The notes below the pieces were generated by a model that was not told the DNA's origin, did no database searches, and saw nothing but the letters and a program-made list of their open reading frames with translations. Positions 1 to 43,388 of a stretch of DNA of 43,388 bases are shown one piece after another. Source of the stretch: an uncultured marine group III euryarchaeote (lineage in GTDB: Archaea > Thermoplasmatota > Poseidoniia > MGIII > CG-Epi1); the NCBI GenBank assembly GCA_902531985.1, contig CACAGG010000006.1, positions 1 to 43,388 on the forward strand. The letters run 5' to 3'. Positions within the stretch are counted from its first letter, which is position 1. Each line of letters opens with the position of its first letter. The translations under genes and the position numbers were made by a program.

Positions 1-831
1 TCAAATTGCATATATGCAATTACAGGAGCTGCACCAATCAATCCAGATATTTTAGAATTATTTCACAAGTTAGACGTTCCATTGTTTGAAGGATACGGAA
101 TGACAGAAACTTCAGCAGGAGCTACAATAGGGCACAAAGGAGCAAACAAGATTGGATCAGTAGGGACAACTTTTGCAGGTGAAATTCGAATACATAATCC
201 TGATGAGCAAGGTAATGGAGAAATCCAATTCCGAGGCCGTCATGTTATGAAAGGTTACTACAAGAATCCTGAAGCTACAGCAGAGACTATGGATGGGGAC
301 TGGTTAAAGTCAGGAGACTTGGGTAAGAAGGATTCGGAAGGTTTTGTTTATGTCACTGGAAGAATAAAGGAAATTTACGTTAATTCTGCAGGTAAAAACA
401 TTGCACCACTTGTTATTGAGGAAACAATGAAATCTATACCGTTAGTATCACAATGTATGTTAGTGGGTGATAATCGCAAATTTTGTAGTGCACTCTTTAC
501 TCTTGACGTAGGTGCTATTCTTAGAGATAAACATGGTTTAGATGGAGCAACCGAAGTTCCTAAGGATCCAAATGAACAGATTGCTAAGTTAGAAGATTTA
601 GGATCAAAATTATCAGATTATACTGAAAGTGCAGAGATACGAGCCGAGATAGATGCTCAAGTTCAGGAATTGAATAAAAAATTCAACAATCCCGAACAAG
701 TTAAGAAATTTACAATTCTTCCAAGAGATTTAAATGTAGATGAAGGTGAATTAACACCTACTTTGAAGATACGTAGAAAGCAAATAAATGAGAATTGGGC
801 TAAAGAAATCGAAGCAATGTATACAGATTAA
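1..831 (+). CDS. Long-chain acyl-CoA synthetase (AMP-forming), C-terminal part
   Basis: The frame is open from base 1, so the N-terminal half, including the P-loop, lies outside the window. About 276 residues remain. It belongs to the AMP-binding (ANL) superfamily, which activates fatty acids to acyl-adenylates and then acyl-CoA. The A5 motif GYGMTETSAG, the hinge region YVTGRIKEIYVNSAGKNI and the C-terminal lysine-containing segment LTPTLKIRRK are all visible. The insert after the hinge (residues counted from the window start, roughly 170-235) matches the FadD15-like long-chain subgroup. The stop codon overlaps the next start by one base, so the two genes are probably co-transcribed. The ATG at 82 is internal (the M of GYGMTET) and not a real start. 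Exact chain-length preference cannot be read from sequence. Confidence 0.9.
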   Translation, partial: SNCIYAITGAAPINPDILELFHKLDVPLFEGYGMTETSAGATIGHKGANKIGSVGTTFAGEIRIHNPDEQGNGEIQFRGRHVMKGYYKNPEATAETMDGDWLKSGDLGKKDSEGFVYVTGRIKEIYVNSAGKNIAPLVIEETMKSIPLVSQCMLVGDNRKFCSALFTLDVGAILRDKHGLDGATEVPKDPNEQIAKLEDLGSKLSDYTESAEIRAEIDAQVQELNKKFNNPEQVKKFTILPRDLNVDEGELTPTLKIRRKQINENWAKEIEAMYTD

Positions 832-1106
832 TGCTTAGATATTCATTTGTAGCAATTAGTATCGTTGCAGTAATTAATTTACTTCTTACTGAAGTTTTTT
901 TAGTTCAAATTTTATTAGCAATATGTGTAGTAATAAGTTTGGGAATAGCCATTATTTGGCCTGAACCTTTACCACCACCTCCACCTCCGGATTTGTGGTC
1001 AGATGCTCCTGAAACAAAAGATCGAGAGACGAAGATTTGTTCAAGCTGCGGAAAAGCAGTAGATAAGAAATGGTCCATGTGTCCTTATTGCTCTAAAAGA
1101 GTGTAA
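831..1106 (+). CDS. Small membrane protein with C-terminal zinc ribbon
   Basis: This 91-residue protein overlaps the acyl-CoA synthetase stop by one base (TAATG), so translation is probably coupled. Residues 1-43 form two closely spaced hydrophobic segments. A proline-rich linker (PLPPPPPPDLW) leads to a zinc ribbon at residues 70-88 with two CxxC knuckles (CSSCGK and CPYC). The architecture is a membrane anchor plus a cytoplasmic zinc ribbon, common among archaeal hypothetical proteins. No enzymatic motif is seen and the function is unknown. The neighbour suggests a membrane lipid or fatty-acid context, but that is inference only. Confidence 0.75.
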   Translation: MLRYSFVAISIVAVINLLLTEVFLVQILLAICVVISLGIAIIWPEPLPPPPPPDLWSDAPETKDRETKICSSCGKAVDKKWSMCPYCSKRV

Positions 1107-1185
1107 AATTTTTTTTGCAAATGACATCTTTCTAGTTCTAAAGAGAGACCTCAATACTTTTATGACGACCATTACATAGCAATTA

Positions 1186-3216
1186 GTGGAAAGATTACGT
1201 GCACTCACTATAGTCGCCATTTTAATTTTCTCGGCTCTTCCAGTTTCGGGTCTTGATGCGCCAGTTTCAGAGGTTCCAGAAATATCAGAAATACCTAAAG
1301 TAAGAGTAAATGCTTGGGAAGATTTGCCTTGGTGGGAAACGACTTCTCGAGATTTGAATAGAAACGGTATTGTAGATTGGTTAGAACAGATTGAGGATGA
1401 GTACAAGGTAGGCGTTCTATATGATGATGAATTAACGGATGATGATTTTCAATTGTTAGATGATATCGGCCTGGATGTCAAATACCACGTTACTATGGTT
1501 AATGGCCTATTACTAGGTTCAGTAAATTCAAGTTTATTTGAAACAATAAGTGACTTACCTGGCGTATTGATGGTTGAGCCTTATGGTAAAGTTGTATTTT
1601 ACGGTGATGTTCAAACACCAGCCATAAAAGCTAGTAATTCTTCAATTTATCCTGTAGGTGCTTGGGATTTAGGATATACTGGTAAGGGTGTCAATGTTGC
1701 AATTGTAGATACAGGTATTGATGATGAGCATCCAGGTCTAGCAGGTAAAGCAGTAGCAGGATATGATGCAGTTTGCACAGATGATCCATTGTGTATGGCC
1801 TCTCTTCAGCAGGATGATGGTTCTTTTGATCCGGATGATCAAAATCAGCATGGCACAGCATGTGCAGGTATGGCAACAAGTAATGGAATTTTACCTAGCG
1901 GTGATTCTTCTAATTTTACAGGTGCAGCACCTGATGCTAATTTGGTAGATGTAAGAATAGGAACTGCGTTTGGCGCAGGTCCTTTTGAGAATTATATAGT
2001 CGAGCAAGAATTTTACGAATCGGCGATGGATGGTCTTAATTGGGTTATTGACAACAAAGATACTGCATGGGCAAGTGCAGACAATGATAGTTATGGAATA
2101 GATATAATTTCATTATCTTGGGGCATAACTTCCCATGAAACTGGAGGTTCAGATGGTTCAGATATGTTTTCCCAAGTGTTAGATGAAGCAACACTAGCTG
2201 GTGTCGTCGTTTCAGTTGCTGCAGGAAATTCAGGTTCAGATAATGACGGCCTATCAGGTATGGGAGCATCCAGTCTTTCGATAACTGTTGGCGCTCTAGA
2301 TGACAAAAACACTATAGAAAGAGAAGATGATGGCATAGCTTCCTATTCTAGCAGAGGTCCACGCCGAGATAATAATGACGGAAATCCGTATGATGAGATG
2401 AAACCTGATGTTTCAGCACCAGGCACTAATATTGTTCAAGCCGAGGCATGCCATGCCAGTGGAGGTGGATGCTACAATAGAATTCCAGGTCAGGATGCAT
2501 CAGATAATGGCTACAGTGGAAGAGGTAGTGGAACTTCTTATGCGGCACCAGCAGTTTCAGGTGTACTCGCATTAATGATTGAGGCGAATCCTGACTTAGA
2601 TCCTCTAGCACTCCGTGAGATTCTACGTTTGACTTCGGAGAGAAAGGAAACCTTGTCTTCAGCCGATGGAGAGGGTGTTGAAGATGGCCTTTGGGCAACA
2701 GCACCAGAATTAGATCCTTATTGGAATCGTCATTTTGGTTGGGGAATGGTGGATGCTCTTGCAGCAGTTGAATCTTCATTATTAAATACAGATACTGATA
2801 ATCTTAATGTTGATTTACAGACTTACATAATTTCTACTCAAACTGGTAGTGAAATTACAACAATTACAGGCCATTCTTGGTCAAGAAGTGGTTCAGTAGA
2901 CAGAATTGAATATAGTGTAGATGGTAAATCTTGGAAACAGGTTAATTATTTACCTAGTTCAAATGAATCTATATACATAGACTGGATAATTTCAATTGCC
3001 GTCAAAGATTTAGATTTTACAGGTGATCACACTGTTTTGATTAGAGCACTGGATAGTAATTCTATGCACTCTATATCAGCTCACACAGATTTTTTTGCAT
3101 ATGGTCAAGTTTCAGAATCATCAGAAGAGAGTTTAGCCCTTTTGGTTGTAGTAGGAGTACTTTTGCTAGTTGGTACTGCCGTATTGGTGTACAGGAAAAA
3201 TTTCCTAAATTCATAA
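1186..3216 (+). CDS. Secreted, membrane-anchored S8 subtilisin-like protease
   Basis: A subtilase of 676 residues starting at GTG. Residues 1-23 are a signal peptide. Residues 75-140 look like an inhibitor-type propeptide ending in GVLMVEPYGK. The catalytic triad is D175 (VDTGID), H222 (HGTACAGMA) and S451 (GTSYAAPAVSG), with oxyanion N348 (AAGNSG). Residues 550-640 form a beta-rich region, and a C-terminal membrane helix at about 646-668 is followed by a basic tail. It should therefore act outside the cell, tethered to the membrane. A WWETT..DLNRNGIVD motif at residues 49-64 recurs in the second protease at 12857. The peptide importer genes begin about 840 bases downstream, consistent with extracellular protein degradation followed by peptide uptake. 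Substrate specificity is not visible. Confidence 0.93.
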   Translation: MERLRALTIVAILIFSALPVSGLDAPVSEVPEISEIPKVRVNAWEDLPWWETTSRDLNRNGIVDWLEQIEDEYKVGVLYDDELTDDDFQLLDDIGLDVKYHVTMVNGLLLGSVNSSLFETISDLPGVLMVEPYGKVVFYGDVQTPAIKASNSSIYPVGAWDLGYTGKGVNVAIVDTGIDDEHPGLAGKAVAGYDAVCTDDPLCMASLQQDDGSFDPDDQNQHGTACAGMATSNGILPSGDSSNFTGAAPDANLVDVRIGTAFGAGPFENYIVEQEFYESAMDGLNWVIDNKDTAWASADNDSYGIDIISLSWGITSHETGGSDGSDMFSQVLDEATLAGVVVSVAAGNSGSDNDGLSGMGASSLSITVGALDDKNTIEREDDGIASYSSRGPRRDNNDGNPYDEMKPDVSAPGTNIVQAEACHASGGGCYNRIPGQDASDNGYSGRGSGTSYAAPAVSGVLALMIEANPDLDPLALREILRLTSERKETLSSADGEGVEDGLWATAPELDPYWNRHFGWGMVDALAAVESSLLNTDTDNLNVDLQTYIISTQTGSEITTITGHSWSRSGSVDRIEYSVDGKSWKQVNYLPSSNESIYIDWIISIAVKDLDFTGDHTVLIRALDSNSMHSISAHTDFFAYGQVSESSEESLALLVVVGVLLLVGTAVLVYRKNFLNS

Positions 3217-3261
3217 AGAGTCTTAGGTAAGTCTTAAATCTATCAATTAAAGTGGAATGCT

Positions 3262-4059
3262 GTGCAATTTCCCTTATTATCAAAAATTGGTGTAGCTCTT
3301 GTCGTACTAGGGATATTGGTTTACATGGTTATTTTCCCGTCATTTATGGCTATAGATGGTAAGGCCTTTTCAAATCAATTAGACGTAGATGCCAATGGCA
3401 TTGAGACCTTTGGAAATTATGACTCAGGAGATTATGTAGTAATTATTGATACAATCTCAAGGATGCAATTTGATGCAGGCCAAACTTTTGTTTGGGTTGA
3501 ATCAATTGGTAATACAGACAGCGATGTAAGATTTATTTTTTCACAAGATTTAAGAGATGATTTTGGAGTAGGCAGTAAAGTAGTGATTACTTTTGAAGTA
3601 GAAACTAGCGGCCAATCCGAATCAGTAGTAAATGAGAAAATTAGTACTAGACCTTCTACTATGTATGATTACATGTCCCTTATTTTAACAATCGCAGGAT
3701 TTGGATTGACTGTGTTTGGTTTTGTTAAGGCAAGGCGTCAACCGTCGCAGCCAGTTTTGGACGACTGGGGCGCTCCTGTGGCCCCAGTAGCACCTCCTGC
3801 ACCAATTGCCCCACTTCCTTCGATAGCACCAGGAGCGCCACCATCTCAACCACAAGCTCCACCTAGTATGGCCGCAATTCCTGAAACTCCAGTAGCTCCA
3901 CCCCCAGCAGCTCCTTCTACAATGACTATTACAGTTCCCCCAGGAGTTTTGCCTGGCCAAGTTCTTACAGTTACTATGCCAAATGGGCAGGTAGTAAATG
4001 TTCAAGTTCCTCCTGGTAGCGTACCAGGTTCACAATTCACAATATCGGTGACACAATGA
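3262..4059 (+). CDS. Two-helix membrane protein with proline/alanine-rich linker and small beta domain
   Basis: This 265-residue protein begins at GTG; a TTAAAT element lies about 26 bases upstream. A membrane helix at about residues 8-30 is followed by an extracellular-type beta-rich domain (31-130), a second helix (about 138-156), a long Pro/Ala linker (165-220), and a C-terminal domain with repeated VPPG units (VPPGVLPGQ, then VPPGSVPGS) and Gly-Gln turns. If both helices span the membrane, the C-terminal domain is cytoplasmic. It overlaps the binding-protein gene by four bases (ATGA), which links it to the peptide importer operon. No catalytic motif is recognised. A role in assembling or anchoring the transporter is possible but only inferred from position. 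Confidence 0.75.
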   Translation: MQFPLLSKIGVALVVLGILVYMVIFPSFMAIDGKAFSNQLDVDANGIETFGNYDSGDYVVIIDTISRMQFDAGQTFVWVESIGNTDSDVRFIFSQDLRDDFGVGSKVVITFEVETSGQSESVVNEKISTRPSTMYDYMSLILTIAGFGLTVFGFVKARRQPSQPVLDDWGAPVAPVAPPAPIAPLPSIAPGAPPSQPQAPPSMAAIPETPVAPPPAAPSTMTITVPPGVLPGQVLTVTMPNGQVVNVQVPPGSVPGSQFTISVTQ

Positions 4060-6413
4060 AAAAAAGTTTCAAGAAACTAAGCTCGCTGGCCATTGTAGGC
4101 CTCCTCCTATTCACAGGTTGTATTGGTACTGAAGAAGCAATAGGTCAAAATCGAGATCCAATTGCAGTAGTAGACGTCTCGACAGGTTTTAGAGTTGTTG
4201 AACTTAATGATCAAATTCAATTCGATGCCTCAGCTTCAGTAGATGAAGATGGCACTATTGTTTCCTACCTATGGGACTTTGGTGATGGCACTACTTCTAC
4301 GAATAAGATGGCAATACACCAATATCAAAACCCAGGAGATTACATTGTTTCCTTATCAGTTACTGATGATAAGGGTGCAGTAGGCAATAATGACCAAGGG
4401 TTGACTTACATTACAGTATTACACGGCGCAGTTAACGAGGGGACAGGTGTTCCCCATGCAATAATCTCAGTAAAAGCATCAGTTGTTGCTCCAGGAACAA
4501 GTGTAGATTTTGATGGAGGAGGTTCTTGGGCATGGCTTGAAGATGATGAAGGCGATTGGTCAACTTCTAACGATGCAGTTACGTCTTGGTCATGGGATTT
4601 TGATGATGGTGAGACAAGCGATGGAGTCGAAGTTTCACATACCTTTGGTGTTTCAGGCGGTTTTTCAAGTTTTTCAACTATAGGAAGTTATTGTGTCAAG
4701 TTAACAGTTACTAGTGAGCAAAATGTACCTGACACAGTTTATCGAACAATTAGAGTAATATCTGACCAGGAATCTGATTCTAAGTCACCAGATCCTAAAG
4801 TTTATACTTCAGTCAGTATTGGAGATCCTAGAACCTTAGACCCTGCTGAAGCATACGATTCAGCTAGTGGTGGTGTTTTGTCTAATACATATGAAACACT
4901 TGTTTTTTATGATCGAGATAAGGAAGATGTTTTAATTCCAGTTCTAGCGACTGAAGTTCCATCTGTTTCAAATGGTGGTATTTCTCCAGATGGTTTAACT
5001 TATACATTTAACATTAGGCAAGGAGTCACTTTCCATGACGGTTCAGAAATGACAGCAGAGGATGTTGTATTCTCAATCAACAGACTTCTTGTGATGGGTT
5101 TGGGCCCTTCTTGGATGTATTCTGAGCTTCTTGACACGGCTGATGAAAATGGCGATGGAATAGTAGACAGCATTACTCAAATTGATCAATTTACAGTCCA
5201 ATTCCAACTTAAGGAAGCAGCGCCTAGATTTTTGGCAATTATGGCTTACACAGCAGGATCAATTGTCTCTAAGGATTGGGTGAGTAGCAAAGGTTGTGCT
5301 TATCCAGTAGAAGGAGTTCAATGTACTGCAATTCAGAAAGAAGTTTTGGGAACTGGCCCTTACATGATGAATGAAGATTATGGAGGTAAATGGGTTCCTG
5401 AACAATTTGTTTTAATGCAATATTATCCAAATTATTGGAGAGGTTGGACAGATAATGAGAGACAATCGCACGGCATAACTGCTAAAGGATTTATTGAAAC
5501 CGTTTTACTAAAGAAGAACAACGATCAAGGAGCTAGATTATTAGAATTGAAATCTGGTAATGCAGATTCAGTATACGTTGAACCTAATTTTGTCGATGAA
5601 GCTTTGACCTATGACAATATTGATTACAAATCTAATTTGCCTTCAATGACAATGATTCAAATGTCATTTAATCATAATATATCGAATCATGAAGGTTCAG
5701 CACCATCTAGTGATTTCTTTACTGATGTTGATGTTCGTAAGGGATTTTGTTATTCATTCGATTATGATACTTTTATTAGAGACGTAGTAGATAATAGAGG
5801 TAAGCAACCCACAGGTCCTATTCCAGAGGGATTGTTAGGATATAATCCTAATGGACCAAAATACACATATGATTTGAATATGGCTGAAATGCATTTCAAG
5901 GAAGCAGGTGTCTGGGACGATGGCTTCAGTATTTCGGCATACTACAATCTAGGTAATGATGTTAGACTTGAAGGTCTGCTGTTATTAGAAAATTCAATAG
6001 AATCTTTGAATCCTAATTTTAACATTGAAGTTGTTGGCTTAGAATGGCCTTTATTCCTTGATAAGCTCAGAACACGAGAAATTCCCTTCTTTATGCTTGG
6101 TTGGGGCGCCGATTATTCCGATCCTCATAATTTTGCTCACCCCTTCTTGCATGGTGCAGAAGGCTATTATCCTTCAAACTATCTTGGATTCCAGTACGAT
6201 GACATTGATGATTTAATTATGGAAGCTGCAGCAGAATCAGACGCATCAACTAGAGAAAGTATGTATTTTGAGTTAGCTGAATTAGAGCATGACAAAGCGC
6301 TTCACATATGGGTTTATCAACCAGTAAGTTACAGAATTGTAAAGGATTGGGTTAATGGTTGGTATCATAATATGATGCATGGTACGCTGTATTATACAAT
6401 CAGTAAAAGTTAG
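4056..6413 (+). CDS. Peptide-binding lipoprotein (SBP family 5) with two N-terminal PKD domains
   Basis: A solute-binding protein of 785 residues for a dipeptide/oligopeptide ABC importer. Residues 1-22 are a lipoprotein signal with lipobox LFTGC, so the mature protein should be lipid-anchored at C22. Two PKD beta-sandwich domains follow, at about 34-121 (WDFGDG motif) and 134-232 (WDFDDG motif). The SBP_bac_5 domain runs from about 249 to the end, with typical features such as VSIGDPRTLDPA near its start and GVTFHDGSEMTAEDVVFS. Family members are usually 500-600 residues, and the PKD pair explains the extra length. The fused permease and two ATPases follow on the same strand. PKD domains might extend the binding domain from the cell surface or bind polymer; that is inference. 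Confidence 0.93.
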   Translation: MKKSFKKLSSLAIVGLLLFTGCIGTEEAIGQNRDPIAVVDVSTGFRVVELNDQIQFDASASVDEDGTIVSYLWDFGDGTTSTNKMAIHQYQNPGDYIVSLSVTDDKGAVGNNDQGLTYITVLHGAVNEGTGVPHAIISVKASVVAPGTSVDFDGGGSWAWLEDDEGDWSTSNDAVTSWSWDFDDGETSDGVEVSHTFGVSGGFSSFSTIGSYCVKLTVTSEQNVPDTVYRTIRVISDQESDSKSPDPKVYTSVSIGDPRTLDPAEAYDSASGGVLSNTYETLVFYDRDKEDVLIPVLATEVPSVSNGGISPDGLTYTFNIRQGVTFHDGSEMTAEDVVFSINRLLVMGLGPSWMYSELLDTADENGDGIVDSITQIDQFTVQFQLKEAAPRFLAIMAYTAGSIVSKDWVSSKGCAYPVEGVQCTAIQKEVLGTGPYMMNEDYGGKWVPEQFVLMQYYPNYWRGWTDNERQSHGITAKGFIETVLLKKNNDQGARLLELKSGNADSVYVEPNFVDEALTYDNIDYKSNLPSMTMIQMSFNHNISNHEGSAPSSDFFTDVDVRKGFCYSFDYDTFIRDVVDNRGKQPTGPIPEGLLGYNPNGPKYTYDLNMAEMHFKEAGVWDDGFSISAYYNLGNDVRLEGLLLLENSIESLNPNFNIEVVGLEWPLFLDKLRTREIPFFMLGWGADYSDPHNFAHPFLHGAEGYYPSNYLGFQYDDIDDLIMEAAAESDASTRESMYFELAELEHDKALHIWVYQPVSYRIVKDWVNGWYHNMMHGTLYYTISKS

Positions 6414-6450
6414 ACACGTTTACCTTAAGTAAAACTCTCCTTGGCAAGAA

Positions 6451-8706
6451 GTGAAGCTTTGGGTCTATGTTCTAAGGAGATTAGCACTCACAATTCCTGT
6501 GATGTTAGGAGTTACTTTCATCACTTTCTTTTTATCATTGCAGATGGGTGATCCTTTAGCAGCATATGTTACAGAAAGGACTACCGATGAGCAGTATGAT
6601 ATGCTGGCTGAAAAGCATGGTGTAAATGAGCCACTTCCAGTTAGATATACAGCTTATCTAAGGAGCATAATAACGTTTGATTGGGGGTATTCTCAAATTG
6701 CAATGGATGATGTATCTAATGCTCTTCGAGACAAATTTGCAGCAACATTGGAACTTTCAATTTTAGCATTCATAGTAGCTGTAGCTACAGCAGTTCCTTT
6801 GGGTATTTTTTCATCGATAAGACAGAATAAGTGGGAGGATCATGGAATTAGATTATTTGCCTTGATGGGTTCAGCCATTCCTATTTTTTGGCTGGCACTT
6901 TTCTTACAATTTATGGCTGCGACTTACACAGATTGGGAAATTTCACAAAGAGTAGATGCTAAGCTTTGGTACACAGAACCTACTCAAATTGATACTCCAA
7001 CTAATTTCCTTTTAATTGATGCGATTGCAGCAGGTTCTTGGATTCATTTTAAAGACGCTTTACAGCATATGATTCTTCCAGCGACAGTTTTAGCTTACGG
7101 TTCGATGGCCACTATTATAAGACTAATGCGAGGTAATATGCTAGATGTTCTTGGCCAAGATTACATACGAACTGCTAAATCTAAAGGATTAACTGAAAAG
7201 CAAGTTACATACAAGCATGGCGCACCCAATGCGATGATACCCACTACAACAATATTGGGCATGGGTTTTGCAGGATTAATCAATGGTTCAGTTTTGACTG
7301 AAACAATTTTCACTTGGCCAGGTTTAGGTTCTTGGGCAATTACAGCTATGCGCAGTATGGATATTTCAGCGATTTTAGCATATACCTTATTTTCAGCCTT
7401 TTTGTATATTATTGCAAATTTGATTGTTGATATTTTATATGCATTTTTAGATCCAAGAGTTGAATTAGGCGGTCACTTGAGTATTGCAGAAATTGCAATA
7501 GTTTCAGTATCCATTCTGATGCTGATTATTACTTATTTTAGTATAAGTGTTGCAGTTTGGTTTGGATCTTTCATACTTCTTGCGTTTATCATTCTTACAG
7601 TTTATTCAATAGTACATCGTTTCATAAAAAATCCTGGTGATCTGTGGGTGTTATTCTTATTTTTAGGAACTTCGTTTATTGTTTGGTCAATTTTATCAGA
7701 TTATTTCATGACGATTATTTATATTTCTTCAATTATTTATGTATTATACTTATTATACAATCGGGAAAATGTAAGTGAAAATTTAGGACCTAAATTTGAT
7801 GAATTTAAGAGAGCACTCTATCAAATTAAGAAAAATCCGTTGACTATTTTAGGTTTGTTTTTAGTCCTTTCTCTCCTTTCTATCGCACTTTTTGCTCCTT
7901 GGCTTGCTCCGCCCTCAGAAACTCAAAGAGACCCTATGAGAATGGAAGAACATTTTGAATTTAACCAGCAGAGAAATTTCCAGCCACCTTGTTATTTTTC
8001 ATGTACTGCAGATTCAGGAGAAGTCGATGGCTACGTATTAGGAAGTACAGACAGAGGTTATGACATATATTACGGAATAGTATGGGGCAGTCGCACTTCG
8101 TTGGATGTTGCAGTTAAGGTTGTTTTCACAGGGACATTTATTGCAGTTGCAATAGGTGCAGTTTCAGGATATTATGGTGGGAGAGTTGACGACGTTATCA
8201 TGAGGATAACTGACGTATTCATTGCTATCCCTGGATTAGTTTTAGCCTTAGCCATTATTGCAGTTACTGAGGATAATTCTATCGAGATGCTGATGTATGC
8301 ATTGATTATAGTGTGGTGGCCAGGTTTTACGAGGATAATTAGGGCCGAGGCCTTGAGGATTAGAAATCTACCCTATATTGAGGCGGCAAAAGCAGCAGGA
8401 GCTTCAGATTTCAGAATAATATTTATGCATATTATTCCCAATTGCATAACTTCGATCATAGTCATTGCAACCATGGATATGGGTGGTATTGTACTCTCAT
8501 TAGCTGCTTTAGGTTTCCTTGGATTTGGAGGTGGCCCAGACCTTGCTGAGTGGGGTAAATTAGTTTCATTTGGTCAAGACGATATGTTGCTTGGGTCTTG
8601 GTGGGGATTCTTTTTCCCTGGACTAGCTGTAGCTTTGTGGGCTTTAGGCTTTTATTTATTAGGCGATGGAATTAGGGATATTTTAGATCCTAAACAGAGG
8701 AATTAA
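6451..8706 (+). CDS. Fused DppB-DppC peptide ABC transporter permease
   Basis: One polypeptide of 751 residues holds both permease subunits of a peptide importer, which are normally separate proteins of about 300-330 residues. Residues 1-340 match DppB/OppB: MKLWVYVLRRLALTIPVMLG start, EAA-loop region RTAKSKGLTEKQV at about 240, and end ILYAFLDPRVELGG. Residues about 451-751 match DppC/OppC: FAPWLAPP near the start, EAAKAAGASDF EAA loop at about 644, and end LGDGIRDILDPKQ. Between them, residues 342-450 contain about four further hydrophobic helices. An even number would keep the DppC half in its normal orientation. It starts at GTG and overlaps the ATPase gene by one base. A single stop codon at the end and an intact frame argue against a sequencing artefact. 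Confidence 0.93.
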   Translation: MKLWVYVLRRLALTIPVMLGVTFITFFLSLQMGDPLAAYVTERTTDEQYDMLAEKHGVNEPLPVRYTAYLRSIITFDWGYSQIAMDDVSNALRDKFAATLELSILAFIVAVATAVPLGIFSSIRQNKWEDHGIRLFALMGSAIPIFWLALFLQFMAATYTDWEISQRVDAKLWYTEPTQIDTPTNFLLIDAIAAGSWIHFKDALQHMILPATVLAYGSMATIIRLMRGNMLDVLGQDYIRTAKSKGLTEKQVTYKHGAPNAMIPTTTILGMGFAGLINGSVLTETIFTWPGLGSWAITAMRSMDISAILAYTLFSAFLYIIANLIVDILYAFLDPRVELGGHLSIAEIAIVSVSILMLIITYFSISVAVWFGSFILLAFIILTVYSIVHRFIKNPGDLWVLFLFLGTSFIVWSILSDYFMTIIYISSIIYVLYLLYNRENVSENLGPKFDEFKRALYQIKKNPLTILGLFLVLSLLSIALFAPWLAPPSETQRDPMRMEEHFEFNQQRNFQPPCYFSCTADSGEVDGYVLGSTDRGYDIYYGIVWGSRTSLDVAVKVVFTGTFIAVAIGAVSGYYGGRVDDVIMRITDVFIAIPGLVLALAIIAVTEDNSIEMLMYALIIVWWPGFTRIIRAEALRIRNLPYIEAAKAAGASDFRIIFMHIIPNCITSIIVIATMDMGGIVLSLAALGFLGFGGGPDLAEWGKLVSFGQDDMLLGSWWGFFFPGLAVALWALGFYLLGDGIRDILDPKQRN

Positions 8707-9737
8707 TGTTAGAAATAGAAGACTTAAAAACTAATTTTAACACATACGATGGCGTTGTGAAGGCTCTGAATGGAGTTAATTTAACTATTAAAGATGGCGA
8801 GATTTTTGGTTTGGTTGGTGAAACTGGAAGTGGAAAATCAGTAACTTGTTACTCGGCTCTAAAATTACTTCCTAAAACGGGTGAAGTTGTTGGGGGAAAA
8901 ATTGTTCTCAATGGTGAGGATATAACACACGCTTCAGAAGCTAGATTAAGACAAATAAGGGGTGGCGAAATAGGTATTATTTTTCAGGATCCTTTGTCGG
9001 CATTAAATCCAGTAATGACCGTTAATGAGCAAATTGGTGAGATTTTAGTCCTTCATCAAGATGAAGAAATTAAGAACTTAGCTTCTGAAAAAGAAATTCC
9101 AACTTACAAAAGTAAGAAATTCCAAGCTTCACCAGGTGTTGAATTTACAATTTTAGCGTTTTGTATTTCCTTTATTTCTCTTTTTGTTATGCTTGGACAG
9201 TTTACATTTAGCCTTCCATTTTTGTTTCTGATTGGAATGATGTTTTTGAGAAACTATTTACAGAGAGATCTTCCACACTCAGCTCTTGATCTAATGGTTA
9301 TAGATGCATTGTCACGAGTTAAACTTCCTAACCCTGAACAAATTGCCAGCTCTTATCCTCACGAGCTTAGTGGCGGAATGCAGCAGAGAGTAATGATTGC
9401 AATGGCTTTAGCTGGAAAGGCAAAAATGCTCATTGCAGACGAACCAACTACTGCTTTAGATGTTACAATTCAGGCACAGATACTTCAATTGATAAAGGAT
9501 ATCCAAAGAGAAGAAAATATGTCTGTTCTACTGATAACACATGATTTAGGAGTTGTTGCTGAGACTTGTGAAAAGGTAGCAGTCATGTATGAAGGTAAAA
9601 TAATTGAAGAAGCTTCTGTTGATCAAATTTTTAAAAATCCTCAGCATGAATATACAAAAGCCTTGATTGAGGCAATACCAAAGGGTGGCAAGGAAAGATT
9701 GAAAGTACCAGATATAGGAGAACCTGGAGCAATATGA
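8706..9737 (+). CDS. Peptide ABC transporter ATPase (DppD/OppD type) with inserted membrane hairpin
   Basis: A nucleotide-binding subunit of 343 residues. Walker A is at 38-45 (GETGSGKS), the Q-loop at Q94 (FQDPLSALNP), the signature LSGGMQQR at 221-228, Walker B at 241-247 (MLIADEP) and the switch histidine at H279 (THD). All catalytic motifs are intact. Between the Q-loop and the signature, about 70 residues (119-191) have no counterpart in normal DppD. They include two strongly hydrophobic stretches at about 146-164 and 169-186, long enough for a membrane hairpin. The usual sequence resumes at SALDLMVIDALSRVKLPNPEQIASSYPHE, written here only to mark the junction in parts: SALDLMV, then LPNPEQI, then YPHE. 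It overlaps both neighbours by 1 and 4 bases. Confidence 0.9.
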   Translation: MLEIEDLKTNFNTYDGVVKALNGVNLTIKDGEIFGLVGETGSGKSVTCYSALKLLPKTGEVVGGKIVLNGEDITHASEARLRQIRGGEIGIIFQDPLSALNPVMTVNEQIGEILVLHQDEEIKNLASEKEIPTYKSKKFQASPGVEFTILAFCISFISLFVMLGQFTFSLPFLFLIGMMFLRNYLQRDLPHSALDLMVIDALSRVKLPNPEQIASSYPHELSGGMQQRVMIAMALAGKAKMLIADEPTTALDVTIQAQILQLIKDIQREENMSVLLITHDLGVVAETCEKVAVMYEGKIIEEASVDQIFKNPQHEYTKALIEAIPKGGKERLKVPDIGEPGAI

Positions 9738-10921
9738 GTAGTAAACGTCAGGATAATAATGATGTAGAAAATCCTTCACAGGTAACTAACATATATATAT
9801 CAGATAGTGTGATAAATCGTAGCAATATTGGAAATAAAATAGAGACTACTACAGAGTCCAAGCCTAAAGAAGATGTTCCCTCGGATTACAAAAAATATAA
9901 GGGAAAAGTCCTTAAAATTAAAAAACTAAGAAAGCATTTCCCAGTAAAGAATGTTTGGGGAAAAAATATAGCTTTAGTTAAGGCACTAGATGGAGTTGAT
10001 TTAGAAATTGAGGGAGGTAAAACCTTTGGAATAGTTGGTGAAAGTGGATGCGGTAAGACGACCCTAATGCGTACTTTGCTTAGACTAGTTGAACCAACAT
10101 CAGGTTCAGTTCTTTTATCTGATGAGATTACAAATAATAAATTTTCAAGTAATAAATTAGAAGAATTGACAAGTGAAGAATTACGTAATTTTCGTAAGCA
10201 AATAGGAGTTGTTTTTCAAGATCCAATGGGTGCTTTGAATCCTAGAATGTTGATTAAAGATATTGTCAGCGAACCACTATCAATACATGGTAAAACAGAA
10301 GGTATTCGTGAAAAAGTGATTTGGTTACTCAATAATGTTGGGCTTGGTGAAGAACACTTGTATAGATACCCACACGAATTTTCAGGAGGTCAGAGACAAA
10401 GAATAGTGATTGCACGAGCTCTTGCTTTAGATCCAAAAATATTAGTTTTGGATGAGCCTACCTCCGCTTTGGACGTATCAGTTCAAGCTCAAATATTGAA
10501 TCTTCTTAATGACTTACAAAAGAAATACGATCTAACTTATGTTTTCATATCTCATGATTTGTCAGTAATAGAGTATATGTGCGATCGTTTGGCAGTTATG
10601 TATCTAGGTAGGGTTGTCGAGGAAGCTGATACAGAAGATTTGTTTTCCAATCCACAACATCCTTACACTAGAGCCCTATTGTCAGCTACCCCTAGCTTTG
10701 AAAAACAAAAAGAAAAAATTATGATTCTCGGCGATGTTCCTAGCCCCATAGTATATTTAGATGAATCAAAAGCAAAATTAGCAACAGAGATTACTGAGCA
10801 GGAGCGCTTAGAAATCAAAGCTATAGAAGGGAAAGGAATTGAGTATATAGTAAGATCAAGTCTCAATGAGCATTTATCATTAAAAGAAGTGGCACCTTCA
10901 CACTATGCAAGAGTAAAGTAA
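9734..10921 (+). CDS. Peptide ABC transporter ATPase (DppF/OppF type)
   Basis: The second nucleotide-binding subunit, 395 residues. Walker A is GESGCGKTT (102-110), the Q-loop is FQDPMGALNPR, the signature is FSGGQRQR (216-223) and Walker B is ILVLDEP (236-242). Two departures from the family are visible. The first 60 residues are a low-complexity extension containing IYISDSVINRSNIG. The C-terminal part, which in many family members carries a cysteine motif (CxFxxRCP), has the GDVPSP entry and an LKEVAPSHY ending but no cysteines. It overlaps the DppD gene by four bases (ATGA), and its stop codon directly abuts the following ABC exporter gene. It should pair with the 8706 ATPase on the fused permease. 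Confidence 0.93.
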   Translation: MSSKRQDNNDVENPSQVTNIYISDSVINRSNIGNKIETTTESKPKEDVPSDYKKYKGKVLKIKKLRKHFPVKNVWGKNIALVKALDGVDLEIEGGKTFGIVGESGCGKTTLMRTLLRLVEPTSGSVLLSDEITNNKFSSNKLEELTSEELRNFRKQIGVVFQDPMGALNPRMLIKDIVSEPLSIHGKTEGIREKVIWLLNNVGLGEEHLYRYPHEFSGGQRQRIVIARALALDPKILVLDEPTSALDVSVQAQILNLLNDLQKKYDLTYVFISHDLSVIEYMCDRLAVMYLGRVVEEADTEDLFSNPQHPYTRALLSATPSFEKQKEKIMILGDVPSPIVYLDESKAKLATEITEQERLEIKAIEGKGIEYIVRSSLNEHLSLKEVAPSHYARVK

Positions 10922-12691
10922 ATGACTGAGCAAGCACCAATATTCAGACTATTTTCCCATATGAGAGGTCATCGCTCTACTGTGTGGTTAGCTACTTTAT
11001 TTTCTATATTGAATAAAATTTTTGACTTAGCGCCTCCTCTTTTGATAGGTGCTGCAGTAGATGTAGTAGTAAAACGTCAAGACTCAGCTTTATCCGAATA
11101 TTTTGGATACTCAGATCCTAAAGAGCAGTTGATTATTCTTTCCATTTTGACTGTAATAATTTGGGTCTTTGAATCGTTATTTGAATATGTTTATGGAGTC
11201 TTATGGAGGAATTTAGCACAAACTGTACAACACGAGATAAGGTTAGATGCTTATTCGCACATTCAAGAATTGGAAATGGCTTGGTTTAGTGATCAATCAA
11301 AAGGAGAATTAATGTCCATTCTAAACGATGATATTAATCAACTTGAGAGGTTTTTGGATAAAGGAGCTAATGAGTTATTACAAGTGAGTACAACTGTGAT
11401 AGTTATAGGGGCTATTTTTCTTTACATATCGCCTACTATTGCGCTTTATTCTATCGGAGCAATTCCGTTCATTGTTATTGGTTCTTTTATGTTTCAATCA
11501 CGCATAGCTCCAAGATATTTGAAAGTAAGAAAAAATGTAGGTTTGCTTAATGCATTACTATCAAATAATTTAAGCGGAATAAGTACAATCAAAAGTTTTA
11601 CAACAGAAGAATTGGAAATTGAGAGAGTTAGAAAAGCATCTCAAGCTTATAGAGAAGCCAATAGGGATGCGATAAGACTTAGTGCTGCATTTGTCCCGTT
11701 GATTCGGATGGCAATCTTGGTAGGTTTTACGGGAACTTTGCTGCACGGCGGGTTGATTACTTTGGATGGGAAAATGGCTATTGCTTCCTACAGTGTTATG
11801 ATTTTCATGATGCAGAGATTGCTCTGGCCTCTAACAAGGTTGGGTGAAACTTTTGATTTGTACCAAAGAGCCATGGTTTCCACAACTAGAGTTCTAAATC
11901 TTTTAGAGACTGAGTTGACAATTGAGGAGGGAGAAAAAGTTTTAGATTCTAATAAAGTTCGGGGCCATATTAAATATGAAAATATGTCTTTTTCTTATCC
12001 TGAAAGGGATGAAGTTATTAGTGGATTGAATTTAGAGATAAACCCTGGAACAACCCAAGCAATTGTGGGTTCTACCGGTAGCGGAAAAACTACGCTTATT
12101 AGATTATTACTGAGATTTCATGATCCCTCTTCAGGTAATATTTTGCTGGATGGAGATGAGATTAAAGACTTAAAAGTAAAGAGTCTCCGTTCTTCTATTT
12201 CTTTAGTAACTCAGACAATTATTTTGTTTCCGGGTACTGTTATGGAAAATATAGCCTATGGTAAAGAAGATGCAATAGAAAAAGAAATAATTTCTTCTGC
12301 AAAGATTGCCGAAGCTCATGATTTTATTATGAATTTACCAAACGGTTATGATACTCAAATTGGCGAAGGAGGTCATAAGTTGTCCGGAGGGCAAAGACAG
12401 AGATTATCAATTGCTAGGGCTGTTTTGAAGGATGCGCCAATCTTAATCCTCGATGAAGCTACATCATCAGTAGATAATGAGACTGAAGAGGCACTCCAAA
12501 AATCGCTTGAAACTATATCAAAAGACAGAACGACTATAGTTATAGCTCATAGATTATCGACTATACGTCATAGTGATTCTATTATTGTTTTAGAGGGAGG
12601 TAGAGTAGTAGAATCGGGAACTCATGAAGAATTATTAGATAAGAAATTGCAATATTACAAACTTTGGAATGTACAGACTGGAGTTCGTTAA
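10922..12691 (+). CDS. ABC exporter half-transporter (MsbA/MdlB-like)
   Basis: This 589-residue protein has the type IV ABC exporter layout: a six-helix membrane domain (about 1-325) fused to an ATPase domain (about 345-589). Walker A is GSTGSGKTT (383-391), the signature LSGGQRQR (487-494), Walker B ILILDEATSS (507-516), and the switch histidine lies in IAHRLST. The start ATG immediately follows the DppF stop, so it is likely the last gene of the importer operon. A half-transporter of this kind would act as a homodimer. Substrates in this family range from lipids to drugs and peptides and cannot be told from sequence. Co-transcription with a peptide importer is noted but does not prove a shared substrate. 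Confidence 0.9.
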   Translation: MTEQAPIFRLFSHMRGHRSTVWLATLFSILNKIFDLAPPLLIGAAVDVVVKRQDSALSEYFGYSDPKEQLIILSILTVIIWVFESLFEYVYGVLWRNLAQTVQHEIRLDAYSHIQELEMAWFSDQSKGELMSILNDDINQLERFLDKGANELLQVSTTVIVIGAIFLYISPTIALYSIGAIPFIVIGSFMFQSRIAPRYLKVRKNVGLLNALLSNNLSGISTIKSFTTEELEIERVRKASQAYREANRDAIRLSAAFVPLIRMAILVGFTGTLLHGGLITLDGKMAIASYSVMIFMMQRLLWPLTRLGETFDLYQRAMVSTTRVLNLLETELTIEEGEKVLDSNKVRGHIKYENMSFSYPERDEVISGLNLEINPGTTQAIVGSTGSGKTTLIRLLLRFHDPSSGNILLDGDEIKDLKVKSLRSSISLVTQTIILFPGTVMENIAYGKEDAIEKEIISSAKIAEAHDFIMNLPNGYDTQIGEGGHKLSGGQRQRLSIARAVLKDAPILILDEATSSVDNETEEALQKSLETISKDRTTIVIAHRLSTIRHSDSIIVLEGGRVVESGTHEELLDKKLQYYKLWNVQTGVR

Positions 12692-12738
12692 TTCCTGATA
12701 GTCGCCCTTATGACCCCCTCCCTCTGATTCCTATAACA

Positions 12739-12815
12739 GGGCCCGTAGATCAGCCTGGAAGATCGCCTGCTTTGCAAGCAGGAGGCCTCGGGTTCAAATC
12801 CCGACGGGTCCACCA
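12739..12815 (+). tRNA. tRNA-Ala (anticodon UGC)
   Basis: The cloverleaf can be folded by hand. The 7-bp acceptor stem (GGGCCCG with CGGGTCC) has one G-U pair. The D arm is GATC/GATC around AGCCTGGAA. The anticodon stem CCTGC/GCAGG closes loop TTTGCAA, with anticodon TGC at 12773-12775. The variable loop is AGGCC and the T arm is TCGGG/CCCGA with loop TTCAAAT. The discriminator is A and CCA is encoded in the gene. No intron is present. A run of five T follows directly at 12816-12820. Confidence 0.97.
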
Positions 12816-12820
12816 TTTTT
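12816..12820 (+). terminator. Oligo-T tract after tRNA-Ala
   Basis: Five consecutive T residues lie immediately after the encoded CCA. Archaeal RNA polymerase commonly terminates at oligo-T without a hairpin. Short, so only suggestive. Confidence 0.4.
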
Positions 12821-12856
12821 AGGTTAGTTTTTAGTAGAGGTATTACATGAGAACTT

Positions 12857-14695
12857 ATGCGCGCATTAATTGCTTCATTTGTCATCGCAATGTTAATACT
12901 TCAGCCAGTCGTGGCCTTCAATAGCTCTTCACAAGCTATTCATTTGGAAGAGAATTGGTGGGAGAACACCGCAATGGATTTGGATAATGATGGAATTCAT
13001 GATGCCATTTGGTTAGCTATTGAAAGTAAAAAGTACGATTGGGTCGATGCTGATGGTAGAATAGGAGTAATAGTAGATTTCGACCATTTACCTACAGAAT
13101 CCGATAGAATTTTGATTGAAAGTAATGTTGATTTTGTGCATTTTCACACGTATCATCTTATTCATAGTATTGCAGGGAGAGTTTCAGTTAATGATATAGT
13201 AGAGTTATCTAAATTATCTGGAGTAGTTATGGTTGAACTTGATGGGATTCTTCAAGTTTCTAATTCAGATGTGAAAGATGTTCATGGTGTGTGGAGTGTT
13301 TATGAAGAGACAGGATATGATGGAACAGGTAGTGTTGTAGCCATTCTGGATACTGGAATAGATGATAAGCATGTAGGGCTAGATGATTTAGATGATGATA
13401 ACTCTACAGATGATCCGAAGGTAATTGCCTTTTTTGATGCGATTGGCAATGCTTCTGTAACAGATGGTTCTGCCGAACCATATGATGGCCACGGCCACGG
13501 TTCTCACTGTGCAGGTACTACAGCAGGTACTGGTGCACCTACGTACGAGCATACAGGAATAGCACCTCAAGCACAACTTGTTGGCGTTAAGGTTCTATCA
13601 GATTCAGGCTCTGGTTCATTTGCCCAAGTTATGCTAGGTATGGAATGGACCGTGGAGAAAAAACATGATTTCAATATAAGAGTTGCCAGTATGAGTTTAG
13701 GGGGCTTTGGTGCGATTGAATGGACTCAAAGTGAGGAAGAGAGTGTTAATCGAATGGCTAATGAAATGGTTCGTAATGGAATAGCTCTATTCATAGCTGC
13801 AGGAAACAATGCAGTTAGTGCTCAAATTGGTACTCCTGGAAGTGCTGAAGATGTAATTACAGTAGGTGCTCTTGACAAGGACACTGCAATAGCCATTTAT
13901 TCTAGTCAAGGTCCAACAGAGGAAGGAAGAATGAAGCCTAATATTGCATTTGTAGGTTCAAGTGTGATGTCTGTTGAGGCAAACACAGGCAGTGGGTACA
14001 GAAGCATGTCAGGAACTAGCATGGCTACTCCTGGTGCAGCAGGCGTTGCTGCTTTGATGTATCAGGCAAATCCAGATCTTGACCCTTTCGCTATTAGAAA
14101 TATAATGCAGGAAACTTCCATCTACCGAGTTTGTCATTACATGGCAGCAAACGAGCCTTGTGCAGAAGATGGTATTCCTAAAAATCGCCAAAATAATGTG
14201 TATGGTCACGGACAGGTTGAATCCCTACCAGCAGTAATGGAAGCAGCTAATACAGTTTATAATTTTTCAACATCAATATCAACTAGTCTCGAAACTATGA
14301 CAATGGAAGATAATAAAGTTCACATAGGCAACTCAGATGAAATCCAATTTTCTGTGAATGGAGATGCTGACAAAGTACAATGGAGAACTTGGGACATGCG
14401 TGATAATTGGATGGATTTAGAAAATTTCAATTCTGGAGATTCCACATTTAAGATCGACCATAGTCTGTTAGTTGACAGACTTAAGTATTTACCAGGAAAT
14501 ACTATTGAAGGTAATCAAACGTTGATGGTTCGAGTCTTAAAAGATACTGAATCTAGTGCTAATCTAGTAGTCCATACACATGTAATGGTTGAATCAAATG
14601 TCGTAGAGCCTGAGGAAGATTCACCCTCTATTCCGTTTAACCTAGTTGTGTTTACTTCGTTGTTAGTAGCTCTTTATAGATCAAAAAGAACATAA
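12857..14695 (+). CDS. Secreted S8 subtilisin-like protease, second copy
   Basis: A subtilase of 612 residues with a signal peptide at 1-20. The propeptide region (about 65-145) ends in GVVMVELDGI. The catalytic triad is D165 (LDTGID), H214 (HGSHCAGT) and S388 (GTSMATPGAAG), with oxyanion N317 (AAGNNA). The C-terminal hydrophobic segment (about 589-606) followed by RSKRT looks like a membrane anchor. Residues 34-49 carry the WWENTAMDLDNDGIHD motif shared with the protease at 1186. The two proteases otherwise differ in length and loops, so they are paralogues, not a recent duplication. The ATG at 12857 was chosen because it begins the signal peptide; the ATG at 12847 is out of frame. A TTTTTAGTA element is centred 26 bases upstream. 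Confidence 0.93.
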   Translation: MRALIASFVIAMLILQPVVAFNSSSQAIHLEENWWENTAMDLDNDGIHDAIWLAIESKKYDWVDADGRIGVIVDFDHLPTESDRILIESNVDFVHFHTYHLIHSIAGRVSVNDIVELSKLSGVVMVELDGILQVSNSDVKDVHGVWSVYEETGYDGTGSVVAILDTGIDDKHVGLDDLDDDNSTDDPKVIAFFDAIGNASVTDGSAEPYDGHGHGSHCAGTTAGTGAPTYEHTGIAPQAQLVGVKVLSDSGSGSFAQVMLGMEWTVEKKHDFNIRVASMSLGGFGAIEWTQSEEESVNRMANEMVRNGIALFIAAGNNAVSAQIGTPGSAEDVITVGALDKDTAIAIYSSQGPTEEGRMKPNIAFVGSSVMSVEANTGSGYRSMSGTSMATPGAAGVAALMYQANPDLDPFAIRNIMQETSIYRVCHYMAANEPCAEDGIPKNRQNNVYGHGQVESLPAVMEAANTVYNFSTSISTSLETMTMEDNKVHIGNSDEIQFSVNGDADKVQWRTWDMRDNWMDLENFNSGDSTFKIDHSLLVDRLKYLPGNTIEGNQTLMVRVLKDTESSANLVVHTHVMVESNVVEPEEDSPSIPFNLVVFTSLLVALYRSKRT

Positions 14696-14698
14696 TTG

Positions 14699-14706
14699 AT
14701 ATATAT
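14699..14706 (+). promoter_or_regulatory. TATA box for the ACT-domain gene
   Basis: The alternating ATATATAT run is centred 24 bases before the ATG at 14727, the spacing expected for an archaeal TATA box if transcription starts at or very near the start codon. A short AGGA lies nearer the ATG, so a brief leader is also possible. Confidence 0.55.
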
Positions 14707-14726
14707 GGCCTCGACAAGGAAATATT

Positions 14727-15104
14727 ATGCAAGAGTTCAATGTATCTTTAGCTGATAAGCCAGGAGAGTTGGCAGAAGTAGCTTCAGCAGTAGGCGACCG
14801 CGGAATCAATATACTAGGTTGTGTAGGTATGGGTCGTTCTTCAGCTTCAGTAACTATGGTTACAGATGACGAAGAAGCTACAGCTAAAGTTTTGAAAGAA
14901 ATGGGTAGGGATTTTGATGTAAATGAATTAATTTTAACAAATATATCAAACAAACCAGGTGCACTTGCAGAAATGGCAACCAAATTAAGCGACTCAGGAA
15001 TCAATATAATTTCATTTTACATAATGAAAATGGAAATTGATGCAGCAGATGTAGCGTTAACTACAGATAATCCTTCCAAAACAAAAGAGATATTAGGAAT
15101 TTAA
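14727..15104 (+). CDS. Tandem ACT-domain protein
   Basis: A protein of 125 residues made of two ACT domains and nothing else: about 1-62 (starting EFNVSLADKPGELAEVASA) and 64-125 (LTNISNKPGALAEMATKL). Each has the ACT signature of a strand, a KPGxLAE turn and helix, then a GINI strand. ACT domains bind amino acids and usually regulate enzymes. A stand-alone pair probably senses an amino acid or binds a partner protein. The Smr-like gene and a LysE exporter lie 5 and 13 bases apart downstream, suggesting an operon, so linkage to amino-acid export is plausible but inferred. Confidence 0.85.
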   Translation: MQEFNVSLADKPGELAEVASAVGDRGINILGCVGMGRSSASVTMVTDDEEATAKVLKEMGRDFDVNELILTNISNKPGALAEMATKLSDSGINIISFYIMKMEIDAADVALTTDNPSKTKEILGI

Positions 15105-15109
15105 TTTTA

Positions 15110-15367
15110 ATGAAGGTTGATCTTCATGGTCTACCTTTATCTGAGGCTAAATTAAAAGCACAAATCGCAGTTGCTAAAGGTTGGTCAGATTCACAATCCA
15201 AGCTTGAAATAGTTCATGGCCATAATCTAGGCACAGTTATCAAGGATTATATTCAAAATTCTGAAGGTCTTAGAAAGGATGTCAATCAGATTTATCCTGA
15301 AGTTTCAGATTTAATATTGAAGGATAAGGGACTAGGCTCTACAATAGTAAAGTTTAAACGACGCTAA
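15110..15367 (+). CDS. Small Smr-domain-like protein
   Basis: A protein of 85 residues resembling the Smr domain found at the C terminus of MutS2. Residues 3-13 read VDLHGLPLSEA (the usual LDLRG/LDLHG entry), 33-41 read EIVHGHNLG (the HGKGTG-like loop), and the end GSTIVKFKRR matches the closing strand. Smr domains can act as DNA or RNA nickases, but the family is diverse and this match is by eye. It sits in the ACT-Smr-LysE run on the plus strand. Confidence 0.65.
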   Translation: MKVDLHGLPLSEAKLKAQIAVAKGWSDSQSKLEIVHGHNLGTVIKDYIQNSEGLRKDVNQIYPEVSDLILKDKGLGSTIVKFKRR

Positions 15368-15380
15368 TCATTACACTATT

Positions 15381-15998
15381 ATGGATTTCACAGCACTCTT
15401 GGGTCTTTCTTTTGTTTGTGCAATGGGTGCTATGTCTCCAGGTCCGAGTTTGGCAGTAGTTATTAGAAATACAATTTCAGGAGGGCGAACTCAAGGAATT
15501 ATGACTGGTGTAGGTCATGGGATAGGCTTTGGAATTTATGCAATGCTTGCAGTAACGGGTCTTTCAGCAATTTTAGTAGCAGATGAATCTAAATTTGAAT
15601 TATTGCAATTAAGTGGTGCATTTGTTCTTCTTTGGTTATCATATAATATGTTGACTTACGTTCCTTCAGGAGGAGTTGAAGAACACCAAAGTAGTGGAAG
15701 GAAAGGATTTGTTGAGGGATTTTTAATATCATTTTTGAATCCTAAAATTTTAGTATTTCTGGTAGCTGTTTTTAGTCAATTTATAGATCCAGAAATGTCA
15801 CAATTTGATCGTATTGTTATGGCTTTTATTGCAGGAATTATTGATACCGTTTGGTATGTTTTAGTTGCAGCAGTTTTATCCGGAACTATTTTTATAGATA
15901 AATTAAGAGAAAATTCTACTTTAATTGATAGGTTTATTGGATCAGTTCTTGCAATATTAGCTTTTCTCTTATTTGCTAAATTTTTATCTTTATTTTAA
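15381..15998 (+). CDS. LysE/RhtB family amino-acid exporter
   Basis: This 205-residue integral membrane protein has the family's length and about six hydrophobic helices. The N-terminal GAMSPGPSLAVVIRNTISGG motif is characteristic of LysE/RhtB exporters, followed by GHGIGFGIYA and FLNPKILVFL. It should export amino acids or related small molecules from the cytoplasm. Placement behind a tandem ACT protein fits control of amino-acid levels. Its last 9 bases overlap the convergently transcribed queD gene (15990-15998). Confidence 0.9.
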   Translation: MDFTALLGLSFVCAMGAMSPGPSLAVVIRNTISGGRTQGIMTGVGHGIGFGIYAMLAVTGLSAILVADESKFELLQLSGAFVLLWLSYNMLTYVPSGGVEEHQSSGRKGFVEGFLISFLNPKILVFLVAVFSQFIDPEMSQFDRIVMAFIAGIIDTVWYVLVAAVLSGTIFIDKLRENSTLIDRFIGSVLAILAFLLFAKFLSLF

Positions 15999-16433
15999 AG
16001 AAAATATTGCAGAATTTTTATCATTTTCTCTAGCTTCTACTTCAAAGCACCGAGCTCTTCCGCTTGTCATTTCTAATAAAATTTCATTAGCTTTTTCGAG
16101 AGCCATTTTGGCACTTGATTCTAGACTGGCTTCAGGCACGATTCTTAAATCACATAATCCTTTGTTATGTAGTTCCTGAAAGGTGGATAGTTCAGGATCA
16201 TCTTCGGCTATAATCATTGTATGGTCATACATATCTAGTAGATATTTTTCTAGTTTCTTTAAATCTCCAAAGCCTACTACCCAGCCATGTTCATCCATTT
16301 CCTTTGCTTCAAAATGGAATGTATACTGTCTGGAATATCCATGGATGTAGGCACAGTGTCCTTTGTGTTTCCATTGCCTGTGTGCGCATGGGAGATTTCG
16401 ATATGTTTTGCTTGAAGTAAATTTTTCTTTCAT
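15990..16433 (-). CDS. queD: QueD-like 6-carboxy-tetrahydropterin synthase
   Basis: A protein of 147 residues in the PTPS/QueD family, which converts dihydroneopterin triphosphate to 6-carboxy-tetrahydropterin in preQ0 synthesis. H18 (CAHRQW), catalytic-type C27 and H31 (CAYIHGYS) line up with the E. coli QueD positions. The third zinc ligand, normally the second H of HGH, is Y33 here. Later family features are present: YDHTMII (catalytic His) and the glutamate in VPEASLES. The RQW and HGY form resembles an alphaproteobacterial subgroup that I recall, so this may be a subfamily trait rather than a defect. It is the last gene of the FolE-QueE-QueC-QueD run, overlapping queC by 4 bases. Confidence 0.85.
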   Translation of the reverse strand: MKEKFTSSKTYRNLPCAHRQWKHKGHCAYIHGYSRQYTFHFEAKEMDEHGWVVGFGDLKKLEKYLLDMYDHTMIIAEDDPELSTFQELHNKGLCDLRIVPEASLESSAKMALEKANEILLEMTSGRARCFEVEARENDKNSAIFSLK

Positions 16434-17215
16434 ATTTTCTCCTTATGTTCTTTTTCAACCTGAATTGCATGTTCTAATATTTTTGACCAATCATCTACAT
16501 ATGGTACTGGATCTTTACGACCTATTGCATTAAATGCCAAAATTCTTTCTATATCTGCCCCACTTTTTCCGCTACTTCGCCCTTCTTTATCGGGATTATA
16601 GCACGTATTCGTATTAGCGAATATAATATCAAAATCTAAGTTTAATCTCCCTATTGAAACTTCAGCATCTCTCAAGATTGTTTCTTTGTCACCATCAACA
16701 TAAGGAAGATAAAATGAAATTTTTTCATTTTTCCAATTTCCAACTTGAAAAGCTTTCTCCAAAGCTTCATAAAATTCGGGCCTGCAATCAGGATAAATTT
16801 CATGATCTCCGGAGTGAACTCCTAGTCCAATTTTTACATTTTTATCTTTTTTAGTTGCGATTGATAGGGCATACCCATACAAAATCGAAGCAAAGATAGC
16901 ATTCCTGTTTGGTACTACCGTTTGTTTCATTTGTTCTTCTTCATAATGCCCTTCAGGAATTTCAAAACCTTCTATAGTTAAGGCTGAGTGAAAAATAGAC
17001 ATTGCAGATTTTAAATCTACGATTTTTTGAGTGACTTTGATATTATTTTCAGAAAGATAAGCGATGTTGGCTTTTGCCCTTTCTAGCTCTATTTTGTGTT
17101 TTTGGCCGTAATCATAAGATATAGCATGAACTTTGTAGCCACTAGCTAATAAATTTACTAGAAGGCCTGTGGAATCCATTCCTCCTGAAAATGCTATTAC
17201 TGCAGTTTTATTCAT
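16430..17215 (-). CDS. queC: QueC-like 7-cyano-7-deazaguanine synthase with altered zinc site
   Basis: An ATP-pyrophosphatase-family protein of 261 residues that should make preQ0 from 7-carboxy-7-deazaguanine. The PP-loop SGGMDST is at residues 10-16. Further QueC features are VVPNRNAIF, GVHSGDHEIYPDCRPEF and the C-terminal TCYNPDKEGR segment. In typical QueC, four cysteines spaced C-x9-C-x2-C-x2-C bind zinc. Here only C205 remains; the others are S215, S218 and D221, although flanking residues (EGRxxGK) align closely. The gene overlaps queE and queD by four bases each. Either zinc is dispensable in this lineage or the activity has shifted. Confidence 0.87.
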   Translation of the reverse strand: MNKTAVIAFSGGMDSTGLLVNLLASGYKVHAISYDYGQKHKIELERAKANIAYLSENNIKVTQKIVDLKSAMSIFHSALTIEGFEIPEGHYEEEQMKQTVVPNRNAIFASILYGYALSIATKKDKNVKIGLGVHSGDHEIYPDCRPEFYEALEKAFQVGNWKNEKISFYLPYVDGDKETILRDAEVSIGRLNLDFDIIFANTNTCYNPDKEGRSSGKSGADIERILAFNAIGRKDPVPYVDDWSKILEHAIQVEKEHKEKI

Positions 17216-17820
17216 TCAACTCCCATCCATTTATGCGTCTGAAGTGATAAATTCCAACCAGGATTTTGCATTACCATGTCAAAAGTACTGTGGAAAGTTT
17301 TGCCATTAATTCCTGCATCTTTTGATTCATCATAACAAGGTTGGAGGAATAAATTGTCGAATCCTTTTTTCAATTCATCATACATCGATAAATCTTGTCC
17401 AGTGTAAACTACTTTGAGTTCGTGTCCCTCAGTTTGTTTAATAGGAAATTCGGGGTGGATCATATTTTTCGGGCTTACACAAATCCAATCGACCAATCCA
17501 TTCTCTAATTCAATGGTTCCATTAGTTTCTATGGCTATATTGTAGCCTTTGGAATGTAATTCATCAGACAATGGCCTAAGCTTTTGCATTGCAGGTTCTC
17601 CTCCTGTATAAATTATTCTTTTTGTTGAATGTTTTTCCACTTCATTAATTATTTCAGAAATAGTCATCCTATCCCAAACAGAAAAGTCGGTATCACACCA
17701 TGTACAACTCAGATTACAGCCTCCAAAACGAATGAAAATACTTGGAGTTCCTGTGTGGTAACCTTCACCCTGAACCGAGTGGAAAATTTCAACTATGGGA
17801 TAACTTTTTTCTCTTGTCAT
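17212..17820 (-). CDS. queE: 7-carboxy-7-deazaguanine synthase (radical SAM)
   Basis: QueE of 202 residues, the radical SAM enzyme that contracts 6-carboxy-tetrahydropterin to 7-carboxy-7-deazaguanine. The family opening EIFHSVQGEGYHTG and FIRFGGCNLSC is present. The cluster motif CxxxCxxC is C35, C39, C42 (CNLSCTWCDTDF). The GGEP motif lies in YTGGEPAM, and FLQPCYDES matches the C-terminal region. Only one base separates it from folE upstream, and it overlaps queC by four bases. Unlike QueC and QueD in this operon, the visible catalytic residues are canonical. Confidence 0.93.
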   Translation of the reverse strand: MTREKSYPIVEIFHSVQGEGYHTGTPSIFIRFGGCNLSCTWCDTDFSVWDRMTISEIINEVEKHSTKRIIYTGGEPAMQKLRPLSDELHSKGYNIAIETNGTIELENGLVDWICVSPKNMIHPEFPIKQTEGHELKVVYTGQDLSMYDELKKGFDNLFLQPCYDESKDAGINGKTFHSTFDMVMQNPGWNLSLQTHKWMGVE

Positions 17821-17821
17821 T

Positions 17822-18388
17822 CTAATTTTTTATTAAATCCATTAATTCAGCTCTAGCTTCAGCTTTTTCAAAGAAAACGCCTCTCATAGCAGATGTAGTC
17901 ATTGTAGCATGACTTTTCTTTATTCCTCTGCATCCCATGCATTCATGCTTTGCTTCAATGATTATGGCAGCACCTAAAGGTTCCAAGTATTTTTCAAGAG
18001 CGTCGGCAACTTGTGTTGTTATTCTTTCTTGATTCTGTAGCCTTCTAGAGAAAACTTCGACAATTCTAGCCAATTTAGAAATACCTACTATTCTTTCTGT
18101 TGGGATATAAGCAACGTGTGCCTTACCCGTAAAGGAAAGCATGTGATGTTCACATGTAGAATAAAATTCTATGTCTTTTAGAAGAACAATACCGTCATAT
18201 CCTTCTCCATTAAATGTAGCATTCAGAGTGTCTTTTGGGTTTTTATTATATCCCGAATACAATTCTTTCCAAGATTCTACAACTCGTTTTGGTGTGTTTT
18301 TGAGCCCTTCCCTTAGCTCCCCGTTATCGTCTAATGCGGTATCATTTTCTATTTTTAACAATATATTTTTTATTGATTCTTCAATCAT
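17822..18388 (-). CDS. folE: GTP cyclohydrolase I (FolE type)
   Basis: A full-length GCYH-IA of 188 residues that converts GTP to dihydroneopterin triphosphate, the first step toward preQ0. Zinc and active-site motifs are intact: STCEHHMLSFTGKAHVAYIP, HECMGCRGIKKSHATM and the end TSAMRGVF. Many archaea use MptA (GCYH-IB) instead, so a bacterial-type FolE suggests transfer from bacteria at some time. Its start abuts the stop of the upstream membrane-protein gene with no gap. Grouping with QueE, QueC and QueD points to a 7-deazaguanine role rather than folate. Confidence 0.95.
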   Translation of the reverse strand: MIEESIKNILLKIENDTALDDNGELREGLKNTPKRVVESWKELYSGYNKNPKDTLNATFNGEGYDGIVLLKDIEFYSTCEHHMLSFTGKAHVAYIPTERIVGISKLARIVEVFSRRLQNQERITTQVADALEKYLEPLGAAIIIEAKHECMGCRGIKKSHATMTTSAMRGVFFEKAEARAELMDLIKN

Positions 18389-19228
18389 TTACATTTCCTC
18401 CTTGCTTAGTGTACTTTTTTCGTTTATTGGCCTTACCAGAAAAGTAGGATGATTCTTAATCCAAGAGGTAAGGCTTCTTTTTTCATGCTCAATTACTTCT
18501 ACTTTCATTCCTAATTTTAATTCGTCATCAGATCTAACTGAAAAGTTATTTTTGTAAAGAATACTATCGCCGGGCAACCCCATTTTGCTTATTGTAGCAG
18601 TATAAGGATAAGATGAATATTTGCCTATAGGGTTGAGTTTAGTTATTTCTCCTTTTTTACCTATAAATTCAGGAAATAGCAGATCCATATCAAATCCAAA
18701 TAGTTTGTATAGAAACTTACCGCCTATTCCAAAAAGCCAAGAGAATATACCAACAAACATTCCAATGAATATGCCTCCGCTGAGAGTAAAACCCATAAAA
18801 AGTAAAACGAACGGTAGCATTATCGCAACTGGAATAGCTAAGAGGAAAAGATAGAGAATTTCGAAAATATCGAACTCTGGGGTGCCTCTCCGTTCAAGAA
18901 GATAAGCGCTTACAACACAAAAAAGGTAATAGAAGAAAAATGTAAATGAATAGTACATCATTTTCATTTGTCCCTTGTGAGTTTTAATTCCAAAAAACCA
19001 ATCCATGAAAAATATTTTGTCTCTTTTAAGTTCGGGGTTGTTGTCTACAGTTTTTTCTCCAGAAACTTGCTCATTTTCATTATCTGAAGCTCGACTAGTC
19101 TCTTTGTTAGTGATGTCTACAGTTTTTTCAATACTTTTATTGTCTATTTCCTCGCCGTTGTCTACAGTAACTGAACCTTCTTTCCATTTGCGATACTCTT
19201 CGCTGTTTTGGTCTACTTTATCTATCAT
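18389..19228 (-). CDS. Membrane protein with NfeD-like C-terminal OB-fold
   Basis: A 279-residue protein with a charged N-terminal region (1-70) containing SEEYRKWKEG at 9-18 and two EKTVD units. Three to four hydrophobic helices follow at about 90-180. The C-terminal domain (about 190-265) begins GKKGEITKLNPIGK and ends in GMKVEVIEHEKRSL, a pattern like the NfeD OB-fold that follows membrane helices. NfeD proteins are linked to membrane quality control and flotillins. The gene overlaps the RHH gene by four bases and touches folE, so it belongs to this operon, but a link to deazaguanine synthesis is unclear. The SEEYRKW motif recurs in the DUF3592-like protein at 24257. Confidence 0.7.
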   Translation of the reverse strand: MIDKVDQNSEEYRKWKEGSVTVDNGEEIDNKSIEKTVDITNKETSRASDNENEQVSGEKTVDNNPELKRDKIFFMDWFFGIKTHKGQMKMMYYSFTFFFYYLFCVVSAYLLERRGTPEFDIFEILYLFLLAIPVAIMLPFVLLFMGFTLSGGIFIGMFVGIFSWLFGIGGKFLYKLFGFDMDLLFPEFIGKKGEITKLNPIGKYSSYPYTATISKMGLPGDSILYKNNFSVRSDDELKLGMKVEVIEHEKRSLTSWIKNHPTFLVRPINEKSTLSKEEM

Positions 19229-19398
19229 TTTTCTTTGATTCTTCCATGCCTCAAGTCTATATCATCTAATTGATCCAATAGTCTTCGACAAGCAGTTCTG
19301 ATTGCATCAGCTAAACTAACGTATTTTTTTTCATCTCCAACATGGAGTTTTAAGTCAGCTATTATCTCTGCAGGCATGTCTAAACTAATCTTGGGCAT
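19225..19398 (-). CDS. Ribbon-helix-helix (CopG-type) small DNA-binding protein
   Basis: A short ORF of 57 residues. It begins MPKISLDMPAEIIADLKL, giving the N-terminal strand (KISLDMP) and first helix. After a turn (GDEKKYVS), the second helix LADAIRTACRRLLDQLDD follows. This is the MetJ/Arc/CopG ribbon-helix-helix plan, in which a dimer inserts a two-stranded sheet into the major groove. The ATG is 26 bases from the centre of a TATA-like element. The stop overlaps the next gene by four bases (ATGA), making this the first gene of the NfeD-like-folE-queECD run. A 22-base imperfect palindrome lies just upstream of its TATA element. It is a good candidate for an autoregulatory repressor of the operon. 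Confidence 0.75.
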   Translation of the reverse strand: MPKISLDMPAEIIADLKLHVGDEKKYVSLADAIRTACRRLLDQLDDIDLRHGRIKEK

Positions 19399-19419
19399 AG
19401 TTTTCTCTGTTCGGTAGAG

Positions 19420-19428
19420 TATATATTA
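19420..19428 (-). promoter_or_regulatory. TATA box for the RHH-folE-queECD operon
   Basis: On the minus strand this reads TAATATATA and is centred 26 bases before the ATG of the RHH gene, which predicts a leaderless transcript. Confidence 0.6.
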
Positions 19429-19448
19429 GTATTCTTCGAGTAATACTA
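19427..19448. promoter_or_regulatory. Imperfect palindrome, candidate operator
   Basis: Seven-base arms TAGTATT and AATACTA surround a central TCGA, giving a dyad of 22 bases. It abuts the TATA box on the side where TFB binds, so a protein bound here would block initiation. Ribbon-helix-helix dimers bind such sites. It also lies just past the MATE stop codon, but lacks a T run, so a terminator is less likely. Confidence 0.45.
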
Positions 19449-19456
19449 GAGTAATA

Positions 19457-20839
19457 TCAATTAAGTGATTCATCTATGGACTTGATAGTCTTCCATACCC
19501 AAATCGGCCCCACAATAGCAGATACACCAATGGAAATTGCTATGGAATACCAAATCCAAACTATGTCATAATCATTATTTGCAAAATAGTAACCAAGTGG
19601 TGCGGATATTAGCAAGACTCTGAGTGCAGTAATTACCAACACTGGAAATCCTCTTCCCAATCCTTGCATTATTCTACCACAAGGCATAGCTATTCCAACA
19701 AAAGGGTACGCAAAGCAAAGTGTTCTTAAAGCTCCAATACCAATTTCTTCAATAGCTTTGTCATCTGTAAATAATCCCATAATATAAGGTGCAGCTGCAA
19801 ATACAAGAGCAGATGCGATTGCCACGATAACAAATGCTCGACTTATTCCATAGATTATAATTGCTTTGACTTTGTCGATTCTTTCAGCGCCAGTAAACAT
19901 CCCAACAGTTGTAACCAATCCTGTTGCTATACCCATTATCGGTAAAAATAATAGCATATCTAGTCTTCCTGAAATAGTATAGGCAGCAACTGCATCAGGT
20001 CCATATCCATCTATCAAAATATAGTTAAAAACGCCTTGTCCGAATGACATAATAATCATAGATATTGATGAAGGAATTCCAACCCACAGTATTTCCTTCA
20101 TTAATTTAGTTGAAAAAATAAAATTCCTTAAATCAAAACTGATGTAAGCATGTTCTCTCCAAAAAAGCATGTAAATAAATATTGTGAAAACTATAGTCTG
20201 TGAGACTACACTAGCTAGCGCCGCGCCTTCAACTCCCATTCCTAAGCCAAATCCACCGTATCTTTCTAAATTAAAAATAAATATTGGATCTAATATTAAG
20301 TTCAGAATAGTTCCTATTACAGCTACCATTACTGGAAATTTCATATCACCTTCACCTGCTAATATTGACCTAAAAACTATAGCAAAGACTATGAAAGTCA
20401 TACCATAACAAGTAACTTTCAGGTAACTCCAAGATTCATCGAGCATTTCATCAGGAGTTCCCAAACCAGATAGTACTTTTTTGCCAATTAGTAATCCAAA
20501 AATAGTCAACGATAGGCCAAGAAATAAGGCAAGTAAAAGTCCATGTTCAGCAGCATTATCAGCTTTGTTTTTATCTTTAGCTCCGATAGCTCTTGAGATA
20601 GAAGATGTAACACCAGTACCAACACCAAATGTTATTCCCATTACAAAGAAGTAAAGAGGCATGTTGAATGCTACAGCAGTAATTGAATCCCCACCTAATT
20701 GTCCAATAAATAGCATATCCACTATTGAGTACATAGTTTGTATGGTCATTCCAGCCATCACAGGAAGTGCTATACTCCACAGAGCTTTTTCAGGTTTTTC
20801 TAAAAAATCCTGAAGTCGTGATTCATTTTCTTCTTGCAC
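19457..20839 (-). CDS. MATE family efflux protein
   Basis: A 460-residue protein with about twelve hydrophobic helices in two homologous halves, the standard size for multidrug and toxic-compound extrusion transporters. Family features include the N-terminal LQDFLEKPEKALWSIALPVM and MYSIVDMLFIGQLGGDSITA, and GVGTGVTSSISRAIGAKD in the first half. It should export cationic or aromatic compounds driven by H+ or Na+. The GTG at 20839 is the only sensible start, and a CTAAATAG element is centred about 25 bases upstream. The HCSLCDITHG gene lies 37 bases upstream on the same strand. Substrate is not predictable. Confidence 0.93.
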   Translation of the reverse strand: MQEENESRLQDFLEKPEKALWSIALPVMAGMTIQTMYSIVDMLFIGQLGGDSITAVAFNMPLYFFVMGITFGVGTGVTSSISRAIGAKDKNKADNAAEHGLLLALFLGLSLTIFGLLIGKKVLSGLGTPDEMLDESWSYLKVTCYGMTFIVFAIVFRSILAGEGDMKFPVMVAVIGTILNLILDPIFIFNLERYGGFGLGMGVEGAALASVVSQTIVFTIFIYMLFWREHAYISFDLRNFIFSTKLMKEILWVGIPSSISMIIMSFGQGVFNYILIDGYGPDAVAAYTISGRLDMLLFLPIMGIATGLVTTVGMFTGAERIDKVKAIIIYGISRAFVIVAIASALVFAAAPYIMGLFTDDKAIEEIGIGALRTLCFAYPFVGIAMPCGRIMQGLGRGFPVLVITALRVLLISAPLGYYFANNDYDIVWIWYSIAISIGVSAIVGPIWVWKTIKSIDESLN

Positions 20840-20876
20840 ACTTCATCTATAATCGTAGCTATTTAGTGGTTGATGT

Positions 20877-21242
20877 TTATGCTTCTATTTTTTTTTCTAT
20901 TAAAGCAGCTAAAGTGTTTGGGTTCTTCTTACATTTCCTTAGTTCATCATTTGTAACAAGCATTACATAGTTGGTATTGGTTTTTCCAACTATGCATGGT
21001 GTTAAATTGGTAGTATACTTTTCTAGCTTTGGATTTCTTTCATTAAGATGAACAAAGTCAATAGGTATTTTCAATTTCTTTTCGCATTTTTTCCACGAAT
21101 CTTTTTTTCCCATACTGCCATGAGTAATATCACAAAGGGAGCAGTGAGATCCTCCGAAAAATTTACCTGTAATATATTTGAATTCACCGATTAAGCCCCC
21201 GTCTGCGTGATATACTCCTATAATCTTGTTTATTCCTGTCAC
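20877..21242 (-). CDS. Conserved protein of unknown function with HCSLCDITHG motif
   Basis: A soluble protein of 121 residues starting at GTG. The N-terminal half reads GVYHADGGLIGEFKYITGK and then GSHCSLCDITHG, with a CxxC pair. I recall bacterial proteins with the same layout and no known function. The central part has a tryptophan-lysine-rich helix (DSWKKCEKKLKIPIDFVHLNE) and the end a cysteine (LTPCIVG). The two cysteines and histidines could bind metal or act as a thiol site; this is inference. It has a strong TATA box 24-25 bases upstream and precedes the MATE gene. Confidence 0.7.
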   Translation of the reverse strand: MTGINKIIGVYHADGGLIGEFKYITGKFFGGSHCSLCDITHGSMGKKDSWKKCEKKLKIPIDFVHLNERNPKLEKYTTNLTPCIVGKTNTNYVMLVTNDELRKCKKNPNTLAALIEKKIEA

Positions 21243-21261
21243 ATCACATTTTTATTTTTTT

Positions 21262-21271
21262 GTTATAAAAG
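21262..21271 (-). promoter_or_regulatory. TATA box for the HCSLCDITHG gene
   Basis: On the minus strand this reads CTTTTATAAC, centred 24-25 bases before the GTG at 21242. It is a near-consensus archaeal TATA element, consistent with a leaderless transcript. Confidence 0.6.
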
Positions 21272-21316
21272 CTTGCTTCCATAGTGCCTACTTTGTTCTT
21301 AGTGCTTAGCTTAACG

Positions 21317-21323
21317 TTATATT
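21317..21323 (+). promoter_or_regulatory. TATA box for the MFS transporter gene
   Basis: TTATATT is centred 24 bases before the GTG at 21344. With the opposite-strand element at 21262 it forms a divergent promoter pair in a gap of about 100 bases. Confidence 0.55.
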
Positions 21324-21343
21324 GGAGATTGTGAAGTATCTTT

Positions 21344-22675
21344 GTGGATTCAAGAAAAATCGAAGAGGAGATTAATCCCCCAAAGGAGCTTTATGCTTAC
21401 CATGCAACCAGTTCCTTTGCACACGATATTTCCATGCCTTATCTCAGTTATTTTGCAGTAAGGCTTGGTGCATCATTTGAACTAATTGCCTGGATTCAAT
21501 CAACGATGAATCTGCTTCCTAATGCATTACAATACTTTTGGGGGTGGATTTCAGATACAAAGTTGGTAAGAACTTATTGGATTATTGGAGGGTCTATTCT
21601 TGCATCTATCGCACTTTACTTTTTATCCGAGGTAAAAGGCCCGTATGAAATATTATTTTTGGTAATGCTTTATTCGGTTGCTCTATCTATTATTACTCCA
21701 ACGTGGTCTGCATTACAGGGAGATTGGATGAATCCTGCAAAGAGAGGAAGTACTCTAAGCAGATTTCACGTGATAGGTGGCTTAACAGGCTTAGTAGGTT
21801 CACTCATAGCAGTATACTCAGTTTATGTGAACGAGTCAGATACAGCAGATTCATTTCGTCCTTTGTTTGCTATTGCTGCAGTTGCTACCTTTGTCGGCGG
21901 TTTAATTCTAATCAGAGTCCCTTACAGAGATCCAGACAAAATTGAGGATGTGCAATTATCGGATAATGACAAGCAAGAGTATTCAGATACATTTCGTAGT
22001 TTTGTAAATGCTCAGGCATTTTATACCCTGAATATGTCATTAATTTGGCCTTTATTTGCGATGATTTTGATTGATGTTTTAGAAGTTGATAACATGGTCC
22101 TAGTGGCCTTTAGTTTAGTTGGAGCAGTTTCAGAAATGGCATTTCAGCCAATTATGGGGCGGATTGTAGATAGAGTTGGACCTTTACCTGTATTGATTAT
22201 GAGTAGAATAGGCTTTGCAATTTTACCCTTCATTTATGCATTCTTTCCAACGATAGAAGTTATGCTTGCACTACAGATTTTAATTTTAGGGCCTTGTTTT
22301 AGTGCTTTTCTTATAACTCAGAACGCTTTAATTCTAGATTTAGCACCTAACAAAGAGAGGGCAGCTTACTTTAGTTATTATAATTCGAGAATTGGAATAA
22401 CTACTTTTTTCGGTGCCCTAGCTGGAGGATACTTGGCAGGTTATCTGGAAGATTTCTCAGGCTCACTTTTCTTAATTGATAGTTTGATGAATTTTGCTTT
22501 GATTGGCTCTTCAGATCAGACTTGGCGTGCTATTTTCACAATATTTTTGATATCAGGAATAGGTCGAAGTATAGGGACAATTCCATTTTTGAAACTTAGA
22601 ATGCCTAAGAAATATCCAGGTTCCATTTATTTGGTTGATAGATTAATGGAATTCAGGATGTTTAAACGTCGTTAA
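21344..22675 (+). CDS. MFS transporter
   Basis: A 443-residue membrane protein with about twelve hydrophobic helices. MFS traits are a loop motif near SDTKLVRTYWIIGGS after helix two and the repeat-half loop GRIVDRVGPLPVLIMSRIG. It starts at GTG with a TATA element 24 bases upstream. No motif assigns a substrate, and related archaeal proteins are usually labelled only as MFS. It is transcribed divergently from the HCSLCDITHG-MATE pair and converges on the Rieske oxygenase gene, with the two stop codons directly abutting (22675/22676). Confidence 0.85.
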   Translation: MDSRKIEEEINPPKELYAYHATSSFAHDISMPYLSYFAVRLGASFELIAWIQSTMNLLPNALQYFWGWISDTKLVRTYWIIGGSILASIALYFLSEVKGPYEILFLVMLYSVALSIITPTWSALQGDWMNPAKRGSTLSRFHVIGGLTGLVGSLIAVYSVYVNESDTADSFRPLFAIAAVATFVGGLILIRVPYRDPDKIEDVQLSDNDKQEYSDTFRSFVNAQAFYTLNMSLIWPLFAMILIDVLEVDNMVLVAFSLVGAVSEMAFQPIMGRIVDRVGPLPVLIMSRIGFAILPFIYAFFPTIEVMLALQILILGPCFSAFLITQNALILDLAPNKERAAYFSYYNSRIGITTFFGALAGGYLAGYLEDFSGSLFLIDSLMNFALIGSSDQTWRAIFTIFLISGIGRSIGTIPFLKLRMPKKYPGSIYLVDRLMEFRMFKRR

Positions 22676-23746
22676 TTAATTGTAATATTTCTCTAACAAC
22701 AGATGGAAATGATGAACTCCGATCTCTCTTTTAGGAGAGTATCTTCCTCTGTCATAAGAATTGGACTTAACACCTTTCTGGACAGATTCTACAATTTCTT
22801 CATCCTCCAGTTCAACTTTATCTAAATCAGCCCCAGCTCCTTTTTCCATTAATTCTTCTTTCCAAACATAAGTGAAATAATCTATTTCTGTATATTCAGG
22901 AGACTTTGGTTTTACTACATTTATTGATAAGCCCCAAGGATAAAAATTGAACATCATATTAGGAAACAAAAAGAAGTAATATGCTGAAACATTCTTACCA
23001 TAATCCTGATGTTCTTTTGGTAAATCAAAGGTATTCTCATCATCTTTGCCAATGCCTATTTGCAATACAGTATTGTCAATTCCTTGTGTAAAATAATCTT
23101 CATATTCTAATTCTTTGTTTAAATCTTTATGAACAAATGGAATGTGAAAACCTTCCAAATAATTATCGCAATAGAGTGCCCAATTTGCATTCACTTTGTA
23201 GGTTCTTGATAGTTCAGGTCTGTAGACAAATTCATCTACAGGTAACCAATCTAATCTTTCAGCCATTGGCCCAATTAGTTCAGACAATTCACATCTTTTT
23301 TTATTTATTATAAATATTAGATTTTTCCAAAAATCCATCTCGATCTCAGGCAAATTATCTTCGTTACTCGGAAAATTCTCTACTTCATTAAATTCAGGCA
23401 TGAATTTTATTTTTCCATCTAAATGGAATTGTCTTCCATGGTATCCACATACCAAAGATTTAGTTTTACAGGCTTTTTCACAAACTATATTTCCTCTGTG
23501 AGTACAAACATTAGATAAGCATCTAATATCTTCATTATCTTTTGTTAATACATACGGTTCATTTACCATGCCTTCAAGTAAAATATCAGGATGAGCATTA
23601 TTTTTTTCCAGTAAACTTTTGTCTCCGATAAATTGCCAACTTCTATCAAATAATTTTTTTAATCTTTTATAAATTTTAGGACTATAATAAAATTTTGAAG
23701 GTAAAGTCTTTGCTTTTTTGATATCTGAATCAATATTAATTTTCAT
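22676..23746 (-). CDS. Rieske ring-hydroxylating-type oxygenase, alpha subunit
   Basis: A Rieske non-haem iron oxygenase. The [2Fe-2S] site is CTHRG and CGYHG (CxH and CxxH separated by about 17 residues). The mononuclear iron site is DNYLEGFHIPFVH. The lack of an aromatic-dioxygenase signature and the SRPBCC-type tail resemble carnitine, betaine or choline monooxygenases of the YeaW/CntA group, but the substrate is not determined. The ORF can begin at 23776. I prefer the ATG at 23746 because the family usually opens with a short IDxDIxxAxTLPxxFY stretch right after the start, and this reduces overlap with the upstream gene from 41 to 11 bases. No reductase gene lies nearby. Confidence 0.88.
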   Translation of the reverse strand: MKINIDSDIKKAKTLPSKFYYSPKIYKRLKKLFDRSWQFIGDKSLLEKNNAHPDILLEGMVNEPYVLTKDNEDIRCLSNVCTHRGNIVCEKACKTKSLVCGYHGRQFHLDGKIKFMPEFNEVENFPSNEDNLPEIEMDFWKNLIFIINKKRCELSELIGPMAERLDWLPVDEFVYRPELSRTYKVNANWALYCDNYLEGFHIPFVHKDLNKELEYEDYFTQGIDNTVLQIGIGKDDENTFDLPKEHQDYGKNVSAYYFFLFPNMMFNFYPWGLSINVVKPKSPEYTEIDYFTYVWKEELMEKGAGADLDKVELEDEEIVESVQKGVKSNSYDRGRYSPKREIGVHHFHLLLEKYYN

Positions 23747-24260
23747 CTTTACTGCTTCTTGGCCAATTTCTGACATAAGTTAATAGTTTTGTCTCTGCGC
23801 AAAGTTCATTTTCCTTGTCATAGCCTTTTACAATTAGCCATTCTTCATGTTTGTTATTCTGATTTATTCCATTGACGTATGAGTTAATATTTTCTTTTGT
23901 TAACTCAAAGATGACAGTCAAGTCACTTTTCACAGCTTTGAGATATTTGATATTCGCTTCTTTTGTAAAAACATAGGCATCAATTCCTTTTTTACTCAAA
24001 ATTAAAGGTAGGGCCATTCCATAGTACATATCCATTCCAGAGTATGTAGTTCCTCCAAACATTATCTTGTCGAAGGCACTATTGAGCCATGATTGTGTAA
24101 TAATCATTTTAGCTTTCATAAAATCATCACTTATACTCACAACTTTAATTCTATTAGCTATTGATGGAGGCCAACGATTCATCATCTTAGCCAGTTGTTT
24201 TGAGTTTAGATCACGTTCTTTGTATTTTTTGGAATAATATTTGAATGGATTAAGAATCAA
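23736..24260 (-). CDS. DUF4442 hotdog-fold protein (thioesterase-like)
   Basis: A 174-residue protein resembling the DUF4442 group of PaaI-like hotdog proteins. Typical pieces are NPFKYYSKK near the start, a helix around GGTTYSGMDMYYGMALPLIL, and strands with KEANIKYLKAVKSDLTV. Hotdog proteins often hydrolyse or bind acyl-CoA; no catalytic residue can be assigned by eye. The start is TTG, overlapping the previous stop by four bases (TTGA), and no ATG occurs in a suitable place. It overlaps the Rieske gene, so the two are probably coupled. Confidence 0.72.
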   Translation of the reverse strand: MILNPFKYYSKKYKERDLNSKQLAKMMNRWPPSIANRIKVVSISDDFMKAKMIITQSWLNSAFDKIMFGGTTYSGMDMYYGMALPLILSKKGIDAYVFTKEANIKYLKAVKSDLTVIFELTKENINSYVNGINQNNKHEEWLIVKGYDKENELCAETKLLTYVRNWPRSSKDEN

Positions 24261-25276
24261 CGTCTTCGACCACCGCCACCGCTTCGGCTTCCACCGCTAC
24301 TTCGGCCGCCGCCACCTCGGCTTCCGCTACCACTTCTTCCTCCACCGCCGCTACGACTACTTCCTCCACTTCTCCTGACGGCTCGATTATTTCTTCTTCC
24401 ACTACGGTTGTTATCAGATCCAAATACTCCAAAAGAACCCCCACGATTTGGTTCGTAATCTTCACCAATACCTCGAATTCGCTGAGCAGTTCCTAAAAAA
24501 ATACCAATAACAGCTATTAAAGTACAACACATTGCACCAGCACCTATGAGGAAAAATACACTCTCAGCGTCTTCATTTACTTCTCCAAACTCACTATATA
24601 CCTCGCCAGGGTTTTCGGGATTGTAAAATATTCTCACTGTAGAGTTAACTGCCAAGCGCTCATCCGTTGCATTGATAAATTCTTGGAATAATTTATCCTC
24701 TCCCTCACTCTTTAGAACGTCTACCCAGTGACTTTCCCATAATTCTACTATTTCTCCATAGTAACAACCTTCACAACCTTCTTGGCCATTTACATCACTC
24801 GTGTCCTCGACAGTGTAGATGTAAGATACTTCAGCGACGTAAACAAAGTCTTTCCAGCATTCATCGTCGTCAAAATATCCATCATTATTTCTGTCTTCAC
24901 AATATTCTTCGGTTATGAATTTATCTTCAACGCGTGTATATTCTATAGTTCCTTCAACAGAAGGCCATTCACTAGGATTTTTCCCATCTGATTCTCCGTC
25001 ACCAAATTGGAAGTCAGCAGAACCAATTGCAAAAATAAGAAAAGGAATAGTTGTAATAATAAGAAACGCCCAAACATACCAGGGTGGTTTCTCAGAATTA
25101 TCATCCTCATCCGGAGGAGTATATTCATCGTTTTCAGATTTAGGTGTAGTATAGCTTCCACTTCTTGCACCTGTTTCTGAGGGAGTTTTTGATGATGCAT
25201 ATCTGTCATTATCCTCACCACTCCTCCATTTGCGATATGCTTCACTATCTTGTTCGTAATCTTCGTCTTCAGCCAA
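24257..25276 (-). CDS. DUF3592-like membrane protein with EF-hand-type loop and RG-rich tail
   Basis: A 339-residue protein starting at TTG, overlapping dnaJ by 8 bases. The cytoplasmic N-terminal region is acidic and carries SEAYRKWRSGE at 11-21. A membrane helix at 67-84 leads to an external domain whose start (WPSVEGTIEYTRV) and end (VRIFYNPENPGEV) match DUF3592. Inserted at 126-140 is a loop with calcium-ligand spacing (D128, N130, D132, F135, E139) flanked by C126 and C140; a second cysteine pair is C168/C171. A second helix (about 240-263) returns to the cytoplasm, followed by about 60 residues rich in Gly, Ser and Arg ending GGGGRRR. Function unknown. Confidence 0.75.
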   Translation of the reverse strand: MAEDEDYEQDSEAYRKWRSGEDNDRYASSKTPSETGARSGSYTTPKSENDEYTPPDEDDNSEKPPWYVWAFLIITTIPFLIFAIGSADFQFGDGESDGKNPSEWPSVEGTIEYTRVEDKFITEEYCEDRNNDGYFDDDECWKDFVYVAEVSYIYTVEDTSDVNGQEGCEGCYYGEIVELWESHWVDVLKSEGEDKLFQEFINATDERLAVNSTVRIFYNPENPGEVYSEFGEVNEDAESVFFLIGAGAMCCTLIAVIGIFLGTAQRIRGIGEDYEPNRGGSFGVFGSDNNRSGRRNNRAVRRSGGSSRSGGGGRSGSGSRGGGGRSSGGSRSGGGGRRR

Positions 25277-26414
25277 ATTTACCCATTATCCTGTCCAGAA
25301 ACGACGGTTTTTCCGAGTCTAAATCTCTTAATTGTTCCCATAGTTTCCTTGTTTTACCAGTAGGTTTGGGTACTTTAACATTTATTCTTACATGTTGACT
25401 GCCAACGAGACTAGGTCTCGAAATATCTGGCATTCCTTTTCCTTTTAATCTAAGCACGTCACCGGATTGAGTTCCTGAAGGTATTTTTAGTTTAACATTA
25501 CCTGATAAAGTTGGAACTCTTAGGCTATCTCCAATCACAGCTTGGGCTGGACTTATTTCTAAATCCAATATGATTTCATTATCTTGTCTTTGGAAAATTT
25601 CGTGTTTTTTGACATTCACAACTATGTACAGATCCCCTTTTGGTCCGTTATTGGGTCCTGCACTTCCTTGTCCTCGCATTCTCAATCTAAATCCGTGATC
25701 TGCACCAGGAGGGATTTGCAATTTTATTTTCTTGTTAATTGAGACAATTCCTGAACCCTTACAGTCCCTACATGGTTTGTCAATAGTTTTTCCAGTTCCG
25801 TTACAATCTGAACAAGTATCCGTACTTACAGTTGACATAAATCCTCTCCTTGTCATTCGTTGTACGATACCTTGGCCTCGGCAAGTGTTACAAGTTCTAG
25901 CAACTCCTCCTTCAGCAGCACCAGATCCTGAACATTTTTTGCAGATGTCATCTCTTGGAATTTCAACTTCTTTGGTAATTCCTTTGTATGCTTCTTCTAA
26001 AGTCATAGTGACATCATATCGGAGATCATCACCTCTATTGTTAGGACCTCTTTGACCTCCACCAAAGAATTGACCAAAGATATCACCCATGCCTCCTCTT
26101 TGTCCACCTCCAAATAATTGACCAAAAAGGTCTGAAATATCAGCACCGTGGCTAAATTGATCCCATGAGAATCCGCCGCCATCAAAATCAACACCCTTGT
26201 GACCAAACTTATCGTATCTCGATCTTTTATCGGCATCAGCTAATACTTCATAGGCTTCAGATATTTCTTTGAACTTTTTTTCAGCTACCTCTGGGCTTTC
26301 TGAACTAGCATCGGGGTGGTGAGTTCTAGCTAACTTACGATATGCTTTCTTGATAGTTCTCTCGTCGGAGTCTTTTGCAATTCCCAAAATTTCGTAATAA
26401 TCTCTTTTAGCCAT
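25269..26414 (-). CDS. dnaJ: Chaperone protein DnaJ
   Basis: A full-length type I J-protein. The J domain is at about 1-68 with the HPD tripeptide (THHPDAS), followed by a Gly/Phe-rich region containing two GQ(L/F)FGGGQRG units. The zinc-binding region has four CxxCxGxG repeats (CKKCSGSG, CNTCRGQG, CSDCNGTG, CRDCKGSG), and the two C-terminal beta domains are present. It would deliver unfolded proteins to DnaK. DnaK and GrpE are not in the window. The ORF can start at 26420, but MAKRDYYEIL at 26414 is the usual family start. A TTTTATTAAAA element lies 22-28 bases upstream, so it may have its own promoter inside the longer minus-strand run. Confidence 0.95.
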   Translation of the reverse strand: MAKRDYYEILGIAKDSDERTIKKAYRKLARTHHPDASSESPEVAEKKFKEISEAYEVLADADKRSRYDKFGHKGVDFDGGGFSWDQFSHGADISDLFGQLFGGGQRGGMGDIFGQFFGGGQRGPNNRGDDLRYDVTMTLEEAYKGITKEVEIPRDDICKKCSGSGAAEGGVARTCNTCRGQGIVQRMTRRGFMSTVSTDTCSDCNGTGKTIDKPCRDCKGSGIVSINKKIKLQIPPGADHGFRLRMRGQGSAGPNNGPKGDLYIVVNVKKHEIFQRQDNEIILDLEISPAQAVIGDSLRVPTLSGNVKLKIPSGTQSGDVLRLKGKGMPDISRPSLVGSQHVRINVKVPKPTGKTRKLWEQLRDLDSEKPSFLDRIMGKFG

Positions 26415-26436
26415 GGGCATTCGTCCTATTTTGACC

Positions 26437-26447
26437 TTTTAATAAAA
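26437..26447 (-). promoter_or_regulatory. TATA-like element before dnaJ
   Basis: On the minus strand this reads TTTTATTAAAA, centred 28 bases from the preferred dnaJ start at 26414 and 22 from the alternative at 26420. It lies in the 29-base gap after the ABC permease, so dnaJ could be expressed separately, for example under stress. Confidence 0.4.
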
Positions 26448-26449
26448 CT

Positions 26450-27358
26450 TTAGAATTGTCTATTTGCTATTCCTCTCGAAGCTAAAATAAGTGAAAGTAT
26501 CGCTACTATTACTATAACTAGCATTGCAGTAAACGGTTCCGTAGCAATTACTTGCTCATTGCTATTTACTAAATTAAAATCACTTGCCTCTACATCCCAT
26601 CCCATTGCTTTAGTCGAGTCAAAAATCATTGAATTCAAATAGTGAGTTATGGTTAATTGCTGATAATTTTGAGTAGAAACGAAGCTTTCCCATACAATCC
26701 AATAAATTATTCCAACCAGATAAGGCTTTTCTAAATATGTGGTAAAAACACAAAAAATTGCGATAAATGCTAAACTTTCAAATAGCAAAATTTGTAAAAC
26801 CATGAGCAGAACATCTAAGTTTTCGAGAATTCCATGCGTCCCAGAGGGCATCATGACAGTATAGTAAAATATAATTGCGTTTAAACCTAAAATAGCGAAC
26901 ATGGAAATTACTCCAGCCAAATATCTATGGAGTATAATTTCAAAAGGATGTATGGGCGTTGTTCTTAATAGTTGCATTGTTTTATTTTCAAATTCCTCAT
27001 TGATTAATTCTGAACTAAAAATTATAGCCATTATTATAGCTACAAAACTTATAACAAATAAATCAAATATATTCAGAAATTCTTCTCTTGCATCTTCATG
27101 TATTAAATCTCCATCTTCATCATAATATATTTTCTCACCGTTAGATTCTTGAACCTGCCTATCTTCATCAGTTTGAAAATATATTACTACACCTAATACA
27201 CATGGAAGCAAGAGTATTGCTACTACTATCCAGGTGATTTTATTCACCAATAATCGATATATGCAATTTTTAGCAATTGGTGGAAATAAATTTTTTGATC
27301 GCTTAGCAAAGGACTGAACTGTATCTGGCAGCTTTCCAATTTTATCTATTATTTCCAT
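26450..27358 (-). CDS. ABC-2 type permease (second pair)
   Basis: A 302-residue membrane protein with about six hydrophobic helices and the ABC-2 layout: a first helix near residue 40, a large external loop, then a helix block. The motif INEEFENKTMQLLRTTPIHPFEIILHRYLA resembles the conserved coupling region of ABC-2 permeases; I quote it as INEEFENKTMQLL and TPIHPFE. It overlaps the 27349 ATPase gene by 10 bases and should work with it. Export of an unknown substrate is likely. It is distinct in sequence from the other permease of the cluster. Confidence 0.82.
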   Translation of the reverse strand: MEIIDKIGKLPDTVQSFAKRSKNLFPPIAKNCIYRLLVNKITWIVVAILLLPCVLGVVIYFQTDEDRQVQESNGEKIYYDEDGDLIHEDAREEFLNIFDLFVISFVAIIMAIIFSSELINEEFENKTMQLLRTTPIHPFEIILHRYLAGVISMFAILGLNAIIFYYTVMMPSGTHGILENLDVLLMVLQILLFESLAFIAIFCVFTTYLEKPYLVGIIYWIVWESFVSTQNYQQLTITHYLNSMIFDSTKAMGWDVEASDFNLVNSNEQVIATEPFTAMLVIVIVAILSLILASRGIANRQF

Positions 27359-28287
27359 TGATGACCTTCCACTAATTTTGCATATAATGAGTCTAGAGAA
27401 TCATCTTCAGAATATATTCTTTCAACAGTTATTTTTTCTTTTTGAAGGATTTTTGGTATTTCTAAATATACATCCTCTGTTTGAGTAGTTTCTACAGTTA
27501 ATTCGTTGGTATCTTCATCGATTGAAGTTGCCTTAGTCCATTTTTCATCTAAAAGTCTTTTAGCTAATTTTCTTAAATTTCCATCCTTTACAGGAACTAT
27601 ACTTATTGGTCTTGGCACATTAATTAGATTTCTTATCTCATGACGGTTTCCATGGGCTAACATTTTTCCATTATTGATTAAAGCAATATTATCAGTTAGG
27701 CTTTGGATGTCATGTAAAATATGACTTGAAATTAGAATAGTTTTACCATTTTCAGCCCATTCAGTCATCTTTTTCATAAGTAGTATTCTTGTAGTAGGAT
27801 CTGCACCTTGGAAGGGTTCATCCATAACTAGTACTTCAGGATTAAATACAGTTGCTCTTGCAACTTTAGTTTTTTGTCTCATCCCTCTTGAATATGTGTT
27901 AATCTTTCTTTCCATGGCCTCTTCTAATCCTAATTCTGAAAGAGCCTCTATTGCCCTTTCTTCAGCTTCTTCTTTTTGGCAGTCATGCATTCTAAGAAAA
28001 TAGCTCACAAATTCTAGACCAGACATATGTTCGTAAAAACAGTCATATTCAGGGACAAAGCCAAAATCTTTCTTTAACTCCCAATCATCAAAAGGATTTC
28101 TTCCATCAACTGTCACTCTACCTCTTGATGGTCTAGATAATCCTAAAATTATTTTCATTGTGGTTGATTTACCAGCTCCATTTGGACCTAGTATTCCAGT
28201 TATACCCTTGTTGACTTCTAAATTTATGTTTGAAATTCCTTGTACATCGCCGTAATTTTTAGTAACTTGTTCAAGTTTTATATTCAT
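27349..28287 (-). CDS. ABC-2 transporter ATPase (second pair)
   Basis: An ATPase of 312 residues. Walker A is GPNGAGKST at 34-42, the Q-loop region is FGFVPEYDCFYEHMSG, the signature is the variant YSRGMRQK, Walker B is VLVMDEPFQGADP and the switch is SSHIL. The C-terminal domain of about 90 residues is typical of the NodI/CcmA-like group. It overlaps a permease gene on each side (4 and 10 bases). The substitution of Arg for the first Gly of SGG in the signature is seen in some family members and need not abolish activity. Confidence 0.9.
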   Translation of the reverse strand: MNIKLEQVTKNYGDVQGISNINLEVNKGITGILGPNGAGKSTTMKIILGLSRPSRGRVTVDGRNPFDDWELKKDFGFVPEYDCFYEHMSGLEFVSYFLRMHDCQKEEAEERAIEALSELGLEEAMERKINTYSRGMRQKTKVARATVFNPEVLVMDEPFQGADPTTRILLMKKMTEWAENGKTILISSHILHDIQSLTDNIALINNGKMLAHGNRHEIRNLINVPRPISIVPVKDGNLRKLAKRLLDEKWTKATSIDEDTNELTVETTQTEDVYLEIPKILQKEKITVERIYSEDDSLDSLYAKLVEGHQWK

Positions 28288-29219
28288 TTATTAGCCTCCA
28301 TTTGTTGAATCATCCAATACATGAAACCAGCACATCCTGTAAAAATAAAAGTAAAAACTGCAAAGAGCTCTATACTTCCAATATCGACTTCCCAAGGTTC
28401 AAAGAATGCTATGACATAGTATTTGGTATCGAAGATCAAATAGCTCAACATATCAACTACATGATTTATTGATAGCAACAGTATGTAGTCAGCTTCATCT
28501 ATACCAAATGCATTTAAAATTGTAAAGAAAGTCTCACATACTAAAGAAGTACCATAAACGAACAGAAAAAAAGTACTTGAAGCTATTCCTTCTTTTTTAA
28601 TTAGTGTTGAAAATGTTAATCCAATTATAGAATATGCTCCTGAGTAAAGTATTCCTTGAAGCATGATATTGACAATTAGCCATTTTCTGTCTAATAACCA
28701 TGAAGCTTCTAGGCCATTGCCTGACCACATAGAACTTAGAATCATATAATTTGGTAATGCAGTTACTAACAACAATAAAATAAAAACTGGAATGAATCTA
28801 GCAATAAGGTAATCTAATCTGCTTATTGGTCTTGATAGATATAAATGAATAGATTTATTCGCCATATCATTTCCGATAATGCCACCACTTGCAGTTGCCG
28901 CGATTGCAATTAGAAAGAGTTTAGTACCACCAGCATTTCCTAACAAATCACCGTAAAAATCAAGCGGAACACATCTTTGATACTCATCATTAAGATCTAC
29001 ACAAGGATAATCTTCAGGCTCAATGAATAATATGAATCTAAAAAAAGTTAATAGGTAAACAACAGCTATCATCAAATTTATACCAATACCGTTCCATGTT
29101 CTTAGCGTTAATAAATTATTAAATTTTCTTAAACCCATTCCAAGAACTATCCAAGGTCTTGTTGTTAGGTTTGCATCAAAATCTCTAAAGCGATTTGACA
29201 GCTGGGCTTTTCCTTTCAT
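28284..29219 (-). CDS. ABC-2 type permease (first pair)
   Basis: A 311-residue membrane protein with about six hydrophobic helices. Residues about 120-140 contain GGIIGNDMANKSIHLYLSRP, the coupling motif typical of ABC-2 permeases (gNDm.n.si.lylsRPi). An external loop with two cysteines (YPCVDLNDEYQRCVP) follows the first helix and may form a disulfide. Four-base overlaps with both neighbours show a single transcript. It should pair with the ATPase at 29216. Confidence 0.85.
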   Translation of the reverse strand: MKGKAQLSNRFRDFDANLTTRPWIVLGMGLRKFNNLLTLRTWNGIGINLMIAVVYLLTFFRFILFIEPEDYPCVDLNDEYQRCVPLDFYGDLLGNAGGTKLFLIAIAATASGGIIGNDMANKSIHLYLSRPISRLDYLIARFIPVFILLLLVTALPNYMILSSMWSGNGLEASWLLDRKWLIVNIMLQGILYSGAYSIIGLTFSTLIKKEGIASSTFFLFVYGTSLVCETFFTILNAFGIDEADYILLLSINHVVDMLSYLIFDTKYYVIAFFEPWEVDIGSIELFAVFTFIFTGCAGFMYWMIQQMEANK

Positions 29220-30124
29220 TCAACTATCTCCTGGTAAACACTATCCATCGATTGTGATGTCCTTTCCATTTCATACAACGAGCATTTACTTTTCACAGAA
29301 GCATCGATAATATCATCATAGGTTGAGTTGTCTACATATGGTATTATCAGTGCACGGCCATCGTCTTCTATCGTAATTTTTTTCTTTTTAAGTTCGGAAA
29401 TAAAATTCTCAGATCCCCCTCCTATCCTTACTCGAACGAAATTACTCTTTTCACCTACTATGGCTTTGACGTCTTCTTGCATTTGTAGTTTACCATCTTT
29501 GACAATTATGACGGAGTCGCAAACAGTCTCAACATCTTGAAGGATATGTGTGCTAAGCAAAACTTTAGTGTTGCTTACATCAGTCAATCCATTTATTGTT
29601 TCCAGCATTTCTCTTCTGGCATTAGGATCAAGTCCAGACGTAGGCTCATCTAAAAATATAACTTCAGGCGCGTGAATTAGGCCTTGAGCTAGTTTTATTT
29701 TTTGACGCATGCCTCCAGAATATTCACCAATCAGCCGATACTTCTCTTCACCCATTCGAAGATGTCCTAAAATTTCATGAGTTCTTTCTGTAGCTCCAGC
29801 TACACTCATTCCGGAAACCATACCCATTTCTATCAAAAATCCAACACCAGTCATTTCGTTAGGTATACAGTCGTGCTCTGGCATATAGCCAATTTTTCTA
29901 CGAATCTCAGTAGTATTTTTAGTTAGAGTTTCACCTAGCACAGTAATCTCTCCGCTAGTTGGAGTTAATAATCCAAGAGCAATTTTAACAAACGTACTTT
30001 TTCCTGCACCATTAGGACCCAGAATTCCCACTTTGCCTGCAGGTATTTCTATGGAAAAATCATCTAATGCCTTGAGATTGCCATATTGTTTAACGACGTT
30101 TGTTGCCTTTATCACAGGTATCAA
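29216..30124 (-). CDS. ABC-2 transporter ATPase (first pair)
   Basis: An ATPase of 302 residues starting at TTG. Walker A is GPNGAGKST at 36-44, the Q-loop region IGYMPEHDCIPNEMTG, the signature YSGGMRQK, Walker B VIFLDEPTSGLDP and the switch STHIL. It is the first gene of a long minus-strand run. A CTTTAAGTA element is centred 24 bases upstream of the TTG, supporting that unusual start codon. The Q-loop region resembles that of the ATPase at 27349, so the two ATPases are probably paralogues. Confidence 0.9.
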   Translation of the reverse strand: MIPVIKATNVVKQYGNLKALDDFSIEIPAGKVGILGPNGAGKSTFVKIALGLLTPTSGEITVLGETLTKNTTEIRRKIGYMPEHDCIPNEMTGVGFLIEMGMVSGMSVAGATERTHEILGHLRMGEEKYRLIGEYSGGMRQKIKLAQGLIHAPEVIFLDEPTSGLDPNARREMLETINGLTDVSNTKVLLSTHILQDVETVCDSVIIVKDGKLQMQEDVKAIVGEKSNFVRVRIGGGSENFISELKKKKITIEDDGRALIIPYVDNSTYDDIIDASVKSKCSLYEMERTSQSMDSVYQEIVE

Positions 30125-30143
30125 ACCTTATTTGTAAAACAAG

Positions 30144-30152
30144 TACTTAAAG
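30144..30152 (-). promoter_or_regulatory. TATA box for the ABC-2/dnaJ operon
   Basis: On the minus strand this reads CTTTAAGTA, centred 24 bases before the TTG start at 30124. It predicts a leaderless transcript for the eight-gene minus-strand run. Confidence 0.55.
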
Positions 30153-30176
30153 ATATCAATTGAAAAATTAAATAAT

Positions 30177-30185
30177 TTTATATAT
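30177..30185 (+). promoter_or_regulatory. TATA box for the ribosomal stalk operon
   Basis: TTTATATAT is centred at 30181, so transcription should begin near 30207. That is downstream of the ATG at 30190 and coincides with the first base of the leader stem. Confidence 0.65.
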
Positions 30186-30206
30186 CCCCATGTTTCCGAC
30201 GAGATG

Positions 30207-30249
30207 CCGTAGCAGAGATGTAATCTCGCTTTACTACGGAGGTGAAACC
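30207..30249 (+). promoter_or_regulatory. Structured uL1 mRNA leader with Shine-Dalgarno sequence, candidate L1 autoregulatory site
   Basis: An outer stem pairs CCGTAG (30207-30212) with CTACGG (30234-30239). An asymmetric internal loop (CA on one side, GCTTTA on the other) separates it from an inner stem GAGAT (30215-30219) with ATCTC (30223-30227), closed by GTA. The outer stem takes up the first two G of the Shine-Dalgarno GGAGGTGA (30238-30245). Helix, asymmetric loop, helix is the general form of known L1-binding sites. In Methanococcus, L1 represses the L1-L10-L12 operon by binding its own mRNA. Binding here would mask the ribosome site. The role is inferred. Confidence 0.6.
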
Positions 30250-30888
30250 ATCGCATCAAACAAAGTAAATCAAGTAATTGAGGATGCTCTCAAATCAGAT
30301 AAGGAGCGTAAGTTCGTTGAGACTGTAGAAGTTGCAATAAATCTTCGTGATGTTGATTTACAAAATCCTCAAAAGAGGATTAATGCAGAGGTGGCTCTTC
30401 CCCACGGAAGAGGTAGGCCTTCACGTGTTGCAGTTTTTGCACAGGGTGAAATGGCAGTTATTTCTAAAAAGATAGTAGATACAGTTCTTGGTCCAGAGCA
30501 AATAGATGATCTTTCTGAAAACAAAAGAGAAGCTAAAAAATTAGCTGATAAATTTGATTTCTTTGTTGCAGAAACCGGATTAATGGCTACTATTGGTAAA
30601 AGTCTTGGTGTTGTATTAGGTCCCCGTGGAAAAATGCCTAGACCTATTCCTCCACAAGCAGATATTGAAAGAATTATTAACAGTTTGACTAACTTAGTTC
30701 CTGTAAGGTCGAAGGATCGTCCAACTTTCCATGTACCGTTTGGTAACGTTTCTATGTCACAGGATCAATTAGCTGAGAATCTTGAAACTATTTTGAAGCG
30801 TGTTGAATCTACTCTCGATAGAGGTTCAGACAATATAGCATCAATTTGGGTAAAAACTACAATGGGTAAGGCGGTGAGGTTAGGATGA
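30250..30888 (+). CDS. rpl1: Ribosomal protein uL1, probable ATC start
   Basis: uL1 of 212 residues. Family sequence begins right after the chosen start: VNQVIEDALKSDKERKF, then INAEVALPHGRGR, GLMATIGKSLGVVLGPRGKMP and PVRSKDRPTFHVPFGN. It binds 23S rRNA at the L1 stalk and in archaea also controls its own operon. The reading frame is open from an ATG at 30190, but that adds 20 residues foreign to the family, lies upstream of the predicted transcription start, and has no Shine-Dalgarno. The ATC at 30250 has GGAGG seven bases before it, and no ATG, GTG or TTG in frame lies near. A start at ATC is therefore most likely. The stop overlaps uL10 by four bases. Confidence 0.88.
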   Translation: MASNKVNQVIEDALKSDKERKFVETVEVAINLRDVDLQNPQKRINAEVALPHGRGRPSRVAVFAQGEMAVISKKIVDTVLGPEQIDDLSENKREAKKLADKFDFFVAETGLMATIGKSLGVVLGPRGKMPRPIPPQADIERIINSLTNLVPVRSKDRPTFHVPFGNVSMSQDQLAENLETILKRVESTLDRGSDNIASIWVKTTMGKAVRLG

Positions 30889-31919
30889 AACCTGAAGCAT
30901 TTGTAGCAGATTGGAAACGTAGCGAAGTTTCAGATATACAGAAATTTGTCGAAGGAGCTAATGTGGTAGGTCTTGTTGATGTTACAGGTATTGGAGCGAA
31001 ATCAATGCTCACTATGCGAGCTTCTTTGAGAGAAATGGGTGTAAAATTAAGAATGTCTCGTAACAGACTTTTAAAATTAGCCATTTTTGAAGCATCCAAA
31101 AATAAAAAAGGTATTGACCAAGTTGTTGATGCTTTTGCACCCCGTCAATTAGCTTTACTTTCTTCTGATGAGAGCCCATTTAAAATTTTCCAAATGTTGT
31201 TAGAATCTCAGACGATGGCTCCTGCTAAAGGTGGAGAAATCGCCTCATATAATATAGTTCTTGATAAGGGTCCAACAGCTTTTCCGGCAGGACCTATAGT
31301 TGGAGATTTCCAAAATGCAGGTTTCCCTGCAGCTATTGAAAAAGGAAAAATCGTAATTAGGAAAAAACATACAGCTGTAGCTGAAGGTGAAGTTATTAGC
31401 GCCGAAGTAGCTGCCGCACTTGACAAACTTGAAATTTATCCGATAACTGTTGGAATGCAGTTGTTAGGAGCATTTGATGGAGAAACATTCTACCTTTCAG
31501 ATGTTCTTGACATAGATATGGATGAGTTCCGTAGCATGATACAATCTGCCACAGCTCAGTCATTCAATCTTGCATTCAATACACGTTATTTCACAGGATC
31601 TGTAATGCAACCGTTGCTGTCTAAAGCATATAGTGATGCTTTGGCTGTAGCAGTTTCAACGGCATATCCCTCTGAGTCAACAATCAAGGCTCTACTCTCT
31701 AAAGCGCATGGTGCAATGCTTGGTGTTGCAGGCCACGCCGGCGAGGGAGTCGATGATGAGTTGAAAGAAATGTTGGGTAGTGCTGCATCTGCAGCCGCAG
31801 CCGCACCAGAACCAGTGGAAGAAGCATCATCCTCAGATAAAGAGGATGAAGATGACGAAGAGGAAGAGGAAGTATCTGAAGAAGATACGGCCGCAGGCCT
31901 TGGAGCATTATTCGGATAA
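30885..31919 (+). CDS. rpl10: Ribosomal protein uL10 (P0)
   Basis: The archaeal stalk base protein, 344 residues. The N-terminal rRNA-binding domain includes [15 protein letters not shown] and RMSRNRLLK. The archaeal insertion domain (about 110-200) includes [10 protein letters not shown]. Helical P1-binding spine segments (about 260-300) follow. The C-terminal acidic stretch ends [13 protein letters not shown], the same tail as P1, which contacts translation factors. The start overlaps the uL1 stop (ATGA), with GAGGT just upstream. It binds dimers of the P1 protein encoded next. Confidence 0.96.
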
Positions 31920-31938
31920 TAAAAAGGAGGCAAAAAAA

Positions 31939-32253
31939 ATGGAATACGTCTATACGGCAATGTTACTGCATTCAGCAGGAGCAAAGGTTGACGCAAAAAG
32001 CGTCGAGAAAGTCTTGAAGGCCGCAGGCATCAAGGCAGATAAATCAAGGGCAGAGGCTCTTGTAGCTTCTCTAGAAGGAGTCGATATTGAGGAAGCAATG
32101 GCTACAGCCGCCGTCGCCGCACCAGCTGCAGGCGCCGCACCAGCTGCCGCTGCCGCATCTTCAGAAGAGGCACCAGCTGAAGAAGAAGAAGAAGAAGAAG
32201 AAGAAGCAAGCGAAGAAGATACTGCCGCAGGCCTTGGTGCTCTTTTCGGTTGA
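31939..32253 (+). CDS. rpl12: Ribosomal protein P1 (archaeal L12)
   Basis: The acidic stalk protein, 104 residues. The N-terminal dimerisation helices ([20 protein letters not shown] onward) occupy 1-58, followed by an Ala/Pro hinge and a run of nine Glu, then [14 protein letters not shown]. The start at 31939 is set by AAAGGAGG eight bases upstream. The frame is open further upstream into uL10, but that extension is a shadow. Several P1 dimers bind uL10 and recruit elongation factors. Confidence 0.97.
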
Positions 32254-32258
32254 GGTTG

Positions 32259-32278
32259 ATGTGGGTTTAATCCCCCAT
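32259..32278 (+). terminator. Hairpin between P1 and the SAP-domain gene
   Basis: ATGTGGG (32259-32265) and CCCCCAT (32272-32278) can form six of seven pairs around loop TTTAAT. It lies directly after the P1 stop codon. It could reduce read-through or stabilise the 3' end of the stalk mRNA. No T tract follows, so a true terminator is uncertain. Confidence 0.35.
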
Positions 32279-32288
32279 ATGAAGTTCA

Positions 32289-33428
32289 ATGGATTCCGAG
32301 CAGGAAACTCAAGCCCCTGCAGCAACAGAAGGCAACCAGTCTTCCGATGAGAGCGAAAGCTCTGCAGAAAACGCCCTAGATTACAGTGATTTAACAGTAG
32401 GAGTACTGAAGGAAAAACTAAAAGAGTTAGGTTTACCTATATCTGGAAAGAAATCAGATCTTGTTGAAAGATTGACTGCCTCCAACCAAAAGGAAACTGA
32501 TGAATCTCCAGAAGTGGAAAGTAGTGAAGAAGATGATGTTGAACCATTGTTTTCTATAGAAGAATTGGAAAGTCTTTCCCGTACCCAATTAAGAGAGTTA
32601 AGAAAGAAATATCACAAAGAGGCTGAAGTACTTAGGATTAAGAGAGATGAATTAAATCTTCAATCTCAAACTCATGCAGCTGAGCGTAATGACTTGAATA
32701 CCAAAGCCAAAGAGCATATGGATAATGTACATTTATTCAGAGATCGAAGAAATGGACTCAATGTAGAAGTAGGCCAAATAAGAGATGAAAGGCGTGAAGT
32801 TTCCGATATAGTTAATGGTCTTAAAGACACTTTTTTAAGATTAAAACGCAAACGTTTTTCAGGACGTAATTTACCTCCAGTTTCTCGTTTGAGAAAGCAA
32901 ATTCAAGAATTAGAAATAAAACAAATGACGACTCCTTTAACTACTGATAAAGAAAGAGCTTTGGTTGATGAGATTGGTTCACTTCAAAATAAGATTAAAG
33001 AGCATGATAATCTAATTGAAACCGATTCTGAAGTTTTAGATGCTCGAGATAAGTTTAGAGAAGCAGAGAATAGCCGAAGAGAACTAGGCAAGAAAATGCA
33101 AAAGAGTAGACAAGAAGCTCAAGCAGCACATCATTCCATGAAAGATTCATTGAGAACTAACCGTCAAACACGCAGAAAGGCAGATGCAGCTCAAAGATTA
33201 TTTGTAAAAGCTAAAGAAAAAGCAGATGAAGTTCACAATGAGTATATTGAGTATCTTAGAGGAATGCAAGAGATAGACAGAATGACTGCATCCCAAGGTA
33301 GAACCGGAAGTTCTGCAGATCAAAAAGCTAGCGCAGCTAGCGCAGAGGATCTATTTGCAAAGTTCCTCGCAGGTGAGAAATTAACAACAGAACAATTAAT
33401 GGTAATTCAGAAAGCAGGAATGCTTTAG
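32289..33428 (+). CDS. SAP-domain plus long coiled-coil protein
   Basis: A 379-residue hydrophilic protein. An acidic N-terminal region is followed by a SAP motif at about 33-65 (LTVGVLKEKLKELGLPISG, then KKSDLVERL), which usually binds DNA. Residues about 95-345 are predicted coiled coil with heptad-like Leu, Glu and Arg spacing, similar to the archaeal coiled-coil family COG1340. The C-terminal end (FLAGEKLTTEQLMVIQKAGML) is a small helical segment. It lies 35 bases after P1 on the same strand. A role in chromatin or ribosome-linked organisation is possible but not shown. Confidence 0.75.
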   Translation: MDSEQETQAPAATEGNQSSDESESSAENALDYSDLTVGVLKEKLKELGLPISGKKSDLVERLTASNQKETDESPEVESSEEDDVEPLFSIEELESLSRTQLRELRKKYHKEAEVLRIKRDELNLQSQTHAAERNDLNTKAKEHMDNVHLFRDRRNGLNVEVGQIRDERREVSDIVNGLKDTFLRLKRKRFSGRNLPPVSRLRKQIQELEIKQMTTPLTTDKERALVDEIGSLQNKIKEHDNLIETDSEVLDARDKFREAENSRRELGKKMQKSRQEAQAAHHSMKDSLRTNRQTRRKADAAQRLFVKAKEKADEVHNEYIEYLRGMQEIDRMTASQGRTGSSADQKASAASAEDLFAKFLAGEKLTTEQLMVIQKAGML

Positions 33429-33471
33429 AGTACTCATTTAATTTTTTAACTACCTTGCATATCATTAATTA

Positions 33472-35397
33472 ATGGATAATATACTATGGAGTCCATCACA
33501 AAAGCGAAAGAAATCTAGCCTTATTACTAAATTCATAGAGCAATCTTCAGAGGAATTTGATGATTATTTTTCACTTCACTCTTGGTCTATAAATAATATG
33601 GAAGATTTTTGGGAAGAGTTTTGGAATTTTTCCGGTATAATCCATTCTAAGAATTACGATTCAGTTTTAACGAATCCAGTCATGCCTGGAGCAAAATGGT
33701 TTGAAGGTGCTGAACTTAATTATGCAGAAAATCTACTTTCTGGCGAATCAAATCAAACAGCTATAATCAGCGTGGCAGAAGGAAGAGCCGATAAATCCTA
33801 TACCTTTGCAGAATTGAATAGGGCAGTGGCTTCAGTACAGAAGGGATTAGACAAATTAGGTGTAAAAGAAGGAACAAGAGTTGCAGCTTTTGTTCCTAAT
33901 TGCGTTGAAACGGTTATTTTGATGTTGGCAGTGTCTTCATCCGGAGCGATATGGACTTCTTGTTCTCCAGATTTTGGATCTCAGGGAGTTATAGACAGAT
34001 TTGGACAAATAAAGCCTGAAATATTAATTGTTGCAAATGGTTATAATTATAATGGGAAAACGTTCAGTTTAGAAAAAAAAATAAATGGAGTATTAAATGA
34101 GATAGATAGTCTCAAGCATACAATATGTATTGAATTTGTTTCTTTATCATACAATTTAAATCATCCCTCAGTTGTCAATTATGAGACTTTATTGTCACAC
34201 GATTTAGAGATGCCTAAATTCAAACAATTACCTTTTGATCATCCACTTTACATAATGTATTCATCAGGAACTACAGGCCCCCCAAAATCCATAGTTCATG
34301 GGGCTGGAGGAACGCTAATTCAGCACTTAAAAGAACATCAGCTCCAATGTGATATACAAAAAGGCAGAGATACTTTGTTTTGGTTTACCACTTGCGGATG
34401 GATGATGTGGAATTGGTTAGTATCTGGTTTGGCATCCGGAGCGACTATTGTTTTGTATGATGGTAGCCCTAGTTACCAAGGAATGGGGACTTTGTGGAAT
34501 TTAGTCGAACGAGCAGGAATAACACATTTTGGAACAAGTCCTAAATTTTTGAGTGCTTGTGCAAACGAAGATTTAGTGCCAAAGGAAATTTCAAATATTT
34601 CAGCCTTGAAATCAGTACTTTCAACAGGTTCACCTTTAGTTCCAGAACAATTTGATTGGGTTTATGAGAATGTTAGTTCAGATATACATTTGGCCTCTAT
34701 TTCAGGAGGTACAGACATAATTGGTTGTTTTCTAGCAGGTTCTCCAATCTTGCCTGTTTACAGGGGAGAAATTCAATGTCCTCAGCTAGGAATGGACGTT
34801 CAATCTTGGGATGAAACCGGAAATTCAATTATTAAGCAAAGTGGTGAATTAGTTTGTACAAAACCGTTCCCATCTATGCCAGTTAGCTTTTGGAATGATG
34901 AAGACGGATCAAAATATCACAATGCCTACTTTGACGAATTCCCAGGTGTTTGGACTCATGGTGATTATGTTGAAATAACAAAAAATCAAGGAGCTATAAT
35001 TTATGGCAGAAGCGATACTACGTTGAACCCGGGGGGCGTTAGAATAGGTACAGCTGAAATATACCGTGCAATAGAAACACTGCAGTCAATAGAAGACTCA
35101 GTAGTTGTTGGGAAACCAAATTTGGGAGATGTGGAGATAGTATTGTGTGTTAAATTAGCAGATAACATTAGATTAGATTCTGATTTAGAGTATGATATTA
35201 GAAATAAAATAAAATCGATGACTACCCCTCGTCATATTCCGAAGTATATATTTTCAGTTTCTGAAATACCATACACAATAAGTGGTAAAAAAGTAGAAAA
35301 GGCAGTACTTTCCACTATTATTGGTAAAGATGTAAAGAATAAAGATGCATTAGTAAATCCCGAATCGCTTTCAGAATATCAGAATTTATCATTCTGA
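33472..35397 (+). CDS. aacS: Acetoacetyl-CoA synthetase
   Basis: A 641-residue AMP-forming ligase that makes acetoacetyl-CoA from acetoacetate, CoA and ATP. It has the family N-terminal region (LWSPSQKRKKSS, FWEEFWNFSGI, MPGAKWFEGAELNYAENLL), the P-loop YSSGTTGPPKSIVHG from residue 263, TTCGWMMWNWLVSGLASGA, SGGTDIIGCFLAG, and the hinge YGRSDTTLNPGGVRIG. The end ISGKKVEKAV holds the catalytic lysine region. Length and motif order fit AacS better than acetyl-CoA synthetase. It could feed ketone or polyhydroxybutyrate-derived acetoacetate into lipid or isoprenoid synthesis; context does not decide. A T-rich TATA-like stretch lies about 26 bases upstream. Confidence 0.93.
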   Translation: MDNILWSPSQKRKKSSLITKFIEQSSEEFDDYFSLHSWSINNMEDFWEEFWNFSGIIHSKNYDSVLTNPVMPGAKWFEGAELNYAENLLSGESNQTAIISVAEGRADKSYTFAELNRAVASVQKGLDKLGVKEGTRVAAFVPNCVETVILMLAVSSSGAIWTSCSPDFGSQGVIDRFGQIKPEILIVANGYNYNGKTFSLEKKINGVLNEIDSLKHTICIEFVSLSYNLNHPSVVNYETLLSHDLEMPKFKQLPFDHPLYIMYSSGTTGPPKSIVHGAGGTLIQHLKEHQLQCDIQKGRDTLFWFTTCGWMMWNWLVSGLASGATIVLYDGSPSYQGMGTLWNLVERAGITHFGTSPKFLSACANEDLVPKEISNISALKSVLSTGSPLVPEQFDWVYENVSSDIHLASISGGTDIIGCFLAGSPILPVYRGEIQCPQLGMDVQSWDETGNSIIKQSGELVCTKPFPSMPVSFWNDEDGSKYHNAYFDEFPGVWTHGDYVEITKNQGAIIYGRSDTTLNPGGVRIGTAEIYRAIETLQSIEDSVVVGKPNLGDVEIVLCVKLADNIRLDSDLEYDIRNKIKSMTTPRHIPKYIFSVSEIPYTISGKKVEKAVLSTIIGKDVKNKDALVNPESLSEYQNLSF

Positions 35398-35429
35398 AAG
35401 GCTTTAGAACGCCCCTCTTTTACAACATC

Positions 35430-38400
35430 ATGAAGGCCTATATTGTGGCTGCACTTCTCATTAGCACGATTCTGATGAGTTTTACAGATGTAGGTCAAAT
35501 CTCATCTGTTGATAATAATGCAAATATCGTAGAAAGTGGTTCTTCAGAATGTGGCCCTAAAACATTTTCAGATAATGTAAAGGCTGCATTCCAAAAAGAG
35601 TCAAATTTAGATCAATACAGCCCTTCACAAATTTATTTGAGCAAACAATGGGTAGTTTTGTTTAATTATCCTTATTGCATTCAAAATTTAGATAATTTAA
35701 TGGATTTAGCTTTAATTGATAATATAGAAGAATTCAGTATTCTTAGTGGTATTTGGATTTTAACTTTCCAAACTGGAGATGTTGCAATCAATTATTTGGC
35801 TGAAATAAATGACAAAGGCTATCTTTGGAATTATTATCCTTTGATTGAAAAAGAAGTCAGTTTGAAATATCAACCTAATGATTCAAATTTTTCAAAACAA
35901 TGGTATCTTGATAATAATGGACAAAATAACGGAACTGCAGGTATTGATCTAAATGTCGCCAATGTCTGGGATGAATATGCAGGAGATGGTGTTGTAATTG
36001 GAATTGTAGATGATGGTATAGATTATACTCATTCAGATATATCTCCAAATTTTAATAGTGGCTACAGTTATGATTTTTGTGAAGATGATTTAGATGTTAT
36101 GCCTGTAGACTCTTATGACGATAGCGACATTATTGATTGGCATGGGACTGCAGTTTCAGGAATAGCTGCAGGTAAAGGTGATAATGAGATAGGTATTGCA
36201 GGAGTTGCATACAATTCTAGTATAGCTGGAATTCGTTTGGTAGCGGGAGATTGTAGCTATCCATATGAGGAAGAATATACTTTGAATGATTTAGCTATAT
36301 CTCAAGCTTTGTCACATCAATCACAAAATATTGATATTTATTCTAATAGTTGGGGCCCAGTTGATGATGGCAAAACACTAGGATTTATGGGTCCTTTGAC
36401 GATGGCAGCTTTAGAAGTAGGTGTAGCTGAAGGGAGAGGTGGTCTTGGATCAATTTATGTGTGGTCTAATGGTAATGGTCAAAGTAATAATGATTATTCA
36501 AACAAAGATGCGTATGCAAATAGTAGATACACTATCGCAGTTGGAGCTTTAAATTGGCAAGGTAAACAAACTTCATATTCAGAATTTGGATCTAACATTC
36601 TAGTTTCAGCCCCTTCACATAATGAGTCAGAATTTTTAGATGCAGCCATTTATTCAGCAGATATAGTAGGGGAAGGAGGAAATTCCAACGAAGATTATAG
36701 TTTAGTTGTTGGTGGAACTTCAGTTACAACGCCCATGGTTTCAGGAGTTGTAGCACTTATGCTAGAAGCCAATCCAGACCTTACATGGAGAGATGTACAA
36801 CATATTTTAGTTGAAAGTTCAAGGAAAATTGGAGATTCAGATGATTGGTTTAAAACCCAAGTGAATAGGAATTATAATCACGCATATGGTTATGGTTTAG
36901 TAGATGCAAATGCAGCAGTTAATTTGGCCGAAGATTGGGAAAATGTTGAGGAAGAAGTTAATCTTAGAACCTCTAAAATTCTTGTTGATCAATTAATATT
37001 AGATAATAATAACGAAGGCGTTACATCATCATTATTCGTTGATAGAGGCATTTGGATAGAGACTGTAGAAATTACAGTAAATTTGACTCATGGTGATCGC
37101 GGAGACCTAAATGTGTTTCTTACATCCCCTAATGGTATAGTGTCTGAGTTAGTTAGAGAGAATAATCAAGACATTAATTCGGATTATCATGATTGGGTAT
37201 TCACTTCAGTAATTCATTGGGGAGAGAATAGTTTTGGTGAGTGGAAACTTAAGGTCAATGATACTGTATCAGCAGGTAGTTCAGATCGTCAATTTGACAA
37301 TTGGTCCTTATCATTCTATGGTACGGAGGATATAGATAGTGATAATGATAATTTAACAGATTATATAGATTATAAATTAGAGACAGGTATTACAAATCCC
37401 GATTTTGATGGAGATGGAATAATAGATGGTGAGGAGTACTATGGATGGACAAATTTCAAGGGAGAAAAATACAAAACTAATCCTAAGAAACAAGATACAG
37501 ATAATGACGGCATATCTGATTTTGATGAAAGATATAATCAAATTTTAGTCCCATTTACGGAGGAGTTTGGAGCCACAGATCCAACAAATAATGACACAGA
37601 TTCAGATGGTTTACTAGACGGTGAAGAAGTTAATGAATATTTTACAAACCCTCTAACATCAGATACAGATGGTGATACCTTTTACCAAGATCCCTCTTTC
37701 GAGCATCAATTAACTGATTATAATGAAATATTTGCCTATGATTTAACTAACGGTACAATTAAGCCCAGTGATCCTACAAGACTAGATGGAGACAATGATA
37801 CAATGCCAGACTGGTATGAAGTATCTCTCGGTTTTGATCCTATGAAAAAATCGGACGGCGCCCAAGATGCAGATTATGATGGCTTTGATTTAGATTCCAA
37901 TGGATATGTTTCCGAATCTGAGAGGTTTACTAATGCTATGGAATACCATGCAGGAACAGATCCTAAGAGCCAAGATTCGGATGGCGATGGTTTACCAGAT
38001 GGGTGGGAGTATTATTGGGGATTAGACCCATTGATTGATGACACGCTTGAAGATTTTGACAATGATACTATAAAAAATATTGATGAATATGATAATAGGC
38101 AGATTGAAAGTAAAATATTTTCCTTAAATGAGATTAGTTTAAAGGGATATTGGAAATTCGACGGAACTGACCCAACAAGTGTTTTCAATTTAGTTGATAA
38201 TAGTCTTAATCAAGTATTAGGTAATTCTGAAAGAGTTTCAGGTAAATTCTTGAACGGAGTAAATTGTGACGGGGTAGATGATTATGTTAGAACAAATTCG
38301 CTTGATTCATCTAAATTTAAAGAGTATACAGTTAATAGTTGGGTTAAGATAACTAATTTTAGTGATGATTTTGCAACCGTAGTAGGTACTGTAAACGATG

Positions 38401-39599
38401 GCCGAACATGGCTAGGAGTTAATAGTGAAGGTTACTTTGAGTTTAAAGTTTATTCAGGAAGTAAATATTATTTTTCACCAATAACAAATAACAGTATTCA
38501 GCCAGATTTGGGTGTTTGGTACAATTTAGCCGCAACTTACAGTGAATCAGATAAAAAGCTTAAGTTATATGTTAATGGTACTCTAATTTCTGAAGAAATT
38601 ATTGACAACCCTTCAATAAAAACTTCAACAAATTATAATTATATGTGTAGAGGTCAAAATGGCGAATATCTTAATGGAACAATAGACCATGTTTCAATTT
38701 GGAATCGTGCATTAAGTGATGATGAAATAATGTATGTTTTTAAGAAGCCTAAGGGTTTTGGCAATAGTTACCAATTTTTTAGACCTGATGATGGTTTAAG
38801 ATATAGTAATCCTAGTTCAACAGATACTGACGGCGATAAATTAAGTGATGGTGAAGAGGCTTATTTTGGTATTGATGGTTTTGTTACAGATATTACAAAT
38901 CCAGACACGGACTATGATGGGATAAATGATTATGATGAATATTTTGTTTATAAGACATCACCAATTACCAATGACACAGATGGCGATAATTACACCGACA
39001 AGTATGTTTTTGAATTTAATTTATTAACTAAACTTAGACTTAATCAGACGGGGGATGCATTTCCTTTAGACTCTTTAGAATGGAATGATACGGATGGAGA
39101 TGGTATTGGAGATAATTCAGACGCTTATCCTTTGAATTCGAGTGAGCAATACGATACAGATGGCGATTCTTGGGGAGATAATTACGAAATTAGTATTGGC
39201 ACAGATCCAACAAATAATGACACAGATTCAGACGGTTACAACGATTCAATTGATGTTTTCCCTCTTGACTCTAGCGAATACATTGATACAGATGGAGATG
39301 GTATTGGAAACAATACAGATGCCTGTCCTGAGGACAAGAGAGGTTCAGTTGATAGAGATGGTGATAAGGTGTGTGATTCATCAGATCCTTTCCCGGATAA
39401 TCCTAATGAGTGGAAAGATACAGACAATGATGGATTTGGTGACAATTCAGATGCTTATCCTAATGATCCCACTAAATCTTTAGAGTATGAAGAAATAGAA
39501 TTTGAGCAGCAAATTGATAGTGGGATTCTAGACTCATCTATGCTGATAATAATTGCTTTTGGTATAGTATATTTTGTTTTTAAGAAGATAACAAAATAA
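35430..39599 (+). CDS. Giant kexin-like S8 protease with P, thrombospondin-3 and LamG regions
   Basis: A 1389-residue secreted protein. The signal peptide is at 1-18. The catalytic domain resembles proprotein convertases: D194 (VDDGID), H238 (WHGTAVSG), N347 (WSNGNG) and S431 (GGTSVTTPMVSG). A P-domain-like region follows at about 510-625 (ending FDNWSLSFYGTED). Thrombospondin type 3 calcium repeats (DxDxDGxxD) fill about 632-900 and 1125-1360. Between them, residues 904-1105 form a LamG/concanavalin-like domain (GYWKFDGT, CDGVDDYV, DHVSIWNRALSDDEI). A C-terminal membrane helix (about 1367-1384) ends in KKITK. It should be a surface-anchored, calcium-stabilised protease. It lacks the WWET motif of the other two subtilases. 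It converges on ftcD with four bases between stop codons. Confidence 0.92.
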   Translation: MKAYIVAALLISTILMSFTDVGQISSVDNNANIVESGSSECGPKTFSDNVKAAFQKESNLDQYSPSQIYLSKQWVVLFNYPYCIQNLDNLMDLALIDNIEEFSILSGIWILTFQTGDVAINYLAEINDKGYLWNYYPLIEKEVSLKYQPNDSNFSKQWYLDNNGQNNGTAGIDLNVANVWDEYAGDGVVIGIVDDGIDYTHSDISPNFNSGYSYDFCEDDLDVMPVDSYDDSDIIDWHGTAVSGIAAGKGDNEIGIAGVAYNSSIAGIRLVAGDCSYPYEEEYTLNDLAISQALSHQSQNIDIYSNSWGPVDDGKTLGFMGPLTMAALEVGVAEGRGGLGSIYVWSNGNGQSNNDYSNKDAYANSRYTIAVGALNWQGKQTSYSEFGSNILVSAPSHNESEFLDAAIYSADIVGEGGNSNEDYSLVVGGTSVTTPMVSGVVALMLEANPDLTWRDVQHILVESSRKIGDSDDWFKTQVNRNYNHAYGYGLVDANAAVNLAEDWENVEEEVNLRTSKILVDQLILDNNNEGVTSSLFVDRGIWIETVEITVNLTHGDRGDLNVFLTSPNGIVSELVRENNQDINSDYHDWVFTSVIHWGENSFGEWKLKVNDTVSAGSSDRQFDNWSLSFYGTEDIDSDNDNLTDYIDYKLETGITNPDFDGDGIIDGEEYYGWTNFKGEKYKTNPKKQDTDNDGISDFDERYNQILVPFTEEFGATDPTNNDTDSDGLLDGEEVNEYFTNPLTSDTDGDTFYQDPSFEHQLTDYNEIFAYDLTNGTIKPSDPTRLDGDNDTMPDWYEVSLGFDPMKKSDGAQDADYDGFDLDSNGYVSESERFTNAMEYHAGTDPKSQDSDGDGLPDGWEYYWGLDPLIDDTLEDFDNDTIKNIDEYDNRQIESKIFSLNEISLKGYWKFDGTDPTSVFNLVDNSLNQVLGNSERVSGKFLNGVNCDGVDDYVRTNSLDSSKFKEYTVNSWVKITNFSDDFATVVGTVNDGRTWLGVNSEGYFEFKVYSGSKYYFSPITNNSIQPDLGVWYNLAATYSESDKKLKLYVNGTLISEEIIDNPSIKTSTNYNYMCRGQNGEYLNGTIDHVSIWNRALSDDEIMYVFKKPKGFGNSYQFFRPDDGLRYSNPSSTDTDGDKLSDGEEAYFGIDGFVTDITNPDTDYDGINDYDEYFVYKTSPITNDTDGDNYTDKYVFEFNLLTKLRLNQTGDAFPLDSLEWNDTDGDGIGDNSDAYPLNSSEQYDTDGDSWGDNYEISIGTDPTNNDTDSDGYNDSIDVFPLDSSEYIDTDGDGIGNNTDACPEDKRGSVDRDGDKVCDSSDPFPDNPNEWKDTDNDGFGDNSDAYPNDPTKSLEYEEIEFEQQIDSGILDSSMLIIIAFGIVYFVFKKITK
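37574..37606 (+). repeat. 33-base direct repeat, copy 1, in thrombospondin-3 region
   Basis: An identical 33-base stretch occurs here and at 39200-39232. It encodes TDPTNNDTDSD of a calcium-binding repeat. Exact identity at DNA level over 33 bases suggests recent duplication or gene conversion between the two repeat blocks. Confidence 0.85.
39200..39232 (+). repeat. 33-base direct repeat, copy 2, in thrombospondin-3 region
   Basis: This is identical to 37574-37606 and in the same frame. It lies after the LamG domain, about 1.6 kb from the first copy. Confidence 0.85.
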
Positions 39600-39603
39600 T
39601 ACT

Positions 39604-41424
39604 TTAAAGACATTTTTCAACATTATTTAATATGTGTTTTAGTTCATTTTTACAATCTTTAAGTAATGTTTCAAGTTTATTTGTTGTTGTTAAAGAAAAT
39701 TCCTTGTCCTTGATACTTTTCAGGTTTATTCTGACATTATATGCTGCAGAAATTGCACCAGCATTAGCCATTAGAGCTCCTGAGCCAACGTCACTGGACA
39801 TACTTTCATCCATTATTTCAGAAATCTCTTTGCAAATGTAAAGTGCATCTTTACAATATTCTACAGTTTCTAATGGTACTAAAGTTGCAATTTTATATCC
39901 CTTTTGCATTTTTTCATTTCTTAGTATTTTTTCTTCTTCAGTATCTTTTGGCATTCTCATAGCTTTTATGACTTCATCAAAAGCACTAGTGTCATCATCA
40001 ATGGCTTTCACTAGTTGGTCTTTAGTTTTTTGCCCCTTACTTGAGATATTTGCAAGCTTTTCTTTGTATTTTTCAAATCCTGCTTTACTTGTGCTAAGAT
40101 TTGCCACCATAGTTCCCAATGCAGCACCAAGTGCTCCAGACAATGCCGCTACAGAGCCTCCTCCTGGAGCCGGAGAATCTCTTGAAACTTCATCAACAAA
40201 ATCAAAAGTAACTCGATTTGCTAATTCTCCATTTGTTTTTGGCATACCAAGGACCTTGTCATGGGGGTTAAAATCAGCAACGTCCGATAAACCTAAACTT
40301 TGAATTGTAACGTTCATTAAATCAGGAACTGGTAATCCAGGTGATTTGTGCATTTTAGAAAGATAATGCTCAGCAGCCCTCTTCATTGCATCGTATGGAA
40401 TTAAACCTACAATTTCAGAACCTGTAACTCGTATTCCTCTTTTTTCAGCCTCCTTACATGCTGTATCATAAATTTCATGTATTGGCGAAATTTTATAATT
40501 TGTCAAATTCATGCTAATTTGAGCTCGATTATATTCAGGAATTATCCATCCCAATCCTTTCACGTGTGTAAATTTCCCATCCTTATAGACTGGCATTCCT
40601 TCTAAATTATCCGGATCTAATCCTATACTCTCATATCTTTTTCTCAAATTTTGGCCATATTCTTTTTTGTAATAGGTAGCTAATTCTTCAAAAGTCTTAC
40701 CTATGAAATCACTATTTCCATCCGGATAATTCCCTTTATCAAAACGAACAACCTCTCCTTTGTAATAAAACGGATCAATATTACCCTCTCTCTTCCACCG
40801 GCCTCTTTCTCTTATCTCGTATGCAATTTCATTGGCATACGTTCTGTCATTTGTGTTAAGATTAATATTGTAAGCTATTAAGAATTCTCTAGCACCAACA
40901 GCAGTAGCTCCTGATTTAGCATTAAATTTTCTACGGCCGTAATCAGGTTTCCATTCCTTTTCCTTTAATTTATTTTTTAGGCCTTCATATTCTCCAGATC
41001 TAACAGTTGCTAAGTTTCGTCTTTCAATATTTGTTGCAGCTTCTTCGTAAAGATAGATGGGAATATCTAACTCTTCGGCAATTCGCTTCCCTGTTTTCTT
41101 TGCTATTTCTATACATTTTTCCATGGATACGCTAGAAACAGGAATGAAGGGACAGACATCAGTAGCACCCATTCTTGGATGAGCACCTTGATGTTTACTC
41201 ATGTCAATTAACTCGGATGCTCTTTTTACGCCTATGAAGGCAGCTTCAGAAACATTCTTTGGGGAACCAATAAATGTGACTACTGTTCTATTAGTATCAG
41301 CCCCCATATCAACATCTAATACCTTTATACCCTCAACAGATTCAATACTTTTTTTAATCTTATCAATTATACTTTTATCTCTTCCCTCAGAGAAATTAGG
41401 CACACATTCGACTATTTGTTCCAC
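39604..41424 (-). CDS. ftcD: Bifunctional glutamate formimidoyltransferase / formimidoyl-THF cyclodeaminase
   Basis: A 606-residue two-domain enzyme of histidine breakdown. Residues 1-330 are the transferase (ECVPNFSEGRD start; H82 in GAHPRMGATDVCPF corresponds to the catalytic histidine), moving the formimino group to tetrahydrofolate. After a linker, about 400-606 are the cyclodeaminase (PAPGGGSVAALSGALGAALG, then MPKDTEEEKILRNEKMQ), releasing ammonia to give methenyl-THF. The GTG start is the only suitable one, and a TGTATTAAG element is about 22-25 bases upstream. No other hut genes are in the window. It could use histidine from imported peptides. Confidence 0.94.
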   Translation of the reverse strand: MEQIVECVPNFSEGRDKSIIDKIKKSIESVEGIKVLDVDMGADTNRTVVTFIGSPKNVSEAAFIGVKRASELIDMSKHQGAHPRMGATDVCPFIPVSSVSMEKCIEIAKKTGKRIAEELDIPIYLYEEAATNIERRNLATVRSGEYEGLKNKLKEKEWKPDYGRRKFNAKSGATAVGAREFLIAYNINLNTNDRTYANEIAYEIRERGRWKREGNIDPFYYKGEVVRFDKGNYPDGNSDFIGKTFEELATYYKKEYGQNLRKRYESIGLDPDNLEGMPVYKDGKFTHVKGLGWIIPEYNRAQISMNLTNYKISPIHEIYDTACKEAEKRGIRVTGSEIVGLIPYDAMKRAAEHYLSKMHKSPGLPVPDLMNVTIQSLGLSDVADFNPHDKVLGMPKTNGELANRVTFDFVDEVSRDSPAPGGGSVAALSGALGAALGTMVANLSTSKAGFEKYKEKLANISSKGQKTKDQLVKAIDDDTSAFDEVIKAMRMPKDTEEEKILRNEKMQKGYKIATLVPLETVEYCKDALYICKEISEIMDESMSSDVGSGALMANAGAISAAYNVRINLKSIKDKEFSLTTTNKLETLLKDCKNELKHILNNVEKCL

Positions 41425-41459
41425 AATTGTTACAAATTAGGTTCTTAATACAGTTTATT

Positions 41460-42983
41460 CTAGTAAGAACTTAGCCTTTTTATTACAAAATTCTTGTCAA
41501 TAGTAGCCAAGAAAAATCCTAATCTCGGCCCTCTCTCTTTACCCAGCAGTATAAGATACATAATTCTAAAATATTCTTTTGCAGGAACATTAGTGGATTC
41601 CTGTAATTCATAAAAAGAATCATGTATAGATTCAGGATTCCAATCAATTAAAGTCATTTTTTCTTTTAAATTATTAATGTATGTTTTTTCATCAGATTTT
41701 AAATTAACATCTGGCGCACTTTCTTGTATTTTAAATTTAACACTTTCAGGTGCATAATTATCGAGCCACCCTTCTATACAGCTTAATCTTGATTTCAGGT
41801 TAATAATTTCATCCGAGTCTAATTTTGTAATATCACCGGTTCGAATCAGTGCTTTCTCTATTTCCTTATGATTTTCTTTTGATTGTGTTAATGTTACTAA
41901 ATGCCTGTAAGGTATTGCCTGTTTTTTACTCTTAGAAATAGTCTTGATTTGGCTTAGTTCTAAAGCCCTTGATGTATTTTCTTCCAACTCTCCAGAGTAG
42001 TAAGTTTGTAAATTTCTATCATATCTGTCAACGGAGTTCAATAACCCCAGTCCAGGATCAAAATCTACATGTCTATTTGGTTGAGGCTGCATTATTAGCC
42101 ACCGTATTACTTCAGGGGGTGCCATTCTAAGCATTTCTTCTGCAGATATTGCAAGACCTGTTGACGAATGCATAGCTCCCTTTCCTTTTAGATTAATCCA
42201 TTCATAGACAATATGATGAGGCTCATCATAATCTAAAATATTTTTTACAATTCTTTTACCAGTATCAAAGCTTCCACCTTTAGTAGCGTGATCTTTTCCA
42301 AATGCTTCAAAAGTAACACCCAATATTTTCCACTTGGATGGCCAATCGAGTCTCCAAGGAAGTTTTCCTTCTCCTTTTTCAATATTATTTTTTACTTCAT
42401 TTCCTGATTCGTTAACAAAATAAACAAATGGCCACTCATATCTTATAAATTTACCATTGCATAATTTTCCATTAATATCTTTAAATGTCCATGGGAACCA
42501 GTGTTTTGGAAGTTGTCTTCCGGATATTTTTTCTAAAATATCTCTTGCTTCCACTCTATTTTCAATTATTTTTTTTGCACATTGATTATATTTTCCATCT
42601 TTATAGTATTGATAATTATTTATGACTTTGGGCTTAACTCCCACTTCCTCTAAAGCTTGAAAAAAGGGTTTAAGAAAAAACTGATCATAACTTCCATCTC
42701 CTTTTGGAGCCGGAATTTCAGCTAACGGTCTACCAACGTATGATTTGTATTTTTCTTCATCCAAAAAGGGGTAAACTTTTCTCAAAGGATCTGCATTATC
42801 TGCAACATAGAGTAATTCAGCTTCACCACCTTTGTCATTTACAGCTCTTACTATAGCATCAGCAGTCAAAATTTCACGCATGCTACCCAGATGTATAGGC
42901 CCGGATGGAGTTATGCCGGAAGAAACAACTTGCTTTCTTCCAGATTCTAAAAGTTTTTCTGCGACTACATCAGCCCAGTGCAT
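41460..42983 (-). CDS. lysS: Lysyl-tRNA synthetase, class I
   Basis: A class I LysRS of 507 residues, the archaeal type. It charges tRNA-Lys. The HIGH-equivalent is in GITPSGPIHLGSMRE (H31), preceded by the family start HWADVVAEKLL. The KMSKS-equivalent region is KGKGAMHSSTG, a form usual for class I LysRS. Other motifs are VTFEAFGKDHATKGGSFDTG and RWLIMQPQPNRHVDFDPG. The C-terminal alpha-helical anticodon-binding part is present. Its ATG overlaps the upstream phosphoribosyltransferase stop by one base (TGATG). Confidence 0.96.
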   Translation of the reverse strand: MHWADVVAEKLLESGRKQVVSSGITPSGPIHLGSMREILTADAIVRAVNDKGGEAELLYVADNADPLRKVYPFLDEEKYKSYVGRPLAEIPAPKGDGSYDQFFLKPFFQALEEVGVKPKVINNYQYYKDGKYNQCAKKIIENRVEARDILEKISGRQLPKHWFPWTFKDINGKLCNGKFIRYEWPFVYFVNESGNEVKNNIEKGEGKLPWRLDWPSKWKILGVTFEAFGKDHATKGGSFDTGKRIVKNILDYDEPHHIVYEWINLKGKGAMHSSTGLAISAEEMLRMAPPEVIRWLIMQPQPNRHVDFDPGLGLLNSVDRYDRNLQTYYSGELEENTSRALELSQIKTISKSKKQAIPYRHLVTLTQSKENHKEIEKALIRTGDITKLDSDEIINLKSRLSCIEGWLDNYAPESVKFKIQESAPDVNLKSDEKTYINNLKEKMTLIDWNPESIHDSFYELQESTNVPAKEYFRIMYLILLGKERGPRLGFFLATIDKNFVIKRLSSY

Positions 42984-43388
42984 CAGTTTCTTACCGGTCT
43001 TGCCCTAATTAAAGCCCTTAATGGTACACCTTCTAAATCATCTTCAGCCTTTTTATTAATTAAAACTATTACTAAAACCGGATTTCCATTTTGCTTCTTC
43101 ACAAAATTAATAGCTTCTTTTGTTGTAGTGCCAGTACTTACGACATCATCAATTATTACGATATTTTTACCATCAAGTCCTGCGTAATTTGAAGCATAAT
43201 TAGTTTCAGTACCGTCTCTACTAGGCCTAATCATACCAAAATCTAATCCTAGTAAATCAGAGATACTTGTAGCTAATGGTATTCCGTTATGTGTTATTCC
43301 AGCAATCATGTCTAAATCAAATTCATTTTTCTCTTGTTCCTCTAAAATAACATCAGCCATTATTTCAGCGATAGAGTTTATTCTTGAA
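42983..43388 (-). CDS. Orotate phosphoribosyltransferase-like protein (PyrE or GfcR), C-terminal part
   Basis: The frame is open to the window edge, so the ATG at 43360 is likely internal and the N terminus lies outside. About 135 residues are visible. The PRPP-binding motif is VIIDDVVSTGTTTKEA, preceded by AGITHNGIPLATSISDLLG. These fit type I phosphoribosyltransferases of the PyrE group. Archaeal GfcR/PurR-like regulators have the same domain behind an N-terminal helix-turn-helix; that region would decide between enzyme and regulator and is not visible. It overlaps lysS by one base. Confidence 0.85.
   Translation of the reverse strand, partial: SRINSIAEIMADVILEEQEKNEFDLDMIAGITHNGIPLATSISDLLGLDFGMIRPSRDGTETNYASNYAGLDGKNIVIIDDVVSTGTTTKEAINFVKKQNGNPVLVIVLINKKAEDDLEGVPLRALIRARPVRN

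Follow-up and report, generated by a model that had tools for sequence, protein, structure and literature searches.

Eukaryotes provide the best-known cases of transferable docking motifs shared by the tails of unrelated membrane proteins. Eukaryotic tail-sorting motifs such as YxxPhi are Tyr-based tetrapeptides that sit in disordered tails, tolerate different positions and occur on unrelated membrane proteins. The motif described here, from marine group III (MGIII) archaea, is also Tyr-based, position-tolerant and located in disordered tails of unrelated membrane proteins; unlike YxxPhi, however, it has Trp at the fourth place and continues as W[KR]xG. The closest described module is SHOCT, a short two-helix module of about 30 residues that is widespread in bacteria, is found on many unrelated proteins (several of them membrane proteins), mostly at the C terminus and sometimes at the N terminus, and whose function is left open in its description (PMC3581485). 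Like SHOCT, the MGIII motif is a short predicted-helical module on unrelated, partly membrane proteins, whereas its length of ~10-14 residues, its one predicted helix and its restriction to one archaeal order set it apart. SHOCT and the eukaryotic tail-sorting motifs are distant analogues, and the only ones known. No paper turned up in a full-text literature search with the strings YRKWKEG, EYRKW and EAYRKW, and searches on MGIII and short linear motifs, Poseidoniia genomes and archaeal tail motifs showed nothing on the motif among the records listed. The motif is real and broader than in a preliminary description of this DNA, being MGIII-specific, position-tolerant, transferable and constrained, with a function that we infer.

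The window is the whole stretch of DNA analysed, 43,388 nucleotides in length, and belongs to a 0.97 Mb assembly (G000) that is 75.3% complete. It holds two copies of the motif, in proteins denoted A and B, with the following features.

18389..19228, minus strand: protein A, 279 aa, with an acidic disordered N-terminal tail, hydrophobic segments and a soluble C-terminal part
19175..19204, minus strand: motif SEEYRKWKEG, residues 9-18 of protein A
24257..25276, minus strand: protein B, 339 aa, TTG start, with an acidic N-terminal tail, a TM segment, a domain, a second TM segment and a C-terminal tail
25217..25246, minus strand: motif SEAYRKWRSG, residues 11-20 of protein B
25190..25276, minus strand: conserved tail of B, residues 1-29, including the start codon
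25269..26420, minus strand: dnaJ, upstream of B and overlapping it (context only)

The positions first reported for the two copies are exact, both tails lie ahead of the first hydrophobic segment, and the bodies of A and B are indeed unrelated, as confirmed by Pfam and by ORF comparison. The motif core is also near-identical between A and B at the DNA level (GAAGAGTATCGCAAATGG and GAAGCATATCGCAAATGG, respectively). The TTG start of B overlaps the end of dnaJ, and the same dnaJ-B gene order is found in L168. A third copy in the same genome, EEYRRWKEG, lies outside the window (G000:C7:5647-5672).

Regarding the bodies themselves, protein A has no Pfam or NCBIfam assignment. An NfeD-like fold, suspected by eye, was rejected with no Pfam match and no PDB sequence match, and the predicted model of A is too weak for a fold search (pTM 0.33). 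The inter-TM domain of B weakly resembles DUF3592 in Pfam (19.7 bits), but membership was rejected, with this score and the 18 bits of a B orthologue set against a gathering cut-off of 25.3 bits; a fold search with B gave no match at E<=0.001. SHOCT membership was rejected as well, with no SHOCT match at E<=1 in A, B or ten carrier proteins. The C terminus of B (window 24260-24490) is a long RG/SG-rich tail, RSGGSSRSGGGGRSGSGSRGGGGRSSGGSRSGGGGRRR, which is shorter but retained in g3 orthologues and which we take to resemble RNA-binding RGG tails. Elsewhere in the window, three large ORFs (1180-3213, 12851-14692 and 35343-39596) share regions with one 891-aa ORF of G009 (L166), located near a carrier of family E, listed below.

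Judged from sequence, the motif core is [DE]xYxxW[KR]xG, usually after S, rather than YRKW itself. The YRKW letters vary among carriers (YEEW, YLIW, YRIW), and K replaces the core D/E once, in G015. In families A, B, D, G and H of genus g1 the longer form [ILVY]-x-[QH]-[DNE]-S-[DE]-x-Y-R-[KR]-W-[KR]-x-G is typical.

According to pattern searches at the DNA level, the motif recurs well above its reversed controls. The strict pattern E-x-Y-R-K-W has 2 matches in the window's own 0.97 Mb assembly, both inside the window, compared with 0 for the control, and 29 matches in 21 MGIII genomes compared with 7. In the same 21 genomes there are 35 matches vs 3 for a looser pattern, approximately [DE]xY[basic or similar]xW[basic or similar]xG, and 51 vs 10 for the loosest one, [DE]xYxxW[KR..]xG. 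Recurrence of a short peptide above chance in otherwise unrelated proteins, as looked for in a docking motif, is therefore seen (35 vs 3, with eight body types). Among the strict matches within the order, 22 are tail carriers and 7 of 29 are not tails (five CutA-like C termini and two others); as for the looser pattern, 28 of 35 matches are in tails, with two lyase-like enzymes and five short ORFs making up the other 7. The CutA-like C termini (EPYRKW; L009, L013, L015, L028, L029), methionine-gamma-lyase-like enzymes (L080, L084, L163, L165), the C-terminal DGYDKW (L155, L160) and short ORFs were left out of the carrier count as coincidental; the CutA and lyase names are our assumption from the look of the sequence. 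The non-tail matches within the order, together with the accidental look of those outside it (folded proteins, short ORFs), are what speaks for a mere chance resemblance between two tails. The counts of 29 vs 7, 35 vs 3 and 51 vs 10, however, rule out the chance frequency against which the preliminary description had set its claim, and the tail placement recurs and the motif is conserved among orthologues, so that the probability left to chance is close to negligible.

A profile of 19 positions (A1), built from 13 tail peptides, matches 20 of the 21 MGIII genomes, with all 20 best matches at E<=1.1e-4. Among 389 Thermoplasmatota genomes it matches 8 at E<=0.01, all of the MGIII family. The strict pattern has 73 matches in the 271 other genomes of the class (hand count), a density per Mb of ~1/8 of that in the order when rough genome sizes are used. 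Of 11 such matches examined, ten fall within ORFs no longer than 33 aa, and the remaining one is part of a longer protein; 18 further stretches belong to lyase-like enzymes, other proteins and short ORFs, with no comparable tails. The examined matches include ERYRKW, in methionine-gamma-lyase-like enzymes, and ETYHIW, in a large protein with one N-terminal hydrophobic segment. A Poseidoniia-wide motif was consequently rejected, with the 29 outside-order matches examined falling in lyase-like enzymes, this large protein, other proteins and short ORFs, and the phylum profile search returning MGIII only. Profile and pattern counts thus uphold the lineage specificity suggested at first, but confine it to one order, MGIII, instead of extending it across Poseidoniia.

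In genome_contigs, a collection that represents 84,980 species by one genome each, E-x-Y-R-K-W-K-E-G as a pattern has 13 matches, 10 of them in tails of carrier families and three unrelated (L045, L049, L052). Nine of the 10 tail matches come from records whose titles name Euryarchaeota, MGIII or Poseidoniia; the tenth, L051, comes from a record labelled Neomarinimicrobiota. The latter record (SCKS01000083.1, labelled Candidatus Neomarinimicrobiota) has genes of MGIII type, among them one for a family C carrier and, next to it, one that is 96% identical to a gene of the MGIII genome G003; it is probably mislabelled or contaminated. Regarding virus-borne copies, 3 matches were found in viral contigs, all inside other proteins.

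The carriers comprise the following families.

Family A: the window protein and its orthologues in G011 and G013
Family B: 13 MGIII genomes in which the contig includes the N terminus
B': in G006, an Acyl_transf_3 body that has the tail of B (L076/L169; Pfam E 1.1e-15)
Family C/D: one homologous TM family across g1 and g3
Family E: hydrophobic segments and EF-hands (EF-hand match above the Pfam cut-off)
Family F: a DUF805 body (Pfam E 1.3e-29)
Family G: four hydrophobic segments and, at the very C terminus, the motif (L063)
Family H: cysteine-rich, one hydrophobic segment (L088)
L018: an ORF truncated at the contig end, with a C-terminal motif

The preliminary claim of a short motif common to unrelated membrane proteins is thereby extended from two proteins to eight unrelated body types, mostly of membrane proteins. 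Pfam matches above the cut-off are found in F (DUF805), B' (Acyl_transf_3) and E (EF-hand), and in none of the three is the motif part of the matched domain. When the truncated L018 ORF was used as a query, no full-length relative was found. Strictly N-terminal placement, on the other hand, is not borne out: N-terminal, internal and C-terminal positions are all seen, with the motif internal in family D (~90 residues into the protein) and C-terminal in L063 and L018. Family C/D members in several g1 genomes have a Tudor-like N-terminal stretch (weak Pfam matches only), followed by the motif ~90 residues in. This stretch is missing from the family D protein of the window's own genome (G000:C7), which starts just ahead of the motif (L021 vs L089). 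In another C/D-family gene, L092 (G003:C74), the motif reads EEYRK-stop-KEG with an in-frame TAG, and the gene is probably broken or affected by an assembly error.

At least two hydrophobic segments are present in at least one complete member of A, B, B', C/D, E, F and G, and one in H. Among 104 non-carrier MGIII ORFs, 49 have at least one hydrophobic segment and 36 at least two, whereas all 8 carrier types have one and 7 of 8 have two (P about 0.002-0.003). The enrichment in membrane proteins that the preliminary description had put forward for checking is thus found (8/8 carrier types vs 49/104); the link is significant yet modest over a high baseline, and not overwhelming. Few carriers, 1 to 3, are seen in each of the mostly incomplete genomes. 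ORF comparison of the loci found no gene neighbour general to carriers, although some carrier loci recur. In G006 (L093), for instance, carrier D occupies an intergenic slot that in G012 (L094) is taken by carrier G, encoded on the other strand.

The motif is under strong constraint. Of 330 windows of 10 residues compared across ten B proteins, it ranks first in conservation, with a mean pairwise identity of 0.85, compared with 0.26 for TM1 and 0.46 for the inter-TM domain; these ten aligned sequences were mostly found by the motif, a bias largely removed by a search with the whole B protein. The latter yields 14 bodies, one of which (G006:C99) is cut by the contig end, and all 13 with the N terminus on the contig keep YxxWRxG, with YEEWRRG and YEEWRKG as the g3 variants. 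Conservation above that of the surroundings, another property looked for in a docking motif, is thus found in B (rank 1/330, 13/13 bodies). In family A the motif is kept in degenerate form in 2 of 2 close orthologues (EAYLKWKQG and DEYLIWKKG), while a distant A-like protein in G003 is without it. In family C/D the motif ranks 1 of 108 windows, a biased figure as members were chosen for having the motif. The codons for Y, R, K and G of the motif vary synonymously, and therefore selection acts on the peptide.

AlphaFold2 predicts helices at residues 10-18 of A and 12-19 of B, with low mean pLDDT (43 and 55, respectively) and tails that are otherwise mostly coil. In these two modelled carriers the motif lies in a disordered region, as is looked for in docking motifs, with pLDDT mostly <50 around it. 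In the models, S/D before the motif and G after it fit helix caps, and Y and W would lie on one face. Both ends of B are probably cytoplasmic, because the inter-TM domain is acidic and the C-terminal tail RG-rich. A predicted helix that combines Trp, Tyr and Lys/Arg (YRKWK) on mostly membrane proteins could also serve as a peripheral anchor, laying the tail on the inner face of the membrane without a protein partner. The basic residues, however, are not kept (YEEWRRG and YEEWRKG in g3, YLIWKKG in A), the predicted helix is very short (8-9 residues) and the carriers are already anchored, which makes such an anchor unlikely.

How the tail spreads can be seen in G006, where an acyltransferase gene (B') opens with the tail of B, together with the TTG start of B and a short segment similar to the dnaJ end. 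Its first 102 bases share 75-86 identical positions with ten B genes, and the 15 bases upstream share 7-11; identity falls to background further upstream (14-19/45) and after base 102 (12-17/58). The g3 homologues of this acyltransferase, L170 and L048, differ from it at the N terminus, and the acyltransferase gene of L048 overlaps a family C carrier. DNA-level copying of the tail is thus demonstrated in one case, on a single contig of one assembly, and the B' gene could be an assembly chimaera. It likely occurred in some other carriers, too. The first Arg codon of the motif is CGC or CGT in all five representatives of A, B, D, G and H, although these codons account for 16.7% of Arg codons in the window (P 1.3e-4, noticed post hoc); L086, a member of D, has AGG instead. 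Taken over every motif position, the codons are shared less strongly (P 0.056; 0.010 when E is included), and the motif codons differ in families E, F and C.

The copy in G006 with its TTG start and the unusual CGC/CGT codons common to A, B, D, G and H would also fit a pure recombination product, in which copied start-region DNA supplies a start codon and the shared tail has no function of its own. We regard this as very unlikely: no window of B is better conserved than the motif, which has synonymous changes around it, and this conservation argues for purifying selection; the motif also occurs internally and at C termini, and families E, F and C use other codons.

The motif exists in MGIII, is enriched there, is restricted to this lineage, sits on several unrelated bodies and is strongly constrained. 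A docking or sorting role is plausible, and we consider it fairly probable that the motif is an MGIII-specific transferable docking peptide. Located in disordered, probably cytoplasmic tails of membrane proteins that are otherwise unrelated, it would likely fold as a short helix with S/D as the N-terminal cap and G as the C-terminal one. By means of Tyr and Trp, which are spaced three residues apart, the helix would fit into a groove of a common soluble or peripheral partner, and this putative partner may tether, sort or regulate the carriers. New carriers would arise when a ~100-bp tail-coding stretch is copied onto another gene. Weighing against this reading are the low confidence of the helices, the modest membrane enrichment, the single hydrophobic segment of H, the distant A-like protein of G003 without the motif, the variable YRKW letters, the small number of carriers per genome and the restriction of the tail swap to one assembly. 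A search of PDB sequences with the A1 profile gave one match, a histone demethylase (E 0.74), taken as chance. Mimicry of the J-domain was rejected: helix II of the DnaJ J-domain shares the string AYRK with the B tail, but the carrier tails examined have no HPD, and carriers had no match to DnaJ at E 1e-3 in the ORF comparison.

Docking might also have a destructive outcome, in which a protease or its adaptor would recognise the motif as a tag for degradation or quality control. Such a tag would fit a motif found in the disordered tails of membrane proteins and, in L063 and L018, at the very C terminus. Simple degrons, however, tend to be terminal and loosely conserved, and a tag is the less likely because the motif is unlike them, occurring at N-terminal, internal and C-terminal positions and being conserved within families; we consider it distinctly improbable. 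Returning to non-destructive docking, a more specific and tentative version, which we hold possible but doubtful, is that one order-specific adaptor reads the YxxW[KR]xG helix and gathers the acyltransferase, DUF805, EF-hand, B-type and Tudor-TM carriers, which would then form a common complex, membrane patch or regulatory circuit.

For uncultured archaea, a motif restricted to one order is a ready peptide bait for the putative partner, and it links several function-unassigned proteins together. The route of its spread is visible as tail copying with sharp DNA boundaries. The adaptor system, if it exists, would be the counterpart in archaea of the tail-sorting signals of eukaryotes, and would gain new clients through the copying of ~100 bp of tail-coding DNA.

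Follow-up and report, generated by a model that had tools for sequence, protein, structure and literature searches.

Known L1 operators and unusual start codons

In the archaeal L1 operon, of which that of Methanococcus vannielii is the type, uL1, uL10 and L12 are encoded together, and the L1 site, which in M. vannielii lies within the coding sequence, consists of two helices around an asymmetric loop that imitates the L1 site of 23S rRNA. The autoregulation of uL1 in archaea has been reviewed (PMC10931766): L1 sites in mRNA mimic the 23S site, archaeal mRNAs are controlled likewise, and in Proteobacteria the site is found in the leader before the L11 gene. We describe here a uL1-uL10-L12 operon of Marine Group III archaea with a candidate site of the same architecture. 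Unlike that of M. vannielii, however, it stands at the leader's 5' end and shares bases with the Shine-Dalgarno site, and the start codon that follows it is AUC. Direct comparison with the Escherichia coli rplK leader revealed a common core, which reads G/GA/G...C/G(n)A/C in the latter (slashes separate helix from loop), although the E. coli leader precedes the L11 gene, has a 3' loop of 7 bases, and leads to an AUG start. A survey of ribosomal leaders listed S15, eL15 and L4 leaders among its new archaeal motifs, and no L1 leader (PMC7247131). The L1 operator type is already known, and the Poseidoniia form has no match to any family in Rfam 15, even at E 5; the class-wide hairpin is an additional archaeal ribosomal leader.

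With regard to the start codon, bacterial infC, which encodes IF3 and starts with AUU, resembles uL1 in that a gene essential for translation has kept a rare start codon of the AU series and is autoregulated, as is predicted for uL1. Because IF3 itself judges the start codon, and we know of no part of uL1 in start-codon choice, the comparison is only an analogy. That AUC adds control to uL1, as an initial annotation of this DNA had suggested, is plausible. Natural AUC starts are, to our knowledge, hardly known. In a reconstruction covering 61,358 ancestral prokaryotic AUG starts, a single one became AUU, and AUC does not appear among the listed changes (PMC5622118). In the literature searched, with most subscription papers outside it, we found no conserved AUC start on an archaeal ribosomal protein, nor any archaeal AUC start, and priority for such a start is not proven.

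The uL1 locus of Marine Group III

The window, by which we mean the whole stretch of 43,388 nucleotides that was analysed, encodes uL1, uL10 and P1 in this order on the forward strand, as confirmed with Pfam. It stems from a Marine Group III genome (class Poseidoniia); judged by uL1, the closest relatives are genomes bearing the name Marine Group III or Poseidoniia. A divergent promoter region (30125-30249) lies between uL1 and a gene that resembles an ABC-transporter ATPase gene. The features are as follows.

29216-30124, opposite strand to uL1: gene reading as an ABC-transporter ATPase, upstream of uL1
30177-30184, forward strand: TATA element TTTATATA, promoter of the uL1 operon, at a fixed distance from the hairpin across genomes
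30207-30212, forward strand: outer stem, 5' strand CCGUAG, pairing with 30234-30239, with class-wide covariation
30213-30214, forward strand: asymmetric loop, 5' side CA; consensus NA, the A invariant in 67 leaders
30215-30227, forward strand: inner hairpin GAGA-UGUAA-UCUC; the second genus has GGGG with CCCC and GGAG with CUCC pairs instead
30228-30233, forward strand: asymmetric loop, 3' side GCUUUA; first G and last A invariant in 67 leaders
30234-30239, forward strand: outer stem, 3' strand CUACGG, the final two G being Shine-Dalgarno bases 1-2
30238-30245, forward strand: Shine-Dalgarno site GGAGGTGA, full complement of the 16S 3' end GGATCACCTCCT of the same genome
30250-30252, forward strand: start codon ATC, in 16/16 genomes of two genera, seven bases after GGAGG
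30250-30888, forward strand: uL1 coding sequence, 212 codons plus stop (PF00687, E 5e-52)
30885-31919, forward strand: uL10 gene, its ATG start overlapping the uL1 stop (PF00466 and PF17777)
31939-32253, forward strand: gene of stalk protein P1, the archaeal L12 (PF00428)

The uL1 gene was located in 18 of the 21 genomes of the family, one of which is truncated, leaving 17 readable starts. Sixteen of these (11 from the window's genus and 5 from a second genus) are referred to below as AUC genomes, and the third genus, CG-Bathy1, has a single member. The uL1 proteins of the window's genus and the second genus are ~69% identical, and identity for CG-Bathy1 is 56-61%. The leader set comprised 67 distinct sequences, including 40 further Poseidoniia loci beyond those first collected. 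Apart from uL11, Marine Group III uL1 has its own promoter, which in the window lies within 30125-30249; in Marine Group II, the operator is placed directly behind the gene preceding uL1, which was read as uL11.

Promoter and proposed mechanism

The TATA 8-mer starts exactly 30 nt ahead of the hairpin in 16/16 AUC genomes; in the third genus, the distance is 28 nt. The sequence between the TATA element and the hairpin differs across the two AUC genera while the spacing stays constant, and the transcript therefore probably begins at the hairpin base, near 30205-30208 as estimated from the TATA spacing. The initial annotation had predicted a transcription start at about 30207, a prediction that the fixed spacing supports.

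We propose that the promoter sets the 5' end of the uL1-uL10-P1 transcript at the base of an L1-operator hairpin, and that AUC would be read by the ordinary methionine initiator tRNA, mispaired at the third codon position and helped by the full-length Shine-Dalgarno site. When uL1 is in excess of free 23S rRNA, it would bind the hairpin and stabilise the outer stem, which holds the first Shine-Dalgarno bases, so that binding of the 30S subunit would be blocked. AUC may slow the commitment of a bound 30S subunit, thereby giving the repressor more time and making the feedback more sensitive. We estimate the probability of the combined account, i.e., promoter, L1 operator, AUC start and feedback, at about 0.75, in which L1 as the ligand, repression, initiation with methionine and the role of AUC are what we infer. 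That AUC contributes to the feedback has, in our judgement, somewhat less than an even chance. More tentative still is the idea of a single switch made up of operator hairpin, Shine-Dalgarno site and AUC, through which the amount of uL1 would determine how far a near-cognate start is used. That an essential ribosomal gene has a conserved AUC start suggests that initiation in archaea can depend on a codon of this kind, and the system provides a ready test of the interplay between start-codon strength and a repressor hairpin.

Conservation of the AUC codon

Comparison of the readable genomes revealed ATC at the uL1 start in 11/11 members of the window's genus and 5/5 of the second genus. CG-Bathy1 has ATG at the same position and no Shine-Dalgarno site, and Marine Group II uL1 has ATG one codon downstream of it. 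On the uL1 tree, ATC is accounted for by a single change; support for this is modest (75/78; 80% of bootstrap trees) owing to the long branch of the third genus. The initial annotation had looked to an alignment across Poseidoniia for covariation in the stems and conservation of ATC: the stems covary throughout the class, and ATC is fixed in two genera but gives way to ATG in the third.

The pattern of codon use indicates that AUC is selected as such at codon 1. In the uL1 genes of the window's genus, ATC is the rarest isoleucine codon (18/164), and it occupies codon 1 in 11/11; across both AUC genera, codon 1 alone of seven invariant isoleucine sites has a single codon (16 ATC), AUU and AUA never occurring there in the 16 genomes. 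Two of the uL1 genes compared, L001 and L012, use different codons at 102 of 139 identical residues. Between -12 and +5 around the start, the 16 AUC genomes show two variable columns only (GGRGGTGAAANCATCGC), and third-position variation of the ordinary coding type starts at codon 2. This conservation of C in particular suggests that something beyond the mere weakness of the start codon is being kept. The block 30238-30254 (GGRGGTGAAANCATCGC) is more conserved in the 16 genomes than a Shine-Dalgarno site and a start codon require.

One could explain the kept C by RNA structure: CAUC or AUCGC would pair with GGUG or GUGA from the Shine-Dalgarno site to form a small second hairpin. Ribosome site and start codon would then be hidden together, and L1 bound next to them would favour the closed state. 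Folding does yield a weak second hairpin in most AUC leaders (GGUG or GUGA with CAUC or UCGC), and the Shine-Dalgarno site has a mean predicted pairing of 0.76 when the codon is AUC versus 0.59 when it is AUG, but the energy gained amounts to only ~1 kcal/mol. CAUCGC is invariant in 16/16 genomes even though the base two before ATC varies; AUU, however, would pair as well through wobble and yet never occurs, and covariation is impossible here, since the Shine-Dalgarno side cannot change. Such pairing could be one reason for the kept C, and we regard it as rather unlikely that AUC is kept for RNA structure instead of for its effect on initiation.

The leader hairpin as a candidate L1 operator

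The hairpin at 30207-30239 consists of the outer stem CCGUAG with CUACGG, the inner stem GAGA with UCUC, and the asymmetric loop CA opposite GCUUUA. Taken by itself, the fold in the window exceeds chance only modestly (z -2.1; 6/200 shuffles fold equally well). Judged by comparison, through covariation across the 67 leaders and the model and descriptor searches given below, the hairpin is real and class-wide in Poseidoniia, in agreement with the initial annotation, which had described a folded leader whose outer stem pairs the first two G of GGAGGTGA. Of the 670 cells in the hand-corrected alignment of the 67 leaders, 639 are paired. Three pairs vary without a single broken cell: in the outer stem, C-G (43 leaders) alternates with U-A (24) at one pair and G-C (50) with A-U (17) at the adjacent one, and an inner pair is A-U in 60 leaders and G-C in 7. 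Even the uncorrected alignment contains changes on both sides in 71 cells versus 30 in shuffles, and sliding the partner strand reduces its paired cells from 91% to 61% or less. Owing to a one-position shift in the rows of the window's genus, RNAalifold missed the stem in the uncorrected MAFFT alignment and returned a 3-pair artefact. An outer stem of GAUG (30203-30206) with CAUC (30249-30252), forming a 23S-like site around GGUGAAA, was also considered; it was discarded, since relatives do not conserve GAUG and the predicted transcript start excludes it.

Between the two covarying helices, the 67 leaders have a loop of 2 x 5 or 2 x 6, longer on the 3' side, and an invariant core, G/NA/G...C/G(n)A/C. 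The Marine Group II form, between uL11 and uL1, is YYGCGG/NA/GAGG...CCUC/GNNNA/CCGCRG, followed by RGGUGA and ATG. A covariance model was built solely from Marine Group II leaders, i.e., from another order than that of the window. In a search of 508 kb, including the window and 398 kb of other contigs of its genome, this model gave 16 matches, all of them AUC uL1 leaders; the scores were moderate (14-26 bits, the window being weakest with E 2.3), and the strength of the search thus lies in its ranking. On the window alone, the leader ranked first (E 0.2). In each of 37 Marine Group II genomes, the whole-genome search with the model found a single site, located at uL1 where its position was checked; under its stricter filters and cut-off, this search did not report the Marine Group III leaders. 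A descriptor of the core matched a single place in the window, which is the leader, and 4 places in the 398 kb from other contigs of this genome; in an 8.9-kb stretch of E. coli, it matched the rplK leader and one place within rplK. The covariance model (R1) gave no meaningful match by score to 23S rRNA or the E. coli region.

As in L1-operator leaders, the hairpin is located in the 5' leader of an operon containing uL1, and it has two helices with an asymmetric internal loop that is longer on the 3' side. The core fits both E. coli sites, namely, that of 23S rRNA (GGUGG/GA/GGCU...AGCC/GACCUUGAAAUA/CCACC) and that of the rplK leader (GGG/GA/GCCUC...GAGGC/GUUAUUA/CCC). The 23S site of the window's genome, read by eye, has the same form (GACGG/GA/GAC...GUC/ACCGAUGAAACA/CCGUC), except that its 3' loop begins with A, where other sites have G. 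The 3' loop of the leaders is G...A in 67/67. Their 5' loop is GA in 48/67, and the CA or AA found in most of the window's genus is a real deviation from L1 sites. The link to the E. coli L1 sites rests on topology and six bases; it is strong as far as context and topology go, and moderate where sequence is concerned. The initial annotation had taken the leader to be the L1 site; its form is indeed that of such a site, with the two helices, the asymmetric loop and the core common to the E. coli sites. Because the hairpin is class-wide and the E. coli rplK leader fits its core, the leader is very probably an L1 operator that overlaps the first two Shine-Dalgarno bases.

The bacterial L10 complex regulates its own operon, and uL10 and P1 are encoded in the same Marine Group III operon as uL1, so the hairpin might be an ordinary leader structure with a ligand other than L1, e.g., uL10 or the uL10-P1 complex. 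The Marine Group II hairpin, however, stands directly before uL1 and after uL11, and the core fits the E. coli L1 site, which together make such a ligand improbable.

The CG-Bathy1 leader (L017) has kept the operator hairpin while losing the Shine-Dalgarno site and having ATG instead of ATC; a strong site with a weak codon in the AUC genera thus contrasts with no site and a strong codon in CG-Bathy1. Marine Group II leaders have a nearly invariant CACGA(A/G) just 5' of the outer stem, which is absent from the window's genus and for which no pairing partner was found.

Position of the translation start

Comparison among genomes places the translation start of Marine Group III uL1 at ATC 30250, where the initial annotation had put it, with correct coordinates and the correct seven-base spacing. 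Like the AU-series starts of the infC kind, it is a non-canonical codon conserved among relatives, with no canonical alternative. The annotation had also stated that the protein matches uL1 from its first residues, and residues 3-210 indeed align without offset to the residues of the same numbers in a PDB chain of uL1 that is 212 residues long.

A start elsewhere, at ATG 30190 or another codon in the leader or gene, is highly improbable. ATG 30190 is the sole canonical in-frame start upstream of ATC 30250 in the window, and the frame from it is open in the window and three close relatives; within the window's genus, however, this ATG is CTG in four genomes and has a TAA behind it in three. In eight of the 16 AUC genomes, the frame is closed by a stop 12-15 codons upstream, and none of ATG, GTG, TTG or CTG lies in between; this excludes ATG 30190, which the initial annotation had excluded from the predicted transcription start. 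In the second genus, it is the hairpin that supplies this stop, as TAG. On the other side, the first canonical codon after ATC comes at codon 23 or later in 13/16 genomes, at codon 48 in the window; codon 5 in the second genus is ATG or GTG in three genomes and GTA in two, far from the Shine-Dalgarno site, so that no other canonical codon occupies a usable position. A sequencing or assembly error, in favour of which speaks the origin of the DNA from a metagenome-assembled genome and nothing further, is refuted, as the initial annotation's check on homologues at this position was meant to decide, by the same ATC in all 16 readable, separate species-level genomes of two genera, which come from different projects. 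In AUC genomes, a gene finder that accepts no starts but ATG, GTG and TTG would put uL1 in the wrong place or cut it short.

Initiator tRNA and start codons elsewhere in the genome

The initiator tRNA in the window's genome is normal, with anticodon CAU and A1-U72. A special initiator tRNA that reads AUC was rejected: the genome, which is 75% complete, shows only an elongator-type tRNA-Ile(GAU) besides the normal CAU initiator. The pattern GAGGTGA-N2-6-ATCG, used to look for further AUC starts in Marine Group III, matched beyond uL1 only intragenic sites, tiny frames and chance occurrences in the places read, and its reversed control also matched in most genomes. A scan for Shine-Dalgarno sites with near-cognate codons in 441 kb of the window's own genome gave no second convincing case. 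Start-codon use may be relaxed in this genome; a mechanical count of codons after strong Shine-Dalgarno-like sites in the same 441 kb yielded ATG 21, TTG 18 and GTG 7.
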